From: Vineibacter terrae
GTDB taxonomy: Bacteria > Pseudomonadota > Alphaproteobacteria > Reyranellales > Reyranellaceae
Length of the DNA stretch: 64,000 bases
Direction: 5' to 3'
Assembly (NCBI RefSeq): GCF_008039615.1
Contig: NZ_VDUZ01000008.1
Span: 62,001-126,000 of the forward strand
Notes under the pieces: model-generated
The model's database searches: none
Seen by the model: the letters and a program-made list of their open reading frames with translations, nothing else
What the model was told of the DNA's origin: nothing
Shown here: positions 1-64,000 of the stretch, in pieces
How positions within the stretch are numbered: the stretch's first letter is position 1
Layout: each line of letters begins with the position of its first letter
Made by a program: the position numbers and the translations under genes

Positions 1-1
1 G

Positions 2-598
2 GTCGGCGGCCGCTCCGTCATCGGCCTGGCGCCGCATCGCATCGCCCATCGCGGCGTGGGCCGCACCTTCCAGACGCCGCGCATGATGCCCGACCTGACG
101 GTGCTGGATAACATCCTGCTGGGCGCCTTCATGGCCGAGACCCAGGGCGCGCTCGCCGCCACGCTGCGCCTGCCGGCAGCGCGGCGCGAGCAGGCGCAGT
201 CGCTGGCCGAGGCCATGCGCTATCTCGACTTCGTGGGCCTGCGCGAGCGCGCGATGGAGCCGGCCGGCGAGCTGCCGCACGGCCAGCAGCGCCTGGCCGA
301 GATCGCCCGCGCGCTGGTCGGCCGGCCGCGCCTGCTGCTGCTGGACGAGCCGGCCGCCGGGCTGTCGCTGGACGAGCTCGACCGCCTGGGCGAGCTGATC
401 TCGGCGATCCGCGGTCTGGGCACCACGGTCGTGATCGTGGAGCATCACCTGGAGCTGGTGGCCAATATCTGCTCGAGCGTCACCGTGCTGGAGCGCGGCG
501 CCGTGCTGGCGTCGGGCACGCCGGCCGAGGTGTTCTCCAACGAGGCCGTCATCAGCGCCTACATGGGCGCCCATGTGCGCATCGAGGCCGCATCATGA
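2..598 (+). CDS. livG: LivG-type branched-chain ABC transporter ATPase, 5' end outside window
   Basis: Partial ABC ATPase of the branched-chain amino acid/amide (HAAT) family, which powers import from a periplasmic binding protein. The frame is open from base 2, so the Walker A loop lies upstream of the window. Visible are the Q-loop region (VGRTFQTPRM), an ABC signature in the unusual form PHGQQR instead of SGGQQR/SYGQQR, Walker B LLLLDEPAAG, the D-loop and the H-loop histidine in VIVEHHLEL. The stop overlaps the ATG of the next ATPase by four bases (ATGA), the usual LivG-LivF coupling. The substrate cannot be read from the ATPase; members also import amides, urea or aromatic acids. Confidence 0.9.
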   Translation, partial: VGGRSVIGLAPHRIAHRGVGRTFQTPRMMPDLTVLDNILLGAFMAETQGALAATLRLPAARREQAQSLAEAMRYLDFVGLRERAMEPAGELPHGQQRLAEIARALVGRPRLLLLDEPAAGLSLDELDRLGELISAIRGLGTTVVIVEHHLELVANICSSVTVLERGAVLASGTPAEVFSNEAVISAYMGAHVRIEAAS

Positions 599-1341
599 CC
601 GCCCAGCCGTTGCTGCAGATCACCGGCCTCGATGTCGGCTACGGCCATGTCGGCGTGCTGCGCGACGTCGCGCTGGCCGTGGCGCCCGGCAGCATCGTGG
701 CCCTGGTCGGCAGCAACGGCGCCGGCAAGAGCACGCTGCTGCGCGCCATCTCGGGACTGCTGCGGCCGAGCGCCGGGCGCATCGTGTTCGAGGCCGGCGA
801 CATCGCCGGCTGGCGGCCGCACCGCATTGTCGATCTCGGCATCATGCAGGTGGCCGAGGGGCGGCGCCTGTTCCGCCGTCAGAGCGTGCACGACAATCTC
901 GAGCTGGGGCTGGTCGGCGCGCGCCTGGACCGGGCAGCGGAAGCCGAGCGCTACAGCGCCGTCTACGATCTCTTCCCGGCGCTGCGCGAGCGTCCCGACG
1001 TGCGTGCCGGCGTGCTCTCGGGCGGCCAGCAGCAGATGCTGGCGATCGCGCAGGCGCTGATGCGGCGCCCCAGGCTGCTGATGCTCGACGAGCCGTCGCT
1101 GGGCCTGGCGCCGGTGATCGTCGACCAGCTCATCGACGTGATCCTGCGGCTGCGCGCCGGCGGCACCACCATCCTGCTGGTGGAGCAGATGGTGGAGCGG
1201 GCGCTGGAGATCGCCGACCACGCCTATGTGCTGCAGAACGGTGTCGTCATCGGCCACGGCACGCCGGCCGATATCCGTGCCGGCGACCTGATCCGACGCG
1301 CCTATCTCGGCGCCGGCAGCGAGCACGCGACGTCGGACTGA
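595..1341 (+). CDS. livF: LivF-type branched-chain ABC transporter ATPase
   Basis: Second ATPase of the same HAAT importer, 248 residues, the normal LivF length. Walker A GSNGAGKST (about residue 40), signature LSGGQQQMLAIAQAL (about 141-155), Walker B LLMLDEPSLGL and the switch region LLVEQMVERAL are all intact. It starts inside the stop of the LivG gene, so translation is coupled. It is the last gene of the operon: a Family E palindrome follows within 40 bases and the next gene is on the other strand. The permeases and binding protein must lie upstream of the window. Confidence 0.93.
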   Translation: MTAQPLLQITGLDVGYGHVGVLRDVALAVAPGSIVALVGSNGAGKSTLLRAISGLLRPSAGRIVFEAGDIAGWRPHRIVDLGIMQVAEGRRLFRRQSVHDNLELGLVGARLDRAAEAERYSAVYDLFPALRERPDVRAGVLSGGQQQMLAIAQALMRRPRLLMLDEPSLGLAPVIVDQLIDVILRLRAGGTTILLVEQMVERALEIADHAYVLQNGVVIGHGTPADIRAGDLIRRAYLGAGSEHATSD

Positions 1342-1378
1342 AGGCCATCCGGCTCACCGTCATCCGAGCGCAGTTCCC

Positions 1379-1422
1379 GTCATCCCGAGCGCCCGTCATC
1401 CCTCGCTGCGCTCGGGATGACG
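1379..1422. repeat. Family E palindrome (GTCATCCCGAGCG type)
   Basis: Inverted arms CGTCATCCCGAGCG and CGCTCGGGATGACG separated by 16 bases. It lies directly after livF and before an opposite-strand gene, so it may also act as a terminator. Similar arms recur at 24050-24077, 28320-28438 and 59103-59131. Confidence 0.75.
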
Positions 1423-1434
1423 GTAAAGCGGGGC

Positions 1435-1644
1435 TCAGGTGGGGCAGGGCACTTCTTCCACCGCGGTCTCGGCGAACAGCGCGCCCGCGGTCTGCTCCTC
1501 CTCGCCGGCCGAGGTGCCGCCGTTGCTCGGGTAGGCGATGAAGACGACGTCGCCGGTGGGTGTGATGCTGGTGACGCGACGCACCTCGCCACTCTTGGTC
1601 TGGTAGCAGTGGTTCACCAGCAGCTTGGTGAAAGGAATCGGCAT
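1435..1644 (-). CDS. Small conserved-looking hypothetical protein
   Basis: 69-residue protein with no family I recognise. It begins MPIPFTKLLVNHCYQ and contains a basic first third, a hydrophobic strand (DVVFIAYPS) and an acidic end (GEEEQTAGALFAET). ATG at 1644 is preceded at the right distance by a GGAG on the minus strand, which supports this start. No signal peptide or membrane helix. It stands alone between the livF terminator region and the antiporter, convergent with livF. The globular-looking composition and good ribosome site suggest a real gene, but no function can be given. Confidence 0.6.
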   Translation of the reverse strand: MPIPFTKLLVNHCYQTKSGEVRRVTSITPTGDVVFIAYPSNGGTSAGEEEQTAGALFAETAVEEVPCPT

Positions 1645-1798
1645 GGATGCGGCTCCGTTATCGAACAGGCCCTGCGCTGCTGCAGGCATCAGGCGCCGTC
1701 TCAACGAGGCCATGGCGCACGAAGTTCCGCACAGGCGCCCGCAATGATCGCGGGTTGCGGCTGGAACCGGCGCATGCCAATACGCGTTATAGAAGTTC

Positions 1799-4129
1799 GT
1801 GCCCTTGATCGTCGCGTTCCGTACCCTCTCGCATCCCTTCAGACGCCGATGCCGTGTCACGGCAGGGGCGTTGTTGCTGCTGCTGGCGGTCCCCGGCGCG
1901 GCGCTGGCCGCGGAAGGCGGCGGCGCCGGCGGCTCGATCACGGTCTTCGTCGCGCAGGTCGTCGTCCTGCTGGCGCTGGGGCGCCTGCTGGGCGAGGTGG
2001 CCCAGCGCATCGGCCAGCCGGCGGTGATGGGCCAGCTCATCGCCGGCGTCATCCTCGGGCCATCCGTGCTCGGTGCCGTGCTGCCCGAGCTGCAGCACAT
2101 GCTGTTTCCCGACTCGCGCGAGCAGAAGAGCATGCTCGATGCCGTGGCGCAGCTGGGCGTCCTGCTGCTTCTGCTGCTCACCGGGATGGAGACCGACCTG
2201 TCGCTCATCCGCAAGGTTCGGCGCGCTGCCTTCAGCGTCTCGGTGGCCGGCATCGCGGTTCCCTTCGCCTGCGGCTTCGCGCTGGGCGAGATGCTGCCCG
2301 GCTCGATGCTGCCCAATCCCGCCAATCGCCTGCTGACCTCGCTGTTCCTGGGCGTCGCGCTGTCGATCTCGTCCGTGAAGATCGTCGCCGCCGTGGTGCG
2401 CGAGATGAGCTTCATGCGCCGCAATGTCGGCCAGGTGATCATGGCGGCGGCGATCATCGACGACACGATCGGCTGGATCATCATCGCCGTGATCTTCGGC
2501 CTGGCGATGCACGGCGGCGTCGATCTTGCAGTCCTGGCGCAGAGCGTGCTGGGCACGCTGCTGTTCCTGGCGCTCAGCTTCACCCTGGGCCGCCGCCTGG
2601 TGTCGTTCCTGATCCGCTGGTCCAACGACAATTTCATCGGCGAGGTGCCGGTGATCACCACCATCATCGTGATCATGGGCCTGATGGCATTGATGACCCA
2701 GGCCATCGGCGTGCATACGGTGCTGGGCGCGTTCGTGGCCGGCATCCTGGTCGGCCAGTCGCCGATCCTGACCCGCCATATCGACGAGGAGCTGCGCGGG
2801 CTGATCACGGCCTTGTTCATGCCGATCTTCTTCGGCCTGGCCGGGTTGAGCGCCGACCTCTCGATCGTCAAGGATCCGGCGATGATGGCGCTGGGGCTGG
2901 GGCTTATCCTGATCGCCAGCGTCGGCAAGTTTGCCGGCGCCTTCATCGGCGGCAGCCTCGGCGGGCTCAGCCGCCGCGAATCGCTGGCGCTGGCCTGCGG
3001 CATGAACGCACGCGGCTCGACCGAGGTGATCGTCGCCACCATCGGCCTGTCGCTGGGCGTGCTCAGCCGCGACCTGTTCAGCCTGATCGTGGCCATGGCG
3101 GTGATCACGACAATGGCCATGCCGCCGATGCTGCGCTGGGCGCTGGCGCGCCTGCCGCTGCGGCCCGAGGAGGCGGCACGCCTGGAGCGCGAGGAGTTCG
3201 AGGCCAAGGGTTTCGTGTTCGGGCTCGAGCGCCTGCTGGTGGCGGCCGACAAGAGCGCCGACGGCATGCTGGCCTCGCGGCTGGTCGGCTTGCTGGCCGG
3301 GGCGCGGCGCACGCCCATGACGATCGTCGACGTGGCGGTGCCTGCCGGCACGACGCCGGCGCGGCCGGGCGAGAGTGAGGCGGCCGATGCCGGCGCCGCC
3401 GCCAGCGCGAACGGCGGCACGGTTGCCCCCGAGACGGTCGCCAAGGAAGCCGCCGAAGGCGCCAAGCCCGATGCCGAGCGCCGCGCGCCGCCGGCGGCCG
3501 ACGTCACGACCCGCAAGACCCGCGGCCAGCCCGAGACGGAAGTCGCGGCCGAGGCCAGGAAGGGCTACGACCTGATGACGATCGGCGTCGACGGCGCGAT
3601 CGGTGACGGCGGCGCCTTCAGCGACAGCGTCACGCGGATGGTGGCAGGATTCGAGGGGCCGCTCGCGATCGTGACGGCGCGCGGCCCGCATCGCGAGGAC
3701 CCGGTCGGCTATCCGCTGAACATCCTGGTGCCGATCAACGGCGCGCCGCATGCGCTGCGCGCCGGCGAGATCGCGCTGGCGATCGCGCGCGCCCAGCGGA
3801 CGTCGGTGACGGCGCTGTATGTCGCGCAGGAGGCGGGGGTGCCGTCATGGCAGCACCGCCTGGGCACGCGGCTGGCGCCGCTGAGTGAGGCGGACGCCAT
3901 CCTCAAGCAGTTCGGCAGCCTCGCCGACAGCTACGGCGTGCCGCTGCAGATGGCGGTGCGGGCCAGCATCAGGCCCGGCGAGGCCGTGCTGCAGCAGATC
4001 CGGCGTGGCGACCACAACCTTGTCGTGGTCGGCGTCAGCCTGCGCACCGGCAGCACGCTGTCGTTCGGCCCGCTTGCCACGCTGCTGGCGGAACGCGGCG
4101 ACCGGTCGATCCTCTACCTGTCGAGCTGA
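1799..4129 (+). CDS. CPA2-type cation/proton antiporter with C-terminal USP domain
   Basis: 776-residue inner membrane protein, GTG start. Residues 1-40 look like a signal peptide (hydrophobic run ending ALAAEGG), followed by about 12 hydrophobic helices (about 45-450) with the Na+/H+ exchanger pattern, including AAAIIDDTIGW with the paired Asp residues expected in the ion site and GGLSRRESLALACGMNARG further on. Residues about 515-600 are an Ala/Glu/Pro-rich linker. Residues about 635-776 form a universal stress protein domain: strand ILVPINGA near its start and the nucleotide-binding pattern VVVGVSLRTGSTLSFG near its end. KefB-type transporters usually carry a TrkA-N domain instead, so regulation is probably by a USP ligand such as ATP. 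Stand-alone gene. Ion specificity is not visible. Confidence 0.88.
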   Translation: MPLIVAFRTLSHPFRRRCRVTAGALLLLLAVPGAALAAEGGGAGGSITVFVAQVVVLLALGRLLGEVAQRIGQPAVMGQLIAGVILGPSVLGAVLPELQHMLFPDSREQKSMLDAVAQLGVLLLLLLTGMETDLSLIRKVRRAAFSVSVAGIAVPFACGFALGEMLPGSMLPNPANRLLTSLFLGVALSISSVKIVAAVVREMSFMRRNVGQVIMAAAIIDDTIGWIIIAVIFGLAMHGGVDLAVLAQSVLGTLLFLALSFTLGRRLVSFLIRWSNDNFIGEVPVITTIIVIMGLMALMTQAIGVHTVLGAFVAGILVGQSPILTRHIDEELRGLITALFMPIFFGLAGLSADLSIVKDPAMMALGLGLILIASVGKFAGAFIGGSLGGLSRRESLALACGMNARGSTEVIVATIGLSLGVLSRDLFSLIVAMAVITTMAMPPMLRWALARLPLRPEEAARLEREEFEAKGFVFGLERLLVAADKSADGMLASRLVGLLAGARRTPMTIVDVAVPAGTTPARPGESEAADAGAAASANGGTVAPETVAKEAAEGAKPDAERRAPPAADVTTRKTRGQPETEVAAEARKGYDLMTIGVDGAIGDGGAFSDSVTRMVAGFEGPLAIVTARGPHREDPVGYPLNILVPINGAPHALRAGEIALAIARAQRTSVTALYVAQEAGVPSWQHRLGTRLAPLSEADAILKQFGSLADSYGVPLQMAVRASIRPGEAVLQQIRRGDHNLVVVGVSLRTGSTLSFGPLATLLAERGDRSILYLSS

Positions 4130-4162
4130 TCGCGGCAGCTTTTGAAGGGCTGCTGCGGCCTC

Positions 4163-4483
4163 TCAGGCGACCTCGGTGCCGCCGACGGGACCACCGCGGA
4201 TGTCCCAGCCGCCCCTGCCATCGGGCAGCGCGATCATGCCTTCCTTCATGCCTTTGGGCTTTTTCCCGCTCTCGGCGCAGGTCACCAGGTTCGGGTCGCT
4301 CCACGGATTGACGAGCGGCTCGGGACCAGGCTCGTGCTTGGCGACCTGGTCGAAGATGGCTGTCGCCAGCGCCCGTGCTTTCGTTTCGGTGGGCGCGGCA
4401 ACCAGGCACAGCGCACGGTGCCAGCTTCGGCCCCAATGCGGTGAATTCAGGTTGCGTGGCTCAAGCTGATAGATCGGCATCAT
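4163..4483 (-). CDS. Hypothetical protein, 106 aa
   Basis: No recognised family. The protein starts MMPIYQLEPRNLNSPHW, has an amphipathic middle (TKARALATAIFDQVAKH) and a Gly/Pro-rich end (GRGGWDIRGGPVGG). Two adjacent ATG codons (4483 and 4480) make the exact start uncertain. No signal peptide or helix. It is convergent with the antiporter gene 33 bases away and lies downstream of the PAP2 gene on the same strand. Balanced amino-acid composition, with Trp, Asn and Cys present, argues for a real protein. Confidence 0.6.
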   Translation of the reverse strand: MMPIYQLEPRNLNSPHWGRSWHRALCLVAAPTETKARALATAIFDQVAKHEPGPEPLVNPWSDPNLVTCAESGKKPKGMKEGMIALPDGRGGWDIRGGPVGGTEVA

Positions 4484-4546
4484 GTGTTCCAGTGGACAGC
4501 ACGCCTGGCGTTGGAACGCCGGCGCCGAGCCGCCGGTTCCTGCCGC

Positions 4547-5116
4547 TCAGTCCCGCTCGCCGGCAGGTGGCTTCAGCACATGGCCTGCATCCAGGATGTG
4601 CTCGACCCCCACGCCGAGCATGAACCCGGCGACCACGTCGCTCACCCAGTGGGCGAGGACGACGACGCGGGTCGCGGCGAGCAGGCTGGCGGCCGCCCAT
4701 GCGATCGGGGCCGAACGCGGCCAGAGGCGCGCCACGGCGGCGCTGAGCGCACCGACATGCATGGCGTGGCCCGAGGGAAAGGCGTCGTCGGCTTTCCCTG
4801 ACCGCGGAATGCCGTGCCGCCGGCCATGAACCATCGTCCGGTCGGGCCTCTGCTGTGCGATGAAGTGCTTGAGGATGCGTGGCACCGCTGCCGTCACGAC
4901 GACGTTGAGCGCGAGATAGTCGGCCTGCCGACGCTGATGCCCGTTGCCCAACCGGGACAGCAGCCACAGTCCGGCGGCGGCCGCCAGCAGGAGGCGGTCG
5001 TCGGCAGCGACCGTGACGGTGCTGGTCGCGTGCTCGACGGGAGGCTTAGCGTGCCGGGCGATGATCCTCGCCACTTCCCGGTCCAGTGTCGTGGGCTGGA
5101 CATGCCAACGCGCCAT
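4547..5116 (-). CDS. PAP2-family phosphatase (membrane)
   Basis: 189-residue integral membrane phosphatase of the PAP2/haloperoxidase superfamily, acting on lipid phosphates such as phosphatidate or undecaprenyl pyrophosphate at the outer face of the inner membrane. All three signature motifs are present: K83-x6-R90-P91, P114-S-G-H117 and R150-x5-H156-x3-D160. About four to five hydrophobic helices. I chose ATG 5116; an in-frame start further upstream would add a polar extension with no family support. It is divergent from the small basic gene at 5223 and near a lipid kinase, so the neighbourhood may serve phospholipid turnover (inference). Confidence 0.87.
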   Translation of the reverse strand: MARWHVQPTTLDREVARIIARHAKPPVEHATSTVTVAADDRLLLAAAAGLWLLSRLGNGHQRRQADYLALNVVVTAAVPRILKHFIAQQRPDRTMVHGRRHGIPRSGKADDAFPSGHAMHVGALSAAVARLWPRSAPIAWAAASLLAATRVVVLAHWVSDVVAGFMLGVGVEHILDAGHVLKPPAGERD

Positions 5117-5222
5117 GGTCGCCTCCGCTGCCTGATTTCCCCTGCTTGTGCAGATGGCCATGCAACGCCGGGAAGGGAGCCGGCGTTGCTCCTCAGGACT
5201 TGCATGTCGAGAGGAGGAAGCC

Positions 5223-5414
5223 ATGGCTCGGCGATACGCAAGATCGGCCTCGAAGGACGTCCAGCGCGCGATGCACAAGCGCAAGGCGGGAACGCTGAGG
5301 AAGAGCAAAGGCGGGCGCGGCGGAAAGGTCAAGAGCCGCCGGCAGGCCGTTGCCATCGGCCTGTCCGAGGCGCGCAAGAAGGGAAAGAAGGTGCCGCGCA
5401 GGAAGTCGGCGTGA
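5223..5414 (+). CDS. Small basic DUF6496-like protein
   Basis: 63-residue, very Lys/Arg-rich protein. The pattern SRRQAVAIGLSEARKKGKKVP near the C-terminus and MHKRKAGTLRKSKGG in the middle match the short DUF6496 type of protein, whose function is not known; nucleic-acid binding is only a guess from the charge. ATG at 5223 follows a strong GAGGAGG ribosome site, which decides the start against longer readings. Divergent from the PAP2 gene with about 105 bases between, so both promoters lie there. Confidence 0.75.
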   Translation: MARRYARSASKDVQRAMHKRKAGTLRKSKGGRGGKVKSRRQAVAIGLSEARKKGKKVPRRKSA

Positions 5415-5551
5415 GGCTTGCGGCGCCGGACCGGCGATCGGGTCTGGCCGCACCGCTGCGGTCCTTGCCCTGACCAGCAGGCAACGTTTGTGTGCCGCCA
5501 GCGTTGGCGGAGCACCGGCTCGGGGACGAGCACCGGCTCGGGGAGAAGTCG

Positions 5552-6526
5552 ATGCGCATCAGCCTCATCTACAATCGCAAGGCGGGCGGCGCGCTTGCGC
5601 CCAAGAAGCTCAAAGCGCTGCTGCGCAAGTTCGGCCACACGCTGGCGCACAGCGTTGACAAGAGCGACAGCTGGAAGGACCTGGCCGAGGATCCGGGCGA
5701 GATGGTCGTGATCGCCGGCGGCGACGGCACCGTCGGCGCCGCTGCCGTCAAGCTGGCGCCGCTGGGTGTGCCGCTCGCGATCCTGCCGACGGGAACCGCC
5801 AACAACATTGCCGGCGCGATGGGAATCCAGGCTGCCTCGCCGGAGGAGCATGTCGCTTCCTGGGAGGCGGCGTCGCCGCGCCAGGTCGATATCGGCGTGG
5901 CATCAGGGCCCTGGGGCGTGACGTCGTTCATCGAAGGGGTCGGGTTCGGCCTGCTGGCGACGTGCATGGCGCAGCTGCATGCCCAGGACAAGCGCAGCGA
6001 CGCCAAGCGCGACGATACGGTCTTCAAGCTGTTCCGCGACCGGCTGGCGCTGAAGGCGCTGGCGCCAGACTACAGGCCGATGGCGCTCACCGGCGCCGTC
6101 GACGGCGTCGGACTGCAGGGCGCGTTCCTGCTGGTGGAAGCGCTGAACATCCGGTCGGTCGGGCCGGGCATCGATCTGGTGCCGGATGCCGACCCGGGCG
6201 ACGGCCTTCTCGATTTTGCGTTCGTCTCGGCCGGCGACCGCGAGGCGCTCGTCGACTATCTGGCGCAGAAGGCACAGGGCGCCGATCCGCCGTCGCCGGC
6301 CGAGATCCACCGGGGACGGGTCCTGACCCTCACCGCGCCCCGGCACGACGCGCATGTCGACGACCGCCTGTGGCGCGCCGGCGCCAAGCCGCCGGCTGTT
6401 CATCCCGACGTCGAGATCAAGGCGCAGGCGCAGACCGTGATGATGCTCGCGCCGCCGCTGTCAGGACCGGACCTGCCGGATATGGCCCGGATGGCCGTCC
6501 CGACGCTCCTGCCGGTGTCGGATTGA
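5552..6526 (+). CDS. YegS/DagK-like lipid kinase
   Basis: 324-residue diacylglycerol-kinase catalytic family protein, predicted to phosphorylate a lipid such as diacylglycerol with ATP in the cytoplasm. The nucleotide loop GGDGT is at residues 56-60 and PTGTANN at 79-85, both diagnostic. The C-terminal half is the usual beta-rich lipid-binding lobe. ATG 5552 has GGGGAGAAG upstream; a GTG 60 bases earlier would read through a short tandem duplication (GCACCGGCTCGGGGA repeated), so it is not chosen. Convergent with the next gene. Together with the PAP2 gene it suggests local phospholipid metabolism. Confidence 0.88.
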   Translation: MRISLIYNRKAGGALAPKKLKALLRKFGHTLAHSVDKSDSWKDLAEDPGEMVVIAGGDGTVGAAAVKLAPLGVPLAILPTGTANNIAGAMGIQAASPEEHVASWEAASPRQVDIGVASGPWGVTSFIEGVGFGLLATCMAQLHAQDKRSDAKRDDTVFKLFRDRLALKALAPDYRPMALTGAVDGVGLQGAFLLVEALNIRSVGPGIDLVPDADPGDGLLDFAFVSAGDREALVDYLAQKAQGADPPSPAEIHRGRVLTLTAPRHDAHVDDRLWRAGAKPPAVHPDVEIKAQAQTVMMLAPPLSGPDLPDMARMAVPTLLPVSD

Positions 6527-6544
6527 TATCCAACCCGCCTTGCG

Positions 6545-7546
6545 TCAAGTGGCGGCGTCGAGGCCCGGTGGTGCGACCTCCGTGAGGAATGACGCAAGGT
6601 ACATCTTGCCCAGGACGTGCTTGGTGTCCGCTGCGCCGGGCTTGAGCCGTCCGTCGCTCATCGCGCGCCGCAATTGTGCTGCCGTTGGCGCGGCGAGATC
6701 GGTGTCCGCCAACGCGCCTGCGGCGGCGGCCGAGGCGCTCAGCAGGACGCCGGCATAGTAGAGGCGGGTGAGCGCCCGAACCTGGCTCAGCCGGGCGTGG
6801 AAGGCATCGTCGGGCGCGCGGCCCAGCCAGGCGTGCACGAAGATGCGCTGCAGATCGGCGGCCGGCGCGAGATTGTCCAGCATGATGGCGGCGTCGACCA
6901 GAGGGTCGTTGCGGTAGGCGGACTCCCAGTCGATCAGCCACAGACGCGCGCCGTCGAACAGGATGTTGCGTGGAACCGGGTCGTTATGGCTCGAGACGGT
7001 GCTTGCCGGATCCCATGCATATGACCTGCGGATCGCATCGAGGCGAGCGGTGTGGGCGTCGAGCACGCCGGGCGCGAACAGCCCGGTGCGGCAGACATGG
7101 GCCCAGAGACGGGCGACGATGGCCGGGTATTCGACGAAGGCCGGGAACGGCGATGTCGCCTGCACGCGGCCCAGCAATTCGGCCAGCGCGCGCACCAGCG
7201 CCGGACGGCCGCCGGGATAGGTGCTCAGCGGCTGCTCGTCGACGAAGTCGGCCACCGCGACCCGGGCCGCCGGGTCGAGATGGTGGATGGCCGGCGCAAT
7301 CCCCGCGTCGGCCGCGATGCGCATCGCCTCGTACTGGTGCGGATTGCGCAAGGGGCTCGCGGGCCCTTCCACCCGCACGAGGTAGCGGCGGCCGCCGACC
7401 TGCGCCCGGAACGGAAAGGCCCCCGAGGCGCCGCCCGACAGCGGCGCCAAAGCGGCGACGGGCGCGCGGCCGAACGCCGCCTGCTGCGCGGCGCGCGCCG
7501 TCTCCTGCGCGCTCGCGAAGAGGTCTTCCGGACGGCCGCCGGTCAT
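6545..7546 (-). CDS. APH-fold kinase (aminoglycoside/choline kinase-like)
   Basis: 333-residue phosphotransferase family protein. The catalytic loop is SSHNDPVPRNILFDG, with D189 as base and N194 as metal ligand, followed by the metal-binding D206 in LIDWE; this is the small-molecule kinase variant of the eukaryotic-type kinase fold. Substrates in this superfamily include choline, homoserine, sugars and aminoglycosides, and the sequence does not choose between them. ATG 7546 lies 14 bases after the stop of the hydroxyacid dehydrogenase on the same strand, so it is the last gene of a four-gene operon with an AtzG-like protein and an amidase. Confidence 0.83.
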   Translation of the reverse strand: MTGGRPEDLFASAQETARAAQQAAFGRAPVAALAPLSGGASGAFPFRAQVGGRRYLVRVEGPASPLRNPHQYEAMRIAADAGIAPAIHHLDPAARVAVADFVDEQPLSTYPGGRPALVRALAELLGRVQATSPFPAFVEYPAIVARLWAHVCRTGLFAPGVLDAHTARLDAIRRSYAWDPASTVSSHNDPVPRNILFDGARLWLIDWESAYRNDPLVDAAIMLDNLAPAADLQRIFVHAWLGRAPDDAFHARLSQVRALTRLYYAGVLLSASAAAAGALADTDLAAPTAAQLRRAMSDGRLKPGAADTKHVLGKMYLASFLTEVAPPGLDAAT

Positions 7547-7560
7547 GATTGCTTCGTGGC

Positions 7561-8787
7561 TCAGGGCCGGTCCACGCCGGCGGGCAGGCGCACCATCGCC
7601 GGCACCAGGTCCTTGACCGTCGGCGCGCCGACCTGCTGCATCGCCGCCTGCGTCTCGCGGCGCAGGATCTGCAGCACGCGCTCGACGCCGGGCTGGCCGA
7701 AGGCGCCCAGGCCCCAGAGATAGGGCCGGCCGATGCCGACGGCACGGGCGCCCAGGGCCAGGGCCTTGATGATGTCGGTGCCGCGCCGGACGCCGCCGTC
7801 GACCAGCACCGGGATGCGGCCACCGACCGCGGCCAGGATCTCTGGCAGCGCGTCGATGGTGGCGCGGCCGCTGTCCTCGGCGCGCCCGCCGTGGTTCGAC
7901 ACGATGATGCCGTCGACGCCGTGCTCGATCGCGAGCGTCGCGTCCTCGTGCGCCAGGATGCCCTTCAGGACGAGCTTGGCGCTGAGCCTGTCGCGCAGCC
8001 GCTTGATCGTGTCCCAGGTCAGGTTGGTGGCGCCGGTATTGCTGATGCGGCTGACATCGATGCCGTCGAAATTGGGCTTGCGGGCCACGAAATCGCGGAT
8101 GCCCAGGCCGTGGCAGCTGCCGCATTGGCGCGTGTCGGCGCGGCGCAGGCGCGCCAGCGTCTCCCAGTTCTGGCGCGCCACGACGTCGATCGTCACCACG
8201 ATCACCGGGCAGCCGGCGCGCTCGGCACGCTTGACCAGGGCGTCGCTCACCGCCGGGTCGTTGGTGGGATAGAGCTGGAACCAGACCGGCGCCCCGCGGG
8301 CCGCGATCACATCCTCGACGGCGCTCGTTGCCACGGTCGAGAGCATCTGCAGGTGGTTGCCGGCGCGCGCCGCCCGGGCCACGGCGATCTCGCCGCCATG
8401 GTTGAATGCCTTGTTGCTGCCGGTGGGGGCGATCGCGATCGGGCTGTCGTAGCGCGTGCCGAACAGCTCGATGCCCATGTCGATGCGGCTGACATCGACC
8501 AGGCGGCGCGGCCGCAGCTGCAGGCGCTGGAACCCCTCGCGGTTGGCGCGCACGGTCGCGTCGTCATCGATGCCGGTCGTCAGGTAGCCGACATGCGCCG
8601 GCGGCGCCGTCTTGTACATCGCCGCTTCGATGTCGAAGACGTTCAGCGCCTCGGCCGGATCGGCGATGGCCGCCTCGTGTCCCGGCACGCCTTGGCCGAA
8701 CGCACCGCTGCCGGCCAGCAACGGGCTTGCCGCCATGAACCGCAGGAAATGGCGGCGGCTGGCGATCGGATCCATGCGCGGTGACAT
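7561..8787 (-). CDS. Tat-exported FMN-dependent alpha-hydroxyacid dehydrogenase
   Basis: 408-residue member of the LldD/glycolate oxidase family, which oxidises L-2-hydroxyacids with FMN in a TIM barrel. The FMN-binding lysine is near K275 (VLKGILAHED), the catalytic histidine near H299 and the phosphate site in LVDGGVRRGTDIIKAL. The usual SNHGGRQLD motif reads SNHGGRAED here, so two residues next to the base differ. The N-terminus (residues 10-32: S-R-R-H-F-L-R-F then Ala/Gly-rich) is a Tat-like signal, which is uncommon because most family members are cytoplasmic. Operon with the amidase upstream (51 bases) and the APH-fold kinase downstream. Confidence 0.87.
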   Translation of the reverse strand: MSPRMDPIASRRHFLRFMAASPLLAGSGAFGQGVPGHEAAIADPAEALNVFDIEAAMYKTAPPAHVGYLTTGIDDDATVRANREGFQRLQLRPRRLVDVSRIDMGIELFGTRYDSPIAIAPTGSNKAFNHGGEIAVARAARAGNHLQMLSTVATSAVEDVIAARGAPVWFQLYPTNDPAVSDALVKRAERAGCPVIVVTIDVVARQNWETLARLRRADTRQCGSCHGLGIRDFVARKPNFDGIDVSRISNTGATNLTWDTIKRLRDRLSAKLVLKGILAHEDATLAIEHGVDGIIVSNHGGRAEDSGRATIDALPEILAAVGGRIPVLVDGGVRRGTDIIKALALGARAVGIGRPYLWGLGAFGQPGVERVLQILRRETQAAMQQVGAPTVKDLVPAMVRLPAGVDRP

Positions 8788-8838
8788 GCGGTCGCTCCCC
8801 TTTCCCTCGGCCTCGCTGTCATCTCGAGCGCAGCGGGA

Positions 8839-10251
8839 TCACGTCGGTGCCTGGCGATGATGGTCCGTGGCCTGCTGGTAGGCGTGGCCGACGGCGTACA
8901 GCGTCGCCTCGGCGAACGGCCGGCCGACCAGCTGCAGGCCGATCGGCAGGCCGTTGGCGTCGCGGCCGCAGGGCAGCGACAGCGCCGGCAGGCCCAGCAG
9001 GTTGAACGGCCGCGTGAAGCGCGAGAAGCGGCTCAGGATGGCCAGCGCCGTGGCGCCCGGCCGGCGCTCGACGTCGGTCTCGGCCCGTGTCGGTGTCGCA
9101 AACGGCATGGTCGGCAGCAGCAGGGCGTCGATGCCGTCCAGCGTGCCGGCGATGAATTCCTGAGTGTGGTGCGTGCGCAGCCGCAGCGCGTCGATGTACT
9201 GCGTCGCCGGGATGAGGAAGCCCGCCTCCATGCGCCAGCGCACCTGGTTGGCATAGTCCTGCGGCCGTGCCTCGAGCCATGGCCGGTGCATCGCTGCGGC
9301 TTCGCACTTGATGATGGTCTCGGCGCTGTCGAACAGCGCGCCCAGCTCGGGCAGGCGGACGTCGACGAACGTCACGCCCAACCGTGTCAGGTCGCGGCGC
9401 GCCTGCGCCAGCGCGGCGATGACATCGCCGTCGACGCCGTCGAGCCCGGCGTCCTGCGGCACGCCCAGCCGCAGGCCGGCGACCGGACGGTCCAGCATCG
9501 CCTCGTAATCGGGCACGGCTTGCCCGCTGGCCGTCGCATCGTTGTCGTCGGCGCCGGCGATCACCTGCAGCAGCCGTGCGTTGTCGGCGACGCTGCGCGT
9601 CAGCGGGCCGACATGGTCCAGGCTCCAGGCGCGCGGCAGGGCACCGAAGCGGCTGACGCGGCCATAGGTCGGCTTCATGCCGACGACGCCGCAGATCGCG
9701 GCCGGCATGCGGATCGAGCCGCCGGTGTCGGAGCCGAGGGCGCCGAAAATCATGCGCGCCGCCACGGCGGCGGCCGAGCCGCTGGACGAGCCGCCGGTGA
9801 CGCGGGCCGGATCCCAGGGATTGCAGCAGTCGCCGAAATGGACGTTGTGCCCTGTCGGGCCGGCGGCGAACTCGGCCATGTTCAGCGTGCCCAGGTCGAC
9901 GGCGCCGGCGGCGTCCAGGCGCGTGTTCACCGTGGCGGTGCGGTCGGCGATCCAGTCGCGGCGGATCGCGCTGCCGCCGGTCGAGACGCGGCCCTGGCGG
10001 TAGAACATGTCCTTGTGCGCCAGCGGCACGCCGTGCAGCTTGCCGCGCAGCCGGCCGGCGCCGCGCTCTAGGTCGCGTTCGCGGGCGGTGGCCAGCGCCG
10101 CATCGCGGTCGAGCCGGATGAAGGCGTTGGTGCGCGGCTGCCAGGCCTCGATGCGCGCCAGGCAGGCCTGGGTCAGCTCGACCGACGAGACGCGGCCATC
10201 GACGATGGCCGCGGCGGCTGCCGTCAGGTCGAGCGTGGTCCAGTCGTTCAC
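8839..10251 (-). CDS. AtzE-like amidase (amidase signature family)
   Basis: 470-residue amidase signature enzyme hydrolysing a carboxamide or carboxylated urea. The full Ser-cisSer-Lys triad is visible: K80 (PLAHKD), S155 in TGGSSSGSA and nucleophile S179 in DTGGSIRMPA. GTG 10251 is chosen because it overlaps the TGA of the preceding small gene (GTGA). A small AtzG-like partner encoded just upstream is the hallmark of AtzE (1-carboxybiuret hydrolase of cyanuric acid breakdown) and of relatives with other substrates. No other s-triazine genes are nearby, so the substrate is left open. Confidence 0.9.
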   Translation of the reverse strand: MNDWTTLDLTAAAAAIVDGRVSSVELTQACLARIEAWQPRTNAFIRLDRDAALATARERDLERGAGRLRGKLHGVPLAHKDMFYRQGRVSTGGSAIRRDWIADRTATVNTRLDAAGAVDLGTLNMAEFAAGPTGHNVHFGDCCNPWDPARVTGGSSSGSAAAVAARMIFGALGSDTGGSIRMPAAICGVVGMKPTYGRVSRFGALPRAWSLDHVGPLTRSVADNARLLQVIAGADDNDATASGQAVPDYEAMLDRPVAGLRLGVPQDAGLDGVDGDVIAALAQARRDLTRLGVTFVDVRLPELGALFDSAETIIKCEAAAMHRPWLEARPQDYANQVRWRMEAGFLIPATQYIDALRLRTHHTQEFIAGTLDGIDALLLPTMPFATPTRAETDVERRPGATALAILSRFSRFTRPFNLLGLPALSLPCGRDANGLPIGLQLVGRPFAEATLYAVGHAYQQATDHHRQAPT

Positions 10252-10448
10252 GGTGTCGCGCTCCTGGCGAGCAGCGCGGCATAGGCAGCCGGATCGTCGT
10301 CGAAGCTCAGCCTGTCGGCGGCCGCGCCGCGCACGGCGCCGTTGAGGCGCCCGACCTCGGCCGCAAGGTCGGCGGCCCGCGCCGGCGTCAGGCGAATGCC
10401 TTGCAGCGCGTCGGCCATGTCCGCTATCAGTCCCGCCTTGTCCTCCAT
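10248..10448 (-). CDS. AtzG-like small subunit (DUF4089)
   Basis: 66-residue helical protein with the pattern GLIADMADALQGIRL near the N-terminus and SFDDDPAAYAALLARS at the C-terminus, typical of the short DUF4089/AtzG proteins that form a complex with AtzE-type amidases and structurally resemble GatC. Four-base overlap with the amidase start gives translational coupling and equal amounts. ATG 10448 follows GGAGGAGC (the minus strand of 10453-10460). It is the first gene of the operon, so the promoter lies in 10449-10517. Confidence 0.75.
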   Translation of the reverse strand: MEDKAGLIADMADALQGIRLTPARAADLAAEVGRLNGAVRGAAADRLSFDDDPAAYAALLARSATP

Positions 10449-10517
10449 GCGTGGCTCCTCCGGGCAGCTGTCCCATAGTGTCGCAGCGATGTGGAATTTG
10501 TCGATGATCGTCCTGAC

Positions 10518-10588
10518 GGGAGCGCCGGCTTCGAGCCGGCTCATGATCCGGCGCCTGGCGCCGGTGCCGGCTGGAAGCCGGCGCTCCC
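10518..10588. repeat. Family B-like long inverted repeat (GGGAGCGCCGGCTTC type)
   Basis: Outer arms GGGAGCGCCGGCTTC and GAAGCCGGCGCTCCC are perfectly complementary apart from spacing, with a second inner palindrome (CCGGCGCCTGGCGCCGG). It sits between divergent genes. The GGGAGCG...CGCTCCC ends match the Family B elements at 27127-27235. Confidence 0.8.
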
Positions 10589-10610
10589 GAAGACACCGCA
10601 GGGGCGGCGC

Positions 10611-11015
10611 ATGAACCGCACCGCCGCGCTGCTGGCCCTGGCCGCGGTGCTCGGTGCCGTCGCGGTGGCGCTGGGCGCCTGGGCGGCGCACGGGCTGGAG
10701 GCGGCCTACGGCGCCCGTGCGGTGTCGCTGGTCGAGACCGCCGTGCGCTATCAGCTCTGGCATGCGCTGGCGATCATGGCGGCGCTGGGCCTGCATCGCA
10801 TCGCCGGCCGGCAGGTCGCGGCACTGGTGCGGGCCGCCCAGCTGTTCGCCCTGGGCATGATCCTGTTCTGCGGCGCGCTCTACATCCTGGCCTTCGGCGG
10901 GCCGCGATGGCTGGGCGCGGTCGCGCCGATCGGCGGCCTGGGCATGATCACCGGCTGGTTGATGCTGGCCTGGGGCGCCGTCAAGGCCTTCAAAGATCCG
11001 CAATCGCGCGGTTGA
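10611..11015 (+). CDS. DUF423 small membrane protein
   Basis: 134-residue inner membrane protein with four hydrophobic helices. The N-terminal segment (LAAVLGAVAVALGAWAAHGL), the central WHALAIMAAL and the C-terminal PIGGLGMITGWLMLAWGAV match DUF423 (YgdD-like) proteins of unknown function. ATG 10611 gives the usual length and lies 22 bases after the palindrome. Separate transcription unit; the next amidase follows 55 bases downstream on the same strand and may be cotranscribed. Confidence 0.85.
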   Translation: MNRTAALLALAAVLGAVAVALGAWAAHGLEAAYGARAVSLVETAVRYQLWHALAIMAALGLHRIAGRQVAALVRAAQLFALGMILFCGALYILAFGGPRWLGAVAPIGGLGMITGWLMLAWGAVKAFKDPQSRG

Positions 11016-11070
11016 TCGCCGATGGCGCTTCGCGCCATGCTGTCGGCTCGTCACTTCGGGGAGAAGAGCC

Positions 11071-12318
11071 ATGGCCGCGCCGCTTTGTCCAACCGTCACC
11101 GGCGCGCTGCAGATGGGCGGCACCGGCACCGCAATGGTGCTGAACGCCTGCCGCGCGCGCATAACGGAGCGTGAGGGTGCCGTCGGCGCCTGGGAGGTGG
11201 TCGATGTCCGCGCCGCCATGGATTCGACGCCGGTGGCCGGGCCCCTGACCGGGCTGCCCGTCGGCGTGAAGGACATCATCGACACGGCCGCGTTCGCCAC
11301 CGGCTACGGCTCGCCGATCTTCGCCGGCCACCGTCCGACAGCGGACGCCGCCTGCGTGGCGACGTTGAAGCAGGCCGGCGCGCTGGTGCTGGGCAAGACG
11401 GTCACCACCGAGTTCGCCTCGGCCTTTCCCGGCAAGACGCGCAACCCCCACAACCCGGCGCACACGCCGGGCGGCTCCTCCAGCGGCTCGGCGGCGGCCG
11501 TGGCCGACGGCATGGTGCCGGTGGCGCTGGGCACACAGACGGCCGGCTCGGTGATCCGTCCGGCCGCCTATTGCGGCGTCGTCGGCTACAAGGGCAGCTA
11601 CGGCTGGACCGACATGGCCGGCGTGCGCCCGCTGGCGCCGTCGCTCGACACGCTGGGGCTGTTCACGCGCCGCGTCGCCGACATCGCGCCGGTGCGCGCC
11701 GTGCTGGCCAAGGGTGCCCGCGCCGCGACGGCGGCGCGCATGCCCGCGCGCATCCGCCTGTTCCGGACTCCGATGTGGGACCAGGCCACGCCCGAGGCGC
11801 GCCGCGCCGTGGAGCGCGCGCTGCGCATGCTGGGGGATGCCGGCGCCAGCACCGACGAGGCGCCGGTGCCCGCATCCTGGACCGACATCGTGGCGACGCA
11901 GCTGACCATCATGTTGAGCGACATGGGCCGGCAGTTCGCGCCGCTGCTGGCCGAGCACGCCGACAAGCTGAGCGCCTCGATCCGCGAGCAGATCGAGCAC
12001 GGCCAGAAGATCACGCCGGAGGCCGAGCAGGCCGCGCGCGCCAACGCCGATGCCCTGCGGGCCGAGATGGCGACGCTGCTGCCGGCCGGCGAGGTGTGGC
12101 TGACGCTGGCCGCGCCCGGCGAGGCGCCCGAGGGCTTGGCCGCCACCGGCGATCCGCTGTTCAACCGCCCCTGGACCCTGCTGGGCGTGCCCTGCGTGGC
12201 GCTGCCCTACCGCCAGGGTCCGAAGGACCTGCCGCTGTCGGTGCAGCTGGTGGCGGCACGCGATACCGACGACGACCTGCTCGACGCCGCCGCCTGGATC
12301 GAGGACGTCCTGGGGTAA
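11071..12318 (+). CDS. Amidase (amidase signature family)
   Basis: 415-residue amidase signature hydrolase. Catalytic Lys67 in PVGVKDIID, cis-Ser136 in GGSSSGSAAA and nucleophile Ser160 in TQTAGSVIRPA are all present. It is shorter than typical AS enzymes (450-490) because the region between the core and the C-terminal helices is compact. GGGGAGAAG precedes ATG 11071. No GatB/GatC genes and no AtzG partner adjacent, so this is not the tRNA amidotransferase; substrate unknown. Second amidase within 1 kb of the AtzE-like one, on the opposite strand. Confidence 0.87.
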   Translation: MAAPLCPTVTGALQMGGTGTAMVLNACRARITEREGAVGAWEVVDVRAAMDSTPVAGPLTGLPVGVKDIIDTAAFATGYGSPIFAGHRPTADAACVATLKQAGALVLGKTVTTEFASAFPGKTRNPHNPAHTPGGSSSGSAAAVADGMVPVALGTQTAGSVIRPAAYCGVVGYKGSYGWTDMAGVRPLAPSLDTLGLFTRRVADIAPVRAVLAKGARAATAARMPARIRLFRTPMWDQATPEARRAVERALRMLGDAGASTDEAPVPASWTDIVATQLTIMLSDMGRQFAPLLAEHADKLSASIREQIEHGQKITPEAEQAARANADALRAEMATLLPAGEVWLTLAAPGEAPEGLAATGDPLFNRPWTLLGVPCVALPYRQGPKDLPLSVQLVAARDTDDDLLDAAAWIEDVLG

Positions 12319-12365
12319 ACCCTGCTCCCCACGCTTCAGGACCCCGCCGCCGCTGGTGAAAGGTC

Positions 12366-12442
12366 GGACCGCGTCGCTCCAGCGACGCCCCGGCGCGAAG
12401 CGCCGGCTCGCAGCCAAATGCGCCGCTGGAGCGGCGCGGTCC
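12366..12442. repeat. Long inverted repeat, Family B-like
   Basis: Arms GGACCGCG-TC-GCTCCAGC and GCTGGAGC-GGCGCGGTCC flank an inner palindrome (CCGGCGCGAAGCGCCGG). It lies between the ends of two convergent genes and could terminate both. Confidence 0.7.
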
Positions 12443-12529
12443 CAGCCGTCGCCGGCACCACCGTTCATTGGCCGAACCACCGCAGGGTCCGTGCTTCGCT
12501 CGCGGCGGATAAGATGGGGAAGGAAACCG

Positions 12530-13513
12530 TCACGGTACCAGCACCGCAGCGCCCCTGACGTCGCCGCGGCGCAGGCGGTCCAGCACCGCGTTCGCCTGCG
12601 CCAGCGGATAGCGTTCGACCGTTGTGCGCACCGGCACCTTCGGCGCCAGCGCGAGGAAGGCCTCGGCGTCGCCGCGCGTCAGGTTGGCGACCGACACGAT
12701 CTCGCGCTCGCCCCACAGGATGTCGTAGGGGAAGCTCGGGATGTCGCTCATGTGGATGCCGGCGCAGACCACGCGGCCGCCTTTGCGCACGGCGCGCAGC
12801 GCCAGCGGCACGAGGTGGCCCGCTGGCGCGAACAGGATGGCGGCGTCGAGCGGCTCGGGCGGCGCGGTTTCGGACGCGCCGGTCCAGGCTGCGCCCAGCT
12901 CGCGCGCGAAGGCCTGGGCGGTATCGTCGCCGGCGCGTGTGAAGGCGAAGATCCGGCGGCCCTGCCAGGCCGCGACCTGGGCCACGATGTGGGCGGCGGC
13001 ACCGAAGCCGTAGATGCCCAGCCGCGGCGCGTCGCCGGCCTTCACCAGCGCGCGGTAGCCGATCAGCCCGGCGCAGAGCAGCGGCGCGGCCTCGACGTCG
13101 TCGTAGCCCTCGGGCAGGGCGAAGACGTAGCGTACGTCGGCCACGGCGCGGTCGGCGTAGCCACCGTCGATCTGGTAGCCGGTGAAGCGCGCCGCGTCGC
13201 ACAGGTTCTCACGGCCGGCCCGGCAAAGGTCGCACTGTCCGCACGTCCAGCCCAGCCATGGCACGCCGACGCGGGCGCCGGGAGCGAAACGGTCGGCGCC
13301 CGGGCCGCAGGCCAGGATCCGGCCGACGATCTCGTGGCCCGGCACGATCGGCAGCTTGGGCGACGTCAGCTCGCCATCGACGACATGCAGGTCGGTGCGG
13401 CACACGCCGCAGGCGCTGACCGCGATCAGCACTTGGCCCGGTCCGGGCACCGGGTCAGCGGCCGGCATGTCGATCAGCGGCGTGTTCGGCCGCTGCAGCA
13501 CCATCGCACGCAT
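12530..13513 (-). CDS. Zinc-dependent alcohol dehydrogenase (AdhP-like MDR)
   Basis: 327-residue medium-chain dehydrogenase/reductase oxidising an alcohol with NAD(P). The catalytic zinc ligands are in CGVCRTDLH (about residue 36) and GHE (about 59-60); the structural zinc is bound by the four cysteines of CGQCDLCRAGRENLC. The Rossmann glycine motif GIYGFGAAAH is at about 167-176. ATG 13513 gives the normal N-terminus (MRAMVLQRP). Divergent from the ABC permease gene across about 98 bases. Aldehyde or alcohol specificity is not predictable. Confidence 0.92.
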   Translation of the reverse strand: MRAMVLQRPNTPLIDMPAADPVPGPGQVLIAVSACGVCRTDLHVVDGELTSPKLPIVPGHEIVGRILACGPGADRFAPGARVGVPWLGWTCGQCDLCRAGRENLCDAARFTGYQIDGGYADRAVADVRYVFALPEGYDDVEAAPLLCAGLIGYRALVKAGDAPRLGIYGFGAAAHIVAQVAAWQGRRIFAFTRAGDDTAQAFARELGAAWTGASETAPPEPLDAAILFAPAGHLVPLALRAVRKGGRVVCAGIHMSDIPSFPYDILWGEREIVSVANLTRGDAEAFLALAPKVPVRTTVERYPLAQANAVLDRLRRGDVRGAAVLVP

Positions 13514-13611
13514 CGAGGACCTCCGCGTCGGACCGCATCTTGCAAGGCTTGGCCTGCCGGGCGGGCCGATTGACAGGCCCGGCATGGGGTTCCTATCGTG
13601 CGGGCAGATCC

Positions 13612-14526
13612 ATGGCTAGCCTTGCTGATGCGCTTCCCGCGACGCGGCTGACGCCACGGCCGCGGCGGCCGGCGGTATCGCCGATCGCGTGGCTGGTGGG
13701 GCCGGCGCTGCTGCTGTTCGTGATCTTCTTCGTGCTGCCGTTCGCCGTGATGGCGGTGCTGTCGCTGCTGAGCGGCAACCCGGCGCAGAACCCCAACGTC
13801 TATCTGACATCGCGGCATTATGTACGCTTCGCAGGTGACGACCTGTACTGGGACGCGCTGTGGTCGACCTTGCGCATCGGCATCGTCACGACGCTGGCGT
13901 CGCTGCTGGTGGGCTACCCGCTGGCGCACTGGATGGCGCGCATGAAGTCGCGTCTGGGCCATGCGCTGCTGCTGATGGCCGTGATCGCGCCGATGCTGAC
14001 CGGCATCGTGGTGCGCACCTTCGCCTGGATGACGATCCTGCAGGACAAGGGCGTCATCAACACGACCCTGATCGGGCTGGGGCTGATCGAGAAGCCGCTG
14101 CCGCTGATGTACAACGAGTTCGGCACCGTCGTGGCCCTGGTGCATATCTACGTGCCGTTCATGGTGCTGACCTTGACCGGCGTGATTGGCCGCATCGACG
14201 AGCGGCTGGAGCAGGCGGCGCGCAATCTCGGCGCCTCGCGCCTGCGCGCCTTTGCCGAAGTCACCCTGCCGCTCAGCCTGCCCGGCATCTTCGCGGGCTC
14301 GCTGCTGGTGTTCGCGCTGTCGATCAGCGCCTATGTCACACCCTTCCTGATGGGCGGCACCAACGTGCTGACCCTGCCGATGCTGATCTACCAGCAGGTC
14401 AGCTCCTCCTTCAACCTCGGCTTCGCCGGCGCGCTGGGCGTCATCCTGCTGGCCGTGTCGCTGCTGGTCGTGATCGCCTACAACCACGTGCTGGCGCGTT
14501 TCTCCGGCCCGGAGGGGCTGACATGA
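13612..14526 (+). CDS. Spermidine/putrescine-type ABC permease (PotB-like)
   Basis: 304-residue inner membrane permease with six helices. The conserved coupling-helix motif for contact with the ATPase is EQAARNLGASRLRAFAEVTLPLS in the third quarter (EAA loop). A proline/arginine-rich cytoplasmic N-terminus precedes helix 1. ATG 13612 has only a weak upstream site, but an earlier start would add a charged extension. First gene of an importer operon, overlapping the next permease by four bases. Family members import polyamines, Fe3+ or other small cations and acids. Confidence 0.88.
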   Translation: MASLADALPATRLTPRPRRPAVSPIAWLVGPALLLFVIFFVLPFAVMAVLSLLSGNPAQNPNVYLTSRHYVRFAGDDLYWDALWSTLRIGIVTTLASLLVGYPLAHWMARMKSRLGHALLLMAVIAPMLTGIVVRTFAWMTILQDKGVINTTLIGLGLIEKPLPLMYNEFGTVVALVHIYVPFMVLTLTGVIGRIDERLEQAARNLGASRLRAFAEVTLPLSLPGIFAGSLLVFALSISAYVTPFLMGGTNVLTLPMLIYQQVSSSFNLGFAGALGVILLAVSLLVVIAYNHVLARFSGPEGLT

Positions 14527-15326
14527 GCGCGCGCAGCGTCGATGCCGGCCGCCTTGCCTACTACGCGCTCAATGGCGCGATCATCGCCTTCCTGCTGGCG
14601 CCGATCGCCATCGTCGCCGTCTTCGCCCTGAACCCGACACCCTACATCTCGTTCCCGCCGGTGGGTGTCACCGGCCGCTGGTTCGTGAAGTTCTTCGCCA
14701 CCGACGACTTCATGGTGGCGCTATGGCTCAGCCTGCGCGTGGCGGTCGTGGTGCTGCTGCTGTCGATGCTGATCGGCGGCGCCTGCGCGCTGGCGCTGGC
14801 GCGCGGCCGGCTGCCCGGCGCGCGCTTCCTCACCGCCTTCTTCATGTCGCCGCTGATGCTGCCGGCCATCCTCACCGGCCTGGCGCTGTTCCAGGTCTTC
14901 CAGCTCGCCGAGCTCGACCGGCCGGTCTGGGGCCTGATCGTCGGCCATACCCTGGTGGCGGTGCCCTACGTGCTGCGGACGACGCTCGCGGTGCTGGCCA
15001 ATTTCGACACCCGCGTCGAGGAGGCCGCCGCCAGCCTCGGCGCCTCGCCGATGCGGGTCTTCGTCGAGGTCACCCTGCCGCTGATCCGCCCCGGCGTGAT
15101 CGCCGGCGGCATCTTCGCCTTCATCGTGTCGTTCGACCAGTTCCCGATCTCGCTGTTCCTGGTGCCGCCCAAGGGCGAGACGCTGCCGGTCGTGCTGTTC
15201 AACTACATGAAGTTCGACCTCGACGGCGCCATCGCGGCGGCCTCGATGGTCTCGATCCTGCTGGCGTTGTCCGTCGTGTTGTTGCTGGAACGCGTCATCG
15301 GGCTCAAGGCCTACGTCAAGCTGTGA
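14523..15326 (+). CDS. Spermidine/putrescine-type ABC permease (PotC-like)
   Basis: 267-residue second permease of the importer, six helices. The EAA coupling loop reads EEAAASLGASPMRVFVEVTL. ATG at 14523 overlaps the previous stop (ATGA). It forms a heterodimer with the preceding permease, as in all Pot-type systems. The binding-protein gene follows after 53 bases. Confidence 0.88.
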   Translation: MSARSVDAGRLAYYALNGAIIAFLLAPIAIVAVFALNPTPYISFPPVGVTGRWFVKFFATDDFMVALWLSLRVAVVVLLLSMLIGGACALALARGRLPGARFLTAFFMSPLMLPAILTGLALFQVFQLAELDRPVWGLIVGHTLVAVPYVLRTTLAVLANFDTRVEEAAASLGASPMRVFVEVTLPLIRPGVIAGGIFAFIVSFDQFPISLFLVPPKGETLPVVLFNYMKFDLDGAIAAASMVSILLALSVVLLLERVIGLKAYVKL

Positions 15327-15379
15327 CCGATATCCTTCCCCCTCCGGGGGAAGAAAGGTTCGTCAAACAGGGGAGTGAC

Positions 15380-16432
15380 ATGACTGCCAACCGTCTGACC
15401 CGCCGCGCCGTGCTGTCCGCCGGCGCCGCTGCCGCGCTTGCCACGATCGGGGCGCCGGTGATCCTGCATGCCCAGACCGCCACCCTGAAGATCACCACCT
15501 GGGGCGGCAAGTGGGGCGACATCATGAAGGCCGAGCTGCTGCCCGCCTTCGAGAAGGAGTTCAAGTGCACGGTGTCGGCCGACCAGGCCTTTCCGTTCGT
15601 GCCCAAGCTGCAGGCCAGCCCCAAGAGCAATCCCGTCTATGATGTGCTGCACACAAACTCCAACGAGCAGTGGAGTTCGCTCGACCTGGGCCTCGTCGAA
15701 GCCCGGCTCGATCACAAGAAGATCCCCAACCTCGCCGATGTCTATCCCTACGCGATCAGCGACAAGATCGTCGGCGTGTCGATCTTCACCAGCGCCATCG
15801 GACTGGGCTACCGCACCGACAAGGGGCTCAAGAAGCCGACCTCGTGGAAGGATTTCGCCGACCCGGCGCTGGCCGGCATGCGCGGCGGCTACATCATCCC
15901 GGTGAACAGCCTCGGCCAGTGCCACCTCATGATGCTTGGCAAGATCTACGGCAAGGGCTTCACCGACCTCGATGCCGCCTACAAGGCGCTGGAGGCGCTC
16001 AAGCCGATCAAGCTGGTCGACTTCACCGGTCAGATGGAAAAGATGCTGCTGGCCGGCGAGGTCAACATGGGCGTGATCCACGACAGCGGGGTCTTGCGCT
16101 ACGAGGGCCAGAATCAGCCGATCGACTTCGCGATCCCCAGCGAGGGCGTGATGGCGCTCGAGCAGGTGCTGAACGTGACGCCGGGCAGCAAGGTCAAGGA
16201 GCTGGCCTATGCCTATATCGACTATATGCTGCGGCCTGACGTACAAAAGAAATTGGCGGAGACGGTGTGGTACTCGCCGTCGAACAAGAAGGTGAAGCTC
16301 GCCCCCAAATACGACGCCCGGCTGTTCAACACCGAGGCCAAGGTGGCGCAGCTCATCCAGCCGGACTGGAAATGGTACAACGCGCGCAAGGACGAGATCG
16401 ACACGCGCGTGACCCGGCTGCTGAAGGGGTGA
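15380..16432 (+). CDS. Periplasmic binding protein of polyamine-type ABC importer
   Basis: 350-residue solute-binding protein of the PotD/iron-binding cluster. Residues 1-31 carry a Tat-like signal (LTRRAVLSAGAAAALATIG) ending at LHAQ-T. The mature chain begins with the usual first strand LKITTWGGKWG, and has the hinge region around TSAIGLGYRTDKG. Many Trp/Tyr residues line the cleft. GGGGAGTGAC before ATG 15380 is a good ribosome site. The ligand is not polyamine by default: the genes downstream (AroM, DUF917, HyuA) suggest a heterocyclic nitrogen compound (inference). Confidence 0.88.
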   Translation: MTANRLTRRAVLSAGAAAALATIGAPVILHAQTATLKITTWGGKWGDIMKAELLPAFEKEFKCTVSADQAFPFVPKLQASPKSNPVYDVLHTNSNEQWSSLDLGLVEARLDHKKIPNLADVYPYAISDKIVGVSIFTSAIGLGYRTDKGLKKPTSWKDFADPALAGMRGGYIIPVNSLGQCHLMMLGKIYGKGFTDLDAAYKALEALKPIKLVDFTGQMEKMLLAGEVNMGVIHDSGVLRYEGQNQPIDFAIPSEGVMALEQVLNVTPGSKVKELAYAYIDYMLRPDVQKKLAETVWYSPSNKKVKLAPKYDARLFNTEAKVAQLIQPDWKWYNARKDEIDTRVTRLLKG

Positions 16433-16435
16433 TTT

Positions 16436-16560
16436 TCCTCCCCACGCAGTGGGGAGGTGGCCCGAAGGGCCGGAGGGGACCCGTGGTGATTTTGGCAACA
16501 GAGACCACGTCGCGTCCCCATCCGACCTTCGGCCACCTTCCCCGCAAGCGGGGAAGGGAT
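16436..16560. repeat. Family A element (CCTCCCCACGC / GGGGAGG type)
   Basis: About 125 bases built from short hairpins: CTCCCCACGCAGTGGGGAG, GGCCCGAAGGGCC, and at the other end CTTCCCCGCAAGCGGGGAAG. The two ends are also mutually complementary in part. It lies between the binding protein and ATPase genes of one operon, so the transcript probably carries it as a structured spacer. Closely similar to the copy inside the membrane protein gene at 35226-35381. Confidence 0.85.
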
Positions 16561-16569
16561 GAATAGCGC

Positions 16570-17637
16570 ATGACAGATCATTCTCTTCCGGCCTCCGCCG
16601 ACATCCGGCTCGAGGGTGTCAGCAAGAGCTTTGACGGCAAGGTCAAGGCCGTCGACGACGTGTCGCTGGCCATCGCGCCGGGCGAGTTCTTCTCGCTGCT
16701 GGGACCGTCGGGCTGCGGCAAGACCACCAGCCTGCGCATGATCGCGGGGTTCGAGGCGCCGGATGCCGGGCGCATCCGGGTCGGTGGCGCCGACATCACC
16801 GACGTGCCGGTGCACAAGCGCGACATGGGCATGGTGTTCCAGTCCTATGCGCTCTTTCCGCACCGCACGGTGGCCGAGAACGTTGCCTTCGGCCTGCGCA
16901 TGCGCAGCCTGCCGCGCGAGGAGATCAGGCGCCGGGTTGCGGCGGCGCTGAAGCAGGTGGCGCTCGACGGCTACGAGGACCGCCGGCCGGGCCAGCTCTC
17001 CGGCGGCCAGCAGCAGCGCGTGGCGCTGGCGCGCGCCATCGTCATCCGCCCGCCGGTGCTGCTGTGCGACGAGCCGCTGGGCGCGCTCGATCGCAAGCTG
17101 CGCCAGTCGATGCAGTTCGAGCTCAAGCAGCTGCAGAAGGAGCTGGGCGTCACCCTGGTCTTCGTCACCCACGACCAGGAGGAGGCGCTGGCGATGTCCG
17201 ACCGCATCGCCGTGATGAATGCCGGCCGCGTCGAGCAGGTCGGCGCGCCGGCCGAGATCTACGACCGCCCGCGCACGCGCTTCGTCGCCGACTTCATCGG
17301 CGAGATCAACCTGTTCGATGGCACCTGGGACGGCGGGCGGTTCATCGCCGGCGACGGCCGTTCCTTGCCGGCCACAATGAACGGCGCCCGGCCCGGTGCC
17401 GGCGCGGTGGCGGTGCGGCCGGAGAAGGCGCGCATCGTGGCGCCGGGCGAGGGCGCTGTCGCCGGCCGCATCGAAAGCGCGAACTTCCTGGGCGGCCAGG
17501 TGCTGTACCGCATCGCCGCCAGCGGCGACCGCCACATGCTGGCCAAGGAGACCAATATGGGTGCCGCCGCGCGCCCGGTCGGCACCGAGGTCGGCCTGCT
17601 GTGGAACGAAGCCGACGCCGTCGTGCTGGAGGGGTGA
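16570..17637 (+). CDS. PotA-type ABC importer ATPase
   Basis: 355-residue ATPase energising the Pot-type importer. Walker [10 protein letters not shown] (about 46-54), Q-loop [11 protein letters not shown], signature [14 protein letters not shown], Walker [12 protein letters not shown] and H-loop VTHDQEEAL are complete. Residues about 240-355 form the regulatory OB/TOBE domain ([15 protein letters not shown]). GGGAAGGGATG precedes the ATG. Fourth gene of the permease-permease-binding protein-ATPase operon. Confidence 0.92.
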
Positions 17638-17640
17638 TTT

Positions 17641-17831
17641 CTCCTCTCCGCCCGCGCAGCGGGGGGAGAGGAAGGGGCCCGTCGCGCGCAGCGCGATGGG
17701 AAGGTGAGGTGGGTGGTATGGACAAGTGTATTCTTGTGATTGAGATCGGTTTCGGCACCGGCACCCACCTCACCCTCCCATGCCTTCGGCATGGGCGCCT
17801 CCCTCTCCCCCCACTGCGTGGGCGGAGAGGG
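17641..17831. repeat. Family A long inverted repeat
   Basis: About 190 bases. Left part CTCTCCGCCCGCGCAGCGGGGGGAGAGG pairs locally and with the right end CTCCCTCTCCCCCCACTGCGTGGGCGGAGAGG; the middle has GGCACCGGCACCC and a CATGCCTTCGGCATG hairpin. It separates the transporter ATPase from aroM. It is long enough to attenuate transcription into the downstream catabolic genes (inference). Confidence 0.8.
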
Positions 17832-17850
17832 AATTCAACGGAGAATTGAC

Positions 17851-18522
17851 ATGCCTCGCACGCTCGGCATCGCCGTGATCGGTCAGGCGCCGCGGCCCGA
17901 CATCGCGGCGCTGTTTGCGGCGCAGGCGCCTGCGGGCACGCGCGTCGTGATGCGCGGCTGCCTCGATGGGCTGAGCGACGCCGAGATCGATGCGCTGCCG
18001 CCTACGGGCGGTGCCGACACGCTCTACACGCGGCTGCCCGGCGGGCGGGATGCCAGGATCTCCAAGCAGGCCGTGGTCGCCCGCGCGCCCGAAACGCTGG
18101 CCAGGCTGCGCGCCGACGGCGCCGATGCGCTGGTGTTCAACTGCACCGGCGCCTTTCCGCCGATGGCCGGCGATGCCAGCGTGCTCTTTCCATCGCGTGT
18201 GCTGGCCGGCCTCGCCGCCGGCCTGCTGCCGCAGGGAAGGCTGGCGCTGCTGGTGCCGCTGCCCGAGCAGGCCGTGAAGCTGAAGGAAAAATGGCAGCGG
18301 CCCGGGATCGAGATTGCGGCCGAAGCGCTGGTGCCCAGCGGCGATGACGCCGCGGTCGAGGCGGCGGCGGTGCGGCTGAAGGCGCAGCGCCCCGATCTCG
18401 TGGCCATGGACTGCATGAGCTACACGCCGCAGACCAAGGCGGTCGTGAAGCGTGTGCTGGGTGTGCCGACCCTGCTGGCAATCACCGCCACGGGGCGGGT
18501 ATTGAGGGAGTTGCTGGACTGA
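17851..18522 (+). CDS. AroM family protein
   Basis: 223-residue cytoplasmic protein. The start MPRTLGIAVIGQAPRPDI and the segments VFNCTGAFPP and MDCMSYTPQTKAVV mark it as AroM family. AroM has no firmly assigned reaction; the Cys-containing loops recall Asp/Glu/hydantoin racemase folds, which would fit the hydantoinase-like gene downstream (inference). ATG 17851 follows GGAG. The last base of its TGA is the first base of the DUF917 gene start, so the two are translationally coupled. Confidence 0.82.
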   Translation: MPRTLGIAVIGQAPRPDIAALFAAQAPAGTRVVMRGCLDGLSDAEIDALPPTGGADTLYTRLPGGRDARISKQAVVARAPETLARLRADGADALVFNCTGAFPPMAGDASVLFPSRVLAGLAAGLLPQGRLALLVPLPEQAVKLKEKWQRPGIEIAAEALVPSGDDAAVEAAAVRLKAQRPDLVAMDCMSYTPQTKAVVKRVLGVPTLLAITATGRVLRELLD

Positions 18523-19601
18523 TGGCTTTGCGCGATATCACGGCCGACGACATCGAGTCGCTGGCGGTCGGCGCCTGGGTGCTGGGCACCGGTGGCGGCG
18601 GCAGCCCCTATCTCGGGCTCTTGAACATGCGGCGGCTCTACAAGGACGGCCATCGCGTGCAGTTGATGACCGCGGACGAGCTTGCCGACGATGACTGGGT
18701 GGCCGCCGTCTCCAACATGGGCGCACCGCTGGTCGGCCAGGAGCGGCTGACCGACAGCCGCACGATCGCGCGCGCCGTGGCGTTGATGGAGGAGCATACC
18801 GGCCACCGCTTCCGCGGCATCATGGCGCTTGAGATCGGCGGCGGCAACGGCATCCAGCCGCTGATGGCGGCAGCGCACCTGGAGCGTCCGGTGATCGACT
18901 CCGACATGATGGGCCGCGCCTATCCCGAGGCGCAGATGACCAGCGTCGCGGTCGGTGACCTGCAGCCCTGGCCGCTGAGCACCGTCGATGTGCGCGGCCT
19001 GGAGGCGATCGTGCAGAAGGTGCCGACCTGGAAGTGGATGGAGCGGGTGAGCCGCAAGATCTGCGTCGAATACGGCTCCATCGCCTCGACCTGCAAGGCG
19101 CCGCGTACCGGTGCCGAGGTCAAGAAATGGGGAATCCACGGCACCACCACCAAGGCGATCCGCATCGGCCACGCCGTGCGCGAGGCGCAGCACCAGCACG
19201 CGGACCCGATCGCGGCGATCCTCTCGGTCGAGCGGGGCTTGGTGCTGTACCGCGGCAAGGTGGTCGATGTCGAACGGCGTGCCACCGAGGGCTTCCTGCG
19301 CGGCCGCACGCGGTTCGAGGGCATGGAAGACTGGCGCGGCAGCACCATGGAGATCGCCTTCCAGAACGAGTGGATCGTGGCCTGGCGCGACGATGCGCCG
19401 ATCGCGATGTCGCCCGAGCTGATCTGCGTGCTCGACACCGTGTCGGGCGAGGCGGTCGGCACCGAGACCATCCGCTACGGCCAGCGCGTCACGGTGATCG
19501 CTCTGCCGCCGCCCGAGGTATTCCTCAGCGAGAAGGGGCTGCAGCATGTCGGCCCGCGCGCCTTCGGCTACGACATCGACTTCAGGAGCGTGTTCGCGTG
19601 A
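18522..19601 (+). CDS. DUF917 protein, copy 1 (S-methyl-thiohydantoin desulfurase-like family)
   Basis: 359-residue DUF917 (PF06032) protein. Hallmarks: DDIESLAVGAWVLGTGGGGSP at the N-terminus, MALEIGGGNGIQPLMAAA (about 103-120), a DSDMMGRAYPEAQMT motif (about 127-140) and a C-terminal barrel-like part with IRYGQRVTVIALPPP. DUF917 stood uncharacterised for long; to my knowledge one member acts as an S-methyl-thiohydantoin desulfurase, and the family often sits beside HyuA/HyuB hydantoinase-oxoprolinase genes as here. Overlaps aroM by one base. About 80% identical by eye to the next gene, so a recent tandem duplicate. Confidence 0.88.
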   Translation: MALRDITADDIESLAVGAWVLGTGGGGSPYLGLLNMRRLYKDGHRVQLMTADELADDDWVAAVSNMGAPLVGQERLTDSRTIARAVALMEEHTGHRFRGIMALEIGGGNGIQPLMAAAHLERPVIDSDMMGRAYPEAQMTSVAVGDLQPWPLSTVDVRGLEAIVQKVPTWKWMERVSRKICVEYGSIASTCKAPRTGAEVKKWGIHGTTTKAIRIGHAVREAQHQHADPIAAILSVERGLVLYRGKVVDVERRATEGFLRGRTRFEGMEDWRGSTMEIAFQNEWIVAWRDDAPIAMSPELICVLDTVSGEAVGTETIRYGQRVTVIALPPPEVFLSEKGLQHVGPRAFGYDIDFRSVFA

Positions 19602-19605
19602 TGGC

Positions 19606-19689
19606 CTTCATGGTGAGCTTGTCGAACCATGAAGGCCAGGCACGGGCCGTGGTGCGGCGCTTCATGGTTCGACAGGCTCACCATGAAGC
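19606..19689. repeat. Family C palindrome (CTTCATGGTGAGC type), copy 1
   Basis: Two arms, CTTCATGGTGAGCTTGTCGA near the left end and TCGACAGGCTCACCATGAAG at the right end, form an imperfect 84-base hairpin. It starts four bases after the stop of the first DUF917 gene. An equivalent element follows the second DUF917 gene. Confidence 0.85.
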
Positions 19690-19712
19690 ACTCTAAGGAT
19701 TGAGGCGACCTC

Positions 19713-20792
19713 ATGCCCCGTCGCGACATCACCCTCGACGATATCGAGTCGCTGGCGGTCGGTGCCTGGATCCTGGGCACGGGCGGCGGCGGCAATCCCT
19801 ACCTGTCGCTGCTCAACATGCGGCAACTCTACCGCGATGGCCATCGCGTGCAGCTCATGCCGGCGAGCGACCTGGCCGACGACGATCAGGTGGCCATCGT
19901 CGCCGGCATGGGCGCACCGCTGGTCGGGCTGGAGCGGCTGACCGACAGCCGTACCATCGCCCGTGCTGTCGAGGTGATGGAGGCGCATGTCAGGCATCGC
20001 TTCGCCGGCATCATGGGCGTGGAGATCGGCGGCGGCAACGGCGTGCGGCCGCTGATGGCGGCAGCGCTGCTGGGCCGGCCGGTGATCGATTCGGACACCA
20101 TGGGTCGCGCCTATCCCGAGGCGCAGATGACCAGTGTCGCGATCGGCGACCTGCGGCCCTGGCCCTTGGCTGCGGTCGACGTGCGCGGGCTGGAGGCCAT
20201 CGTCGACAAGGTGCCGAGCTGGACGTGGATGGAACGGATCGCGCGCAAGATCTGCGTCGAGTACGGCTCGGTCGCCGCCACCTGCCAGGCGCCGCGCACC
20301 GGCGCCGAGGTGAAGCGGTGGGGCATCCACGGCACCACCACCAAGGCGATCGCCATCGGCCATGCCGTGCGCGCGGCGCAGCGCCGGCACGACGATCCGA
20401 TCGCCGCCATCCTCTCGGTCGAGCCGGGCAAGCTGCTCTACAAGGGCAAGGTGGTCGATGTCGAGCGGCGCACCACCGAGGGCTATCTGCGCGGCCGTGT
20501 ACGGTTCGACGGCGCCGATGGCTGGCGCGGCGCGATGATGGAGACCAGCTTCCAGAACGAGTGGATCGTGGCCTGGCGCGATGGCGAGCCGATCGCCATG
20601 ACGCCGGACCTGATCTGCGTGCTCGACAGCGTCTCGGGCGAGGCGGTCGGCACCGACACTATCGGCTACGGCCAACGCGTCACGGTGATCGCCTTGCCGC
20701 CGCCGGACGTGTTCCTCAGCGAGAAGGGCCTGCACTACGTCGGCCCGCGCGCCTTCGGCTACGACATCGGCTTCAGGAGCGTGTTCGCATGA
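19713..20792 (+). CDS. DUF917 protein, copy 2
   Basis: 359 residues, exactly the length of the upstream copy and collinear with it throughout (same motifs at the same positions, for example GVEIGGGNGVRPLMAAA and DSDTMGRAYPEAQMT). Differences are spread as conservative substitutions, so both copies appear functional. The pair may form a heteromer or act on two substrates (inference). A GAGG site precedes ATG 19713. Ends eight bases before the second Family C palindrome. Confidence 0.88.
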   Translation: MPRRDITLDDIESLAVGAWILGTGGGGNPYLSLLNMRQLYRDGHRVQLMPASDLADDDQVAIVAGMGAPLVGLERLTDSRTIARAVEVMEAHVRHRFAGIMGVEIGGGNGVRPLMAAALLGRPVIDSDTMGRAYPEAQMTSVAIGDLRPWPLAAVDVRGLEAIVDKVPSWTWMERIARKICVEYGSVAATCQAPRTGAEVKRWGIHGTTTKAIAIGHAVRAAQRRHDDPIAAILSVEPGKLLYKGKVVDVERRTTEGYLRGRVRFDGADGWRGAMMETSFQNEWIVAWRDGEPIAMTPDLICVLDSVSGEAVGTDTIGYGQRVTVIALPPPDVFLSEKGLHYVGPRAFGYDIGFRSVFA

Positions 20793-20799
20793 TGACAGC

Positions 20800-20884
20800 C
20801 TTCATGGTGAGCCTGTCGAACCATGAAGGCTACGCACGAACAGCAGTGCGAGCCGCTTCATGGTTCGACAGGCTCACCATGAAG
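20800..20884. repeat. Family C palindrome, copy 2
   Basis: Same arms as the element at 19606-19689 with a different loop. The gene-plus-palindrome arrangement is repeated, so the duplication unit may have included the repeat, or each copy attracted one independently. Confidence 0.85.
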
Positions 20885-20916
20885 CGGTCTTCCCCCAGGA
20901 GCTTTGGAACAGTGTG

Positions 20917-22455
20917 ATGAGACGGATCGGGATCGATGTCGGCGGCACCAACACGGACGCGGTGCTGATCGAGGAGGGCAAGGTCGTGCGCGCCGTGAAG
21001 GCGCCGACGAGCGAGGACGTGACCACGGGCATCCTGGAGGCGCTGGCGGCGCTGGGCCGCACCGGCGTTGTGCAGGCCAGGCGCATCGACGGGGTGATGA
21101 TCGGCACCACGCATTTCATCAACGCCGTGGTGCAGCGACGCCACCTGACCAGGGTCGCGGCCTTGCGGCTGGGCATGCCGGCTGGCGCCTCGCTGCCGCC
21201 GTTCTGCGACTGGCCCGACGATCTGGCCGAGATCGTGCGCGGCGGCATCTGGATGGTCGAAGGCGGCCACGAATACGACGGCCGGCCGTTCATGCCGCTC
21301 GACGTGGCCGCGATCGAGCAGGCGGCGCGCGCGATGAAGGCCAAGGGGCTGCGCGCCGTTGCGATCTCCGCCGTCTTCTCGCCGCTTGATCCGTCGCACG
21401 AGCAGCAGGCGGCCGCCATCGTGGCCCGTGCTCTGCCTGAGGCGGCGATCACCTGCTCCGCGGATCTCGGCCGCATCGGGCTGCTGGAGCGCGAGAATGC
21501 CGGCCTCCTGAACGCAGCGCTGGCCGACCTGGCGCGTGACACCATCGCTGCCTTCGAGAAGGCGATCGCCGACAGCGGCATCGAGGCGCCGCTCTTCATC
21601 ACCCAGAACGACGGCACCGTCGTCGAGGCGGCGCAGGCCGGCCGGCTGCCGGTCTACAGCTTCGCTTCGGGCGCCACCAACTCGATGCGCGGCGGCGCCT
21701 ACCTGTCGGGACTGCAGGACGCGATGGTGATCGACGTCGGCGGCACCACGACCGATGTCGGCCAGCTGCGGCATGGCTTCCCGCGTGAGGCCAATTCGGT
21801 GGTGCGGATCGGCGGTGTGCGCACGCTGTTCCGCATGCCCGATCTGATGTCGATCGGTCTGGGTGGCGGCAGCCACGTGTCGCTCGATCCGCTGTCGGTC
21901 GGGCCGCTGTCGGTGGGCTATCGCCTGCTGAAGGAGGGCGTCGCCTTCGGTGGCCGGCAGCTCACCACCACCGACGTCGCCGTCGCCAGCGGCAGGCTGG
22001 ACCTGGGCGAGCGCGCCAGGGTGAAGCATCTCGATGCGGCGACCTGCGCCCGCGTCTTCGCCGAGGCCCAGCGCATGATCGAGGAGACGGTGGACCGCAT
22101 GAAGACCGAAGCCGGCAATGTGCCGCTGGTTGCGGTCGGCGGCGGCGCTTTCCTGGTGCCCGACCGGCTCGAAGGTGTGTCGCAGGTCGTGCGCGTGCCG
22201 CACGGCGACTGCGCCAACGCCGTGGGCGCCGCCATCGCGCAGGTCTCGGGCGAATGCGATCAGATCTTCCGCGACCTGGCGCGCGCCGACGCCCTCGCCA
22301 AGGCGCGTGCGATCGCCGCCGACCGCGCCGCCTCCGCCGGCGCCGATCGCGCCACGCTCACGACCATCGAAAGCGAGGACATGCCGCTGGCCTACCTGCC
22401 CGGCAACGCGCTTCGGGTGCGCGTGCGCGTCGTCGGCGACGTCGCGGCGGCGTAA
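20917..22455 (+). CDS. HyuA-like hydantoinase/oxoprolinase family protein
   Basis: 512-residue ATP-dependent ring-opening enzyme family (hydantoinase/5-oxoprolinase A subunit). N-terminal phosphate-binding motif RIGIDVGGTNTDAVLIE, a second ASKHA-type motif MVIDVGGTTTDVGQL (about 271-285) and GLGGGSHVSLDPL (about 310). It is shorter than the 680-700 residue HyuA and there is no HyuB gene here; the short type is usually paired with DUF917. ATG 20917 is used; an upstream reading would run through the palindrome. Likely role: ATP-driven opening of a hydantoin-like ring produced by the DUF917 enzymes (inference). Last gene of the unit. Confidence 0.87.
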   Translation: MRRIGIDVGGTNTDAVLIEEGKVVRAVKAPTSEDVTTGILEALAALGRTGVVQARRIDGVMIGTTHFINAVVQRRHLTRVAALRLGMPAGASLPPFCDWPDDLAEIVRGGIWMVEGGHEYDGRPFMPLDVAAIEQAARAMKAKGLRAVAISAVFSPLDPSHEQQAAAIVARALPEAAITCSADLGRIGLLERENAGLLNAALADLARDTIAAFEKAIADSGIEAPLFITQNDGTVVEAAQAGRLPVYSFASGATNSMRGGAYLSGLQDAMVIDVGGTTTDVGQLRHGFPREANSVVRIGGVRTLFRMPDLMSIGLGGGSHVSLDPLSVGPLSVGYRLLKEGVAFGGRQLTTTDVAVASGRLDLGERARVKHLDAATCARVFAEAQRMIEETVDRMKTEAGNVPLVAVGGGAFLVPDRLEGVSQVVRVPHGDCANAVGAAIAQVSGECDQIFRDLARADALAKARAIAADRAASAGADRATLTTIESEDMPLAYLPGNALRVRVRVVGDVAAA

Positions 22456-22536
22456 GACCGCGAGAAGAGCAACCACAGAGCTCCCCACCGGCTACGCCGC
22501 CTACAAAGACTGGAACGGCTCACGATCGAGGGACAG

Positions 22537-22617
22537 ACGCTGGGCGCGCGCCACTCCGTGACGCGTCTTCGTCTGGTGCGGCGCATGACGCGCCACGGAG
22601 TGGCGCGCGCCCAGCGT
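22537..22617. repeat. Family B long inverted repeat
   Basis: Arms ACGCTGGGCGCGCGCCACTC and GAGTGGCGCGCGCCCAGCGT are fully complementary, with a 40-base loop that holds GACGCG/CGCGTC-type inner pairs. A partial relative (GCGCCACTCCAGTGGCGC) lies at 22696-22713. The 290-base gap between the HyuA-like gene and the glyoxalase gene contains nothing else that I can see. Confidence 0.88.
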
Positions 22618-22745
22618 TTGATCGAAGCGCCCGGGCCAGTTCGCTTTTCAGGAGGCACGACGCAGCCGTTGACCGCAATCAATCGCCGGGAACGCGCCAC
22701 TCCAGTGGCGCATTGGCGCGTATCGCCAAATCTGGCGCCGGTGCA

Positions 22746-23291
22746 TTAGCCGGCCGCAGCCCTCGCGCCATCCTGGGCGCCCTTGATCATCGCCGCCAGC
22801 GCAGGCGCCGCCAGGATCTCGATCCAGTAGCCGTCGGGGTCCTTGATGAAGGCAAGCCCCTTCATCTTGCCGTCATCGGGGCGCTTCACGAACGCGACGC
22901 CCAGGTCCTCGAAGCGCGCGCAGGCGGCGTGGACATCCGGCACGGTGATGCCGATATGGCCGAAGCCGCGCGGATCGGCGTTGCCGTTATGATAACCGAC
23001 GAAATCCGCGTCGCTCTCGGTGCCCCAGTTGTGGGTCAGCTCGAGGGTGGCTTTCTGCCGGAAGACATACTCGGCCCGGGCAACCGCCTCGTCGGGGACC
23101 GGCTCATCGCTGGCACGGACATAGGCCATGAAATAGAGCGAGAACTTCATGTCCGGGAAGTCGAAGCGGTCGAGCAGGGTCATGCCGAGGACGTCGCGGT
23201 AGAAGGCGACAGAGCGCTCGGGGTCCTTGATCCGGAGCATCGTCTGGTTGAAGATGAAATCGCCGGTCGCGGCCGTCGTATCCGTGCTCAT
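22746..23291 (-). CDS. gloA: Glyoxalase I (lactoylglutathione lyase)
   Basis: 181-residue single-domain glyoxalase I, isomerising the methylglyoxal-glutathione hemithioacetal to lactoylglutathione. Metal ligands are visible in order: Gln in [10 protein letters not shown], Glu in [10 protein letters not shown], His in GFGHIGITV and Glu in GYWIEIL. The segment [20 protein letters not shown] is typical of the proteobacterial/eukaryotic-length enzyme. ATG 23291 gives the standard length. Isolated gene, cytoplasmic. Confidence 0.93.
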
Positions 23292-23537
23292 GGGCGTCCT
23301 GCTCCTGCTCCGTGTGCCTGCGTCAGCGTTAGCCGCAATGCCTTGGAAAGGCGCGCGCGGCAGCGCACTTTGATCCAACTCTGCGTGCACTGCCGGTCGC
23401 GTCACTGTGCATTGCCGGCAATGCCCGACGGATACCACGCCGCTGGCGTCGTGCCATCAAGGAACCGGCCGGTGGCGACGGGCCTCGATCACCGGCGGCA
23501 CCCGTGGCCACAGGGCCCGCGACAGGGAGGACCAGAC

Positions 23538-23996
23538 ATGAAGCCCCAGACCCCCGAAGAATACGTCCAGATCGATGACGGCCCGTGGGCGCCGTTCCCG
23601 GATGCCTTCTCGGTAGGCGGCATCACGTGGCGGCTGCTGCACGTCTCGCCCGAGGCCGGAACCTGGACCGCCGTGTTCGAATGCCCTGCCGGCTCGTCGT
23701 TCAATGCCCACTTCCATACCGGCCCCGGCGAGTATTTCCTCTACAAGGGGCGCATGGATGTCCGCGGCGGCAAGGACGCGGGCGGCGACACCGCCGTCGC
23801 CCCGGGCTACGGCTTCGAGTCGTCCGGGGCGCGCCACGACAAGACGTACTTCCCCGTCGACAGCGCCTTCTACATGACCTTCTCGGGCCCGCTGGCCTTC
23901 ATCCAACCCGACGGCACCGTCATCGCCAACGTCGGCTGGGGCGAGGCGCAAGGCGCCTGGCAGGCCCATCTGGAGTCCTGCAAGGCGGCAGCCTGA
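23538..23996 (+). CDS. Cupin-domain protein (acetylacetone dioxygenase/ChrR-like)
   Basis: 152-residue cupin. The metal-site motif is FNAHFHTGPGEYFLYKGRMD: two His and a Glu in the cupin 1 pattern with HxH-x5-E spacing, and cupin 2 lies around SGARHDKTYFP. Small cupins of this type bind Fe or Zn and act as dioxygenases or sensors; no reaction can be named. GGGAGGACC precedes ATG 23538. Single gene between the glyoxalase (divergent) and a PPOX flavoprotein (convergent). Confidence 0.78.
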   Translation: MKPQTPEEYVQIDDGPWAPFPDAFSVGGITWRLLHVSPEAGTWTAVFECPAGSSFNAHFHTGPGEYFLYKGRMDVRGGKDAGGDTAVAPGYGFESSGARHDKTYFPVDSAFYMTFSGPLAFIQPDGTVIANVGWGEAQGAWQAHLESCKAAA

Positions 23997-24049
23997 GCCG
24001 GCTGCTCCGGAGGGTGGGGCAATCCGTATGGCACGCCGCCGCCCTTTCT

Positions 24050-24077
24050 GTCATCCCGAGCGCCGCGAGGGATGACG
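24050..24077. repeat. Family E palindrome
   Basis: GTCATCCCGAG...CGAGGGATGAC hairpin between two convergent genes, a likely bidirectional terminator as well as a repeat copy. Confidence 0.6.
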
Positions 24078-24138
24078 GAAGGACGGCAGGGACGGCAGCG
24101 GACAATGGTGCGGTGGTGCTGCCAGGTGGCGCGCCGGC

Positions 24139-24750
24139 TCACCACATTGTCTGGCGGGCGCGGTCCAGCCAGGTGCGGTCGTACTCCTCGCCGCCGACGC
24201 GGTCCTGGCTGAGCGCCGCCAGGATCTGGCCGGCGCTGGGCAGGCTCCTGGGATCGACGTGGCGGGCCGGGTTCCACAGCTCCGAACGCACCAGGGCGCG
24301 GGCGCACTGGAAAAAGATCGTATCGACCGTCATCACCATCACCGATCGCGGCGCCTTGCCGTCGACGGCGAACGAGGCCAGCAGCTCCGGGTCGATGCTG
24401 AGATGCGCGCGCCCGTTGACCCGCAGCGTGTTGCCGACGCCGGGGATCATGAACAGCAGCGCCACGCGCGGATCGCGCACGATGTTGCGCAGCGAATCGA
24501 CGCGGTTGTTGCCGCGTCGATCGGGCAGCATCAGCGTCTTGCGGTCGTGCACCTGCACGAAGCCGGCGAGATCGCCACGTGGCGAGCAGTCCAGTCCTTC
24601 CGGCCCACTGGTCGCCAGCACCACGAACGGCGCCGCGTCGATATAGGCGCGGTAGTGCGGCGTGATCCAGTCGACTTCCTTGACCGTCGAGGCGTCGTTG
24701 GGCGTGCCGTAGAGCGCTTCCAGCTCAGCGACGCTGGTGATGATCGACAT
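24139..24750 (-). CDS. PPOX-type FMN flavoprotein (MSMEG_1061-like)
   Basis: 203-residue split-barrel flavoprotein of the pyridoxamine-5'-phosphate oxidase-like superfamily. Typical segments: FVVLATSGPEGLDCSPRGD (FMN phosphate site), NNRVDSLRNIVRDPRVALLF and a C-terminal RSELWNPARHVD. The longer type with this ending is grouped as MSMEG_1061 family. Such proteins reduce or oxidise unknown small molecules, often with F420 or FMN; FMN is more likely here. Single gene. Confidence 0.83.
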   Translation of the reverse strand: MSIITSVAELEALYGTPNDASTVKEVDWITPHYRAYIDAAPFVVLATSGPEGLDCSPRGDLAGFVQVHDRKTLMLPDRRGNNRVDSLRNIVRDPRVALLFMIPGVGNTLRVNGRAHLSIDPELLASFAVDGKAPRSVMVMTVDTIFFQCARALVRSELWNPARHVDPRSLPSAGQILAALSQDRVGGEEYDRTWLDRARQTMW

Positions 24751-24866
24751 CGGCGGGACCTGCTGCGGTTCGAGGCCGCGCCGATGTATCGGAGCCAGCG
24801 CATCGAGGCAAGATAGACAGGTGCTGCAGTCCGCCAGCCGCGGTCTGCGTCCGCGGACGCACGACG

Positions 24867-25793
24867 TCAGAGGTGCCGGAAAATCGTCTCGGCGGCGATC
24901 AGATCGAAGTGGCCACCGCCAGCGTTCTTGAAGAACGTGATGTCATCGGACGTCCGGCGGCCGGCGACCGAGCCGCTGATCAGGTCATACAGATCCCCCA
25001 GCACGTCGGATTCCGCGATCGCACCGCTGGCGATGGGCTGGAGGATGTCGCCCACGCCGTCGAACGCCGATTCGCGGCGATCGACGAAGACAAGAGAGCG
25101 CCGGACGGCATCGTCATCGGCCTCGCGAGTCTGTGCCGAGTAGCCGCCGACCAGGTCGAGATGGACCCCGGGCTTCAGTTTGGCGCCCTTGACGAGCGGG
25201 GTATGCGCGCGCGTGCACGTGGTGATGATGTCTGCCGACCCGATTGTTGCGTCCAGATCATCCGTCACCTCGGCAGCGATGCCCTCCTGCCTCAGCGCGG
25301 CGGCGACGTCGGCCGCGCGCTGCGGGGTGCGGTTCCAGATCAGCACCTGCTGCAGCGATGGCCTCACGGTGCGATGTGCGCGGACCAGCCATCGCGACAT
25401 TTCACCGGCGCCGACGACCAGCAGCGTCCGCGGCGAGGGCGGTGCCAGCAGCCTGGCCCCGAGCGCAGAATCGGCAGCGGTGCGCCAGTACGTGATCTCG
25501 GTGCCGTCCAGGACGGCCAGCGGCTTGCCGTTCGTGCCATCGAAGAGGACACAGACAGCCTGCACCGCCGGCAGTTCTCCCGCGTCCAGGTTGGCCGGAA
25601 AGCTCGTGATGAGCTTGCTGGCCATGAAGCGGCCTCGATCCACGGCGCTGCGGGCAAAATAGAATTCCCGCTCGCTGCCCAGGCAGCCGTCCAACACGGC
25701 GATCCTGGGGCGCCGATGCGCCGCTTCGATGGCGTCGATCAGGAGCGGAAAGCTCAGGACCTTGCGGATCTCCACGGCGTCGACAAAACGCAC
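24867..25793 (-). CDS. Ornithine cyclodeaminase/mu-crystallin family dehydrogenase
   Basis: 308-residue NAD(P)-dependent enzyme. Visible are the substrate-lysine segment FMASKLITSFPANL, the Rossmann motif LVVGAGEMSRWLVRAH followed by IWNRTPQRA, and HLDLVGGYSAQTREAD, where the general-acid Asp lies. The family includes ornithine cyclodeaminase, alanine dehydrogenase and ketimine reductases; the substrate pocket residues do not settle the choice. Cytoplasmic, monocistronic or cotranscribed with the amidohydrolase upstream (73 bases). Confidence 0.86.
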   Translation of the reverse strand: MRFVDAVEIRKVLSFPLLIDAIEAAHRRPRIAVLDGCLGSEREFYFARSAVDRGRFMASKLITSFPANLDAGELPAVQAVCVLFDGTNGKPLAVLDGTEITYWRTAADSALGARLLAPPSPRTLLVVGAGEMSRWLVRAHRTVRPSLQQVLIWNRTPQRAADVAAALRQEGIAAEVTDDLDATIGSADIITTCTRAHTPLVKGAKLKPGVHLDLVGGYSAQTREADDDAVRRSLVFVDRRESAFDGVGDILQPIASGAIAESDVLGDLYDLISGSVAGRRTSDDITFFKNAGGGHFDLIAAETIFRHL

Positions 25794-25866
25794 ATCTCTC
25801 TCCCACGATCACTGCGTGACCTGTCGTCATCCCGGCCGACGCACAGTGACTCGCGGTGCCCCGACA

Positions 25867-27042
25867 CTAACAGGCCAGAGCATACGCCGCCCGGACATTG
25901 GCGCCCAGCAGGCCCGTGCGCGCCGCCTCGGGCATCGTCGCCGCGGTCTGCTCCAGCGCCGCGAGGTAGTCGCCGGTATGGTCGGGGTGCGGATAGTCGC
26001 TGGCCCAGAAGAAGCGGTCGGCGCCGTAGAGCGCCGCCATCGCCGGGATGGTGCGCTCGTCGGGGTCGGCCGAGATCCAGCACTGGCGGCGGAAATAGTC
26101 GCTCGGCTTGTGCTTCAGCGGCGCGCGGCCGCCGATGAAGGTTGCCTCGACGATGCCGTCGAGACGGTCCAGCCAGTAGCCGATCCAGCCGGCGCCGGAC
26201 TCCAGGATTACCAGCTTCAGCGTCGGGAAGCGGTCGAAGGTCGCGAAGTCGAAGAACGTCGTGAACGCATGCCGCACGCCGTCGCCGGCGCGCGCCGCCG
26301 ACAGCAGCGGCAGGCGATGGCCGTTCTCGAAGCGCGCCGAGCGCAGCGTGAAGGGCTCGAAGCTGGGATGCAGCGCGATCGGCACGTCAAGCTCGACGGC
26401 CTTGGCGTAGACCGGATCATGCACGGGATCGCCATGCGCCTTGCGACTCAGCGTGAAGGGAACGACGAAGGCGCCGCGGCAGCCATCCTTGACCGCGCGC
26501 TCGAGCTCGGCCGCGGCGGCGGCCGGATCGCCCAGCGACAGATGCGCGATCGGCACCAGCCGGCCGCCGGAGCTGCGGCAGAAATCAGCGATCCAGCGAT
26601 TGTAGGCCCGGCAATAAGCCTGCGACAGCTCGACATCCTCCAGCTCGGCCTCCCACAGGATGCCCAGGGTCGGATAGAGCACGGCCGCCGCCAGCCCTTC
26701 GGCATCGAGCAGCTTCAGGCGCTGCCCGGCATCACAGGCGCCGAACGGCATGTTGGCGGCATAGGTCTTGTCGGGATGCGGTTTGAACGCCTCCAGCTCC
26801 TTCTGGCCCATGCGGCCCAGGGTCGCCGGATAGCCCTTGCGCGTCATCTTCGAGGGGCGCCCGTCGATCTCCAGGTACTCCAGCCCGTCCGAATCGCGCC
26901 GCAGCCGCATGGCACGGTCGCGGTAGCGCGCCTCGATATAGGTTTCCCACAGATCGGACGCTTCCAGCACGTGGCCGTCGGCGTCGATGCCGCCGTTGAA
27001 CTTCAGCCGATGCACGGATGACAGGTCGAATATGGGCTGCAT
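25867..27042 (-). CDS. Amidohydrolase family protein (ACMSD-like)
   Basis: 391-residue metal-dependent hydrolase/decarboxylase of the amidohydrolase 2 type. The first metal motif is the variant DADGHVLE rather than HxH, which is common in this branch; later ligands appear in ALHPSFEPF, LESGAGWIGYWLDRLD and FFWASDYPHPD (metal Asp). Relatives include aminocarboxymuconate-semialdehyde decarboxylase and related decarboxylases. ATG 27042 fits the usual N-terminus. No nearby pathway genes define the substrate. Confidence 0.84.
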   Translation of the reverse strand: MQPIFDLSSVHRLKFNGGIDADGHVLEASDLWETYIEARYRDRAMRLRRDSDGLEYLEIDGRPSKMTRKGYPATLGRMGQKELEAFKPHPDKTYAANMPFGACDAGQRLKLLDAEGLAAAVLYPTLGILWEAELEDVELSQAYCRAYNRWIADFCRSSGGRLVPIAHLSLGDPAAAAAELERAVKDGCRGAFVVPFTLSRKAHGDPVHDPVYAKAVELDVPIALHPSFEPFTLRSARFENGHRLPLLSAARAGDGVRHAFTTFFDFATFDRFPTLKLVILESGAGWIGYWLDRLDGIVEATFIGGRAPLKHKPSDYFRRQCWISADPDERTIPAMAALYGADRFFWASDYPHPDHTGDYLAALEQTAATMPEAARTGLLGANVRAAYALAC

Positions 27043-27126
27043 GGCGCTTCCTCTTGGGTTGTTGATCACAGCGTAGGGGGCCGATGGGCCTGCCGCTATT
27101 CGCCCACAGCATGGCTGGGCTCCGCG

Positions 27127-27235
27127 GGGAGCGCGCCACTCCAGTGGCGCACCGGCGCGTAGCGCCGGATCATGGGCCGACATTTGAGCATAAGCCGGCC
27201 TTCGGGCCGGAGCGCCACTGGAGTGGCGCGCTCCC
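27127..27235. repeat. Family B long inverted repeat
   Basis: GGGAGCGCGCCACTCCAGTG on the left and CACTGGAGTGGCGCGCTCCC on the right make a near-perfect 22-bp stem; the loop contains further pairs (GGCGCGTAGCGCC; GCCGGCCTTCGGGCCGG). It ends three bases before the ribosome site of the oxygenase gene, so it forms part of that gene's leader. Confidence 0.88.
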
Positions 27236-27250
27236 AGCGGGAGGTCGCCC

Positions 27251-28300
27251 GTGCACCTCTTCAAGCAGCATGCCGTGCGTGATGTCGACGATGTCGCCGC
27301 CCGGATCCCGATCATCGATTTCGGTCCGCATTTCGCGGGCGATGCCGCCGCACTGGCGCCGCTGGCGCGGCAGGTCAGGGACGCCTGCGAGCGTGTCGGT
27401 TTCTTCTACATCGCCGGCCACGGCGTGCCGCCCGACATCGTGGCCCGCGCCTTCGCCGCCTCCCGGCGCTTCCATGCCCTGCCGCTGCACGAGAAGCTGG
27501 CGCTGCGGCTGAACGAGAACAACATCGGCTACCTGCCGATGAACGCCTCGGTGCAAGGCGCCTCGACCGTGCACAAGGCCACCAAGCCGAACCAGAACGA
27601 GAGCTTCTTCGTCAGCCATGACCGCGGGCCGGACCATCGCGACGTGCTGGCCGGCCTGCCCCTGCGCGGCCGCAACCAGTGGCCGCCCGGCCTGCCCGAC
27701 ATCCGCGCCGACATGATGGGCTACTTCGCGGCGTTGGCGGCGCTGGGCGAGCGCATGCTGCCGGTGTTCGCCACGTCGCTGGGCCTGAAGGCGGACTGGT
27801 TCGCGCCGCATTTCGCCGACGAGGCACATATCAACCTGCGCTTCCTGCACTACCCGCCGCAGGACACCGACGAGGACAATGTCTTCGGCCAGGCGCCGCA
27901 CACCGACAACAGCTTCCTCACCATCCTGGCGCGCGAGGACGTGCCGGGGCTGGCGGTGCGCCTGACGTCAGGCGAATGGTTCCCGCCGCCGGTGATCGAG
28001 GGCACCTTCCTGGTCAATCTCGGCAACATGATGCGGCGCTGGTCCAACGACCGCTATCTCTCGACGCCGCACGGCGTGCTCAACGATTCAGGCACCGACC
28101 GCTACTCGATCGCGTTCTTCTACAGCCCCAACGTGGCCACCACGATCGAGGTGCTGCCGACCTGCTGCGGCCCGGACGATCCGCCGAAATATCCGCCGGC
28201 CGTCTACCGAGACCTGGTGCTGGAGTTCTACCGCAAGAACTACTTCCACCAGAAAGGCCACGAGTCGCAGGCAGCAAAGCTGGAGCATCTCGGTCTTTGA
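27251..28300 (+). CDS. Isopenicillin N synthase-like 2-oxoglutarate/Fe(II) oxygenase
   Basis: 349-residue non-haem iron oxygenase with a DIOX_N domain (about 15-130) and a 2OG-FeII domain (about 175-290). Iron ligands H217 and D219 (PHTDNSF) and H274 (TPHGVL); the 2OG arginine follows in RYSIAFFY. GTG 27251 is chosen on the strong GGGAGG seven bases upstream. The family oxidises amino acids, alkaloids, peptides or purines; substrate unknown. Single gene. Confidence 0.87.
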   Translation: MHLFKQHAVRDVDDVAARIPIIDFGPHFAGDAAALAPLARQVRDACERVGFFYIAGHGVPPDIVARAFAASRRFHALPLHEKLALRLNENNIGYLPMNASVQGASTVHKATKPNQNESFFVSHDRGPDHRDVLAGLPLRGRNQWPPGLPDIRADMMGYFAALAALGERMLPVFATSLGLKADWFAPHFADEAHINLRFLHYPPQDTDEDNVFGQAPHTDNSFLTILAREDVPGLAVRLTSGEWFPPPVIEGTFLVNLGNMMRRWSNDRYLSTPHGVLNDSGTDRYSIAFFYSPNVATTIEVLPTCCGPDDPPKYPPAVYRDLVLEFYRKNYFHQKGHESQAAKLEHLGL

Positions 28301-28319
28301 TCGAATCGATCTTGCCGTC

Positions 28320-28438
28320 TGAGCGCAGCGAAGGACCTTGCGGTGGATCATTCAGGAAAAGAGCGGTGCTGATGATCACCAGCACATGCAGTGCTTTGGA
28401 TAGACACCGCGAGATCCTTCGCTTCGCTCAGGATGACA
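28320..28438. repeat. Inverted repeat, Family E-like (GAGCGCAGCGAAGGA arms)
   Basis: TGAGCGCAGCGAAGGACCTT on the left and CCTTCGCTTCGCTCAGGATGAC on the right are mutually complementary over most of their length, with about 75 bases between. It lies between convergent genes in a 215-base gap with no coding signal. Confidence 0.65.
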
Positions 28439-28515
28439 GCTGCGAGAACACGCTTCTACGTAGCCGCAATGTGCTCCGGCGGACGCGCACGCTGCCGTGT
28501 CGTGAAAGGTGCCTC

Positions 28516-29724
28516 TCAGCTGGCGCGAGGGCGCGCCTGGATGACTCCGGCTTCCTCAAGCTCGGCGATCCTGCGGTCGCCGAGGGCGAGTTCTTCCAGG
28601 ATTTCCTGCGTGTGCTCGCCCAGCAGGGGTGGCGGCCGTCGCACGGACCCGTCGGCGAAGCATTCCATCTTGAGCGGCGAGGCGAGCTGGGCGAGCTGCC
28701 CGATCGTCGGGTGGCTGATGGTTTCGACGAAGCCGGTGCTGGCGATGTGCGGGTCGGCAAAGACTTGCGCCAGATCGTAGACGGGGCCGGCAGGCATGCC
28801 GAGGCTGCGCAGCTCGGCGATCCATTCGTCGCGCGAGCGCTGCGCGAAGCGCTCATCCAGCAGTCCCTCGAGCTCCTTGCGGTTCTTCAGCCGCGCGGAT
28901 CCGGTCGCGAAGCGCGCGTCGTCGAGCAGCCAGGCCATGCCCAGATGCCGGCAGAGGTTCTGCCACATCGCCGGCGTCGTGGCCGACAGGTTGAAGACGC
29001 CGTCCTTGGCATGGAACAGCCCGTACGGTGAGCTGACGGGATGATGATTGCCCGCGACCTCGGGAACCTCGCCCAGGCTCAATTGCCGCTGGCCCTGCAC
29101 CGACAGCAGGCCGACCAGGCCGCCGAGGAGGGACGTGTCGACCCGCTGCCCCTTGCCGGTCGTCTGGCGGGCGATCAGCGCCGACTGCACGCCGATGGCC
29201 GTCCACATGCCCGCGACGAGATCGCCGATCGGCACACCGACCCGGGTGGGGCCGGTCTGGGCCTGCCCGGTGATGCTCATGAAGCCCGACATGCCCTGCG
29301 CGATCTGGTCGACGCCCGGCAGCGCGCCATAGGGCCCGGTCCGCCCGAAGCCGCTGATGCTGGCGAAGATCAGGCGCGGATTGGCCGCGCTGAGGCGTTC
29401 GTATGAGAGCCCCATTTCTTCCATGATGCCGGGCTTGAAGTTCTCGACGACGACATCGGCGCGCGCGGCCATGTCGCGCACGAGATCGAGCGCACCAGGC
29501 TTGCGGAAATCGACGCCGATGCTGCGCTTGTTGCGGTTCACCGCCAGGAACGAGACGCTCTCGCCGCCGTGGAAAGGCGGCGACTTGCGGTACAGGTCTC
29601 CCTCTGGCAGCGCCTCGACCTTCACCACGTCGGCACCGAGGTCGGCGAGGATCGTGGTGCAGAACGGGCCCGCCAGGAGCCGGCTCAGATCGACGACGCG
29701 GATTCCCTGCAATGGCAGCGTCAT
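28516..29724 (-). CDS. CaiB/BaiF-type CoA transferase
   Basis: 402-residue class III CoA transferase. Start MTLPLQGIRVVDLSRLLAGP, ILADLGADVVKVE, the CoA-site segment FLAVNRNKRSIGVDF and the catalytic Asp in VGVPIGDLVAGMW (about 170) are all typical. Transfers CoA from an acyl-CoA donor to a carboxylate. Divergent from a thioesterase gene (157 bases), a plausible functional pair in acyl-CoA turnover. A second CaiB-type gene lies at 41042; the two are only distantly alike. Confidence 0.9.
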   Translation of the reverse strand: MTLPLQGIRVVDLSRLLAGPFCTTILADLGADVVKVEALPEGDLYRKSPPFHGGESVSFLAVNRNKRSIGVDFRKPGALDLVRDMAARADVVVENFKPGIMEEMGLSYERLSAANPRLIFASISGFGRTGPYGALPGVDQIAQGMSGFMSITGQAQTGPTRVGVPIGDLVAGMWTAIGVQSALIARQTTGKGQRVDTSLLGGLVGLLSVQGQRQLSLGEVPEVAGNHHPVSSPYGLFHAKDGVFNLSATTPAMWQNLCRHLGMAWLLDDARFATGSARLKNRKELEGLLDERFAQRSRDEWIAELRSLGMPAGPVYDLAQVFADPHIASTGFVETISHPTIGQLAQLASPLKMECFADGSVRRPPPLLGEHTQEILEELALGDRRIAELEEAGVIQARPRAS

Positions 29725-29880
29725 GGGCGCTTCCCGGATGTATGCGTTGTTGCCGCATCCACTTGTATTGACGATGTCGCAATCCGCAAGAGCCACGTCG
29801 ACTCCTGTTGCGCCGTGGCCGGTGGCGATGCTCTGCTGCGTCCGTGAAGGACAAGTCGGCTTGCATCGAAGGCAGAACCA

Positions 29881-30312
29881 ATGTCGCGTAATCCCAGGCT
29901 CCAGGATCGGCGCATCTACCCGCACTGGTCGCGCGATACCGTGCGCTTCTGCGACCAGGACGCGGCGGGGCACGTCAACAACGTCGCGATCTGCGCCTAT
30001 CTCGAGACCGGGCGGCTGACCTTCGTGCGCGACGCCGGGCTGATGCACCAGCCGCCGCCGCTGCGTGCGATCTCGGCCGGTCTCGACGTGAGCTTCCTGC
30101 GCGAGTCGCACTGGCCGGGCGACGTCGAGATCGGCTGCGGCGTGCTGTCGCTCGGCACCTCGTCGATCCGCATCGGCAGCGGCGTCTTCAAGGACGGCGC
30201 CTGCATCGCCACGGCCGAGATGACGATCGTGCGCCTCAACGGTACGGCGCCGCATCCGCTCGATGCGGCGACGCGCCAGGCGCTCGAGGCGCTGCGGCTG
30301 CGCGACGGCTGA
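29881..30312 (+). CDS. 4HBT-type acyl-CoA thioesterase
   Basis: 143-residue hotdog-fold thioesterase. The active-site helix motif is RFCDQDAAGHVNNVAICAYLE, the standard pattern of YbgC/4HBT enzymes with catalytic Asp and His-Val-Asn-Asn. The second half gives the long beta strands (ISAGLDVSFLRESHWPGDVE). Hydrolyses an acyl- or aryl-CoA; specificity open. Divergent from the CoA transferase gene. Confidence 0.85.
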   Translation: MSRNPRLQDRRIYPHWSRDTVRFCDQDAAGHVNNVAICAYLETGRLTFVRDAGLMHQPPPLRAISAGLDVSFLRESHWPGDVEIGCGVLSLGTSSIRIGSGVFKDGACIATAEMTIVRLNGTAPHPLDAATRQALEALRLRDG

Positions 30313-30339
30313 TCACACCGTGCGGCATCGCGTCTGCTG

Positions 30340-31347
30340 TCAGCGTCTCAGCCGCGCCAGCCGTGTCGCCTGCGCCGCGTTGACGGCGCCCTCGGGCACC
30401 TCGCCGCGCAGGATGGCGGCGCATTGCCGGACCGATTCAAGCGCCTGGTGCGCGATGGCCTGCGGCGTCAGCCCGCCGATATGCGGCGTGGCGATGACGT
30501 CGGCCCGGGCGGCGAGGCCGGGCGAGGGCATCTGGTCGGGCGCGCGCCCGACATCCATCGCGGCGCCGGCGATGCGGCCCGCATCGAGCGCCTGCGCCAG
30601 CGCCGCCTCGTCGACCAGGTTGCCGCGCGAGGCGTTGATCAGCCAGGACGTGGGCTTCATGCGCGCCAGCGCCGCGGCGTCGATCAGGTTCTCCGTCTCG
30701 GGTGTCGCCACCGCCAGCGGCACCACGAAATCCGCCGCCGCCAGCAGGCCGGGCAGGTCGACCGCCTCCAGCGGCGGCGCGGCGGATTTGTAGGGGTCGT
30801 GCACCAGCACGCGCATGCCCAGCGCCTGCGCCACGGCGCACAGCCGGCTGCCGATGGCGCCGTAGCCGATCACGCCCAGCGTGGCGCCATGCAGCTGCCG
30901 GCCCATGCGCGCCGCGGGCACCGCGCCGCCGCGATAGGCGGCGGCATAGTCGGTCACGTGGCGCGCCGCATCGATCATGGCGCCGAGGATCCATTCGGTG
31001 ACGGCCGGCACGAAGCCGGGACTGGCCCGAGTCACCAGCACGCCCCGGGTGCTGGCCGCCGCCACGTCGATGTTGCGGATGTCGACGGCGACGCGCTGGA
31101 AGGCCACCAGGTCGGGCAGGCCGTCGAAGATCGCCGCCACGCCCGGCGTCTGGCGATACGAGATGATGACGTCGTGGCCGGCGGCCGCGGCGATCAGCTC
31201 CGCCGGCGACAGCTCGCGCTCGTGCGGGTTCAGCGTGACGTCGGCGACGGCGCGCAGCTCGCCCAGCGCCGGCTCGCCGAAATAGCCGGCCAGCGCCGCC
31301 GGCGGGTGTGTCAGGAACACCCGCGGCCGGTTTCGGACCGTCGTCAC
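30340..31347 (-). CDS. D-isomer-specific 2-hydroxyacid dehydrogenase
   Basis: 335-residue NAD-dependent dehydrogenase. The Rossmann motif is LGVIGYGAIGSRLCAVA (about 145-160); substrate Arg in SWLINASRGNLVDEAAL, catalytic Glu region around DVGRAPDQMPSPG and His in IATPHIGGLT complete the set. I used GTG 31347; the frame stays open 14 codons further to an ATG at 31389, but that stretch runs into the repeat region and lacks a ribosome site. Likely acts on a small 2-keto acid in the cytoplasm. Confidence 0.85.
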   Translation of the reverse strand: MTTVRNRPRVFLTHPPAALAGYFGEPALGELRAVADVTLNPHERELSPAELIAAAAGHDVIISYRQTPGVAAIFDGLPDLVAFQRVAVDIRNIDVAAASTRGVLVTRASPGFVPAVTEWILGAMIDAARHVTDYAAAYRGGAVPAARMGRQLHGATLGVIGYGAIGSRLCAVAQALGMRVLVHDPYKSAAPPLEAVDLPGLLAAADFVVPLAVATPETENLIDAAALARMKPTSWLINASRGNLVDEAALAQALDAGRIAGAAMDVGRAPDQMPSPGLAARADVIATPHIGGLTPQAIAHQALESVRQCAAILRGEVPEGAVNAAQATRLARLRR

Positions 31348-31394
31348 GGCGTGATTCCCGTCGTGCCGATCGGTCGCCTTGGGCAGCAAGACGT

Positions 31395-31507
31395 CACCAC
31401 GGAGACACAGAGGTCACGGAGGCGCACAGAGGTATGAAAGATAGCGCGCCGGAGGCGCGCGGCAGCTTCTCTGTGTGCCACTCTGTGTCCTCTGTGCCTC
31501 TGTGGCG
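31395..31507. repeat. Family D inverted repeat (CACCACGGAGACACAGAGG type)
   Basis: Left arm CACCACGGAGACACAGAGGT with a second related copy, right arm CCTCTGTGCCTCTGTGGCG, and a small central hairpin (GCGCGCCGGAGGCGCGC). This GGAGACACAGAG class of palindrome is widespread in proteobacterial genomes. Only one copy is present in this window. Confidence 0.8.
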
Positions 31508-31567
31508 AACTCTTCCCGCGATGCGTCGTCAGCACCGCCGGTCGTAAGTGGCAGAGGACGACAGCCA

Positions 31568-32458
31568 TCATGCCGCCTGCGGCAGCGGCGCCGGCGGGCG
31601 CAGCTCGGCCAGGCCGTCGGCGTCGGTGGCGGAGATGGTGGTGCGTACCAGCGAGCGCGTCTGGTTGCCGGGCCACGGGCGGCCGCGATGCATGGTGGCG
31701 CGGTTGTCCCACATCACCACGTCGCCGGCCTGCCACTGGTGCAGGTAGGTATATTCCGGCTGCGTCGCCTCCTCGATCAGGCGGGCCAGCAGCGCCTTGG
31801 CTTCGTTGTCGCCCATGCCCTCGATGGCGTAGGCATGCGAGGCGACATAGAGCGCACGCCGGCCGTTGGCCGGGTTGCGCCAGGTCATGCGCCAGCGCAC
31901 CGGCGGCAGCGACGCGTGCTCCTGCGCGGTCAGCATCCCGGGATCGATCTGGCCGCGTGAGTTGGCGTAGCTGTGGGTCACGATCGCGTCGCGCAGACGG
32001 TCCTGCATCGCCGGCGGCAGCCGCTCCCATGCCAGGCGGGTCGAGGTGAACTGCGTCTCGCCGCCGTCATCGGGCAGGATCCGCGCCGACAGCACCGAGG
32101 CCAGGGCTGCCGTCTGCTTGAACGAGCTGTCGGTATGCCACAGCTGGTTGGCGCGCGCCGTCAGCGCCTGGCGGTGGGTCGCCGGCACCAGCGTGCCGTC
32201 GGGACCGATATTGGTGATGCGGGCATAGAACGTGCCGGTGCCGACCGCGGCCACCTTGGTGAGCTCCAGCGGGCCGAAGGCGCGCGAGTAGGCGCACTGG
32301 ATGTCGTCGGTCACGGTCTGGTTGCGGAACAGCAGGACCGAGTGCTCCTCGAAGGCGGCGCGCACCGCCTCGTAGGCCGCGGCGCTGCTGGCGACGTCGA
32401 GCAGGCTGACGCCGCGCACCTCGACACCGAAGCCAGGTCCGAGCGGAACCAGTTCCAT
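31568..32458 (-). CDS. TauD/TfdA-family 2-oxoglutarate dioxygenase
   Basis: 296-residue Fe(II)/2OG dioxygenase. Iron ligands H108 and D110 (LWHTDSSF) and the distal His near residue 256 (DNRATMHRGRPW), followed by the 2OG-binding Arg in RSLVRTTIS. The family uses taurine, alkylsulfonates, 2,4-D-like ethers and carnitine precursors. No sulfonate transporter is adjacent, so substrate is open. Single gene. Confidence 0.88.
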   Translation of the reverse strand: MELVPLGPGFGVEVRGVSLLDVASSAAAYEAVRAAFEEHSVLLFRNQTVTDDIQCAYSRAFGPLELTKVAAVGTGTFYARITNIGPDGTLVPATHRQALTARANQLWHTDSSFKQTAALASVLSARILPDDGGETQFTSTRLAWERLPPAMQDRLRDAIVTHSYANSRGQIDPGMLTAQEHASLPPVRWRMTWRNPANGRRALYVASHAYAIEGMGDNEAKALLARLIEEATQPEYTYLHQWQAGDVVMWDNRATMHRGRPWPGNQTRSLVRTTISATDADGLAELRPPAPLPQAA

Positions 32459-32535
32459 CGGCTTCTTCCTCCCGTCACGCGGTAGCGTGATCCTATCACC
32501 ACCCGCCTTTCGCCGCGTGCAAATCTGCCTTGCTC

Positions 32536-33390
32536 CTAGCCGCCTGCGATGCGGCCGGTCATGGGCACGAACCAGACGCCGATGTCGCGGCGCGAGCGGA
32601 CGCGGCCGTCGGCGTCCCTGGTGAAGAGGTAGAGGAACTGCTCCGTCCTGAGCGGCGGCCCGACCGGGATCACCAGCCGGCCGGAGCCGGGCCTGAGCTG
32701 GCGCAGCAGCGGCGGCGGCACGGCCTGGGCGGCGCAGGTGACGACGATGATGTCGAAGCCGTCGCGCTCCTGCGGCCAGCCGTCATAGCCGTCGCCGACC
32801 TGGGTCTCGACATTGTCGAGGCCCAGCGGCCCGAAGATGCGGCCGACCGCGGCGCCCAGCGGGGCGATGATCTCGATCGTGCAGGTCTTGCGCGCCAGGC
32901 GCGACAGCAGCGCCGCCTGGTAGCCGGAGCCGGTGCCGATCTCCAGCGCCGTCTCGTGCGGCCGCGGCTGCACGAGCTGGGTCATGTAGGCCTGCACGTT
33001 GAGCGCCGACAGGGTCGAGCCGTGGCCGATGGGCCAGGCCCGCGGGTACCAGTCGTAGGCATCGCGCGCGAACGACCGGCCGGCGGCGTAGTCGTAGTGG
33101 AAATACTCCCGCGGCAGCGCGGCAATGGCGCGCATGACCGTGGGATCGGCCGTGCCCAGCTCGCCGCGCAGCCAGGTCTCGAGCTGCTGCAGCGCATGCC
33201 CGCGCCGCTGGCGCATCGCCGCGAAGGTCTGGGCCGTGAGGTCGGTGGCGCGGCCGCTCGCCTGCATCGCCCGCGCATAGGCATCGAACGTCCAGTCGGC
33301 GGCATGCACGGGCGGTGGCAGCGCCAGGCACGCCGCCCCCGCCAGCGCCGCGCGGCGCGACAGGGGGAAGGCGCGGCCTGATATGGTCAT
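32536..33390 (-). CDS. Exported protein-L-isoaspartate O-methyltransferase-like protein
   Basis: 284-residue PCMT-family SAM-dependent methyltransferase. Residues 1-30 are a clear signal peptide (SRRAALAGAACLALPPPVHA-A, Tat-like twin Arg), which is unusual because SAM is cytoplasmic. The methyltransferase core has motif I ALEIGTGSGYQAALLS (about 150-165), VETQVGDGYDGWPQ and the post-motif strand FDIIVVTCAAQAVPPPLLRQLRPGGRLV-like segment near 225-250. The start ATG overlaps the stop of the upstream membrane protein gene (ATGA), so the two are coupled. Typical PCMT is 210-220 residues; the extra length is the leader plus a helical N-terminal segment (about 31-110). Confidence 0.82.
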   Translation of the reverse strand: MTISGRAFPLSRRAALAGAACLALPPPVHAADWTFDAYARAMQASGRATDLTAQTFAAMRQRRGHALQQLETWLRGELGTADPTVMRAIAALPREYFHYDYAAGRSFARDAYDWYPRAWPIGHGSTLSALNVQAYMTQLVQPRPHETALEIGTGSGYQAALLSRLARKTCTIEIIAPLGAAVGRIFGPLGLDNVETQVGDGYDGWPQERDGFDIIVVTCAAQAVPPPLLRQLRPGSGRLVIPVGPPLRTEQFLYLFTRDADGRVRSRRDIGVWFVPMTGRIAGG

Positions 33391-36014
33391 CGCGTAGGTC
33401 GGGCCACCGGGATCGTGAGCACCACCATGACGTAGAGCATGATACCCGCCAGCGGCAGCACCATAAAGCCGATCGCGGCCGCCAGCAGGTTGGCCAGCGG
33501 CGTCGAGACGATGGAGCAGGCGCCGTTCACCGCCCACGCCCAGGGCAGGAACGCCAGCCGCTTGCCGGCGAACTGGCTCAGCCCCAGCGCCATCGGCATG
33601 CCCAGCGCTACCGACAGCGGCGCCGCCAGCGCGATCACGATCAGGATCTGCAGCCAGCCGGGCCACGCCGCGGTCAGCGCCAGGACCGCATCGAGGCCCA
33701 CGAGCAGCAACAGGTTCCAGCCGATCACGACGGCCACGGCCAGCCCAACGCCGTATGACGGGCGGCTGCGGAAGCGCTCGGCGAGCCAGCTGCCGATGCC
33801 CGAGAACACCAGCATGGTGGCCAGCACCAGGCCGAAGGCCAGCACGCGGTCGTGCAGGTAGAGCGCCGCCTTCTCGATCAGGTAGATCTCCAGGAACAGG
33901 AAGCCCAGCCCCAGCCCGGCGAAATACGCCATGGCGCGCAGGAACTGGCCGGCCGGCAGCGCGCCGCCGGAGGGCCGCACCAGGGGCAGCAGCATCACCA
34001 GCAGCGCGATCACGACCGCCTGCGCCAGCACCGCGATGTTGATCAGCGTGCCCAGCTCCTCGCGCGGCACCAGCTCGATGCGCGCCAGGATGGTGCCGAG
34101 CTGCGCCAGCGGCAGCACGGCATTGACGAACGGCCGGTCCAAGGTCGGCGGCGTCAGGCGGAAGAACGCGTGGTAGGGCGAGGGCGCGCCGGCGAGGCTG
34201 GCGGCGGCTTCCGCCATCATGGCGTCCTGCGCGCCGGCCCGCGTCTCCACCGTGTCGAACGACACCACCGGCAGCTCGTTGAAGATGCGCACGCCGGCCG
34301 GGTCGATGCCGGGGTAGTGCACCGGATCGAACGAGCGCGCGTCGCAGAAGTCGCGTACTTCCTGCAGCGCCGCCGCCGGCCACGGGCTGCGCGCCACCAG
34401 GATGCGCACGTTCCAGGCCGAGCGGTAGATCACGAGATGCTGCGCCGGGTCGGCGACGCCGGAAGCCGCCAGGGCATGGCGCACCGTGCCGAACATCTTC
34501 ACGGCATAGACCGTGAACTCGCGGATCGAGACCGGGATCGAGAGCACGCCCTGCGGCGACAGCATCCGGATGTAGCCCGCCAGCACCTCGACCGACAGCG
34601 CCGCCCGGTTGGTGTCCGACTGGGTGACGAAGTCGCGGCCGATGTCGATGACGTCGAACGGGCCGCCGGCGGCGATGGCATCGACGGCCGTGGCGCCGAG
34701 GTCGCGGATGCTGACCTGCGGCTGCGGCGGGAAGGCCGGCGCCGGGCCCAGGCCGTCGAGCAGGGCATGGCGCAGGGTGCGGTCAGGCTCGATCACCGTG
34801 ACATGGCCGGCGCCGGCGCCCAGCGCCTCGTGGATGCGGAAGCCGCCCGAAGCGCCCAGCAGCAGCACCTTGTCAGGCCGCCGCAGGCGATAGGGCAGCG
34901 CATCGAGCGCGGCGCCGAAATAGCCAGTGTCGACCGTGGTCGACCGCGGCAGCGATGCCAGCCGGTTGCCGTCGGCGTAGAGGCCGTAGGCGCGCGGCAG
35001 CGTCGGGTCCGGCACGACGCCCGAATTGTTCGACATGTCGAGGTCGAGCCGCTCGGTGAAGTTGTCGAGCAGCTCATAGAGGCCCTTGGGCGAGACGCGC
35101 GTCGCCACGACGCGGCTGTCGGGCACGTTCAGCGGGCCGTAGATCTCCTTGTACTCGTTGATGCGCGCCGGGTTGAACAGGCACACCAGCACCTCGGCCG
35201 CGACCAGGGCGGCGATGGTTCCGATTCCTCCCCACGCAAAGCGTGGGGAGGTGGCCCGAAGGGCCGGAGGGGAGCCGACGTGGTCTTCATTATCGGCACC
35301 ACGGGCGCTCCCCATCCCCGACATATCGACGCGGAGCGTCGATATGTCGTTCTCGGCCACCTTCCCCGCAAGCGGGGAAGGAAAAAAGGACGCCAGCACG
35401 CCGGCCACGGCCAGCGGCAGCAGCAGGCCGGCGATCAGGAAGAAGGGATGGACCACGAACATCAGGCCGAGCACGAAGACCGCGCCCAGGCCGGCGCCGG
35501 CGAGGTCGAAGGCGTAGACGCGTCCGATCGCGGCGCTGTGCACCATGAAATAGAGCGAGATGTAGAAGCCGACCAGGAAGAAGAACGGGAACAGCGCGGC
35601 GTAGTACTGCGCGATGTTGCCCAGCTGGTCGGCCCACAGCTGCCTGTTCTGCAGCTCCAGCGGGTTGAACGGCACCAGCGTGGTCCAGGTCCAGCCCAGC
35701 GCCGCCGCCAGGATCAGGAGCGGCGGGATCACCGCCAGCAGGCGTCCGGCATGGCGCAGGATCGGGCGCTGCAGCAGCGAGGCGGCGATGCCGCTGGCCG
35801 CCAGCCCGACCATGGTCATGGAGATGACCCAGTAGCCGTACTCCGACCAGCTCGCGATCGCGAAGAACCGAGTCAGCGCGATCTCGTAGCCGATCGCGGC
35901 CATGGACACGAGGAAGAGCGGCAGCAGGCGGACGGGGGTCGCACGCGCGGCGAGATCAATCGGCACCAGCGAAACCCACTCCTGTCCACTCGAGGCGCCG
36001 CCACTGTAGCCCAT
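33387..36014 (-). CDS. Polytopic membrane protein with spermidine-synthase-like SAM domain, carrying an in-frame repeat insertion
   Basis: About 875 residues. Order: six or more N-terminal helices (about 20-265), a soluble Rossmann domain with VLLLGASGGFRIHEALGAG and VTVIEPDRTLR (about 380-410, the spermine/spermidine synthase core), then eight or so C-terminal helices (about 640-875). Fused MFS-like/spermidine synthase proteins are known but their reaction is unclear. Residues 212-263 are encoded by a Family A repeat element (35226-35381) sitting in frame between two helices. ATG 36014 is the first start outside another repeat element; the open frame further upstream is only repeat sequence. 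Overlaps the PCMT-like gene by four bases. Confidence 0.8.
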   Translation of the reverse strand: MGYSGGASSGQEWVSLVPIDLAARATPVRLLPLFLVSMAAIGYEIALTRFFAIASWSEYGYWVISMTMVGLAASGIAASLLQRPILRHAGRLLAVIPPLLILAAALGWTWTTLVPFNPLELQNRQLWADQLGNIAQYYAALFPFFFLVGFYISLYFMVHSAAIGRVYAFDLAGAGLGAVFVLGLMFVVHPFFLIAGLLLPLAVAGVLASFFPSPLAGKVAENDISTLRVDMSGMGSARGADNEDHVGSPPALRATSPRFAWGGIGTIAALVAAEVLVCLFNPARINEYKEIYGPLNVPDSRVVATRVSPKGLYELLDNFTERLDLDMSNNSGVVPDPTLPRAYGLYADGNRLASLPRSTTVDTGYFGAALDALPYRLRRPDKVLLLGASGGFRIHEALGAGAGHVTVIEPDRTLRHALLDGLGPAPAFPPQPQVSIRDLGATAVDAIAAGGPFDVIDIGRDFVTQSDTNRAALSVEVLAGYIRMLSPQGVLSIPVSIREFTVYAVKMFGTVRHALAASGVADPAQHLVIYRSAWNVRILVARSPWPAAALQEVRDFCDARSFDPVHYPGIDPAGVRIFNELPVVSFDTVETRAGAQDAMMAEAAASLAGAPSPYHAFFRLTPPTLDRPFVNAVLPLAQLGTILARIELVPREELGTLINIAVLAQAVVIALLVMLLPLVRPSGGALPAGQFLRAMAYFAGLGLGFLFLEIYLIEKAALYLHDRVLAFGLVLATMLVFSGIGSWLAERFRSRPSYGVGLAVAVVIGWNLLLLVGLDAVLALTAAWPGWLQILIVIALAAPLSVALGMPMALGLSQFAGKRLAFLPWAWAVNGACSIVSTPLANLLAAAIGFMVLPLAGIMLYVMVVLTIPVARPTR
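35226..35381. repeat. Family A element inserted in frame in a coding sequence
   Basis: 156 bases (52 codons) with the same order of blocks as the intergenic copy at 16436-16560: CTCCCCACGC...GGGGAGG, GGCCCGAAGGGCCGGAGGGG, CACGTGG-like centre, then GGCCACCTTCCCCGCAAGCG. It also holds a nested perfect hairpin, GACATATCGACGC...GCGTCGATATGTC (35321-35350), absent from the other copy. No stop codon arises in the frame of the host gene. Confidence 0.88.
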
Positions 36015-36019
36015 TTTCT

Positions 36020-36149
36020 TCCCTCCCCCAACGCAGTTGGGGGAGGTGCCCCGAAGGGGCGGAGGGGGAGCCGACGTGGTCCGTGTTGCGAAGACCACAA
36101 GGGGTCCCCTCGCCCCTTCGGGGCACCTCCCCACTTCGTGGGGACGGAA
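36020..36149. repeat. Family A element
   Basis: About 130 bases: CTCCCCCAACGCAGTTGGGGGAG, CCCCGAAGGGGCGGAGGGGG and, at the far end, GGGGCACCTCCCCACTTCGTGGGGA. It fills the gap between the AraC-type gene and the membrane protein gene, both on the minus strand, and leaves only 5 bases to the chosen start of the latter. Confidence 0.85.
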
Positions 36150-36151
36150 GA

Positions 36152-36991
36152 TCAGCCCTCGATCGGGATCCAGATCTCGATGCCGCCGAGCCCGGTGTCG
36201 GGGCTGAACGTGGCGTCGTAGCGCTCGAAGAACGGCGCGTCGGCGGCCTTGTGGCCGGACTGCGGCAGCCAGGTGTCCCAGATCGCGGTGAAGGTGCTGC
36301 GGATGGCGGCGATGTGGTCGCGGTGCGCGAAGACGGCATAGCGCGCCGGCGCGATGCGCAGGGGCGTCAGCGCCTGGGGCAGGTCCGAGAAGCTGCCGAC
36401 CTCGACGCCGCAGAGATAGTCGACATTGCCGTTGTCATCGCCGTTATGCGCGACGCCGTAGGCGGCCGCGCCGACCTGGCCGGCGATGTTGCCGATATAG
36501 GGATGGAAGCGCTGCCATTGCGCCGGCATGCCCATGGCGGTCTCGCAGGAATAGCGCTGGTTGATGCCGGCGATCAGCAGCGGCCTCGGCGTCATCTCGA
36601 TGCGTGGCGCCTCGAGCGCCTTGCCGGTGGCGTACCTCATGTTGAACGGCTCCGTCAGTGCGATGTTGTCGACATGGCCCTGGGCCCGCACCGCCTCGGG
36701 CGTTAGCCCGAGCTGGTCGCGGAAGGCCCGGGTGAACGCCTCGTGCGAGGCGTAGCCCGCGTCGAGCGCGACGGCCAGGATGTCCGGCGCGCCGCCGGCC
36801 AGCGCCCGGGCCGCTTCCGTCAGGCGCCTGTTGCGGGCGTAGCGCATGACCGGCCAGCCGGTCAGCGACGCGAACGCCCGCGTCAGGTGGTACGGCGACA
36901 CGCCGCAATTGGCCGCGACATCCTCCAGGGTGAGAGGCGCGGCGTAGTGGCTCTCGACATACCAGATGGCCTTGCGTGCCGGTGTCGTCAT
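36152..36991 (-). CDS. AraC-family regulator with GyrI-like effector domain
   Basis: 279-residue transcription factor. Two helix-turn-helix motifs of the AraC type come first (about 10-110: LEDVAANCGVSPYHLTRAFA and ILAVALDAGYASHEAFTRAF), followed by a GyrI-like small-molecule binding domain (about 120-279: RPLLIAGINQRYSCE, YAVFAHRDHIAAI, GGIEIWIPIE). This Rob/SoxS-BmrR-like arrangement usually senses cationic drugs or aromatic compounds. The target is unknown; the gene is the first minus-strand gene upstream of the membrane protein/PCMT pair, which it could control (inference). Confidence 0.88.
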   Translation of the reverse strand: MTTPARKAIWYVESHYAAPLTLEDVAANCGVSPYHLTRAFASLTGWPVMRYARNRRLTEAARALAGGAPDILAVALDAGYASHEAFTRAFRDQLGLTPEAVRAQGHVDNIALTEPFNMRYATGKALEAPRIEMTPRPLLIAGINQRYSCETAMGMPAQWQRFHPYIGNIAGQVGAAAYGVAHNGDDNGNVDYLCGVEVGSFSDLPQALTPLRIAPARYAVFAHRDHIAAIRSTFTAIWDTWLPQSGHKAADAPFFERYDATFSPDTGLGGIEIWIPIEG

Positions 36992-37162
36992 CCGCCCTCG
37001 CTCTCGACGCGGCGCCTGCTGTAGGCGCTTGCCGGTATCCGCGCTTGATCGTTCTTGCGCATGGCGGCCCGCGAATTGCCAGCACGACGGCACGCCGGTC
37101 ACGGCCGAGGACCGCATAGCCTCGCTGAAGCGCGGGTGGCGCGCGCCGCGGGACGGGACGGC

Positions 37163-38491
37163 TCAGCGGAAGCGCGGGATCCCCACGCCCGAGGCGCACC
37201 TCTGCCAGGCCTCGATCCAGCGCTGCCGGCCGCGCGGATCGTCGGCCGTGCGCTCGGCATGGGCATTGGCCCGGCAGACGCTCACGCACAGCGAATGCCC
37301 CTGCGCCTCGCAGTAGCGGCTGATGGCGCCGATGGCGGCGGCCACATCGGCGGCGCGGTCGAAGTCGGGAACGACCTGCCAGGGCAGCGGCGTGACGCCG
37401 GGCGGCAGCTCGAAATGCCGGCGCGCATCGCCCGACAGCGCGGCCACGATCGCCCGCGCCTCGCCCTCGGCGGTGACCGGCGGCAGCTCGAACGCCGCTG
37501 TCGTGGCCTCGGCCGGCGTCAACGGCCGCCATGAAGCGGCGCGGCTTCGCGCCTCCGCCAGGTCGGCGCTCGCCATCGTGCCCTGCAGGCGTGCCTGCGT
37601 GCCGGCCGCCGTGCGCGTTTCCGGCCGGCGGGCCGCGATCAGGATCCACGTGTAGGCCTGCACCGGATCGGGCGCGACGATGATCCTGCCGTCGCGCGCC
37701 AGGCCTTCATCGAACAGCTGGATCACGCGCTCCAGCGCCGGCTTGTGCTCCAGGTGCGCCGCCCGCATCAGCCAGCGATAGCCTTCGGCCGGATCCGGCG
37801 CGGCGCCTCTGCCGTCCAGCAGCATCAGGCCCAGCGCCGCCATGGCCGGGGCATCGCCGCCCGACGCCGCGCGGCGATGCATCTCGATCACGGCGGCGCG
37901 GTCGGGCGGCACGCCGGGCGCCCCCACCGTCAGCCGCCGCCCGAGAAGCTGGCGAGCGCGCCTGTCGCCCGAATCGGCGGCCTGCCGCAGCAGCTGCATC
38001 GAGCCGGCCACGTCGCGCACCGTGCCGCGGCCGTAGAGCATCATCTCCGACAGCGCCATCTGCGCTGCGGTGCTGCCGGCCTGCGCCGCTTGCCGTAGCC
38101 CCGAGGCGATGCGCGCCTCGTCGGCGGCCGGCTCAAGGCCGTCGCTGCGCAGGTCGTTGTAGCGCAGCGCCGCCTCGGGATTGCCCTGCTCGGCCGAACG
38201 GCCGAACCAGCCGATCGCGCTGCGCCGCCCGTCGCTGCCGGCGAAGCCGCGGCCCGCCGCGAGCCGGCTGGCCAGCACGTGTTGCGCCAGGCGATCGCCC
38301 TGCACGGCGCGCTCCAGCAACCGCAGATCGTCGGCCGGCAGCGGGCAGGGCGTGATCACCCGCGCCAGCCCGCAGCGCGATCGCAGGTCCTGCAGTGTCG
38401 CCGGCGCGTGCTCGACATCGTAGCGTCCGTCCTGCGCCGCGGCCGGCCATGCCAGCAGCATCACCAGTAGCCCGCATATCGAGCGTGCCAT
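37163..38491 (-). CDS. Sel1-repeat (TPR-like) secreted protein
   Basis: 442 residues. Signal peptide at 1-19 (ARSICGLLVMLLAWPAAA-Q), then a run of Sel1-like repeats from about 65 to 280 (for example GDRLAQHVLASRLAAGRGF, GNPEAALRYNDLRSDGL, GSTAAQMALSEMMLYGRG, GDAPAMAALGLMLLDGRG), a helical scaffold for protein contacts in the periplasm. The C-terminal part (about 330-442) has four cysteines (CEAQGHSLCVSVCRANA and WQRCASG) that may form disulfides. No enzyme motif. Divergent from the deacetylase gene across 95 bases. Confidence 0.82.
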   Translation of the reverse strand: MARSICGLLVMLLAWPAAAQDGRYDVEHAPATLQDLRSRCGLARVITPCPLPADDLRLLERAVQGDRLAQHVLASRLAAGRGFAGSDGRRSAIGWFGRSAEQGNPEAALRYNDLRSDGLEPAADEARIASGLRQAAQAGSTAAQMALSEMMLYGRGTVRDVAGSMQLLRQAADSGDRRARQLLGRRLTVGAPGVPPDRAAVIEMHRRAASGGDAPAMAALGLMLLDGRGAAPDPAEGYRWLMRAAHLEHKPALERVIQLFDEGLARDGRIIVAPDPVQAYTWILIAARRPETRTAAGTQARLQGTMASADLAEARSRAASWRPLTPAEATTAAFELPPVTAEGEARAIVAALSGDARRHFELPPGVTPLPWQVVPDFDRAADVAAAIGAISRYCEAQGHSLCVSVCRANAHAERTADDPRGRQRWIEAWQRCASGVGIPRFR

Positions 38492-38586
38492 CGCATCTCC
38501 TGGTCGACTCGACCTGGTTCCATGTGGCAGGGAGTCGTGATTCCGGATACTACCGCATGACCGCGATCATTTATCGAGAGTCCGCA

Positions 38587-39486
38587 ATGCGTGATTTCGT
38601 GGGCTATGGCGCCAACCCGCCCCATGCCGGCTGGCCCGACGGCGCGCGGATCGCGCTCAACGTCGTGCTCAATTACGAGGAAGGGTCGGAATACGCGATC
38701 ACCGAGGGCGACGGCCGTGTCGAGGTCGGCCTGGCGGAGGCGCCGGGCGGGCGGTTGCCCCCCGGCGAGCGCGATATCGCCTTCGAGACGATGTACGAGT
38801 ACGGCAGCCGGGTCGGCTTCTGGCGCATCCATCGCCTGATGCAGGAACGCAACCTGCCGATGACGGTGTTCGGCTGTGCCGTGGCGCTCGAGCGCAATCC
38901 CGCGGCCGCGCAGGCCATCGCCGAGGCCGGCCACGACATCTGCTGCCACGGCTGGCGCTGGGTGGAGCACTTCCGGCTGTCGCAGAGCGAGGAGCGCGAC
39001 CACATCCGGCGCGCGGTGGCGAGCATCCGCAGCCTGACGGGGCAACGCCCCGAGGGCTGGTACTGCCGCTACGGCCCCAGCGCGAACACGCGACGGCTCC
39101 TCGTCGAGGAGGGCGGATTCCTGTACGATTCGGATGCATACAACGACGAGCTGCCCTACTGGGTGACGGAGATGGGCAGGCCGCATCTGGTCGTGCCCTA
39201 CACCATGGATTCGAACGACGGGAAGTTCTGCCATCCCGCGGGCTTTGCCACCGGCAGCGATTTCTTCGAGTATCTGCGGGCAACGTTCGACGTGCTTTAC
39301 GCCGAAGGTGCGGCTGCCCCGAAGATGATGTCGGTGGGATTGCATTGCCGCATCACCGGGCGCCCGGCCCGGTCGGAAGGTTTCGCGCGGTTCCTGGACT
39401 ACGTGATGAAGCGCGAGGGAGTCTGGATTTGCCGTCGTCTCGACATCGCGAAGCACTGGATCGCCGTGCATCCGCATCGGCCGTGA
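38587..39486 (+). CDS. PuuE-type polysaccharide deacetylase family hydrolase
   Basis: 299-residue NodB-fold metal hydrolase of the allantoinase PuuE subgroup. Diagnostic pieces: GYGANPPHAGWPDGARIALN at the N-terminus, NYEEGSE, the metal histidine in DICCHGWRW (about 120) and the wall motif RYGPSANTRRLLVEEGGFLYDSDAYNDELPYW. PuuE-like enzymes open cyclic ureides or remove N-acyl groups, not only sugars. ATG 38587 follows GAGAG at a good distance; ATG 38557 in the same frame is possible. Its stop overlaps the GntR start (GTGA), so it belongs to the GntR-controlled cluster. Confidence 0.87.
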   Translation: MRDFVGYGANPPHAGWPDGARIALNVVLNYEEGSEYAITEGDGRVEVGLAEAPGGRLPPGERDIAFETMYEYGSRVGFWRIHRLMQERNLPMTVFGCAVALERNPAAAQAIAEAGHDICCHGWRWVEHFRLSQSEERDHIRRAVASIRSLTGQRPEGWYCRYGPSANTRRLLVEEGGFLYDSDAYNDELPYWVTEMGRPHLVVPYTMDSNDGKFCHPAGFATGSDFFEYLRATFDVLYAEGAAAPKMMSVGLHCRITGRPARSEGFARFLDYVMKREGVWICRRLDIAKHWIAVHPHRP

Positions 39487-40130
39487 GGCCGCCCCGGCCC
39501 AAGCCGTATCAGCTCATGGACATGATGCGGCGGGCCGTCATCACGGGCCGCTATGCCCCCGGCCAGGCTTTGCGCGAGGAGACGCTGGAAGCCGAATACC
39601 GGGTCAGTCGTGGCCCGATCCGCGAGGCCCTGCGATTGCTGGAGCTGCGCGGCCTCGTCACTCATGCCCCGCGCCGCGGCTTCCGGGTGAGGACCTACAC
39701 GGTCAAGGACATCGAGGATCTCTACCGCATGCGTGCCCTTCTCGAGCGGCATGCGGTCGAGTGCCTGAGGGACGCGGCGCTCGACGCGCTGGTGGAGAGG
39801 CTGGAGGCCAGCAATGCGCGGATGGCAACGCAGTTGAACAAGGGCAACATCGAAGGGTACCTGGCCGAGAACGTGACGTTCCATACCCTTGTCATCGACG
39901 CCAGCGGCAACGAGCCGCTCAAGCGCACGCTCAACGTGCTCAACGAGATGGCCGAGCCGCTGCGCTATGCGCTGCTGTCGCGAAACCTGAAGAAGGGACG
40001 GTCGCTCGCCGACCACCGCCGCATCACCGAGCTCCTGCGCAGCGGGCGCATCGATGTCGCCGCCAGCACCACCGAGGCGCACATCCTGGACAACCTGCCG
40101 GCGCTGCTGGCGCTGGCAGATAAATTGTAG
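39483..40130 (+). CDS. GntR-family (FCD) transcriptional regulator of the adjacent catabolic cluster
   Basis: 215-residue FadR/FCD-type regulator. Winged helix at about 10-70 with the GntR recognition part LEAEYRVSRGPIREALRLLELRGLV; FCD ligand domain from about 85, with metal-binding residues in the segments RALLERHAVE, NVTFHTLVIDASGN and LADHRRITELL. GTG 39483 overlaps the deacetylase stop by four bases; this start gives an N-terminus just before the first helix. The stop codon itself lies inside the palindromic operator at 40122-40138, so the protein very likely represses the lyase promoter that follows. Confidence 0.9.
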   Translation: MRPPRPKPYQLMDMMRRAVITGRYAPGQALREETLEAEYRVSRGPIREALRLLELRGLVTHAPRRGFRVRTYTVKDIEDLYRMRALLERHAVECLRDAALDALVERLEASNARMATQLNKGNIEGYLAENVTFHTLVIDASGNEPLKRTLNVLNEMAEPLRYALLSRNLKKGRSLADHRRITELLRSGRIDVAASTTEAHILDNLPALLALADKL

Positions 40131-40138
40131 ACAATTTT
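40122..40138. promoter_or_regulatory. Predicted GntR operator, site 1
   Basis: Perfect dyad AAATTGT-AG-ACAATTT (40122-40137), the TTGT-N2-ACAA pattern expected of FadR/FCD-type GntR regulators. It spans the stop codon of the regulator gene and ends 47 bases before the CitE-like start. A 17-base identical copy lies before the TRAP operon at 47182-47198 and nowhere else that I found in the window. Confidence 0.78.
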
Positions 40139-40184
40139 TATACCGCCAACTAGGTTCTCTCCGGTTGCAGACGCTGGGGAAGGC

Positions 40185-41045
40185 ATGGTGCAGCGGCTCA
40201 GGCGCAGCAAGTTGTTCGTGCCGGGCAATCGCCCGGACCTGATGAGGAAAGCGGCTGCCGGCCCCGCCGACAGCCTCTCGTTCGATCTCGAGGATGCGGT
40301 GCCGCAGGACGGCAAGAGCGGCGCCCGCGAGATCACCGCCGCCTTCCTGGCGGCCGGCGCGTCAGGCTGCGGCAAGCAGATTGTGGTGCGCGTCAACGCC
40401 CTGGACACGGGCCTGATGATCGCCGACATCCTGGCGGTCGCGTCCGCTCCTCTGCATGCCATCAATGTTCCCAAGTGCGAGAGTCCGCGCGATCTGCATG
40501 TTGCCGACGCGGTTCTCGCCCATGTGGAGGCCGGGCGCGGCCTGCCGCGGGGAAGCATCGGCCTCATGGCCACCATCGAGACACCGGCGGGGCTGCGCAA
40601 CGCCCACGCGATCGCGGGCGCCTGTCCGCGCGTGGACGCCATCCAGCTCGGCCTCGGTGATCTCAAGGCCGTCACGGGCATGCGGCCGCAGACGCATCGC
40701 CTGGGTGCCGTGCGCACCCTGGTGATCCTGGCGGCCGCCGAGGCCGGCATCGCGGCGTTCGACAGCGCCTTCGTCAATGTGGTGGACGCTGCCGCCTTCG
40801 AGACCGATGCCACCGAGGCGCGCGATCTCGGGTTCGCCGGCAAGAGCTGCATCCATCCCAGCCAGGTCGAGCCCTGCAACCGGATCTTCGCTCCGGCGGA
40901 TAGCGACATCGAGGAGGCGCGCGCCTTGCTGAGAACATATGACGATGCCGCGCAGCGCGGCATCGGCGCGGTCCTGTTCCGCGGCCGGCTGGTCGATGCC
41001 GTCCATGCCGCCGAGGCGCGGAAATTCCTGGGTCAGCTGTCGTGA
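40185..41045 (+). CDS. HpcH/HpaI (CitE-like) aldolase/lyase
   Basis: 286-residue TIM-barrel enzyme of the citrate-lyase beta/malyl-CoA lyase family. RSKLFVPGNRPDLMRKA at the N-terminus, SLSFDLEDAVPQ (metal Asp), VVRVN, LMATIETPAGL (metal Glu) and GKSCIHPSQVE are all present. It cleaves a 3-hydroxyacyl-CoA to acetyl-CoA or a keto acid, or condenses the reverse. GGGGAAGG before ATG 40185. First gene after the operator, overlapping the CoA transferase by four bases, so the two likely supply and cleave an acyl-CoA in turn. Confidence 0.88.
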   Translation: MVQRLRRSKLFVPGNRPDLMRKAAAGPADSLSFDLEDAVPQDGKSGAREITAAFLAAGASGCGKQIVVRVNALDTGLMIADILAVASAPLHAINVPKCESPRDLHVADAVLAHVEAGRGLPRGSIGLMATIETPAGLRNAHAIAGACPRVDAIQLGLGDLKAVTGMRPQTHRLGAVRTLVILAAAEAGIAAFDSAFVNVVDAAAFETDATEARDLGFAGKSCIHPSQVEPCNRIFAPADSDIEEARALLRTYDDAAQRGIGAVLFRGRLVDAVHAAEARKFLGQLS

Positions 41046-42229
41046 GCGGCCCCCTCGACGGCCTGCGCGTGATCGACGCGGCATCGCTGTTCGCCGGCCC
41101 GGTGATCGCGAGCCTCCTGGGTGATTTCGGCGCCGATGTCATCAAGGTCGAGCATCCCGGCGGCGACGCGCTGCGCAAGACCGGCTACCAGAAGGACGGC
41201 GTGCCCCTGTGGTGGAAGGTCGTGGCGCGCAACAAGCGCTGCATCACGCTCGACCTCAAGAAAGGGGGCGACATCTTCAAGAAGCTTGTCGCCGGTGCCG
41301 ACGTGGTCATCGAGAATTTCCGTCCGGGAACGCTCGAGAAGTGGGGCCTGGGCTGGGACGTCCTGTCCGCCATCAACCCGCGCCTCGTCATGGTGCGTGT
41401 CACGGGCTTCGGCCAGACGGGCCCCTACAGCAGCAAGCCGGGCTTCGGCACGCTGGCGGAAGCCATGAGCGGCTTCGCGCACATCACCGGCACGCCCGAT
41501 GGTCCGCCCACGCTGCCGCCGTTCGGACTGGCGGACGGGATCGCCGCCCATTACGGCACCTTTGCGACCATGTTCGCGCTCTATGAGCGCGACGCGAAGG
41601 GCAGCGGCAAGGGACAGTTCATCGACCTGTCGCTCTATGAGCCGATCTTCGCACTGCTGGGCTACCAGCCGACCCTGTTCGATCAGCTCGGCGTGATCCA
41701 GGGCCGCACCGGCAACCGCTCCGTCAACAATGCGCCGCGCAATGCCTACCAGACCAGGGAAGGGCGTTGGGTCGCCCTGTCGGCAGCCGCGCCATCGATC
41801 GTCGAGCGCGTGCTGACGTTGACCGGCGGACCCGCGGCCGCGGCCGATCCGCGGTTCAGGACGGCGCGCGGCCGTGTCGAGCATGTCGAGGAGATCGACG
41901 CCATCGTCGGCGGCTGGATCGGCCGGCACACGCTGGCCGAGGTGCTGCAGGCGTTCGAGGCCTACGAAGGCGCCATCGCGCCGGTCTACGATGTCGCCCA
42001 GATCTTCGAGGATCCGCAGTACGCGGCCCGTTGTGACGTGATCGACGTGCCGGACGAGGAGCTGGGGACGGTGAAGATGCAAAACGCCTTTCCGTTCATG
42101 TCGCGGACGCCGGGCCGCGTGCGGCATGCCGGCCCGCGGCTCGGCGCCCACAACGCCGATATCCTGGTCCGCGAGCTCGGCCTCACCGAGGCCGAGCTCG
42201 GCGACCTGAAGAGCCGGGGCGTCATATGA
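41042..42229 (+). CDS. CaiB/BaiF-type CoA transferase
   Basis: 395-residue class III CoA transferase. GLRVIDAASLFAGPVIASLL, LGDFGADVIKVEHPGGD, VVARNKRCITLDLKKGG and the catalytic Asp region FGLADGIAAHY (about 160) followed by GKGQFIDLSLYEP. GTG start overlaps the lyase stop; its own stop overlaps the isochorismatase start (ATGA). It would activate the pathway acid to its CoA ester for the CitE-like lyase. Confidence 0.92.
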   Translation: MSGPLDGLRVIDAASLFAGPVIASLLGDFGADVIKVEHPGGDALRKTGYQKDGVPLWWKVVARNKRCITLDLKKGGDIFKKLVAGADVVIENFRPGTLEKWGLGWDVLSAINPRLVMVRVTGFGQTGPYSSKPGFGTLAEAMSGFAHITGTPDGPPTLPPFGLADGIAAHYGTFATMFALYERDAKGSGKGQFIDLSLYEPIFALLGYQPTLFDQLGVIQGRTGNRSVNNAPRNAYQTREGRWVALSAAAPSIVERVLTLTGGPAAAADPRFRTARGRVEHVEEIDAIVGGWIGRHTLAEVLQAFEAYEGAIAPVYDVAQIFEDPQYAARCDVIDVPDEELGTVKMQNAFPFMSRTPGRVRHAGPRLGAHNADILVRELGLTEAELGDLKSRGVI

Positions 42230-43023
42230 GCGTGCCGATCTGGGACGCCTATGTCAGCGAAGCCGACCGGCAGGTGATCAGCCGGGCGCGGTTCGGCCGG
42301 CGCATGGGGTTCGGCCGGCGTCCGGCGCTGGTCGTGATCGATTGCCAGCGCTACATGGTGGGCGAGCGCGACGCGAGCCAGGACCTCTACCCCTCATCCT
42401 GCGGCGCAGCGGGATGGGCTGCCGTCGACCAGATCCTGCGTCTGGTCCGCGCCGCACGCGCGGCCGGCGCACCGGTATTCTTCAGCCGCTTCACGCTGGA
42501 TCCCGGCGGCGCCGATATCGGCGTCTATGGGCGCAAGCGTGATCTGCTGCAGTCGCCGTACTGGTGCCTCGAGGGCACGGTGGGGGCGGAACTGGTGCCC
42601 GAGCTGGGTCCCGAGCCGGGCGACATGGTGTTCGTGAAGAAGAAGCCGTCCGGCTTCTTCGGCACACCGCTGCTGGCCTATCTCGTCGACCGGCAGGTCG
42701 ACACCGTGATCGTGTGCGGCGGCGCGACCTCGAACTGCATCAGGGCCACCGTGTTCGACGCGTCGTCGTACAACTTCCGGACCATCGTGCCGGCCGATGC
42801 GGTGTTCGACCGGATCCAGGTGTCGCACGCCATCAGCCTTTTCGACATGGACCGCCAGTTCGCCGACGTCGTGCAGACCGATGCCGTCGTCGACGTCCTC
42901 TCGCGCTGCCGCGACGGAGAGTTGCCCCTCCCTCTTCCCGCGAGAGCGGGGAGAGGGAGGGGCCCATCGCGAAGCGATGGGAGGGTGAGGAGTAGGGCCG
43001 GTCAAAGCATGCGCAGGGGGTAG
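42226..43023 (+). CDS. Isochorismatase-family hydrolase with repeat-derived C-terminal tail
   Basis: 265-residue cysteine hydrolase of the isochorismatase/N-carbamoylsarcosine amidase fold. Catalytic triad visible: D39 in LVVIDCQRYM, Lys in VFVKKKPSGFFGT (about 137) and Cys in CGGATSNCIRATVF (about 172). It hydrolyses an amide or ureido bond. The family core ends near DVLSRCRDG (about residue 230); the last 34 residues are Arg/Gly/Pro-rich and are encoded by the start of a Family A repeat (42923 on), so the natural stop was displaced. Coupled to the CoA transferase by a four-base overlap. Confidence 0.86.
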   Translation: MSVPIWDAYVSEADRQVISRARFGRRMGFGRRPALVVIDCQRYMVGERDASQDLYPSSCGAAGWAAVDQILRLVRAARAAGAPVFFSRFTLDPGGADIGVYGRKRDLLQSPYWCLEGTVGAELVPELGPEPGDMVFVKKKPSGFFGTPLLAYLVDRQVDTVIVCGGATSNCIRATVFDASSYNFRTIVPADAVFDRIQVSHAISLFDMDRQFADVVQTDAVVDVLSRCRDGELPLPLPARAGRGRGPSRSDGRVRSRAGQSMRRG

Positions 43024-43161
43024 ACATGCTGCCGCTGCTGCGACACCCCGGCATGCCGAGATTGGACGTTCGTACCCCTCACCCTCCCGCCCTTCGGCAG
43101 GCTCAGGGCAGGCTGCTGCGCGCGGGCCCCTCCCTCTCCCCGCTCTCGCGGGGAGAGGTGT
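42923..43161. repeat. Family A long inverted repeat, entering the isochorismatase 3' end
   Basis: About 240 bases. Left half CCTCCCTCTTCCCGCGAGAG and GGGGAGAGGGAGG, GCCCATCGCGAAGCGATGGG; right half GGGCCCCTCCCTCTCCCCGC and CGGGGAGAGG mirrors it. The left 100 bases are translated as the end of the preceding gene. It separates the coupled trio from the amidohydrolase gene. Confidence 0.82.
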
Positions 43162-43215
43162 TGGAGATCGGGATGACGGACTGACCCTCGATTCAGGACG
43201 ACGATGGAGACGCAG

Positions 43216-44262
43216 ATGAGCACAACCGTGGACCCCGCTCTCATTTCCAACGATTTCCTGCGCGTCAGGCCGGACTGGCTGGCGCTGCGCACCGAGGCGG
43301 TCTTGGAGCCCGACCTGCCGATCGTCGATCCGCACCATCACCTCTGGGATCATCCGGGCAACCCGTACCTGCTGTCCGATCTGCTGGCGGACACCGGCAG
43401 CGGCCATAGCGTCATGGCCACGGTGTATGTCGAAGCCCGGTCGATGTATCGCGCTGGTGGCCCGATCGAGCTGCGCTCCCTGGGCGAGACCGAGTTCGTG
43501 AACGGTATCGCCGCCATGAGCGCAAGCGGCGCCTATGGGCCGACCGCCGCCTGTGCCGCGATCATCGGCAACGTCGACCTCAGGCTGGGCAGCCGGGCCA
43601 GGGCCGCGCTCGAAGCGCACGTGGCGGTGTCCGGCGGCCGCTTTCGCGGCATCCGCAACGTCTCGGCCTGGCACCCGGATGGCATCAAGGCAACCAGCGC
43701 GAGCCCGCCACAGGGATTGCTGCTCGATCGCGGCTTCCGCGACGGCTTCGCCTGCCTGGCGCCGCTCGGCCTCACGTTCGATGCCTGGCTCATGCACACC
43801 CAGCTCGACGAGGTGCTCGACCTGGCGCGGGCCTTCCCCGACACCACCATCGTGCTGGACCATGTCGGCGGTCCGGTCGGCATCGGTCCGTATGTCGGCC
43901 AGCGCGAGGCGGTGTTCGCGGCATGGGCCGCCGCCATCCGCGCGCTGGCGCGCTGCCCCAACGTGAACGTCAAGCTGGGCGGCCTCGGGATGCACCTGAT
44001 CGGGTTTGATTTCCACGCCCGGCCGCAGCCGCCGTCATCGCAGGACCTGGCTTCCGCCTGGAAGCCTTACATCGAGACCTGCATCGCCGCGTTCGGCGCC
44101 GGGCGCTGCATGTTCGAGAGCAACTTTCCGGTCGACAAGGGGACGTGCAGCTACCGCGTGCTGTGGAACGCCTTCAAGCGGCTGACGACCGGTTTCTCCG
44201 CCGACGAGAAGGCCGCCCTCTACAGCGGCACGGCGCGCAAGGTCTATCGCCTGCCCGGTTGA
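43216..44262 (+). CDS. Amidohydrolase family protein (PDC lactonase-like)
   Basis: 348-residue TIM-barrel metal hydrolase. The first motif is IVDPHHHLWDHPGN (HxH), then GIRNVSAWHPD, WLMHTQLDEVLDLA, VLDHVGGPVG (metal His) and the late Asp/Glu segment MFESNFPVDKG, the arrangement of 2-pyrone-4,6-dicarboxylate lactonase and related lactonases/amidases. ATG 43216 follows GGAGA; an ATG 12 bases earlier is the alternative. Last gene of the plus-strand arm of the GntR cluster, convergent with the TRAP transporter. Confidence 0.87.
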   Translation: MSTTVDPALISNDFLRVRPDWLALRTEAVLEPDLPIVDPHHHLWDHPGNPYLLSDLLADTGSGHSVMATVYVEARSMYRAGGPIELRSLGETEFVNGIAAMSASGAYGPTAACAAIIGNVDLRLGSRARAALEAHVAVSGGRFRGIRNVSAWHPDGIKATSASPPQGLLLDRGFRDGFACLAPLGLTFDAWLMHTQLDEVLDLARAFPDTTIVLDHVGGPVGIGPYVGQREAVFAAWAAAIRALARCPNVNVKLGGLGMHLIGFDFHARPQPPSSQDLASAWKPYIETCIAAFGAGRCMFESNFPVDKGTCSYRVLWNAFKRLTTGFSADEKAALYSGTARKVYRLPG

Positions 44263-44279
44263 GTGTAGGGCCATCAGCA

Positions 44280-45575
44280 TCAGAACATCTGCTGCGGCAG
44301 CCACAGCGCGATGCCGGGGAACAGCGTCAGGACGAGCACGCCGGCCAGCAGCAGCACGACGTAGGGGAGCGAGCCCCAGCTGACCTCGCCGAGCGAGGTC
44401 TTGGCCATTCCCTGGAGGACGAACAGGTTCATCCCGACCGGCGGTGTGACCAGGCCGATCTCCAGAAGGATGACCAGCACCACGCCGAACCAGATCGGAT
44501 CGAAGCCGGCCGCCGTCATGATCGGGTGGACGACGGGCAGGGTGAGCAGCATCAGGGACAGGGCATCGACGAGGCAGCCCAGCACCAGGTACATCACCAC
44601 CACGACGGCGAACACCACATAGGGCGCCAGGTGCGCGCTCTCGATGGCGGCGACGATGGCGCGCGGGATGCCGGCGGCGACCAGCGCGAACGACATGATC
44701 TGGGCGCCGACCACGATGAACAGCACCATCGCGTTCGTGCGCAGCGTGTCGAGCAGGCTCTTGCGCAGCGCATCCATCGTCAGCCCGCCGTAGAGCGCCG
44801 CGACCGCCACCGCGCCCGCCGCCCCGACGCCGGCCGCTTCGGTCGGGGTCATCACGCCGGCATAGATGCCGCCCATGACCAGCCCGATCAGCAGCGCCAC
44901 GGGCACCAGGTCGCGCAGCCCCATGAGCCGCGCGCGCCAGGGCACTGATTCGCCGAGGACGGGAAACTGCCCCGGCATCAGCTTGGCGTGGCCGGCCAGG
45001 AACACCATGAAGATCGCGGCCATCGCCAGGCCGGGGATGATCCCGGCGATGAACAGCTTGCCCACGGACTCCCCGACGGTCGAGCCGTAGATGATGAACG
45101 GGATCGACGGCGGGATGAGGATGCCGAGCGTGCCGCCGGCGGCGAGCGTGCCGGTCATCGGCCGCACGCCGTAGCCGCGCTTCTGCATCTCCGGGATGGC
45201 GATCGAGCCGACTGATGCCGCCGTGGCGACGCTCGAGCCGCACAGCGCCGCGAAGATGCTGCAGGCCAGGATGTTGGTCTGCGCCAGGCCGCCGGGGACA
45301 CGGTTCAGCCACAGCGCCAGGCTGCGATAGAACCGCGTGCTGATGCCGCTGTTCAGGATCACCATGCCCATGAAGATGAACAGCGGCACCGCGGTCAGCA
45401 CGAAGCTCTCGAGCGTGTTCCAGACGACGGATTCGAGGCCGCCCAGCAGGGCCGGCTTGACGATCCAGATGCCGATCACGCCGGCTGCGCCGAGGCTGAT
45501 GGCGATCCACACGCCGCCGAACAGCAGGGCCAGCATCACGCCGAAATAGATCGCCGCCACGATTTCCCAGCTCAC
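44280..45575 (-). CDS. dctM: TRAP transporter large permease (DctM-type)
   Basis: 431-residue, about 12 helices. The typical signature FIFMGMVILNSGIS, CGSSVATAASVGSIAIPEM, GGTLGILIPPSIPFIIYGS and EIGLVTPPVGMNLFVLQG of the DctM family are present; it carries the Na+-driven transport site. GTG 45575 overlaps the DctQ stop. Third gene of dctP-dctQ-dctM. With the binding protein it imports a carboxylate, here presumably the substrate of the facing cluster. Confidence 0.93.
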   Translation of the reverse strand: MSWEIVAAIYFGVMLALLFGGVWIAISLGAAGVIGIWIVKPALLGGLESVVWNTLESFVLTAVPLFIFMGMVILNSGISTRFYRSLALWLNRVPGGLAQTNILACSIFAALCGSSVATAASVGSIAIPEMQKRGYGVRPMTGTLAAGGTLGILIPPSIPFIIYGSTVGESVGKLFIAGIIPGLAMAAIFMVFLAGHAKLMPGQFPVLGESVPWRARLMGLRDLVPVALLIGLVMGGIYAGVMTPTEAAGVGAAGAVAVAALYGGLTMDALRKSLLDTLRTNAMVLFIVVGAQIMSFALVAAGIPRAIVAAIESAHLAPYVVFAVVVVMYLVLGCLVDALSLMLLTLPVVHPIMTAAGFDPIWFGVVLVILLEIGLVTPPVGMNLFVLQGMAKTSLGEVSWGSLPYVVLLLAGVLVLTLFPGIALWLPQQMF

Positions 45576-46066
45576 GCAGCACCTCGGCGCAACAGGTTCA
45601 GGGCCTCGAGAAGCTCGGCCAGCATCTGCACGAACAGCACGGCGAGACCAAGCGGCACGAAGGCCTGGATCGGCCACAGCACGACATTGGTCGCCGTGAC
45701 CGAGAACGAGCCGCTGTGGTAGCTGTCCAGCACCAGGACCGCGCTGCGCCACACGAGCAGGCCGACATACGGCAGCCCGACCAGGCACCATGCCACCCTG
45801 AGATACCGGCGCAGCCGGTCGGAAAGGCGGTCGGTCACCAGCGTGACTTGGATATGGTCGCCGTGAAGCAGCGCGTAGCCGAGCGCCGAGAACGTGGTGA
45901 TGACCAGCAGGTAGCCGGACAGCTCGTCGGCCACCACCATCGGCGCCGTCAGGATCCGCCGCGAGATGACCTGCACGGTGATCAGCACGATCATCGCCGT
46001 CAGGGCGACGGCCCCGACCGCCACGCCCGCCTGGCTCAGGCGGGCGGCAATGGTCGACAGGCGCAT
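45572..46066 (-). CDS. dctQ: TRAP transporter small permease (DctQ-type)
   Basis: 164-residue membrane protein with four helices; the DctQ pattern is seen in IVLITVQVISRRILTAPMVVADELSGYLLV and the Leu-rich last helix. Needed with DctM to form the QM transporter unit. Sits between DctP (four bases after its stop) and DctM (four-base overlap). Confidence 0.9.
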   Translation of the reverse strand: MRLSTIAARLSQAGVAVGAVALTAMIVLITVQVISRRILTAPMVVADELSGYLLVITTFSALGYALLHGDHIQVTLVTDRLSDRLRRYLRVAWCLVGLPYVGLLVWRSAVLVLDSYHSGSFSVTATNVVLWPIQAFVPLGLAVLFVQMLAELLEALNLLRRGAA

Positions 46067-46070
46067 CGGG

Positions 46071-47093
46071 CTACTGCAGCTTGAGCGCCGTCAACGCCTG
46101 CTCGAGCGCGGCGCTGCCCTCCGGTCCGACCTTGTCCTTCACGTAGCTGCGATAGACCGGGATCAGGTTCTTGCGCGTCTCGACATGGGTCTCGGGCGGC
46201 ACCTGGACCACGGCCTTGAGCTGTCCCTTGTCCTGCATGCGCTTGATGGCGCCGTTGTCGGCCTCTTCGACGACCAGCTTCTGCCAGCGGTCGGTCCACC
46301 AGTCGCCGACCTCCTTCACGGTCTTCTGCAGCTCGGGCGAGAGCTTCTTCCATGAGCTCTGGTCGACGGAGATGTAGAAATGGGCCACCGGGCCGTCGAT
46401 CTTCAGGAAGTAGGGCGCCACCTCGTAGAGCTTGGCCGTCTCGATCGCGACGGCGGCGGTCAGCACGCCGTCGACGATGCCCCGCTGCGTCGCCGGATAG
46501 ACCTCGGCCCAGACCACGAAGGACGGCGCGGCGCCCCAGGTCTTCACGTATTCCGCCTCCAGGCCGCCGGCGGTGCGGATCTTCTTGCCCTTGATGTCGC
46601 CCAGCCCCTTGACCGCCTCGCGCATGACGATGTTGCGCGGCGGGTAGGCGCCCCAGCCGATCGGCTCGACACCGTTCTTGCGCAGCGCGGCGTAGATCTT
46701 GGGCCACATGATGTCGCGCAGGATCTTGCGCTCCGCGTCGTTCAGCGCGAGGTACGGCAGGTCGCCCAGGAGCAGCGGCGGCGCGTCGCCGAACGCCATG
46801 CTGCCGACGATCTCCGACATCTCGACCAGTCCCTTGGCCGTCACGCGCATGTACTCGGGCGCCTTGTAGGGCAGCTCGCCCGCGGCATAGAACGTCACCT
46901 CGACCTGGCCGTTGGTCCGCTTCGTGATCTCGGCCGCCAGCTCCTTGAAGCGGTCGACGAACACCTCCTGGCCGGCCGGAATGATCGAGACGAACTTCCA
47001 CTGGTGCTTCGCCTGTGCCAGCGCCTGGCCGGCGCCGAGCAGGCTGCTGATCGAGAGGGCGATTGCCGCCGCAAGCCACGTCATCCGCTTCAT
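46071..47093 (-). CDS. dctP: TRAP transporter periplasmic binding protein (DctP-type)
   Basis: 340-residue solute-binding protein. Signal peptide 1-27 (TWLAAAIALSISSLLGAGQALA-Q). Mature features: FYAAGELPYKAPEYMR, LGDIKGKKIRTAGGLEAEYVKTWGA with the conserved ligand-carboxylate Arg (IRTAGG), and GIVDGVLTAAVAIE. ATG 47093 (MKRM) is chosen over an upstream TTG. The second predicted GntR operator lies about 90 bases upstream, in the promoter region. The ligand is most likely a small organic acid. Confidence 0.92.
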   Translation of the reverse strand: MKRMTWLAAAIALSISSLLGAGQALAQAKHQWKFVSIIPAGQEVFVDRFKELAAEITKRTNGQVEVTFYAAGELPYKAPEYMRVTAKGLVEMSEIVGSMAFGDAPPLLLGDLPYLALNDAERKILRDIMWPKIYAALRKNGVEPIGWGAYPPRNIVMREAVKGLGDIKGKKIRTAGGLEAEYVKTWGAAPSFVVWAEVYPATQRGIVDGVLTAAVAIETAKLYEVAPYFLKIDGPVAHFYISVDQSSWKKLSPELQKTVKEVGDWWTDRWQKLVVEEADNGAIKRMQDKGQLKAVVQVPPETHVETRKNLIPVYRSYVKDKVGPEGSAALEQALTALKLQ

Positions 47094-47180
47094 GATGGTC
47101 CCCGTCAATGCATGCGCGCCTCAGCCGACCGCACCTGAGGCCGCAGGCAGGCTAACACCCGTGCAAGAAGGCGGTCAAAG

Positions 47181-47198
47181 AAAATTGTAGACAATTTT
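47181..47198. promoter_or_regulatory. Predicted GntR operator, site 2
   Basis: Perfect 18-base dyad AAAATTGTAGACAATTTT, sharing 17 bases exactly with the site at 40122-40138, 7.06 kb away. It lies 88 bases before the DctP start codon, in a region where no coding signal competes, so it fits an operator of the TRAP operon. Confidence 0.78.
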
Positions 47199-47205
47199 GA
47201 GTGCC

Positions 47206-47540
47206 CGCCTCGGCGTGGAAGCGACGCCGCTTGTCGTCGACGGCATCATGTATGTTACGGCGCCCTGGAGCGTCGCTCACGCCATCGATGTCCGCACGGG
47301 CAGGAAGATCTGACCCCGCCGGCAAGTACTGGGTCGCAGGCGGCGGCGGCACGATCTGGGATACGATCACCTTCGATCCCGAGCTGAACATGATCTATGT
47401 CGGCACCGGCAACGGATCGCCGTGGAACCGCAAGGTCCGCAGCCCGGCCGGCGGCGACAACCTCTATCTGGCGTCGCTGGCGTCGCTGAACGCCGACACC
47501 GGGAAGTACGTCTGGCACTACCAGGAGACGTCCGGCGATT
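47206..47540 (+). pseudogene. PQQ-dependent alcohol dehydrogenase remnant
   Basis: Two pieces of a quinoprotein dehydrogenase in different frames. 47206-47313 encodes [20 protein letters not shown] and ends at a stop; from 47312 the other frame continues [20 protein letters not shown], then [18 protein letters not shown] and [18 protein letters not shown]. In intact enzymes these blocks are separated by over 100 residues, so there is an internal deletion plus frameshift, and both ends of the gene are missing. The W-motif-like pieces (GTGNGSPW) are typical of membrane-associated PQQ alcohol dehydrogenases. Non-functional. Confidence 0.82.
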
Positions 47541-47689
47541 TATCGGCGCTGGTGCCCATCCCGCCGCGGTGGTGGAGCGCGACACCCCGCGGCGCGACCG
47601 GCAACGGTGCAGCGACCACCAGCGTCGCAGCAGGTCGTGTTGCCCGTCTCGAGCGTCGGACCCTCGACCTGCTTGAGATGGCCGGGGAT

Positions 47690-47833
47690 CTATCGATCTG
47701 TGAGCCGAGGCTCGAAGCTCGCGGCGGCGAGGCCGTTGGGGGTGCTCATGTCCCAGACCAGAACAAGGACGAGTGCCACCGTCACAAAGCCAAAGAGCAT
47801 GGCCAGCAGCCTGGCCTGGCGGTCCCGCGACAT
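47690..47833 (-). CDS. Single-helix microprotein A (WDxSTPNG family)
   Basis: 47 residues: a short basic N-terminus ([10 protein letters not shown]), one transmembrane helix ([17 protein letters not shown]) and a conserved end [15 protein letters not shown]. The same design and sequence recur in the microprotein at 49427-49558 on the other strand, which supports both as real genes. GAGGGAGGGG before ATG 47833 is a strong ribosome site. Function unknown; a membrane-anchored regulator or stress peptide is possible. Confidence 0.6.
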
Positions 47834-47844
47834 CGACCCCTCCC

Positions 47845-48225
47845 TCATGCCTGCCCAAGTGCGTTTTGGGCCACGCGCAACGTGTCCGTATCCCACGGGC
47901 CCTGAAAAGCGACGTGCATTTCACGGCCGGGTACGATCAGTCGGACCGCACCTGCCGCCACATCGATGCCGCACCAGCGCTTCGGCGAGAGGTCAATGAC
48001 GAGCGATGCCCAATCCGGGCGTCTCGTCGACCTGCAGGATGAGCCAAGTCCGAACTGTGTCCGATGCAAGATTACATCGCCTGCGTCGAAGCAGCAGTGC
48101 GTGATGTCCGGGTGGCCGACAGCGAGCTGGACGAAAGTCGTCTCTGACCCTCGAAGCTGGTCCGTAAACTCACTGAAATCGGCGAACTGATCGAAGCGAC
48201 ACAAACGCCCCATAACGCTCCCCAT
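47845..48225 (-). pseudogene. Truncated AraC-type regulator N-terminal domain
   Basis: 126-codon reading frame whose middle and end ([48 protein letters not shown]) resemble the effector-binding half of AraC-family regulators, with the WxG and PG-E pattern of that domain. The DNA-binding C-terminal half is absent: a stop occurs 12 bases before the microprotein gene. I read it as a decayed regulator; a free-standing effector-domain protein is the alternative. The 193-base AT-richer stretch beyond it (48226-48418) probably held its promoter and shows nothing else. Confidence 0.42.
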
Positions 48226-48418
48226 TGCTTACAGCGTCGAAAGCCGCTGCGCGGCTTGTTCTCGTCCGAGGGGATGCGTCGACCGCTTATATTGCGATCT
48301 GAAGATATTATCGTAAATCGTTGCTACATTAGCGTGTCTTGGGTGGGTTGTCAGTATTTTTACGGTTCTTGCATTTGCCCGTCAATTCTTGTCATGCCGG
48401 GAGCCTGAACGTTTGGTT

Positions 48419-48838
48419 TCACTGGCGATTATTCGACGCATTCTTTCGGCCAGTGAAATCGCCCGTTTGGTCGGCGATGTGGCGCCGTTCGTAAGTATCC
48501 CGAGCTTCGCGGAGCGATACCAGTATGGTTTGTAGGACCTGGACGAGCTCAACCGCCTCCCGGGGATCTCCGGCACGGCCCGACGAAATCAGTTCCTGCT
48601 GCCTACTGATCTGAAACTCGGTCTCCGCAATGCGTTCTTCCACCCGAAAGCGCTTCCCGCCGCGCCGGCCGCTCGGCGGGTGAGTAACGCATCTGACGTC
48701 CTTGCAACCAGGACATTCAAAAGTAAGAAGTTCATAGGGGCAGGTACGAAGGGTTCGCTGCACGAGCGACATCCGGGTCCCGCATGCCCTGCAGAGAGGG
48801 ACTTTACCGATACTCTCGCCAATCTCGCTATTGGGCAT
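48419..48838 (-). CDS. Hypothetical zinc-ribbon-like protein
   Basis: 139 residues. N-terminal part has two Cys pairs, CRACGTRM (about 15-22) and CPGCKDVRC (about 42-50), plus an extra Cys before them, a plausible zinc ribbon. The C-terminal part (about 68-125) is a charged helix, likely coiled coil (RIAETEFQISRQQELISSG, VQVLQTILVSLREARDTYE). ATG 48838 is preferred to an upstream TTG. It lies between the two microprotein genes. Function unknown; nucleic-acid or protein binding is a guess. Confidence 0.6.
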   Translation of the reverse strand: MPNSEIGESIGKVPLCRACGTRMSLVQRTLRTCPYELLTFECPGCKDVRCVTHPPSGRRGGKRFRVEERIAETEFQISRQQELISSGRAGDPREAVELVQVLQTILVSLREARDTYERRHIADQTGDFTGRKNASNNRQ

Positions 48839-49426
48839 CGACGGCCCCTGAGCTGGTCGCAAACGCGGTTTTGGAACGACGAACTCAACGGCATGTCGGC
48901 CACGAGGACGCTGTCCAGTCTCGCAACAAGGCTGGGCATCGATACCACCACCTCAATTCCCGTATCCATTGACCCTTGGGCCAACTTGCCGAATATCAGT
49001 GGCGCACGCGCCGCACGTCGAGGCCTGAGACATGCGTGCGGGTTCGACCACGCCCGCCTGGATCGCCTGCTCGTCGCGCGACGCGCTTTCCCCGCGCATG
49101 CGGCGCGGTAACGACCATGACGCGGTCGTTCGGCTAGCGTGTCGGATCCGCAGCGACTCATAGTTGCGCATTGGCATTGCGCGCACGGGCTTGTTCAGGC
49201 AGCGCCGGTGGACTGCATGATTTGCGAGTCATTCACCGAATCCGAAGCAATGCAGCTTCATCCGAGAAAGCGCATCCGCGCTCGATACCGTCAACCAGAG
49301 CTTCTGGCGGTAGTCCCGACGGATCAACATCCCTGGCCTGGATTCACGAGTGCAGGCCCCAGGCAGCAGGCGCGATGCTCGGTCGTGATGGGTGAAGTGG
49401 CGGTGTGTAGAGCGTGGGAGGGGGCG
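48839..49426. other. Intergenic stretch without supported gene
   Basis: 588 bases. All reading frames here are short, start late or have scrambled composition; none matches a family I know. The DNA looks less GC-biased than the surroundings. It probably holds decayed sequence like the neighbouring remnants and the promoter of microprotein B. Confidence 0.5.
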
Positions 49427-49558
49427 ATGACTCACGACCGTGGGGATACACTGTTGGCTTCGTTCTTTGTCTTTGTGACCGTGACCCTCGTCGTTGTTCT
49501 GGCCTGGGACATCAGCACGCCGAACGGTCTCGTCGCAGCGACGCTGCGGAGTCTCTAG
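49427..49558 (+). CDS. Single-helix microprotein B (WDxSTPNG family)
   Basis: 43 residues, paralogue of the microprotein at 47690-47833: acidic/basic start (MTHDRGDTLLA), one helix (FFVFVTVTLVVVLAW) and [27 protein letters not shown] before ATG 49427 is a strong ribosome site. Its last 47 bases overlap, antisense, the final codons of the truncated cas9 gene, which marks a DNA junction near 49560. Confidence 0.58.
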   Translation: MTHDRGDTLLASFFVFVTVTLVVVLAWDISTPNGLVAATLRSL

Positions 49559-52500
49559 CTTGGGCTGGGCTGAAATTGCCTGCCGCCTGCCACGTACCGT
49601 CAGGGCGCTCGAAAACATCCACGCGATGGTTTTTGCCGGGCACGAATGCTTTGGAGTAGTGGCTCCGCGAATGGAGAATTGTCCGGTAATCGCTCTTGAC
49701 CTTCAACAAACGAACATGGCGAAGTGCTTGCGGCTCGGTCGCCGCGAAAGCTGTTAGCGTTTCCCTCAGTTTCTTCTTGTCCGACGTCACACCCTCGACG
49801 GCGGCCAGCACGCGAGCCCTCAGATGCAAGTCGCGGATGCGGGCAATTCCATCGGTATCCAGGTCAACAAAGGTCGCTCGGTAGACCAGCGTCGCACCAT
49901 CCTCTTTCGCCGGCTCGCGCACGATGCCGTAGGCCGTCTCCTCGTGCAGGCGTCCCGAGGGCGAATGCTCGGGCTTGTACGACACCACGATGCGGTCGAA
50001 CCGGTCCTTCAGGTCCTCGCGGAAGGTCGGCCAGTCGATCGGATCAGGCATGTCGTCGATGGTGCGGCGGCCGCTTTGGCCCGCTTGATATTGGATGCTG
50101 TTGAGCAGCGGGCGGTCGATCAGGGTCAGCACGAAGGCGTCGACGGCGTGATGCCGATGGTCGGTGCGCAGCTTGCCGCGCCAGTCGTCAGGACCTTCGT
50201 CCGCAGCCTCGGGGCGATTGCCCCAGAGATAGCGGTTCAGCCCCCAGAGCCGGCGCAGCATGCCGGTCATGCCGCCCGGCACAACCCAGACTTTGCTGCG
50301 CATGACGCCGTCGACGGTCTCGCTAGGCACGACGCTGGTCAGGTACTGGCGCGCGACCCGGGCCAGGTACGCCGTGTCGACGAGCTGCCGGGCGAGGAAG
50401 CCGCCAGTGTTCTCGATGTCGGCCATCACGTCCCGGGGCAGGCTGCCCTTGGCGCGCTGCTCCTCGCGCAGCAGCCGATCCTTGATGAGCTGCAGCGCGT
50501 CGGCGCGGAAACGCCACTGCTTGGCCCACGGCAGCGCCGAGGCGCGCAGGGCGATGGCATCCCAGTCATAGGATTGGCCGCCGATCGTCGGGCTCGTGCC
50601 GAATGCATCATGGGGTGTGCGATCGCCCTTGTCGCGGTTGGCATGACGCATCGCGATCGTCAGGTTCGACGGGCTGTCGTCCAGTGTCAGGGTGAAGGGC
50701 AGGATGTGCTCGATCTCGACCTTGTCGCTGAACAGCGTCTTGATCCCGATCGGCTCGCCCGTGTAGACGCAGGCACGGTCGGCGACATTCTCGCCCAGCT
50801 CCTCCCACAGGCGCATGCGCAGCAGCGCGTCGCCGCGCAGGGCGATGCCGGCCGCCTCCAGCTGCTGCTTGCGGCGCTCGTTCTTCTTCTGGTTCTCGAG
50901 CTGCCGCGTCTGGGTTTCCCGCTTCTGCTCCCGCGTCTGCTTCAGCTCGCGCGCCAGCTCGACGACGATCTCGTCGGGATGACCGTAGGCCGCGATGATC
51001 GCGTCGAGCAGCTGGCGCAGCTGGTTGAGGCTGACATGGACGGTCGGGTTCGTGATGCGGCCGTATTGCTGCTCGTCGGCCGAGCCCGACACGCCGCTCA
51101 CCGGCACCATGTAGCGCTCGAGGATCTGGCCGTAGTAGGGCGCGTCCGTGAACACCTCGCCGGTGCTGAAGTCGGAATGGTGCCGATAGCCGGCGGCCTG
51201 CACGGCTTCGTCATAGTGCATCAGGCCGCCGTCCTTCGATGACACGCCGTGGCGCAGGTGGTGCACGATCCTGGCCAGCGCCGTGCGGCCCAAACGGCCG
51301 TAGCCCTCCGGCAAAGGTGTGCCGGCGACACCCGCGGCTGCCTCCAGCGCCAGGCCCCAGCTCGTCGTGGCCACGCGCAGCACCTCGTCCTCGCGCTCCT
51401 CGTCGAGCAGGAAGCGCACGACCTCATCTTGCTGCTCGACCGCCATGTCATGCCACGACTTGCCGAAACCATTCTTGGCCAGCTTGTACGCGACGACGTC
51501 GCCCTTGAGCCCGTCGCGGCGGTCGTCCTGCAGGTTGAAGGACCAGACGTTGTCGATTCCCAGCAGCTTGCGGATCTGGGAGAAGCTGTATTTCTCGCGG
51601 CGCTTCAGCTCGTGCAGCACCTTGTCGCGCTCCTGCCGGCCGAGCCGCCGGACCTGCCCGGTGCGCCGATGGCGCAGCTCCAGGTTGGCGAGCTCCTGCA
51701 GGATGCGGAACTCCTGCTGCAGCGGCAGCGCCAGCGGCGCGCGCCGCTCACGCTTGTGCGGGTCGGGCTCGGGATCGAGGGTGCATGGACCGGGCTCCAC
51801 CGGGCGCAACGGCCGTTGATAGAAGATCGCATCGCGGATCGCGGCGCGGCCCTCCTCGGTGAGAGCGGGATGGTGCGCCGCCTGCGCCGTCCATAGCGCG
51901 TCGAACTCGGCTTCGACCATGTCGCGTGTGGGGTAGAGGTCCCATTCGAGCTTGTTGCCTTTGCCGGCGTGGGCGCGGAAGCGCACGGCCGCTATCGGCA
52001 GCGTCGATCCGTCCGGCGCGCCCCGTGGCGTGCGGTCCTTTCGATACGCCGCGTAGAAGTACTCGCCCAGCGTGCGCCGGCCCGGTGTCCGGCCGTCGAG
52101 CTTCGCCGCCAGCGCCGCGGCGCCGGCCTTCATGCCCTGTGCTTCCTTGTCGTCGGCCTTCTTGTCGGTGCGGCGGTTGCTCTTGAAGCCGCGGCGCTGG
52201 TTGAGATGGAAGAGAGCGCGGCCCAGCTCGTGCAGCGTCAGCTGCTGGTCGAGCCCTTCGCCGCGCAGCGCCCATGGGTCGAGCGCTGCCAGCGCCTTGC
52301 GCGCCGCCGGGTCGGCCGGCATGAGGCCATGCGCGATCAGCAGCTTCATCAGGTCGGCGCGGCGGTCCAGGAAACGATCCCGCCGTCGGCGGGCGGAACG
52401 GGGGGTGCGCCGCGCCTCGGCAAGCGAGGCCCCCGACTGCGGGTCGCGACCATCCGGGAATATCCGCACGCCCATGCGGCGAATGCGGACGGGATGCATG

Positions 52501-52598
52501 CGGCCGTCCTTGCCCGGCTTGCCAAGGTCCGTGATGCACCAGCCGATCGAATTGGTCCCCAAATCCAGCCCGAGGCGAAACGGAAGCGTCCTCTTCAT
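49512..52598 (-). CDS. cas9: Type II-C-like Cas9, C-terminally truncated
   Basis: 1028 codons. RNA-guided nuclease with RuvC-I (LGLDLGTNSIGWCI, D12), an Arg-rich bridge helix ([18 protein letters not shown], about 64-81), a REC lobe, RuvC-II (DEIVVELARELKQTREQK, about 540-557), HNH (VEIEHILPFT about 624, then ANRDKGDRTP) and RuvC-III (DHRHHAVDAFVL, about 814-825): all nuclease residues are intact, although the residue before the HNH His is Glu rather than Asp. The C-terminal domain breaks off after HRVDVFERPDGTWQ (about 1003); the last 25 codons are antisense to microprotein B and unlike Cas9. About 100-130 residues, including much of the PAM-interacting part, appear lost. GGAG precedes the ATG. 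No cas1, cas2 or array follows. Confidence 0.9.
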   Translation of the reverse strand: MKRTLPFRLGLDLGTNSIGWCITDLGKPGKDGRMHPVRIRRMGVRIFPDGRDPQSGASLAEARRTPRSARRRRDRFLDRRADLMKLLIAHGLMPADPAARKALAALDPWALRGEGLDQQLTLHELGRALFHLNQRRGFKSNRRTDKKADDKEAQGMKAGAAALAAKLDGRTPGRRTLGEYFYAAYRKDRTPRGAPDGSTLPIAAVRFRAHAGKGNKLEWDLYPTRDMVEAEFDALWTAQAAHHPALTEEGRAAIRDAIFYQRPLRPVEPGPCTLDPEPDPHKRERRAPLALPLQQEFRILQELANLELRHRRTGQVRRLGRQERDKVLHELKRREKYSFSQIRKLLGIDNVWSFNLQDDRRDGLKGDVVAYKLAKNGFGKSWHDMAVEQQDEVVRFLLDEEREDEVLRVATTSWGLALEAAAGVAGTPLPEGYGRLGRTALARIVHHLRHGVSSKDGGLMHYDEAVQAAGYRHHSDFSTGEVFTDAPYYGQILERYMVPVSGVSGSADEQQYGRITNPTVHVSLNQLRQLLDAIIAAYGHPDEIVVELARELKQTREQKRETQTRQLENQKKNERRKQQLEAAGIALRGDALLRMRLWEELGENVADRACVYTGEPIGIKTLFSDKVEIEHILPFTLTLDDSPSNLTIAMRHANRDKGDRTPHDAFGTSPTIGGQSYDWDAIALRASALPWAKQWRFRADALQLIKDRLLREEQRAKGSLPRDVMADIENTGGFLARQLVDTAYLARVARQYLTSVVPSETVDGVMRSKVWVVPGGMTGMLRRLWGLNRYLWGNRPEAADEGPDDWRGKLRTDHRHHAVDAFVLTLIDRPLLNSIQYQAGQSGRRTIDDMPDPIDWPTFREDLKDRFDRIVVSYKPEHSPSGRLHEETAYGIVREPAKEDGATLVYRATFVDLDTDGIARIRDLHLRARVLAAVEGVTSDKKKLRETLTAFAATEPQALRHVRLLKVKSDYRTILHSRSHYSKAFVPGKNHRVDVFERPDGTWQAAGNFSPAQARDSAASLRRDRSAC

Positions 52599-52678
52599 CT
52601 GCTCTCCACCCCAAAGTTTTTGTTATTATTGGATTCATCCCACGACGATCAGCCGCAATGCGTGTGCTGTCATCCGTA

Positions 52679-52710
52679 TTGACAACCTCCTGCCACTCTA
52701 TCACGATATT
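52679..52710 (+). promoter_or_regulatory. Possible promoter of the tracrRNA-like gene
   Basis: Perfect -35 box TTGACA at 52679-52684, followed 18-20 bases on by ACGATATT as a weak -10. Transcription would start near 52712 and run away from cas9 through the hairpins up to the terminator at 52804-52833. Confidence 0.45.
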
Positions 52711-52833
52711 TGCAGCGGGTGGAACGTAGATATGCCTAGCCGATGAGAGAGCGCGGTCCCTCCGTTAACAAGCCCTCCGCTTCGGCGGATGGGGCACAAG
52801 ATCGGGGCTCCCCGCGGGGAGCCCCATTTGTTT
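52711..52833 (+). ncRNA. tracrRNA-like RNA, divergent from cas9
   Basis: About 120 nucleotides between cas9 and the diiron gene. After a probable anti-repeat stretch (52740-52769, ending GTTAAC-AAG) there is a nexus-like hairpin at 52772-52795 (GCCC-TCCGC-TTCG-GCGGA-T-GGGGC), then a GC hairpin terminator at 52804-52825 and a T-rich tail. Anti-repeat, AAG, nexus, terminator is the order known for II-C tracrRNAs, and a position next to cas9 on the other strand is common. The cognate repeat cannot be tested because no array is in the window. If correct, that repeat should start close to GTTAACGGAGGGACC. Confidence 0.55.
52804..52833 (+). terminator. Intrinsic terminator
   Basis: GGGGCTCCCC-GC-GGGGAGCCCC, a perfect 10-bp stem, followed by ATTTGTTT. 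It ends the tracrRNA-like unit, 90 bases before the diiron protein gene. Confidence 0.8.
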
Positions 52834-52922
52834 CGGTGGATTTCACCGCCGGTCGGCAGTACACTTTTTCTGAAATGAAATAGAAAATGCCGTCCAGGCA
52901 TCAGCGGCCAATGGAGGATTTG

Positions 52923-54053
52923 ATGACCGGCCATCCCGACGACGCCCATATCACCCATGATCCGGCGTACAGCGTGGTCGCACCCGACGACTTTCCGGCG
53001 ATGATCGAGGTCGACCGCTACGAGACGCGGTCCGACGCCTTTGACGGCATCATCGGCCAGACCCACGACCATTTCTGGGATCCGTTCAACCCGGCCTATC
53101 TCGACTACGCGCAGCCCTTCGACGTGACGCGCGAGTACATCATGCCGCCGGAGCGGGTGCTGGAGCTGAACACCGCCGTCTCCGACCGTCTCGACGAGGG
53201 CCAGCGCGTCCGGTTGGCCAACAACATCACGCGCTTCCGCATGTCGGGCATCCTGCACGGCGAGCAGGGCGCGCTGTCGCTGTCGGCCTCGCTGTGCGAC
53301 ATCCTGCTCGATCCCGGCGCCCAGGAATACGCCGCCAACCAGGCGCGCGAGGAGGCGCGCCACGTCGCCGGCTTCGGCCGCTACATCAAGGCCCGCTGGG
53401 GCAAGGCCTATCCCTGCGCGCCCGAGCTCGGCAAGTTCCTCAACGACATCGTGCTGTCGCCCATCGTCTACAAGAAGCTGGTGGGCATGCAGATCATGCT
53501 CGAGGGTCTGGCGATGGGCGCCTTCGCCGACACCTATGCCTACACCCGCGATCCGCTGCTGAAGCGGTTGATCCAGCTGGTGATGACCGACGAGGCGTTC
53601 CACCACAAGTTCGGCAAGATCTGGGCCGACCGCACCCTGCCCAAGCTGACGCCCGAGGAGCACAACAAGGTCGAGGACTGGGCCGCCCACGTCTTCGAGT
53701 CGCTGCTGTTCAACCTCACCAGCATCAGCCAGCGCACCTACATCTACGAGGAGCTCGGGCTCGACTGGCAGTGGGTGCGCGATGCCGTGCGCGAGGCCTA
53801 TGGCCGCGACAGCCGGCGCAACTCGATGCAGGAGAGCACCAATATCTTCCGGGTGCTGATCAAGACCCTGCTCAAGGCCGGCATCATCACCGAGCGCACG
53901 AAGCACGTGTACAGCCCCTGGGTCGACCTGGGCGAGCTGGTCGGCGAAGGCGACTCGATGGTGGGCGATGCCATCGCCGCCGATGGCATCGAGTACCTGC
54001 GCGAGATCAACCGCAAGCGCCGCGGCGTCAACCTCAAGGCGACGGCGGCGTAG
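52923..54053 (+). CDS. Ferritin-like diiron protein
   Basis: 376 residues, mainly helical. Four-helix diiron ligands are visible: Glu in ILHGEQGALS, E-x2-H in AREEARHVAGF, Glu in QIMLEGLAMGAF and D/E-x2-H in MTDEAFHHKFG, the pattern of AurF/ribonucleotide-reductase-like oxygenases. It likely binds two irons and oxidises an unknown substrate, or stores the oxidised state. ATG 52923 follows GGAGG at five bases; an ATG overlapping this site at 52911 is less likely. Not related to the Cas9 locus by function; transcribed away from it. Confidence 0.8.
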   Translation: MTGHPDDAHITHDPAYSVVAPDDFPAMIEVDRYETRSDAFDGIIGQTHDHFWDPFNPAYLDYAQPFDVTREYIMPPERVLELNTAVSDRLDEGQRVRLANNITRFRMSGILHGEQGALSLSASLCDILLDPGAQEYAANQAREEARHVAGFGRYIKARWGKAYPCAPELGKFLNDIVLSPIVYKKLVGMQIMLEGLAMGAFADTYAYTRDPLLKRLIQLVMTDEAFHHKFGKIWADRTLPKLTPEEHNKVEDWAAHVFESLLFNLTSISQRTYIYEELGLDWQWVRDAVREAYGRDSRRNSMQESTNIFRVLIKTLLKAGIITERTKHVYSPWVDLGELVGEGDSMVGDAIAADGIEYLREINRKRRGVNLKATAA

Positions 54054-54278
54054 CGCCATCCGGTTCATCGCGAGCGCAGCGAGCGGAGGATCGCCTGGGA
54101 ACGACGCGTGATGCGTCTTCCTGGCGATCCATTGTTGCCGCCGGTTGAGCTGCGCAACGGAATGACGGTGCTGTCGGCGCCTGTGGCTGGCCGGCCGCGC
54201 CGCGTTTACAACAATGCGCGAATATGCGACGGTCGTTTCTTCGTGTGGTAGCATGAGGGCGCGAGCGGCGTTCGAAGT

Positions 54279-55136
54279 ATGCGTATGTGGTCCAGGCTCG
54301 CGCCGTTGCGCCTCCTTGCGCGGTGCATCAGCGCGTACGGAGCCCCTGCCGGGATGCGCATGTGGTGGGGCATGCGCCGGCGGGGCGGTGATGAACCCAG
54401 CGCCGTGATTGTGCCGGGGTACGCCCAGCCGGTGTGGATAAGGCCCGGCACCTCCGACGTCGCAGTGTTCGAGCGGATGTTCCTGCGCCACGCGCTCGAC
54501 GCGAATTCCTATCCCCAGCAAGGCCGCGTCGACGCCCGCGCCCGTGAGCTCGGGGCGCGCGCCGTCGTGATCGACGGCGGCGCCAATATCGGCCTCGCGG
54601 CCGTGTGGTTCGCGCGCCGCTATCCGCAGGCGAAGATCATGGCGGTCGAGCCTGATCCCGCCAATGTCGCGATGATCAGGAAGAACGCCGCAGGCTATCC
54701 CAACATCGTGACGGTCCAGGCGGGCCTGTGGGACGGTCCGGCAAGCTTGCAGATCGTGAACCCCGAAGCCCGTCCATGGGAGCGGAAGGTCGGCGAGGTC
54801 GAGCAGGCACCGACCGCCGGCACGGTCCGGTCCGTCACCGTCAACGAGCTGCTTGCCACCGCCGGCGGCGAGCCGCTGATCGTCAAGCTGATCATTGAGG
54901 GCGCCGAGAAGGCCGTGTTCCGCAGCAATACCGAATGGCTCGATCGAACGCCGCTGGTGATCTACATGCCCGGGGATTGGGCGCATCCCTGGGACGGCGC
55001 CGGCCGGACCGCCATGGCGGCGCTGGCCCGGCAGCCCTACGACTGGATCGTGCGTGAGCTTTGCGTCTTCTGCTTTCGCGATCCGGCAGCCGCGCCCACA
55101 GAGATCTCAGCTCCCGCTCCGGCCAGGTGCGGCTAG
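54279..55136 (+). CDS. FkbM-family methyltransferase
   Basis: 285-residue SAM-dependent methyltransferase. Motif I VVIDGGANIGLAAVWFA (about 92-108), post-I acid KIMAVEPDPANVAMI and the late motif VKLIIEGAEKAVF (normally K-I-D-I-E-G-A-E; here the Asp is replaced) mark the FkbM family, which methylates sugars or other O/N groups. The first 40 residues are basic and could be a membrane-proximal extension; ATG 54285 or 54354 are alternative starts. No glycosylation cluster is nearby. The 438 bases that follow hold only a Family B repeat. Confidence 0.8.
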   Translation: MRMWSRLAPLRLLARCISAYGAPAGMRMWWGMRRRGGDEPSAVIVPGYAQPVWIRPGTSDVAVFERMFLRHALDANSYPQQGRVDARARELGARAVVIDGGANIGLAAVWFARRYPQAKIMAVEPDPANVAMIRKNAAGYPNIVTVQAGLWDGPASLQIVNPEARPWERKVGEVEQAPTAGTVRSVTVNELLATAGGEPLIVKLIIEGAEKAVFRSNTEWLDRTPLVIYMPGDWAHPWDGAGRTAMAALARQPYDWIVRELCVFCFRDPAAAPTEISAPAPARCG

Positions 55137-55233
55137 GCGCAACACGCCTTCCGTCATTCCGCGTATGTGACTTGATCCTTCCCCGGAGGGCAGGGCGATC
55201 GCGTATGGCGTGGGGGCGGCCCGGACGGGAGGG

Positions 55234-55390
55234 TCACACGCTGGGGGCGCGCCACTCCGTGGCGCGTCCTGCTCATAGCCGATGCCGCACGGCATCTGCG
55301 GTGCTGCCCACACGGTCGGCTCATGCTCGTGGGCAGCGCCTCGAGCTGTCGTTATGACGCGCCACGGAGTGGCGCGCCCCCAGCGTGTGA
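55234..55390. repeat. Family B long inverted repeat
   Basis: TCACACGCTGGGGGCGCGCC on the left and GGCGCGCCCCCAGCGTGTGA on the right are perfectly complementary, continuing into CACTCCGTGGCGCG/CGCGCCACGGAGTG, a stem of over 30 bp with about 85 bases between. The longest stem of this family in the window. Confidence 0.9.
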
Positions 55391-55574
55391 TCGCTCCGCC
55401 GAGGCCATAGCGATCGCCCTGGGGGAAAATCCCCGGCAATGAACCGCGCTTCTGGCACCCACACAACGGTCACAACCGCCGGGGCTCCAGTGCCGCCCCG
55501 GATGGGGAACCTTCCGCACGACCTGTCGTCTACGCGTGACACACGACTGCGTCTGCATGCGAAGAGGGTTCGCG

Positions 55575-57386
55575 ATGGCGGCGGCAAGGTTCGGAGAAGG
55601 TGCGACGCTTCCCATTCTGGGTTCGATCGCACTGCATATAGTGGTCATTGGCGCGCTGATCGCCGGACGGCCTGGCACCCTTGAGGAGATCGCCGTGACC
55701 GCCGGTCGCGACGCCGCCCTTGGCACGGGAGCGATTGCCGTCGACCTGCAATCCTTCCGCGGCGCTCACAAGGCGGCGCGGCCGGCGCCGGACGAGGCGC
55801 CGGACATGACCGCGACCGCTGCTCCGGGCGCGTCCGAAGCCCCACCCGGCGCCGTCGATCGCACCCTCCTGCCGACCGACCGGCAAGCGACATCCGCGCC
55901 CGGCACGTCTGCGCCCGCGGCGCCGGCCGCGGGGGCCGCGCCCAACGCCGAGCAGCCGGGGACCGGCGGCGACAGCATCTCCCGTTCGGTCATGCGGTTG
56001 CCGCAGCCCATGTCCATGCCGGAGCAAGGGGCGTCCGACATCGCTCTTGCCGCGGTCGCTGCAAGCCACACGCCGGTGCCCGGCATGCCGATGCCGAAGG
56101 TGCAGAAGCTGGCGCCGGTCGCCGCTGCCGCGCCGCAGCGCCCGGCCTCGCCGACGCCCGACGCACATGATCAGACCCTGGTGCCGTTCGACGCCACGCC
56201 TGCGGCCGCCACCGCCGAGCCGCGCGCCGATGCGCCGCCTGATGCGCCTCTGTCATCGACGAGCACGGCTCCGACGGGACCGGAAAGCGGCCCCGGCGTC
56301 TCGACCCGAACCACCATTCCGCTCGACCTGCTGGCCGTGCCGACACCGCCGCCGCCGCCGGCGGCAGCGCCGTTGCCACCGCCGCCGCCACCGGCGCCTG
56401 CGACGGCAACCGTCTCGCCGCCGCCGGCGGCGGCTACGACGACAGCCCCGCCGAGCCCACCGGCCGCGGCCAAGCCGCCGGCAGCCAAGCCATCGGCGCC
56501 CAAGTCACCGGCGCCCAAGTCACCGGCGCCGAAACCGCGTGTCGTGCGACGGCCTCCACCACCACCGGAGCCGACGCCGACGGAGATCGTGATTCCACCT
56601 GACCCGGAGCCGGTTGTCGCGGCTCCGGCACCACAGCCCGTGTGGTCGCCACCACCACCATCACCACCACCGTCAGCGCGACGCGGCAACCGCGCCGACG
56701 ATCCGTTCGCGCGCCATGGCCTCGACGGTGCCGGCGGCGGTGCCAGCGGGTCCAGCGCCGCTGCCGGCGGCAGTGGCGCCGCCGGCACGGGGACGGGTGG
56801 TAGCGGTGCTGGTGGCGGCAGCGGTGCCAGCGGCTCTGGCGCGGGCAGCGGCAGCGCGGGCAGCGGTTCCGGTTCCGGCGCGGGCAGCGGCAGCGCGGGC
56901 GGTGGCTCCGGTTCCGGCGCGGGCAGCGGCAGCGCAGGCGGTGGCTCCGGTTCTGGCGCGGGCAGCGGCAGCGCGGGCAGTGGCTCCGGTTCCGGCGCAA
57001 GCAGCGGCAGCGCGGGCGGTGGTTCCGGTTCCGGCGCAGGCAGCGGCAGTGCGGGCAGTGGCTCCGGTTCCGGTGCAGGCAGCGGCAGCGCGGGCGGTGG
57101 TTCCGGTTCCGGCGCAGGCAGCGGCAGTGCGGGCAGTGGCTCCGGTTCCGGTGCAGGCAGCGGCGGTGCGGGCGGTGGCTCCGGTTCCGGCGCAGGCAGC
57201 GGCGGCGCGGGCAGCGGTTCCGGCTCCGGCGCGGGCACTGGTGGCGGGGCCGGTGGCTCTGGTAGCGGCGGCGGATCCGGCAGTGGTGGTGCAGGCGGTG
57301 CCGGCGGCGGCTCTGGTGGTGGTGCCGGTGGTGGCGGCTCCGGAGGCGGAGGTGGAGGTGGAGGTGGAGGTGGTGGCAGCAAGTAG
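55575..57386 (+). CDS. TonB/TolA-like anchored protein with Pro-rich and Gly/Ser-repeat regions
   Basis: 603 residues. A single N-terminal helix (about 9-30, [18 protein letters not shown]) carries the S-x3-H spacing of TonB/TolA-type anchors that couple to ExbBD/TolQR. Residues about 60-270 are Ala/Pro/Thr-rich, about 255-395 strongly Pro-rich ([25 protein letters not shown]), then from about 420 a Gly/Ser/Ala tail of ten 13-residue units ending in poly-Gly. There is no TonB C-terminal domain, so it is not a normal TonB. ATG 55575 follows GAAGAGGG. Periplasmic and probably disordered; role unknown. Confidence 0.68.
56841..57230 (+). repeat. Ten tandem 39-bp units inside the Gly/Ser tail
   Basis: Unit of 13 codons ([14 protein letters not shown]) starting at 56841, 56880, 56919 and so on to 57192, with a partial unit after. 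Units differ mainly at synonymous sites and at a G/S switch, so the array probably expands and contracts by slippage or recombination while keeping frame. Confidence 0.9.
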
Positions 57387-57539
57387 ACCACGGCGTGCCG
57401 TCATCGAAGCGCGTGCCGTGGTGCGCGCCTTGCCATCATGCCTGGACCACGCGCGGCACTGGTCGCGCGCTGCGCGACGGATCATCCGGCGCCGCAACAA
57501 AGACTCCATTTCACGCCGTTGCCCCGCTACGCTCGATGC

Positions 57540-58490
57540 ATGCAGGGGTGCCTTCGCCCGACGCTGCGCGCGGTTCGACCGCCTTCCCGATACCGCGCCG
57601 CCGCGCGGTGCGCGGCCGTCGCCATTGCGCTTGCGCTGGGGTTGCACCAGCCGGCGCGAGCCGAGCCGGCGGGCGAGGCCGCCGGCGATGTCAGCGCCGA
57701 GCCGCCGCCGGATGCCAAGGGGCCGCGCCCGACCCCCGACGCCCTTTGCCGGACGCTGGCGCAGGCCGCTGCCGAGAACGATCTGCCGGTGGTGTTCTTC
57801 ACGCGCCTGATCTGGCAGGAGAGCCGGCTCGACCCTGAAGCGGTGAGTCCCGCCGGCGCCCAGGGCATCGCGCAGTTCATGCCGCAGACGGCGGCCGGAC
57901 GCGGACTCACCAATCCGTTCGAGCCAATCCAGGCCCTGCGCGAATCGGCGAGCTATCTGCGCGAGCTGCGCACCACGTTCCGCGGCAGCCTGGGCCTGGC
58001 GGCCGCCGCCTACAATGCCGGCCCCAGCCGCGTCGACGCCTGGCTTGCGGGTCGTGTCGGCCTGCCCGACGAGACCCGTGCCTATGTCTTCCTCATCACG
58101 GGGCTTCCGGCCGATGCCTGGGCCGTGCAGCCGCCGCCTCAGTTCAAGGATCCCGACGCATCGAAAGACGTGAGCTGCGTCGACCTCGCCAGGCTGATGG
58201 CGGACAGCCCGCGCCGGCGGCTCACGGCCAGCCCGGCCTGGGGCCCCTGGGGTGTGCAGCTCGCCGGTCATTGGTCCGAAGGCCGCGTCCTGGCCACCTA
58301 TGAGCGGTTGCGGCGTCGCTTCGATGCCGTGCTGGGTGATCGGCTGCCGCTGGTGCTCTATGCCCGCCGCCGCGGACCGGCGCGCTACATCGTGCGGGTG
58401 TCGGAAAGCAGCCGCGCCAATGCCGAGGCCCTGTGCGCCCGGCTGCGCGCTGTCGGCGGCGCCTGCATGGTCCTGCGCAACCCGGGCTGA
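57540..58490 (+). CDS. Lytic transglycosylase (SLT) with C-terminal SPOR-like domain
   Basis: 316 residues. Signal-type N-terminus (about 15-40, YRAAARCAAVAIALALGLHQPARA). SLT goose-lysozyme-like domain about 60-170 with catalytic Glu in IWQESRLDPEAVSPAGAQG and IAQFMPQTAAGRGL, AAYNAGPSRVDAWL. The end (about 235-316, WGVQLAGHWSEGRVLATYER and CARLRAVGGACMV) has the SPOR pattern that binds denuded peptidoglycan. It cleaves cell-wall glycan in the periplasm. ATG 57540 is used, as the earlier in-frame ATG adds a non-signal stretch. Confidence 0.87.
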   Translation: MQGCLRPTLRAVRPPSRYRAAARCAAVAIALALGLHQPARAEPAGEAAGDVSAEPPPDAKGPRPTPDALCRTLAQAAAENDLPVVFFTRLIWQESRLDPEAVSPAGAQGIAQFMPQTAAGRGLTNPFEPIQALRESASYLRELRTTFRGSLGLAAAAYNAGPSRVDAWLAGRVGLPDETRAYVFLITGLPADAWAVQPPPQFKDPDASKDVSCVDLARLMADSPRRRLTASPAWGPWGVQLAGHWSEGRVLATYERLRRRFDAVLGDRLPLVLYARRRGPARYIVRVSESSRANAEALCARLRAVGGACMVLRNPG

Positions 58491-58538
58491 GCTCCGCTGC
58501 GCATCCGGCGCAGTGAAGATGACGGTTTCCGCGCGAGG

Positions 58539-58916
58539 CTATCTCTTGTCCCAGGTGTTGCGGTAATCGTCATGATCCCGGCGCTCGTGCAGCCAACGGT
58601 CCCGGTCCCAGCGCTGGTTCCGATGCTCGCGCTCCCAGCGCTCGCGGTCGATGCGCTCCGCTTCGGCCAGCCGCCGCTCGCGCTCACGGTCCCAGCGCCA
58701 CCATGCGTCGTGATCCCAGCGCTGGCCGCGATGGGCGCGCTCCCAGGCTTCGCGATCGGCATGTTCACGCTCGCCCGACGGCAGGCGCCACCACTGGGCG
58801 TGCGCGGGCGCGCCGATGGAGACGAGCGACGACGGGGCCGATACGCCGCCGGTCACGTTGATGCTCATCATCGCCGCGACCATGAAGGCGCCGGCGCTCA
58901 TCCATAGATTGGACAT
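58539..58916 (-). CDS. Secreted Trp/Arg/Asp-rich small protein
   Basis: 125 residues. Hydrophobic N-terminal segment (about 6-40, SAGAFMVAAMMSINVTGGV then SIGAPAHAQ-W) is a signal peptide. The mature 85 residues are dense in W, R, D, E and H, with repeated REW/RWDRD pieces (ERAHRGQRWDHDAWWRWD, EREHRNQRWDRDRW). Such proteins are found as periplasmic charged proteins of unknown role. ATG 58916. Convergent with the transglycosylase gene. Confidence 0.68.
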   Translation of the reverse strand: MSNLWMSAGAFMVAAMMSINVTGGVSAPSSLVSIGAPAHAQWWRLPSGEREHADREAWERAHRGQRWDHDAWWRWDRERERRLAEAERIDRERWEREHRNQRWDRDRWLHERRDHDDYRNTWDKR

Positions 58917-59358
58917 TGCTCGAGTCCTCCGAATACCGATCGCGGTCTCATTCGGCGCCGGCAATATGCTGCCGCCATGATCGGATCTCGCCGCTTTTGC
59001 GGTCGGGGCTGACACGATGCTGATCGATCCGTGCGTGTGGGCACCGGTATTTCTTCTTGTTCTCTTAAAAAGAATATAGTAATAGTGAACGCGACGGTGC
59101 TTCATCATCCCGAGCTGCGCTCGGGATGATGATGGTGTGCGCCTGATTCAGGGACGGCCAACGTCCCGCTGAGAGTGAGGAGGGCACGATGGGCAAATTT
59201 GCGATCGTTTCCGTCGATTTTTAGTCGACATGAAAGACGTCCATCAAGTTCATGATATGAAACAGAAAGAATATTTTTAGTATTTTTGGTAATTTCCGTA
59301 ACGCGTTTCTTGGATATTTTTTTGTGTCCGAATTGTGTCTGCCTGTAAAGGAGCGCCC
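58917..59358. other. 442-base leader/intergenic region before the phosphonopyruvate hydrolase
   Basis: Holds a Family E hairpin (CATCATCCCGAGC-TGC-GCTCGGGATGATG, 59103-59131), which can terminate transcription, and an AT-rich stretch at 59226-59340. A very short reading frame, ATG 59189 to TAG 59224 (11 codons), has a strong GAGGAGGG site and may be a leader peptide or the start of a lost gene. No other coding signal seen. Confidence 0.45.
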
Positions 59359-60231
59359 ATGACTGCCGGCCGCAGATTGCGTGACATCATCGCCCGCGAG
59401 GGCCTGGCGCATGCCATGGCGGCGCACAACCCGCTGTCGGCGCGGCTGGCCGAGCGGGCCGGCTTCCATGCCATCTGGGCCAGCGGCTTCGAGCTCAGCG
59501 CGGCCTATGGCGTGCCCGACGCCAGCCTGCTGTCGATGACGCAGCATCTCGACATGACCCGCGCCATCGCCGAGCGCGTCGCGCTGCCGGTGGTCGCCGA
59601 CATCGACACCGGCTACGGCAACGCCATCAATGTCATGCATGTGGTCGCCGCCTATGGCCGCGCTGGCGTCGGGGCCGTGGTGATGGAGGACAAGCTCTTT
59701 CCCAAGGACACCAGCCTGCTGGCCGGCGGCCGGCAGGAGCTGGTGCGGCTGGAGGAGTTCCAGGGCAAGGTCGCGGCCGCCTGCGCCGCGCGGCCCGACC
59801 CGGACCTTGTCGTGATCGCGCGCACCGAGGCGCTGATCGCCGGCGCCGGCCTGGACGAGGCGCTGGCGCGCGCCCACGCCTACGTCGCCGCCGGCGCCGA
59901 CCTCATCCTGGTGCACTCCAAGCAGAAGACGCCGGCCGAGGTCATGGACTTCGCGGCGCGCTGGGACGGCAGCCGGCCGATCGCCCTGGTGCCGACCGCC
60001 TATCCCGAGCTGACAGAGGCGGCGATGAAGGCGACCGGCAAGATCGGCCTGGTGATCTACGGCAACCACGCCATCCGCGCCGCCGTCACCGCCATGCAGG
60101 AGGTCTTCGCCCAGATCCGCCGCGACGGCGGCATCGCCCAGGCCGACCGCCGCATCGTCTCGGTCGAGGACATCTTCGAGCTGCAGGACGTGCCGGCCAT
60201 GAAGGCGGCGGAGAAGACCTTCCTGCGCTGA
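59359..60231 (+). CDS. Phosphonopyruvate hydrolase (PEP mutase/isocitrate lyase superfamily)
   Basis: 290-residue TIM-barrel enzyme. PEP mutase-type motifs: AHNPLSARLAERAGFHAIWASG, metal-binding DIDTGYGN (81-88) and the lid motif EDKLFPKDTSL (110-120). PEP mutases have Asn in the lid (K-x-N-S-L); the known phosphonopyruvate hydrolase of Variovorax Pal2 has Thr118, and here residue 118 is Thr. The length of 290 also matches that enzyme. It should cleave phosphonopyruvate to pyruvate and phosphate in phosphonoalanine breakdown. No phosphonate transporter or transaminase adjacent. ATG 59359 after AAAGGAG. Confidence 0.82.
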   Translation: MTAGRRLRDIIAREGLAHAMAAHNPLSARLAERAGFHAIWASGFELSAAYGVPDASLLSMTQHLDMTRAIAERVALPVVADIDTGYGNAINVMHVVAAYGRAGVGAVVMEDKLFPKDTSLLAGGRQELVRLEEFQGKVAAACAARPDPDLVVIARTEALIAGAGLDEALARAHAYVAAGADLILVHSKQKTPAEVMDFAARWDGSRPIALVPTAYPELTEAAMKATGKIGLVIYGNHAIRAAVTAMQEVFAQIRRDGGIAQADRRIVSVEDIFELQDVPAMKAAEKTFLR

Positions 60232-60353
60232 AGGCACGCACCGCGACTCGTCAGCGCTGCGTCACGCATTCAACATGGAGAACGTCCTCCATGCCACCGA
60301 GCAGAATCGGCGCGAGGTCACGCGCGTGTTGGCCCCGGCCGAGCCTCACCTGC

Positions 60354-61184
60354 TTACATCCCGCCGTCGCGGTAGCCGGGCTGCAGCGAGGGCGTCGCCG
60401 GCGCGTCGCCGGATGGCCGCGGCCGTCCGAGCGCGGCCAGCGCACGCTTCGGTGCCGGCGCACGGTCGAGGCAGGCGGTAGCGACCTGGACCGCCGGGGC
60501 GGCCAGCTTCTCGGCGATGATGTGGCACGCGACCAACGCGGCAGCGGCCGTGGCCATGCCCGGCCGCAGGCGCGGGTCGTACAGGGTCTCCAGCATGATG
60601 CGGTCGATGGCGGTGAGCTGGGCCTGGTCGGCGTAGGTGTAGCTGAGCACGCTCAGCGCGGCATGGGCATGGGCGCGGAAGCCGAAGCCGTGCATGGCCT
60701 CATGGTTGATGCAGCGCTGAATGCGGTCGGGGTTGGCCAGATTGAGGTGGATTTCTGCGCGCAGCATGCGGCCGTCCTCGGTCCAGTCGACCGACGAGCG
60801 GCAGGGCGAGCGCCCGGCCACGGTCCCGGCATTGGGGCGCACGACGAAATTGGCGCGCGGGTCGCGTCCGCCGACACGCGTCACCGGCACGCGCGCGATC
60901 GCCGCCAGCCCCCGCACCGATGCCTCGACATCGGCGGCGACATTGCCCATGCCGGGCGCATCCGAGATCGCCAGGTAGATCGGGCCGGTCCAGCGCGCCA
61001 GCTCGGTCGCCGGCGCGGTGTTGACCCGCAGGGTGGCGTCATCGAAGGCATTGGCGACATCCGCCAGCGACAGCCGCACGGGCTCGTCGCCGGCGTGGCC
61101 GGCCGCCGGTGCCACGCAGGCCACGCCGACCATCAACGCCATTCGCGCCATCCGGCGCCGCCATATCGTGGTCGCCATCACCAT
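60354..61184 (-). CDS. DUF2927-like HExxH exported protein, copy 1
   Basis: 276 residues. Signal peptide about 1-31 (MARMALMVGVACVAPAAGHA). Core motif CINHEAMHGFGFRAHAHAAL with H161-E-x-x-H165 and more histidines soon after, typical of zincin-like DUF2927 proteins; peptidase activity has not been shown to my knowledge. LSVLSYTYADQAQLTAIDRIMLETLYDPRLRPGM follows in the same form as its paralogue. The C-terminal 40 residues are Pro-rich and variable. Downstream of copy 2 on the same strand but with its own upstream element. Confidence 0.72.
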   Translation of the reverse strand: MVMATTIWRRRMARMALMVGVACVAPAAGHAGDEPVRLSLADVANAFDDATLRVNTAPATELARWTGPIYLAISDAPGMGNVAADVEASVRGLAAIARVPVTRVGGRDPRANFVVRPNAGTVAGRSPCRSSVDWTEDGRMLRAEIHLNLANPDRIQRCINHEAMHGFGFRAHAHAALSVLSYTYADQAQLTAIDRIMLETLYDPRLRPGMATAAAALVACHIIAEKLAAPAVQVATACLDRAPAPKRALAALGRPRPSGDAPATPSLQPGYRDGGM

Positions 61185-61244
61185 CGTCTCGAAAATGACT
61201 TCTCTGCAAAAGCGATGAGCCAGTCCGGCTTGGAAAATTCCAGC

Positions 61245-61296
61245 TATCTTAGTTCGTTAGAGGGTAAATTTGATCTTATTGATCACATTAGGTCGG
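61245..61296 (-). promoter_or_regulatory. Shared upstream element of DUF2927 gene, copy 1
   Basis: The stretch TATCTTAGTTCGTTAGAGG, TTGATCTTATTGATCA and ACATTAGGTCGG is closely matched at 62122-62173 upstream of the paralogue, 53-61 bases before each start codon. The sequence between the elements and the start codons is not conserved, so this is likely a binding site set rather than leftover duplication. Confidence 0.55.
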
Positions 61297-61307
61297 GGTG
61301 TTTCCGG

Positions 61308-62069
61308 TCAGTTCGGGCGGGCACGGCGGCCGAACAGCGCCAGCTGTCCGCCATCGTCACGGCTGCCGCATTGCGCGCCGGCATCGCGGGCGCCCAGCCC
61401 GAGCTTCTCGGCAAGAACGGCGCAGGCTGTCGGCGCCGCCTCGGCGGGCTTCATGCCGGGCCGCAGGCGGGGATCGTACAGGGTCTCGATCATCACCCGG
61501 TCGAGCGCCGAGAGGTCGATCTGGCGGGACTGCTTGTAGCTCAGGATGCTGAGCGCCGCATGGGCGTGCGAGCGGAACCCGAAGGCGTGCATCACCTCGT
61601 GGTTGATGCAGCGTGTCAGCGAGCCGCGGCCGCCGAGATAGATCTCGACCTCGGCGCTGGCGATGCGGCCGGCCTGCGACGCGACGGCGGCGCGGCAGGC
61701 GGCCCGGCCGCCGGTGGCGGCGGGGCGGACGAGGAAGTTGCGCCGCGGGTCGTCGGCGGCGACCCGCGACACCGGCACGCGCGCGATCGACGCCAGGGTC
61801 CGCACCGACGCCTCGATCTCGGCGGCGCGCGCGTGCAGGCCGTCGCCGTCGGCGATGGCCAGGAAGATCGGTCCGGTCCAGCGCACCAGGTCGGCCGGCT
61901 GCGCATCGTTGACCCGCAGCGCGGAGTCGTCGAAAGCCTGAGCCGCGTCCTGCAGCAGCGCCGGCGAAAGGGTGTCGCTGGCCTGGCCGGCAGTGGCAAA
62001 ACCGCTGGCAATCCCCAGGGCGAGGAAGGCTCGAGCCGCGTGCAGGCGGCCCCATCTCAGGTTAATCAT
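61308..62069 (-). CDS. DUF2927-like HExxH exported protein, copy 2
   Basis: 253 residues with signal peptide about 1-30 (FLALGIASGFATAGQA-S). H157-E-x-x-H161 in CINHEVMHAFGFRSHAHAAL; the following ILSYKQSRQIDLSALDRVMIETLYDPRLRPGM matches copy 1 closely. Copies are about half identical overall by eye, with the HExxH half best kept. ATG 62069. Ends 12 bases from the regulatory element of copy 1. Confidence 0.72.
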   Translation of the reverse strand: MINLRWGRLHAARAFLALGIASGFATAGQASDTLSPALLQDAAQAFDDSALRVNDAQPADLVRWTGPIFLAIADGDGLHARAAEIEASVRTLASIARVPVSRVAADDPRRNFLVRPAATGGRAACRAAVASQAGRIASAEVEIYLGGRGSLTRCINHEVMHAFGFRSHAHAALSILSYKQSRQIDLSALDRVMIETLYDPRLRPGMKPAEAAPTACAVLAEKLGLGARDAGAQCGSRDDGGQLALFGRRARPN

Positions 62070-62121
62070 TTTGCCTAAAATAAATTTTCGACAATCGAGC
62101 AAGTTTATTGAAAACGCGAAA

Positions 62122-62173
62122 TATTCGAGTACATTAGAGGCTGATCTTGCGTTGATCAAAGACATTAGGTCAG
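62122..62173 (-). promoter_or_regulatory. Shared upstream element of DUF2927 gene, copy 2
   Basis: Contains TACATTAGAGG, CTGATCTTGCGTTGATCA and ACATTAGGTCAG; on the coding strand this is two CTAATGT half-sites about 30 bases apart with GATCAA/GATC boxes between. Same order as upstream of copy 1. Confidence 0.55.
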
Positions 62174-62494
62174 ACTCATAACGGATTTGATCCGGGGCGG
62201 TGTGAACGGACGTCGTCGGCATTGTCTTGGTCCGCATCCCGATGCGGAGCCGGGATGCTGACGACAGCTGGTGAGCCGGATGGCGGTCGGTCCCTCTCCC
62301 AAGGGAACCGCAGGTAGAGGTCGTGAGTCTATACGGCCACAAGCCCTTGGGGCTATGGCTGTTCTGTGACCAATCGAAAACAGGGTTGTGGATTGTGCTG
62401 GGGCGCGGCCGTCGCCGCGCCGTGTGGCGCTTGCGATCGCACGGGCGTCCGCCGCACAGTGCGCGCCGATGCGATCCGATCCTGGGAGGCCGAC
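62174..62494. other. 321-base intergenic region
   Basis: Contains small hairpins (GCATCCCGATGC; CCCAAGGG) but no reading frame that I can support. It holds the divergent promoters for the DUF2927 copy and the DoeB-like gene. Confidence 0.5.
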
Positions 62495-63505
62495 ATGAAA
62501 GCTGCCGAACGCAGCCGCCTTTTTCTTGAGCTCGACCTGGCGCGCAACGGCAAGCAGACCGGCTTCATCCGGGTGCCGCATTCGGTGCACCGCTCGGCCT
62601 ATGGCTGGCTGCCCATCCCCGTGGCCTGCATCAAGAACGGCGACGGGCCGCGGGTGCTGATGATGGCCGGCAACCACGGCGACGAATGGGAGGGCCAGCT
62701 GGCGCTGGGCGGGCTGATCCGCGACCTCGAGCCGGCGCAGGTGCGCGGCCGGCTGATCATCCTGCCGTCGGCCAACTTCCCGGCGGCGCAGGCCGGGCTA
62801 CGCACCTCGCCGATCGACGACGGCAACCTGAACCGCAGCTTCCCCGGCGACCCCGACGGCGACGTCACGCGCCAGATCGCCTATTTCATCGAGCATGTGC
62901 TGCTGCCGCAATGCGACTACGCCTTCGACTTCCACTCCGGGGGCAGCTCGCTGATGTACATCCCCAGCACCCTGTGCCGGCGCGATCCCGACCTGGCCGC
63001 CATGGCGCGGCTGCTGGGCATGATGAAGGCGTTCGGGGCGCCGCTGGGCTGGGTCGGCTCGGCGCTGCAGGGCCAGGACCGCACGCTGACGGCGGCGGCG
63101 CGGCGGCAGGGCGTGGCCAGCATGGGCACCGAACTGGGTGGCGGCGGGCAGGTCACGCCATCGGTGCTGAAGCTGGCCGCGGAGGGGATGCGCCGGCTGC
63201 TGGCCCATATCGGCGCTTATGTCGGGCCGGTGCCGGCCACGCCCGACACGCGCCTGCTGACCCTGGGCGGCAACGACTACTATGTCTATGCCCCCGACGG
63301 CGGCGTGTTCGAGCCGCTGGCCGAGCTGGGCGACGAGGTCAAGCGCGGCCAGCCGGCCGGGCGCATCCATTTCCACGACACGCCCTGGCGCACCCCGGCG
63401 CTGGCGCATTTCGCCCATGACGGGCTGGTGATCTGCAAGCGCGTCCCCGGCCGCACCGAGCGTGGCGACTGCCTCTACCACCTCGGCTCGGCCTATCCGG
63501 GCTAG
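62495..63505 (+). CDS. DoeB-like M14/AstE-type deacylase
   Basis: 336-residue zinc hydrolase of the succinylglutamate desuccinylase/aspartoacylase family. Zinc ligands H61 and E64 in GNHGDEWEGQ and His about 147 in FDFHSGGSSL; NLNRSFPGDPDGDVT supplies the substrate Arg. The length and C-terminal barrel (HFAHDGLVICKRVPGRTERGD) fit N-alpha-acetyl-diaminobutyrate deacetylase DoeB of ectoine breakdown, but the other doe genes are absent here, so a different N-acyl amino acid is possible. GGGAGG before ATG 62495. Confidence 0.82.
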   Translation: MKAAERSRLFLELDLARNGKQTGFIRVPHSVHRSAYGWLPIPVACIKNGDGPRVLMMAGNHGDEWEGQLALGGLIRDLEPAQVRGRLIILPSANFPAAQAGLRTSPIDDGNLNRSFPGDPDGDVTRQIAYFIEHVLLPQCDYAFDFHSGGSSLMYIPSTLCRRDPDLAAMARLLGMMKAFGAPLGWVGSALQGQDRTLTAAARRQGVASMGTELGGGGQVTPSVLKLAAEGMRRLLAHIGAYVGPVPATPDTRLLTLGGNDYYVYAPDGGVFEPLAELGDEVKRGQPAGRIHFHDTPWRTPALAHFAHDGLVICKRVPGRTERGDCLYHLGSAYPG

Positions 63506-63506
63506 G

Positions 63507-63872
63507 CTACTCCGCCGCCTGGGCGACTGCGGGCGCGTGGCTCTGGTCCTCCGCCATCCACTTCTCGCCCAGGGCCGAGAGCTGCTCGAGAACGCCGCCC
63601 AGCTCGCGGCCGCGGGCGGTGAGGGCGTACGTGACCTTGGGCGGGATGGTGGGCTCGTAGTGGCGGCTGATCAGCTCGGCCTGCTCCAGCGAGCGCAGCC
63701 GCTCGGTCAGCATCTTGGCCGACACGCCGGTCACCCGACGCTTCAGCTCGCCGAAACGCTGCGGCCCGTGCTCCCCCAGCGTGTACAGGATGTAGGTGGT
63801 CCACGGACCCATCAGGATGCGCAGGATGAAGTCCATGGGGCACGACACTGCGTTATGCCGTTCGTCGTTCAT
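63507..63872 (-). CDS. HxlR-family transcriptional regulator
   Basis: 121-residue winged-helix regulator. CPMDFILRILMGPWTTYILYTLGEHGPQRFGELKRRV, then VSAKMLTERLRSLEQAELISR (recognition helix) and PKVTYALTARGREL (wing) are characteristic. The Cys near residue 11 is often the redox or electrophile sensor in this family. ATG 63872. Convergent with the deacylase gene by one base; a palindrome 67 bases upstream may be its operator. Confidence 0.9.
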   Translation of the reverse strand: MNDERHNAVSCPMDFILRILMGPWTTYILYTLGEHGPQRFGELKRRVTGVSAKMLTERLRSLEQAELISRHYEPTIPPKVTYALTARGRELGGVLEQLSALGEKWMAEDQSHAPAVAQAAE

Positions 63873-63938
63873 TTGTCCTCCGGTGCGCGCAGGCTGCCTT
63901 GGTCGGCGCGCTTCCCCCACGAGAACACCGGAGGTGTT

Positions 63939-63971
63939 ACCCCTATTCCATAAAGTCACTGGATAGGGGGT
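63939..63971 (-). promoter_or_regulatory. Inverted repeat upstream of the HxlR gene
   Basis: ACCCCTATTCCA...TGGATAGGGGGT, two imperfect arms around TAAAGTCAC. Located where a regulator would bind to control its own gene and a divergent gene beyond the window edge. Confidence 0.5.
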
Positions 63972-64000
63972 CGATCTATAAAATTCACTAATACACCGAT

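Follow-up and report, generated by a model that had tools for sequence, protein, structure and literature searches.

A Recurrent Gene Cluster of Vineibacter terrae Joining a PuuE-like Ring Hydrolase and an Isochorismatase-Type Amidohydrolase to CoA Transferase and C–C Lyase Genes: A Possible Catabolic Module for a Cyclic Imide-like Compound

Introduction

The Aspergillus enzymes HxnW, HxnM, and HxnN produce a cyclic imide bearing a hydroxyl group, open its ring, and remove the amide nitrogen (PMC9304392, in the part available). In itaconate clusters, CaiB-type and CitE-type enzymes cooperate and the CoA transferase of Pseudomonas aeruginosa activates (S)-citramalate (PMC12290011, in the sections available), so that a hydratase is unneeded if the acid is already hydroxylated; the uptake of itaconate in P. 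aeruginosa is due to a TRAP transporter (PMC12599236, available in part). Among ring-opening enzymes, the allantoinase 3CL6 has been described with metal-independence marks in motifs 1 and 2 (PMC10967932, in the portion available), and a putative trimethylallantoinase has been described for the caffeine C-8 pathway (PMC4408171).

The cluster described here occupies positions 38587–47108 of the window, i.e., the whole stretch of 64,000 nucleotides of V. terrae DNA that was analysed (contig NZ_VDUZ01000008.1). As far as the open-access literature searched shows, known families are combined in it in a way not previously described; since no description of this gene set was found there, the substrate may be new, in agreement with an earlier note on this DNA, which knew of no described pathway with the exact set.

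Organization of the Cluster

All nine genes are real and are assigned to named families by Pfam, as the earlier note had correctly recognized. The PuuE-like ring hydrolase, with a polysaccharide-deacetylase/NodB fold (38587–39486, plus strand; PF01522), has its start at ATG 38587 backed by similarity to the relative in locus L019 from that codon on and is followed on the same strand by a GntR/FCD regulator (39483–40130; PF00392 and PF07729; start uncertain between GTG 39483 and ATG 39516), a CitE-like C–C lyase (40185–41045; PF03328, HpcH_HpaI), a family III CoA transferase, CaiB (41042–42229; PF02515, CoA_transf_3), an isochorismatase-type amidohydrolase, hereafter Iso (42226–43023; PF00857), and an Amidohydro_2 enzyme of the lactonase/amidohydrolase type (43204–44262; PF04909). 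The TRAP transporter is complete, comprising the large permease DctM (44280–45575; PF06808; predicted GTG start at 45575, in a frame that stays open further), the small permease DctQ (45572–46066; PF04290), and the solute-binding protein DctP (46071–47108; PF03480; alternative start ATG 47093). However, these three genes, formerly placed in the plus-strand arm, are minus-strand genes that converge with Amidohydro_2, and so do not share one plus-strand transcript with the core; a transcript of that kind was rejected on this ground.

The four-base overlaps reported for the unit are found between CitE and CaiB, between CaiB and Iso, and, if GntR starts at GTG 39483, between PuuE and GntR, whereas 54 bases separate GntR from CitE and 180 bases separate Iso from Amidohydro_2. 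The latter gap holds one copy of a 27-base repeat element (43132–43158, plus strand), and the other copy, with 1 mismatch, lies on the minus strand within the 3' end of Iso (42931–42957); two copies in place compare with 0 expected from shuffles. The C-terminal tail of Iso from about residue 233 is probably an extension caused by this element: most relatives match to about residue 231–234, and the claim is kept at probable because the matches of L035, L036, and L055 run further. Between 36000 and 54000, no Rfam family was found at gathering score.

Conservation of the Core in Other Genomes

Short peptides of Iso itself retrieved 66 Iso loci, many of them metagenome-assembled and some near-copies (e.g., L063/L070 and L046/L050/L051); 46 have 5 kb of sequence on both sides. 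Since the script-made gene calls in these loci contain wrong-strand calls, co-occurrence was counted by tblastn, with a threshold of 60 bits, raised to 100 where CaiB, amidase, or isocitrate-lyase type was counted singly; neighbours of the Bug/TctC, SDR, ABC, and TauD types were first named by inspecting translations and some were later checked with profiles.

Within 5 kb of Iso, CitE is present in 34 and CaiB in 34 of the 46 loci, both together in 31, against 0.7 (CitE) and 3.4 (CaiB) of 46 expected from the densities of the cluster's own genome (11 CitE, 57 CaiB); these are given as expectations, not probabilities, because near-copies make the loci non-independent and densities of this genome only were used. 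In the same set a PuuE-like gene is found in 17 loci (the own-genome PuuE count, from a DNA search, is at least 4), an amidase-signature gene in 27, and any of four ring/amide hydrolase types in 42. Over all 66 loci, CitE and CaiB occur together near Iso in 36, a PuuE-like gene lies within 5 kb in 19, and an amidase-signature enzyme is present at 39. As a control, CitE or CaiB lies within 1.5 kb at 0/9 loci of isochorismatases outside the clade versus 27/55 clade loci. The core of PuuE-like enzyme, Iso, CitE, and CaiB recurs in several families of Pseudomonadota, including Burkholderiales, Acetobacteraceae, Bosea, and others, and the co-occurrence for which a neighbourhood search had been suggested is thus borne out for these genes. 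Cultured strains with a related cluster include Variovorax ginsengisoli DS1607 (L027) and Bosea sp. BK604 (L024).

Lyases of the isocitrate lyase/PrpB type, another malate-cleaving superfamily, occur no more than 5 kb from Iso at 8/66 loci, which points to a hydroxy acid as the product of Iso. In L076, L077, L081, L082, and L083 (two of these being contigs under 5 kb) this type is present and no CitE was seen, in L061 the only CitE is about 8 kb away, and a lyase of the same type also adjoins the own-genome paralogue L088; neither lyase type is within 5 kb in 8/46 loci. Five further, more distant loci contain PuuE-like and Iso genes without CitE or CaiB (L127, L128), Iso alone (L126), CitE and PuuE without CaiB (L125), and CitE with CaiB (L129). 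Other neighbours of Iso are an SDR of one type (8/66), an HD-domain protein (2/66), and hydantoinase/allantoinase-like Amidohydro_1 genes (4/66); a hydantoinase-like Amidohydro_1 gene also adjoins 5/9 of the control isochorismatase genes.

The remaining genes are linked to Iso less often, and the description of the unit as self-contained found no support in that form, since Amidohydro_2 and TRAP are hardly linked to Iso elsewhere. At 14/66 loci, such a GntR gene is found up to 5 kb from Iso, and in the cluster itself the GntR protein may be the controlling factor; L019, the nearest relative, does not conserve the inverted repeat upstream of PuuE that might serve as its operator. DctM homologues are found within 5 kb in 6/66 loci, and other Iso loci carry transporters of the Bug/TctC-like (by inspection) or ABC type (by inspection or annotation). 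DctP has distant PDB relatives only (best 67 bits), and comparison with solved structures allowed no ligand to be inferred for it or for the ABC binding protein of L027. A homologue of the cluster's Amidohydro_2 is within 5 kb of Iso only in L062, and in L078 it is about 6.7 kb away; conversely, at 29 other Amidohydro_2 loci, Iso or PuuE lies within 1.5 kb in 0 and CaiB in 2. The membership of this enzyme in the pathway is therefore uncertain, and as a core member it was rejected for its weak linkage (1/66 Iso loci; 0/29 in reverse). There is an even chance that the operon extends from the PuuE-like gene to Iso, while Amidohydro_2 and TRAP make up a second unit that handles a substrate of its own, which is compatible with the other readings of the cluster; the opposite strand of TRAP, the repeat element ahead of Amidohydro_2, and the weak linkage of both elsewhere favour this border, while L062, where TRAP genes share one strand with Iso and with an Amidohydro_2 gene whose product is 58% identical, speaks against it.

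Relationships of the Enzymes

The PuuE-like enzyme is homologous to the PuuE allantoinase 3cl6 over the whole length (E 2e-110), but its TIGR03212 score of 414 bits is under the cut-off of 424.6, in comparison to 480.8 for the own-genome gene L086 and 500.4 for the urate-operon gene L124. Among the members scanned, 9/9 without the allantoinase signature are under this cut-off and 2/2 with it are above. The signature is the GWYTGR loop common to 3cl6, 1z7a, 3s6o, L086, and L124, a mark devised here and not a published one; the corresponding loop of the PuuE-like enzyme, which we take as motif 3 of the NodB fold, is GWYCRYGPS, with one extra residue, and among 21 rows from Iso loci, 19 have GWYCR, 1 GWYSR (L035), 1 GWYNR (L078), and 0 GWYTGR. 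In the tree, the five allantoinase-signature rows form one branch (99/97) and the PuuE-like enzyme belongs to a 14-row set (98/96); L034, a long-branched row with the GWYCR loop, is placed with the allantoinases at weak support (90/58), and long-branch warnings apply to L078, L034, and L087. Its family score, loop signature, and position in the tree all place the PuuE-like enzyme outside the allantoinases; L086, which adjoins an allantoate amidohydrolase, is the better candidate in this genome. Many plasmid relatives are annotated as allantoinase PuuE; in the 5 examined of 309 matching records, four loci with a GWYCR gene have ureidoglycolate lyase as the next gene, three by annotation and L120 through an NCBIfam match that stays under the cut-off, and these loci also contain glycerate dehydrogenase (one) and dihydropyrimidinase genes (two).

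Among solved structures, Iso is nearest to N-carbamoylsarcosine amidohydrolases. Residues D39, K138, C171, and R196 are invariant in the Iso clade, the first three in 63/63 members and aligned with 1nba and 26st; in 1nba the aligned residues presumably are the catalytic Asp, Lys, and Cys. The clade has residues of its own, namely Q41, M44, F89, R105, W113, C114, K139, and K140 (63/63) and N170 (62/63), and Iso is below the cut-offs of RutB (55.1 vs 377.95 bits) and of the biuret amidohydrolase BiuH (42.4 vs 370 bits). The maleamate amidohydrolase side of the family is represented by 3ot4, which we take to be NicF. Iso and the PuuE-like enzyme are both set apart from the characterised families compared.

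The best PDB match of CitE is the malyl-CoA lyase/beta-methylmalyl-CoA lyase 5ugr (E 4.6e-40), and its score against RipC (NF038242) is 168.7 bits, under the cut-off of 375. CaiB has a 91% identical relative in L019, where the gene order is the same. The CaiB proteins near Iso belong to several lineages with unlinked CaiB in between (6 changes, at least 3 forced), and their labels are no more clustered than shuffled ones (117/500 as low), in a tree that includes just 7 rows unlinked to Iso and carries a long-branch warning; this scatter fits repeated recruitment. For the Iso, PuuE-like, and CaiB clades treated here, no assay of any member was found.

Proposed Pathway and Alternatives

The preferred reading, to which a probability of about 0.45 is given, is that the module serves the breakdown of a small imide-like ring compound that would probably be already hydroxylated; the reactions, their order, and the substrate are those that we infer from the families, from which the sequence of two or three hydrolytic steps, CoA activation, and C–C cleavage outlined in the earlier note was also a fair inference. 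The PuuE-like enzyme would open the ring to a half-amide, and Iso would hydrolyse the primary amide to ammonia and a malate-type hydroxy-dicarboxylic acid. CaiB would then move CoA from a donor such as succinyl-CoA onto the hydroxy acid, and the CitE-like lyase would split the hydroxyacyl-CoA into an acyl-CoA and a 2-oxo acid of the glyoxylate or pyruvate type. The probable signal for GntR/FCD is the substrate or an intermediate. Uptake of the substrate may fall to TRAP, and the opening of a related lactone or lactam to Amidohydro_2, both being optional additions.

The linkage of the core, the isocitrate lyase/PrpB-type genes near Iso, and the separation of the PuuE-like enzyme from the allantoinases agree with this reading, for which the Hxn enzymes of Aspergillus, together with the SDR at some Iso loci, offer a precedent. 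Counting against it are the Iso loci with neither lyase type, the distant loci with incomplete sets, and the modest share of Iso loci with a PuuE-like gene (19/66). Moreover, CitE and CaiB could be working in the assimilating direction, and the nearest solved relatives of Iso cut a ureido group, not a half-amide, so that a hydantoin ring fits almost as well. A 5-substituted hydantoin, a somewhat unlikely substrate, would be opened by the PuuE-like enzyme to a ureido acid, from which Iso would release ammonia and CO2; the product would collapse to a 2-oxo acid such as glyoxylate, which CitE and CaiB would assimilate with an acyl-CoA through a hydroxyacyl-CoA to a hydroxy acid. The homology of the PuuE-like enzyme to allantoinase, itself a hydantoin opener, is in keeping with this route, and the Amidohydro_1 genes beside Iso and beside non-clade isochorismatases, together with the ureidoglycolate lyase-like genes by the sister PuuE-like clade in the four plasmid loci, argue for ureide chemistry; on the other side, none of the nine cluster genes is a ureidoglycolate lyase according to Pfam, amidase-signature enzymes are frequent at Iso loci, and CaiB/CitE pairs are described for dicarboxylate breakdown (PMC12290011, in the sections available). 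An itaconate/citramalate-type dicarboxylate pathway consisting of CaiB, CitE, and TRAP, with the hydrolases as a side entry or unrelated, is improbable: the cooperation of such enzymes and the TRAP-dependent uptake mentioned above agree with it, but no hydratase is present among the nine cluster genes and nine other window genes scanned, CitE is far below the RipC cut-off, and the CitE–CaiB pair is repeatedly found by Iso. Ordinary allantoin utilisation with unrelated neighbours could account for the whole-length homology to 3cl6 and the plasmid annotations, yet it is very improbable considering the repeated linkage of the PuuE-like enzyme to Iso, CitE, and CaiB, and a plain allantoin pathway was rejected on score, loop, tree, and the own-genome paralogue.

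Oxidation of haem, chlorophyll, or bile pigments yields maleimide-type fragments. As an extension of the imide reading, highly speculative, a sister PuuE family serving several such rings might give bacteria a so far missing way to degrade five-membered imides with alkyl and hydroxyl groups, these fragments among them: the ring would be opened, the amide removed, CoA transferred, and the CoA ester cleaved by the lyase to products of the pyruvate or glyoxylate type; no datum ties the cluster to tetrapyrrole fragments in particular.

The cluster defines a recurrent catabolic combination that joins C–N ring/amide hydrolysis to CoA-dependent C–C cleavage, and a simple sequence mark parts a family often annotated "allantoinase PuuE" from likely true allantoinases. 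Identifying the substrate would set such annotations right and could reveal by what means natural imides or ureides are cleared by bacteria.

Comparison with Known Systems

As in 3cl6, the PuuE-like enzyme has the metal-independent marks, with no Asp pair in motif 1 and a Trp where motif 2 would have its second His; unlike PuuE allantoinase, it has EEGSE instead of EEGGE, and no urate genes are among the window genes scanned. Iso keeps the Asp-Lys-Cys-aligned residues and the later Arg of the N-carbamoylsarcosine/maleamate amidohydrolase family but differs in its clade-specific conserved residues. With the itaconate system Ict-Ich-Ccl (RipABC) and its TRAP transporter, the cluster shares a CaiB-type CoA transferase, a CitE-type lyase, and TRAP, whereas it has no detected hydratase and carries C–N hydrolases in front. 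The nicotinate pathway of A. nidulans has, in HxnW-HxnM-HxnN, the same order of a ring hydrolase of the same fold and then an amidase, and an SDR is likewise found in some bacterial Iso loci; in contrast, HxnM is related to the Pseudomonas putida imidase and to HpPgdA/3qbu (PMC9304392, in the part available), while the PuuE-like enzyme is far nearer to PuuE (372 vs 63 bits), and the Hxn route, in the text available, has no CoA steps.

Gene organization of the cluster

All nine genes that the earlier note had assigned to a catabolic cluster are present in the window and match Pfam families. On the plus strand, the genes of a PuuE-like ring hydrolase (38587-39486), a GntR/FCD regulator (about 39483-40130), a CitE-like lyase (40185-41045), a CaiB protein (41042-42229), the isochorismatase-type amidase (Iso, 42226-43023) and an Amidohydro_2 protein (43204-44262) follow one another. 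The TRAP transporter genes DctM, DctQ and DctP (44280-47108), previously placed in this arm, lie instead on the minus strand and converge on it, with 17 bases between the Amidohydro_2 and DctM stops. The four-base overlaps described before exist for CitE/CaiB and CaiB/Iso and are probable for PuuE/GntR, but Iso and Amidohydro_2 are 180 bases apart. This gap contains one copy of a 27-base element, the second being located inside the end of Iso (0 expected from shuffles); the last ~33 residues of Iso are probably an extension caused by this element. The two copies (42931-43158) have opposite orientation, the first within the Iso reading frame.

To the left, the cluster is flanked by genes for a Sel1-repeat protein and an AraC-type regulator, whose relation to it is not obvious. 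Elsewhere in the window, an S-Me-THD-type gene is followed by a hydantoinase A-type gene (19713-22455, plus strand), and a 1028-aa Cas9-like protein with RuvC_III, HNH_4 and Cas9_a domains is encoded at 49512-52598 (minus strand); a repeat search of 47100-53500 around the latter gave no CRISPR-like array.

Conservation and distribution

An Iso scan with one genome per species gave 66 loci, whose genera in named records include Bordetella, Variovorax, Ramlibacter, Candidimonas, Verticiella, Bosea, Falsiroseomonas and Limobrevibacterium; co-occurrence was counted by tblastn with window proteins and recurrent neighbours. In the 46 loci flanked by 5 kb or more at either end, CitE is found in 34, CaiB in 34 and both together in 31, with PuuE-like genes in 17; the numbers expected from the content of the Vineibacter terrae genome (11 CitE, 57 CaiB and 4 PuuE-like genes, the last by DNA search) are 0.7 for CitE, 3.4 for CaiB and 0.2 for PuuE-like. 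An amidase-signature enzyme occurs in 27/46, at least one of four ring/amide hydrolase types in 42/46, a C-C lyase (CitE or isocitrate-lyase type) in 38/46, GntR in 10/46, DctM in 4/46 and Amidohydro_2 in none. The full 66 loci gave CitE 45, CaiB 40, both 36, PuuE-like 19, amidase 39, GntR 14, DctM 6 and Amidohydro_2 1. As a control, CitE or CaiB lies within 1.5 kb of 0/9 isochorismatase homologues outside the clade in the same order (taxonomic order) versus 27/55 clade loci; five of those nine have a hydantoinase-like Amidohydro_1 gene at this distance. The nearest relative, in a Beijerinckiaceae MAG (L019), keeps the order PuuE-GntR-CitE-CaiB-Iso with 73-91% identity, its contig stopping ~400 bases past Iso. 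The core of the earlier finding stands, more strongly than the earlier note could know, but its borders do not.

Amidohydro_2 is outside the core, its inclusion being backed by only two Iso loci: L062, where Iso, Amidohydro_2 and TRAP genes share one strand, and L078, where Amidohydro_2 is ~6.7 kb from Iso. Amidohydro_2 relatives are found in 68/385 class genomes, with four copies in V. terrae including that of the window; a 1.5-kb search around 29 other loci gave no Iso or PuuE, and CaiB in two. The transporters differ among Iso loci, being Bug/TctC-like, branched-chain-type ABC or TRAP (by inspection and homology; in L119 by annotation).

Members of the Iso clade occur patchily: a search at E 1e-60 detected them in 6/385 class genomes, V. 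terrae among them, and in 1/398 genomes drawn from the phylum, V. terrae itself, while a search of 76 genomes of the order at E 1e-30 gave matches of at most 38% identity outside V. terrae. This distribution may reflect horizontal spread. In the five class genomes other than V. terrae, one locus has CitE and PuuE-like without CaiB (L125, seemingly the L034 locus again), one has CitE and CaiB near Iso (L129), two have PuuE-like without CitE or CaiB (L127, L128) and one has Iso with none of the other core genes (L126).

Iso and the PuuE-like hydrolase

Judged by its sequence, Iso belongs to a discrete clade. The positions aligned to the Asp-Lys-Cys catalytic residues of N-carbamoylsarcosine amidohydrolase are invariant across 63 relatives with identities of 55% or more, as is the Arg that follows them, alongside clade-specific conserved residues. 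This Arg is also present in 3ot4, which we take to be maleamate amidohydrolase, so that the sequence does not discriminate between a half-amide and a ureido acid as substrate.

The window PuuE-like protein scores 414 bits (allantoinase cut-off 424.6), and 9/9 scanned proteins with its GWYCR loop fall under the cut-off (365-414 bits). GWYTGR and EEGGE are common to the solved structures 3cl6 (PuuE allantoinase), 1z7a and 3s6o, the V. terrae paralogue L086 (480.8 bits, adjoining allantoate amidohydrolase) and the urate-operon gene L124 (500.4 bits, adjoining uraH, puuD and uraD). GWYCR, with one extra residue, is shared by the window and 19/21 PuuE-like rows of Iso loci, the others having GWYSR and GWYNR. 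In a tree of 33 rows, a branch (99/97) sets apart the five rows with the allantoinase signature, and the set of 14 rows that holds the window protein (98/96) is composed entirely of genes from Iso loci; L034 (GWYCR, long branch) groups with the allantoinase side with weak support. Score, loop and tree position, all sequence-level tests, reject an allantoinase assignment. In alignment, the GWYCR loop corresponds to a segment of 3qbu, presumably motif 3 of the NodB fold, and therefore plausibly faces the substrate. Motifs 1 to 3 of 3CL6 diverge greatly, according to PMC10967932.

At L086 (9012-11368, contig 24), a likely true PuuE allantoinase gene is divergent from its allantoate amidohydrolase neighbour. 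On plasmids of Mesorhizobium, Salipiger, Variovorax and Bosea (L120-L123), GWYCR PuuE-like genes are found, three of the four annotated "allantoinase PuuE".

Proposed route and comparison with known pathways

As is established for these families, CitE-type lyases cleave 3-hydroxyacyl-CoA and CaiB forms CoA esters. Given these activities, the Iso product should be a malate-type hydroxy acid, which CaiB would convert to its CoA ester for cleavage by the lyase. Such a product is supported by isocitrate lyase/PrpB superfamily lyases near Iso in 8/66 loci, all under curated cut-offs, five of them without CitE seen (L076, L077, L081-L083; the contigs of L077 and L083 are <5 kb), and by one such lyase beside the V. 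terrae paralogue L088. It is also supported by the Iso-linked CaiB, which fall into several lineages interspersed with unlinked CaiB in a tree with only 7 unlinked rows (6 changes, 3 forced, not fewer than with shuffled labels).

Counting against a cyclic-imide module, still the best reading, are the 8/46 loci without CitE or an isocitrate-lyase type within 5 kb and the PuuE-like genes near Iso in less than one third of loci. A hydantoin ring as substrate, with CitE and CaiB running in the assimilating direction, is a live rival because a ureidoglycolate lyase gene or a distant relative of it neighbours the GWYCR gene in 4/4 GWYCR plasmid loci examined of 309 matching records (three by annotation, L120 by an NCBIfam match under cut-off) and hydantoinase-like genes often adjoin outgroup and non-clade Iso genes.

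V. terrae contigs 1 and 36 (L130, L131) carry further CitE-CaiB pairs adjoining genes that by inspection resemble TauD, with no Iso match. At L088 (8611-10220, contig 11), the isochorismatase paralogue directly adjoins the isocitrate lyase/PrpB-type gene and a gene that is TauD-like by inspection, possibly a second amide-plus-lyase pathway.

For the cyclic-imide module, a substrate already carrying the hydroxyl would suffice, since the cluster showed no hydratase and (S)-citramalate is accepted directly by an itaconate CoA transferase that has been characterised (PMC12290011). A hydroxylated cyclic imide is made, opened and deamidated in a known fungal pathway (PMC9304392). The set brings together known enzyme families in a combination for which the open-access literature searched, with few subscription papers, gave no description.
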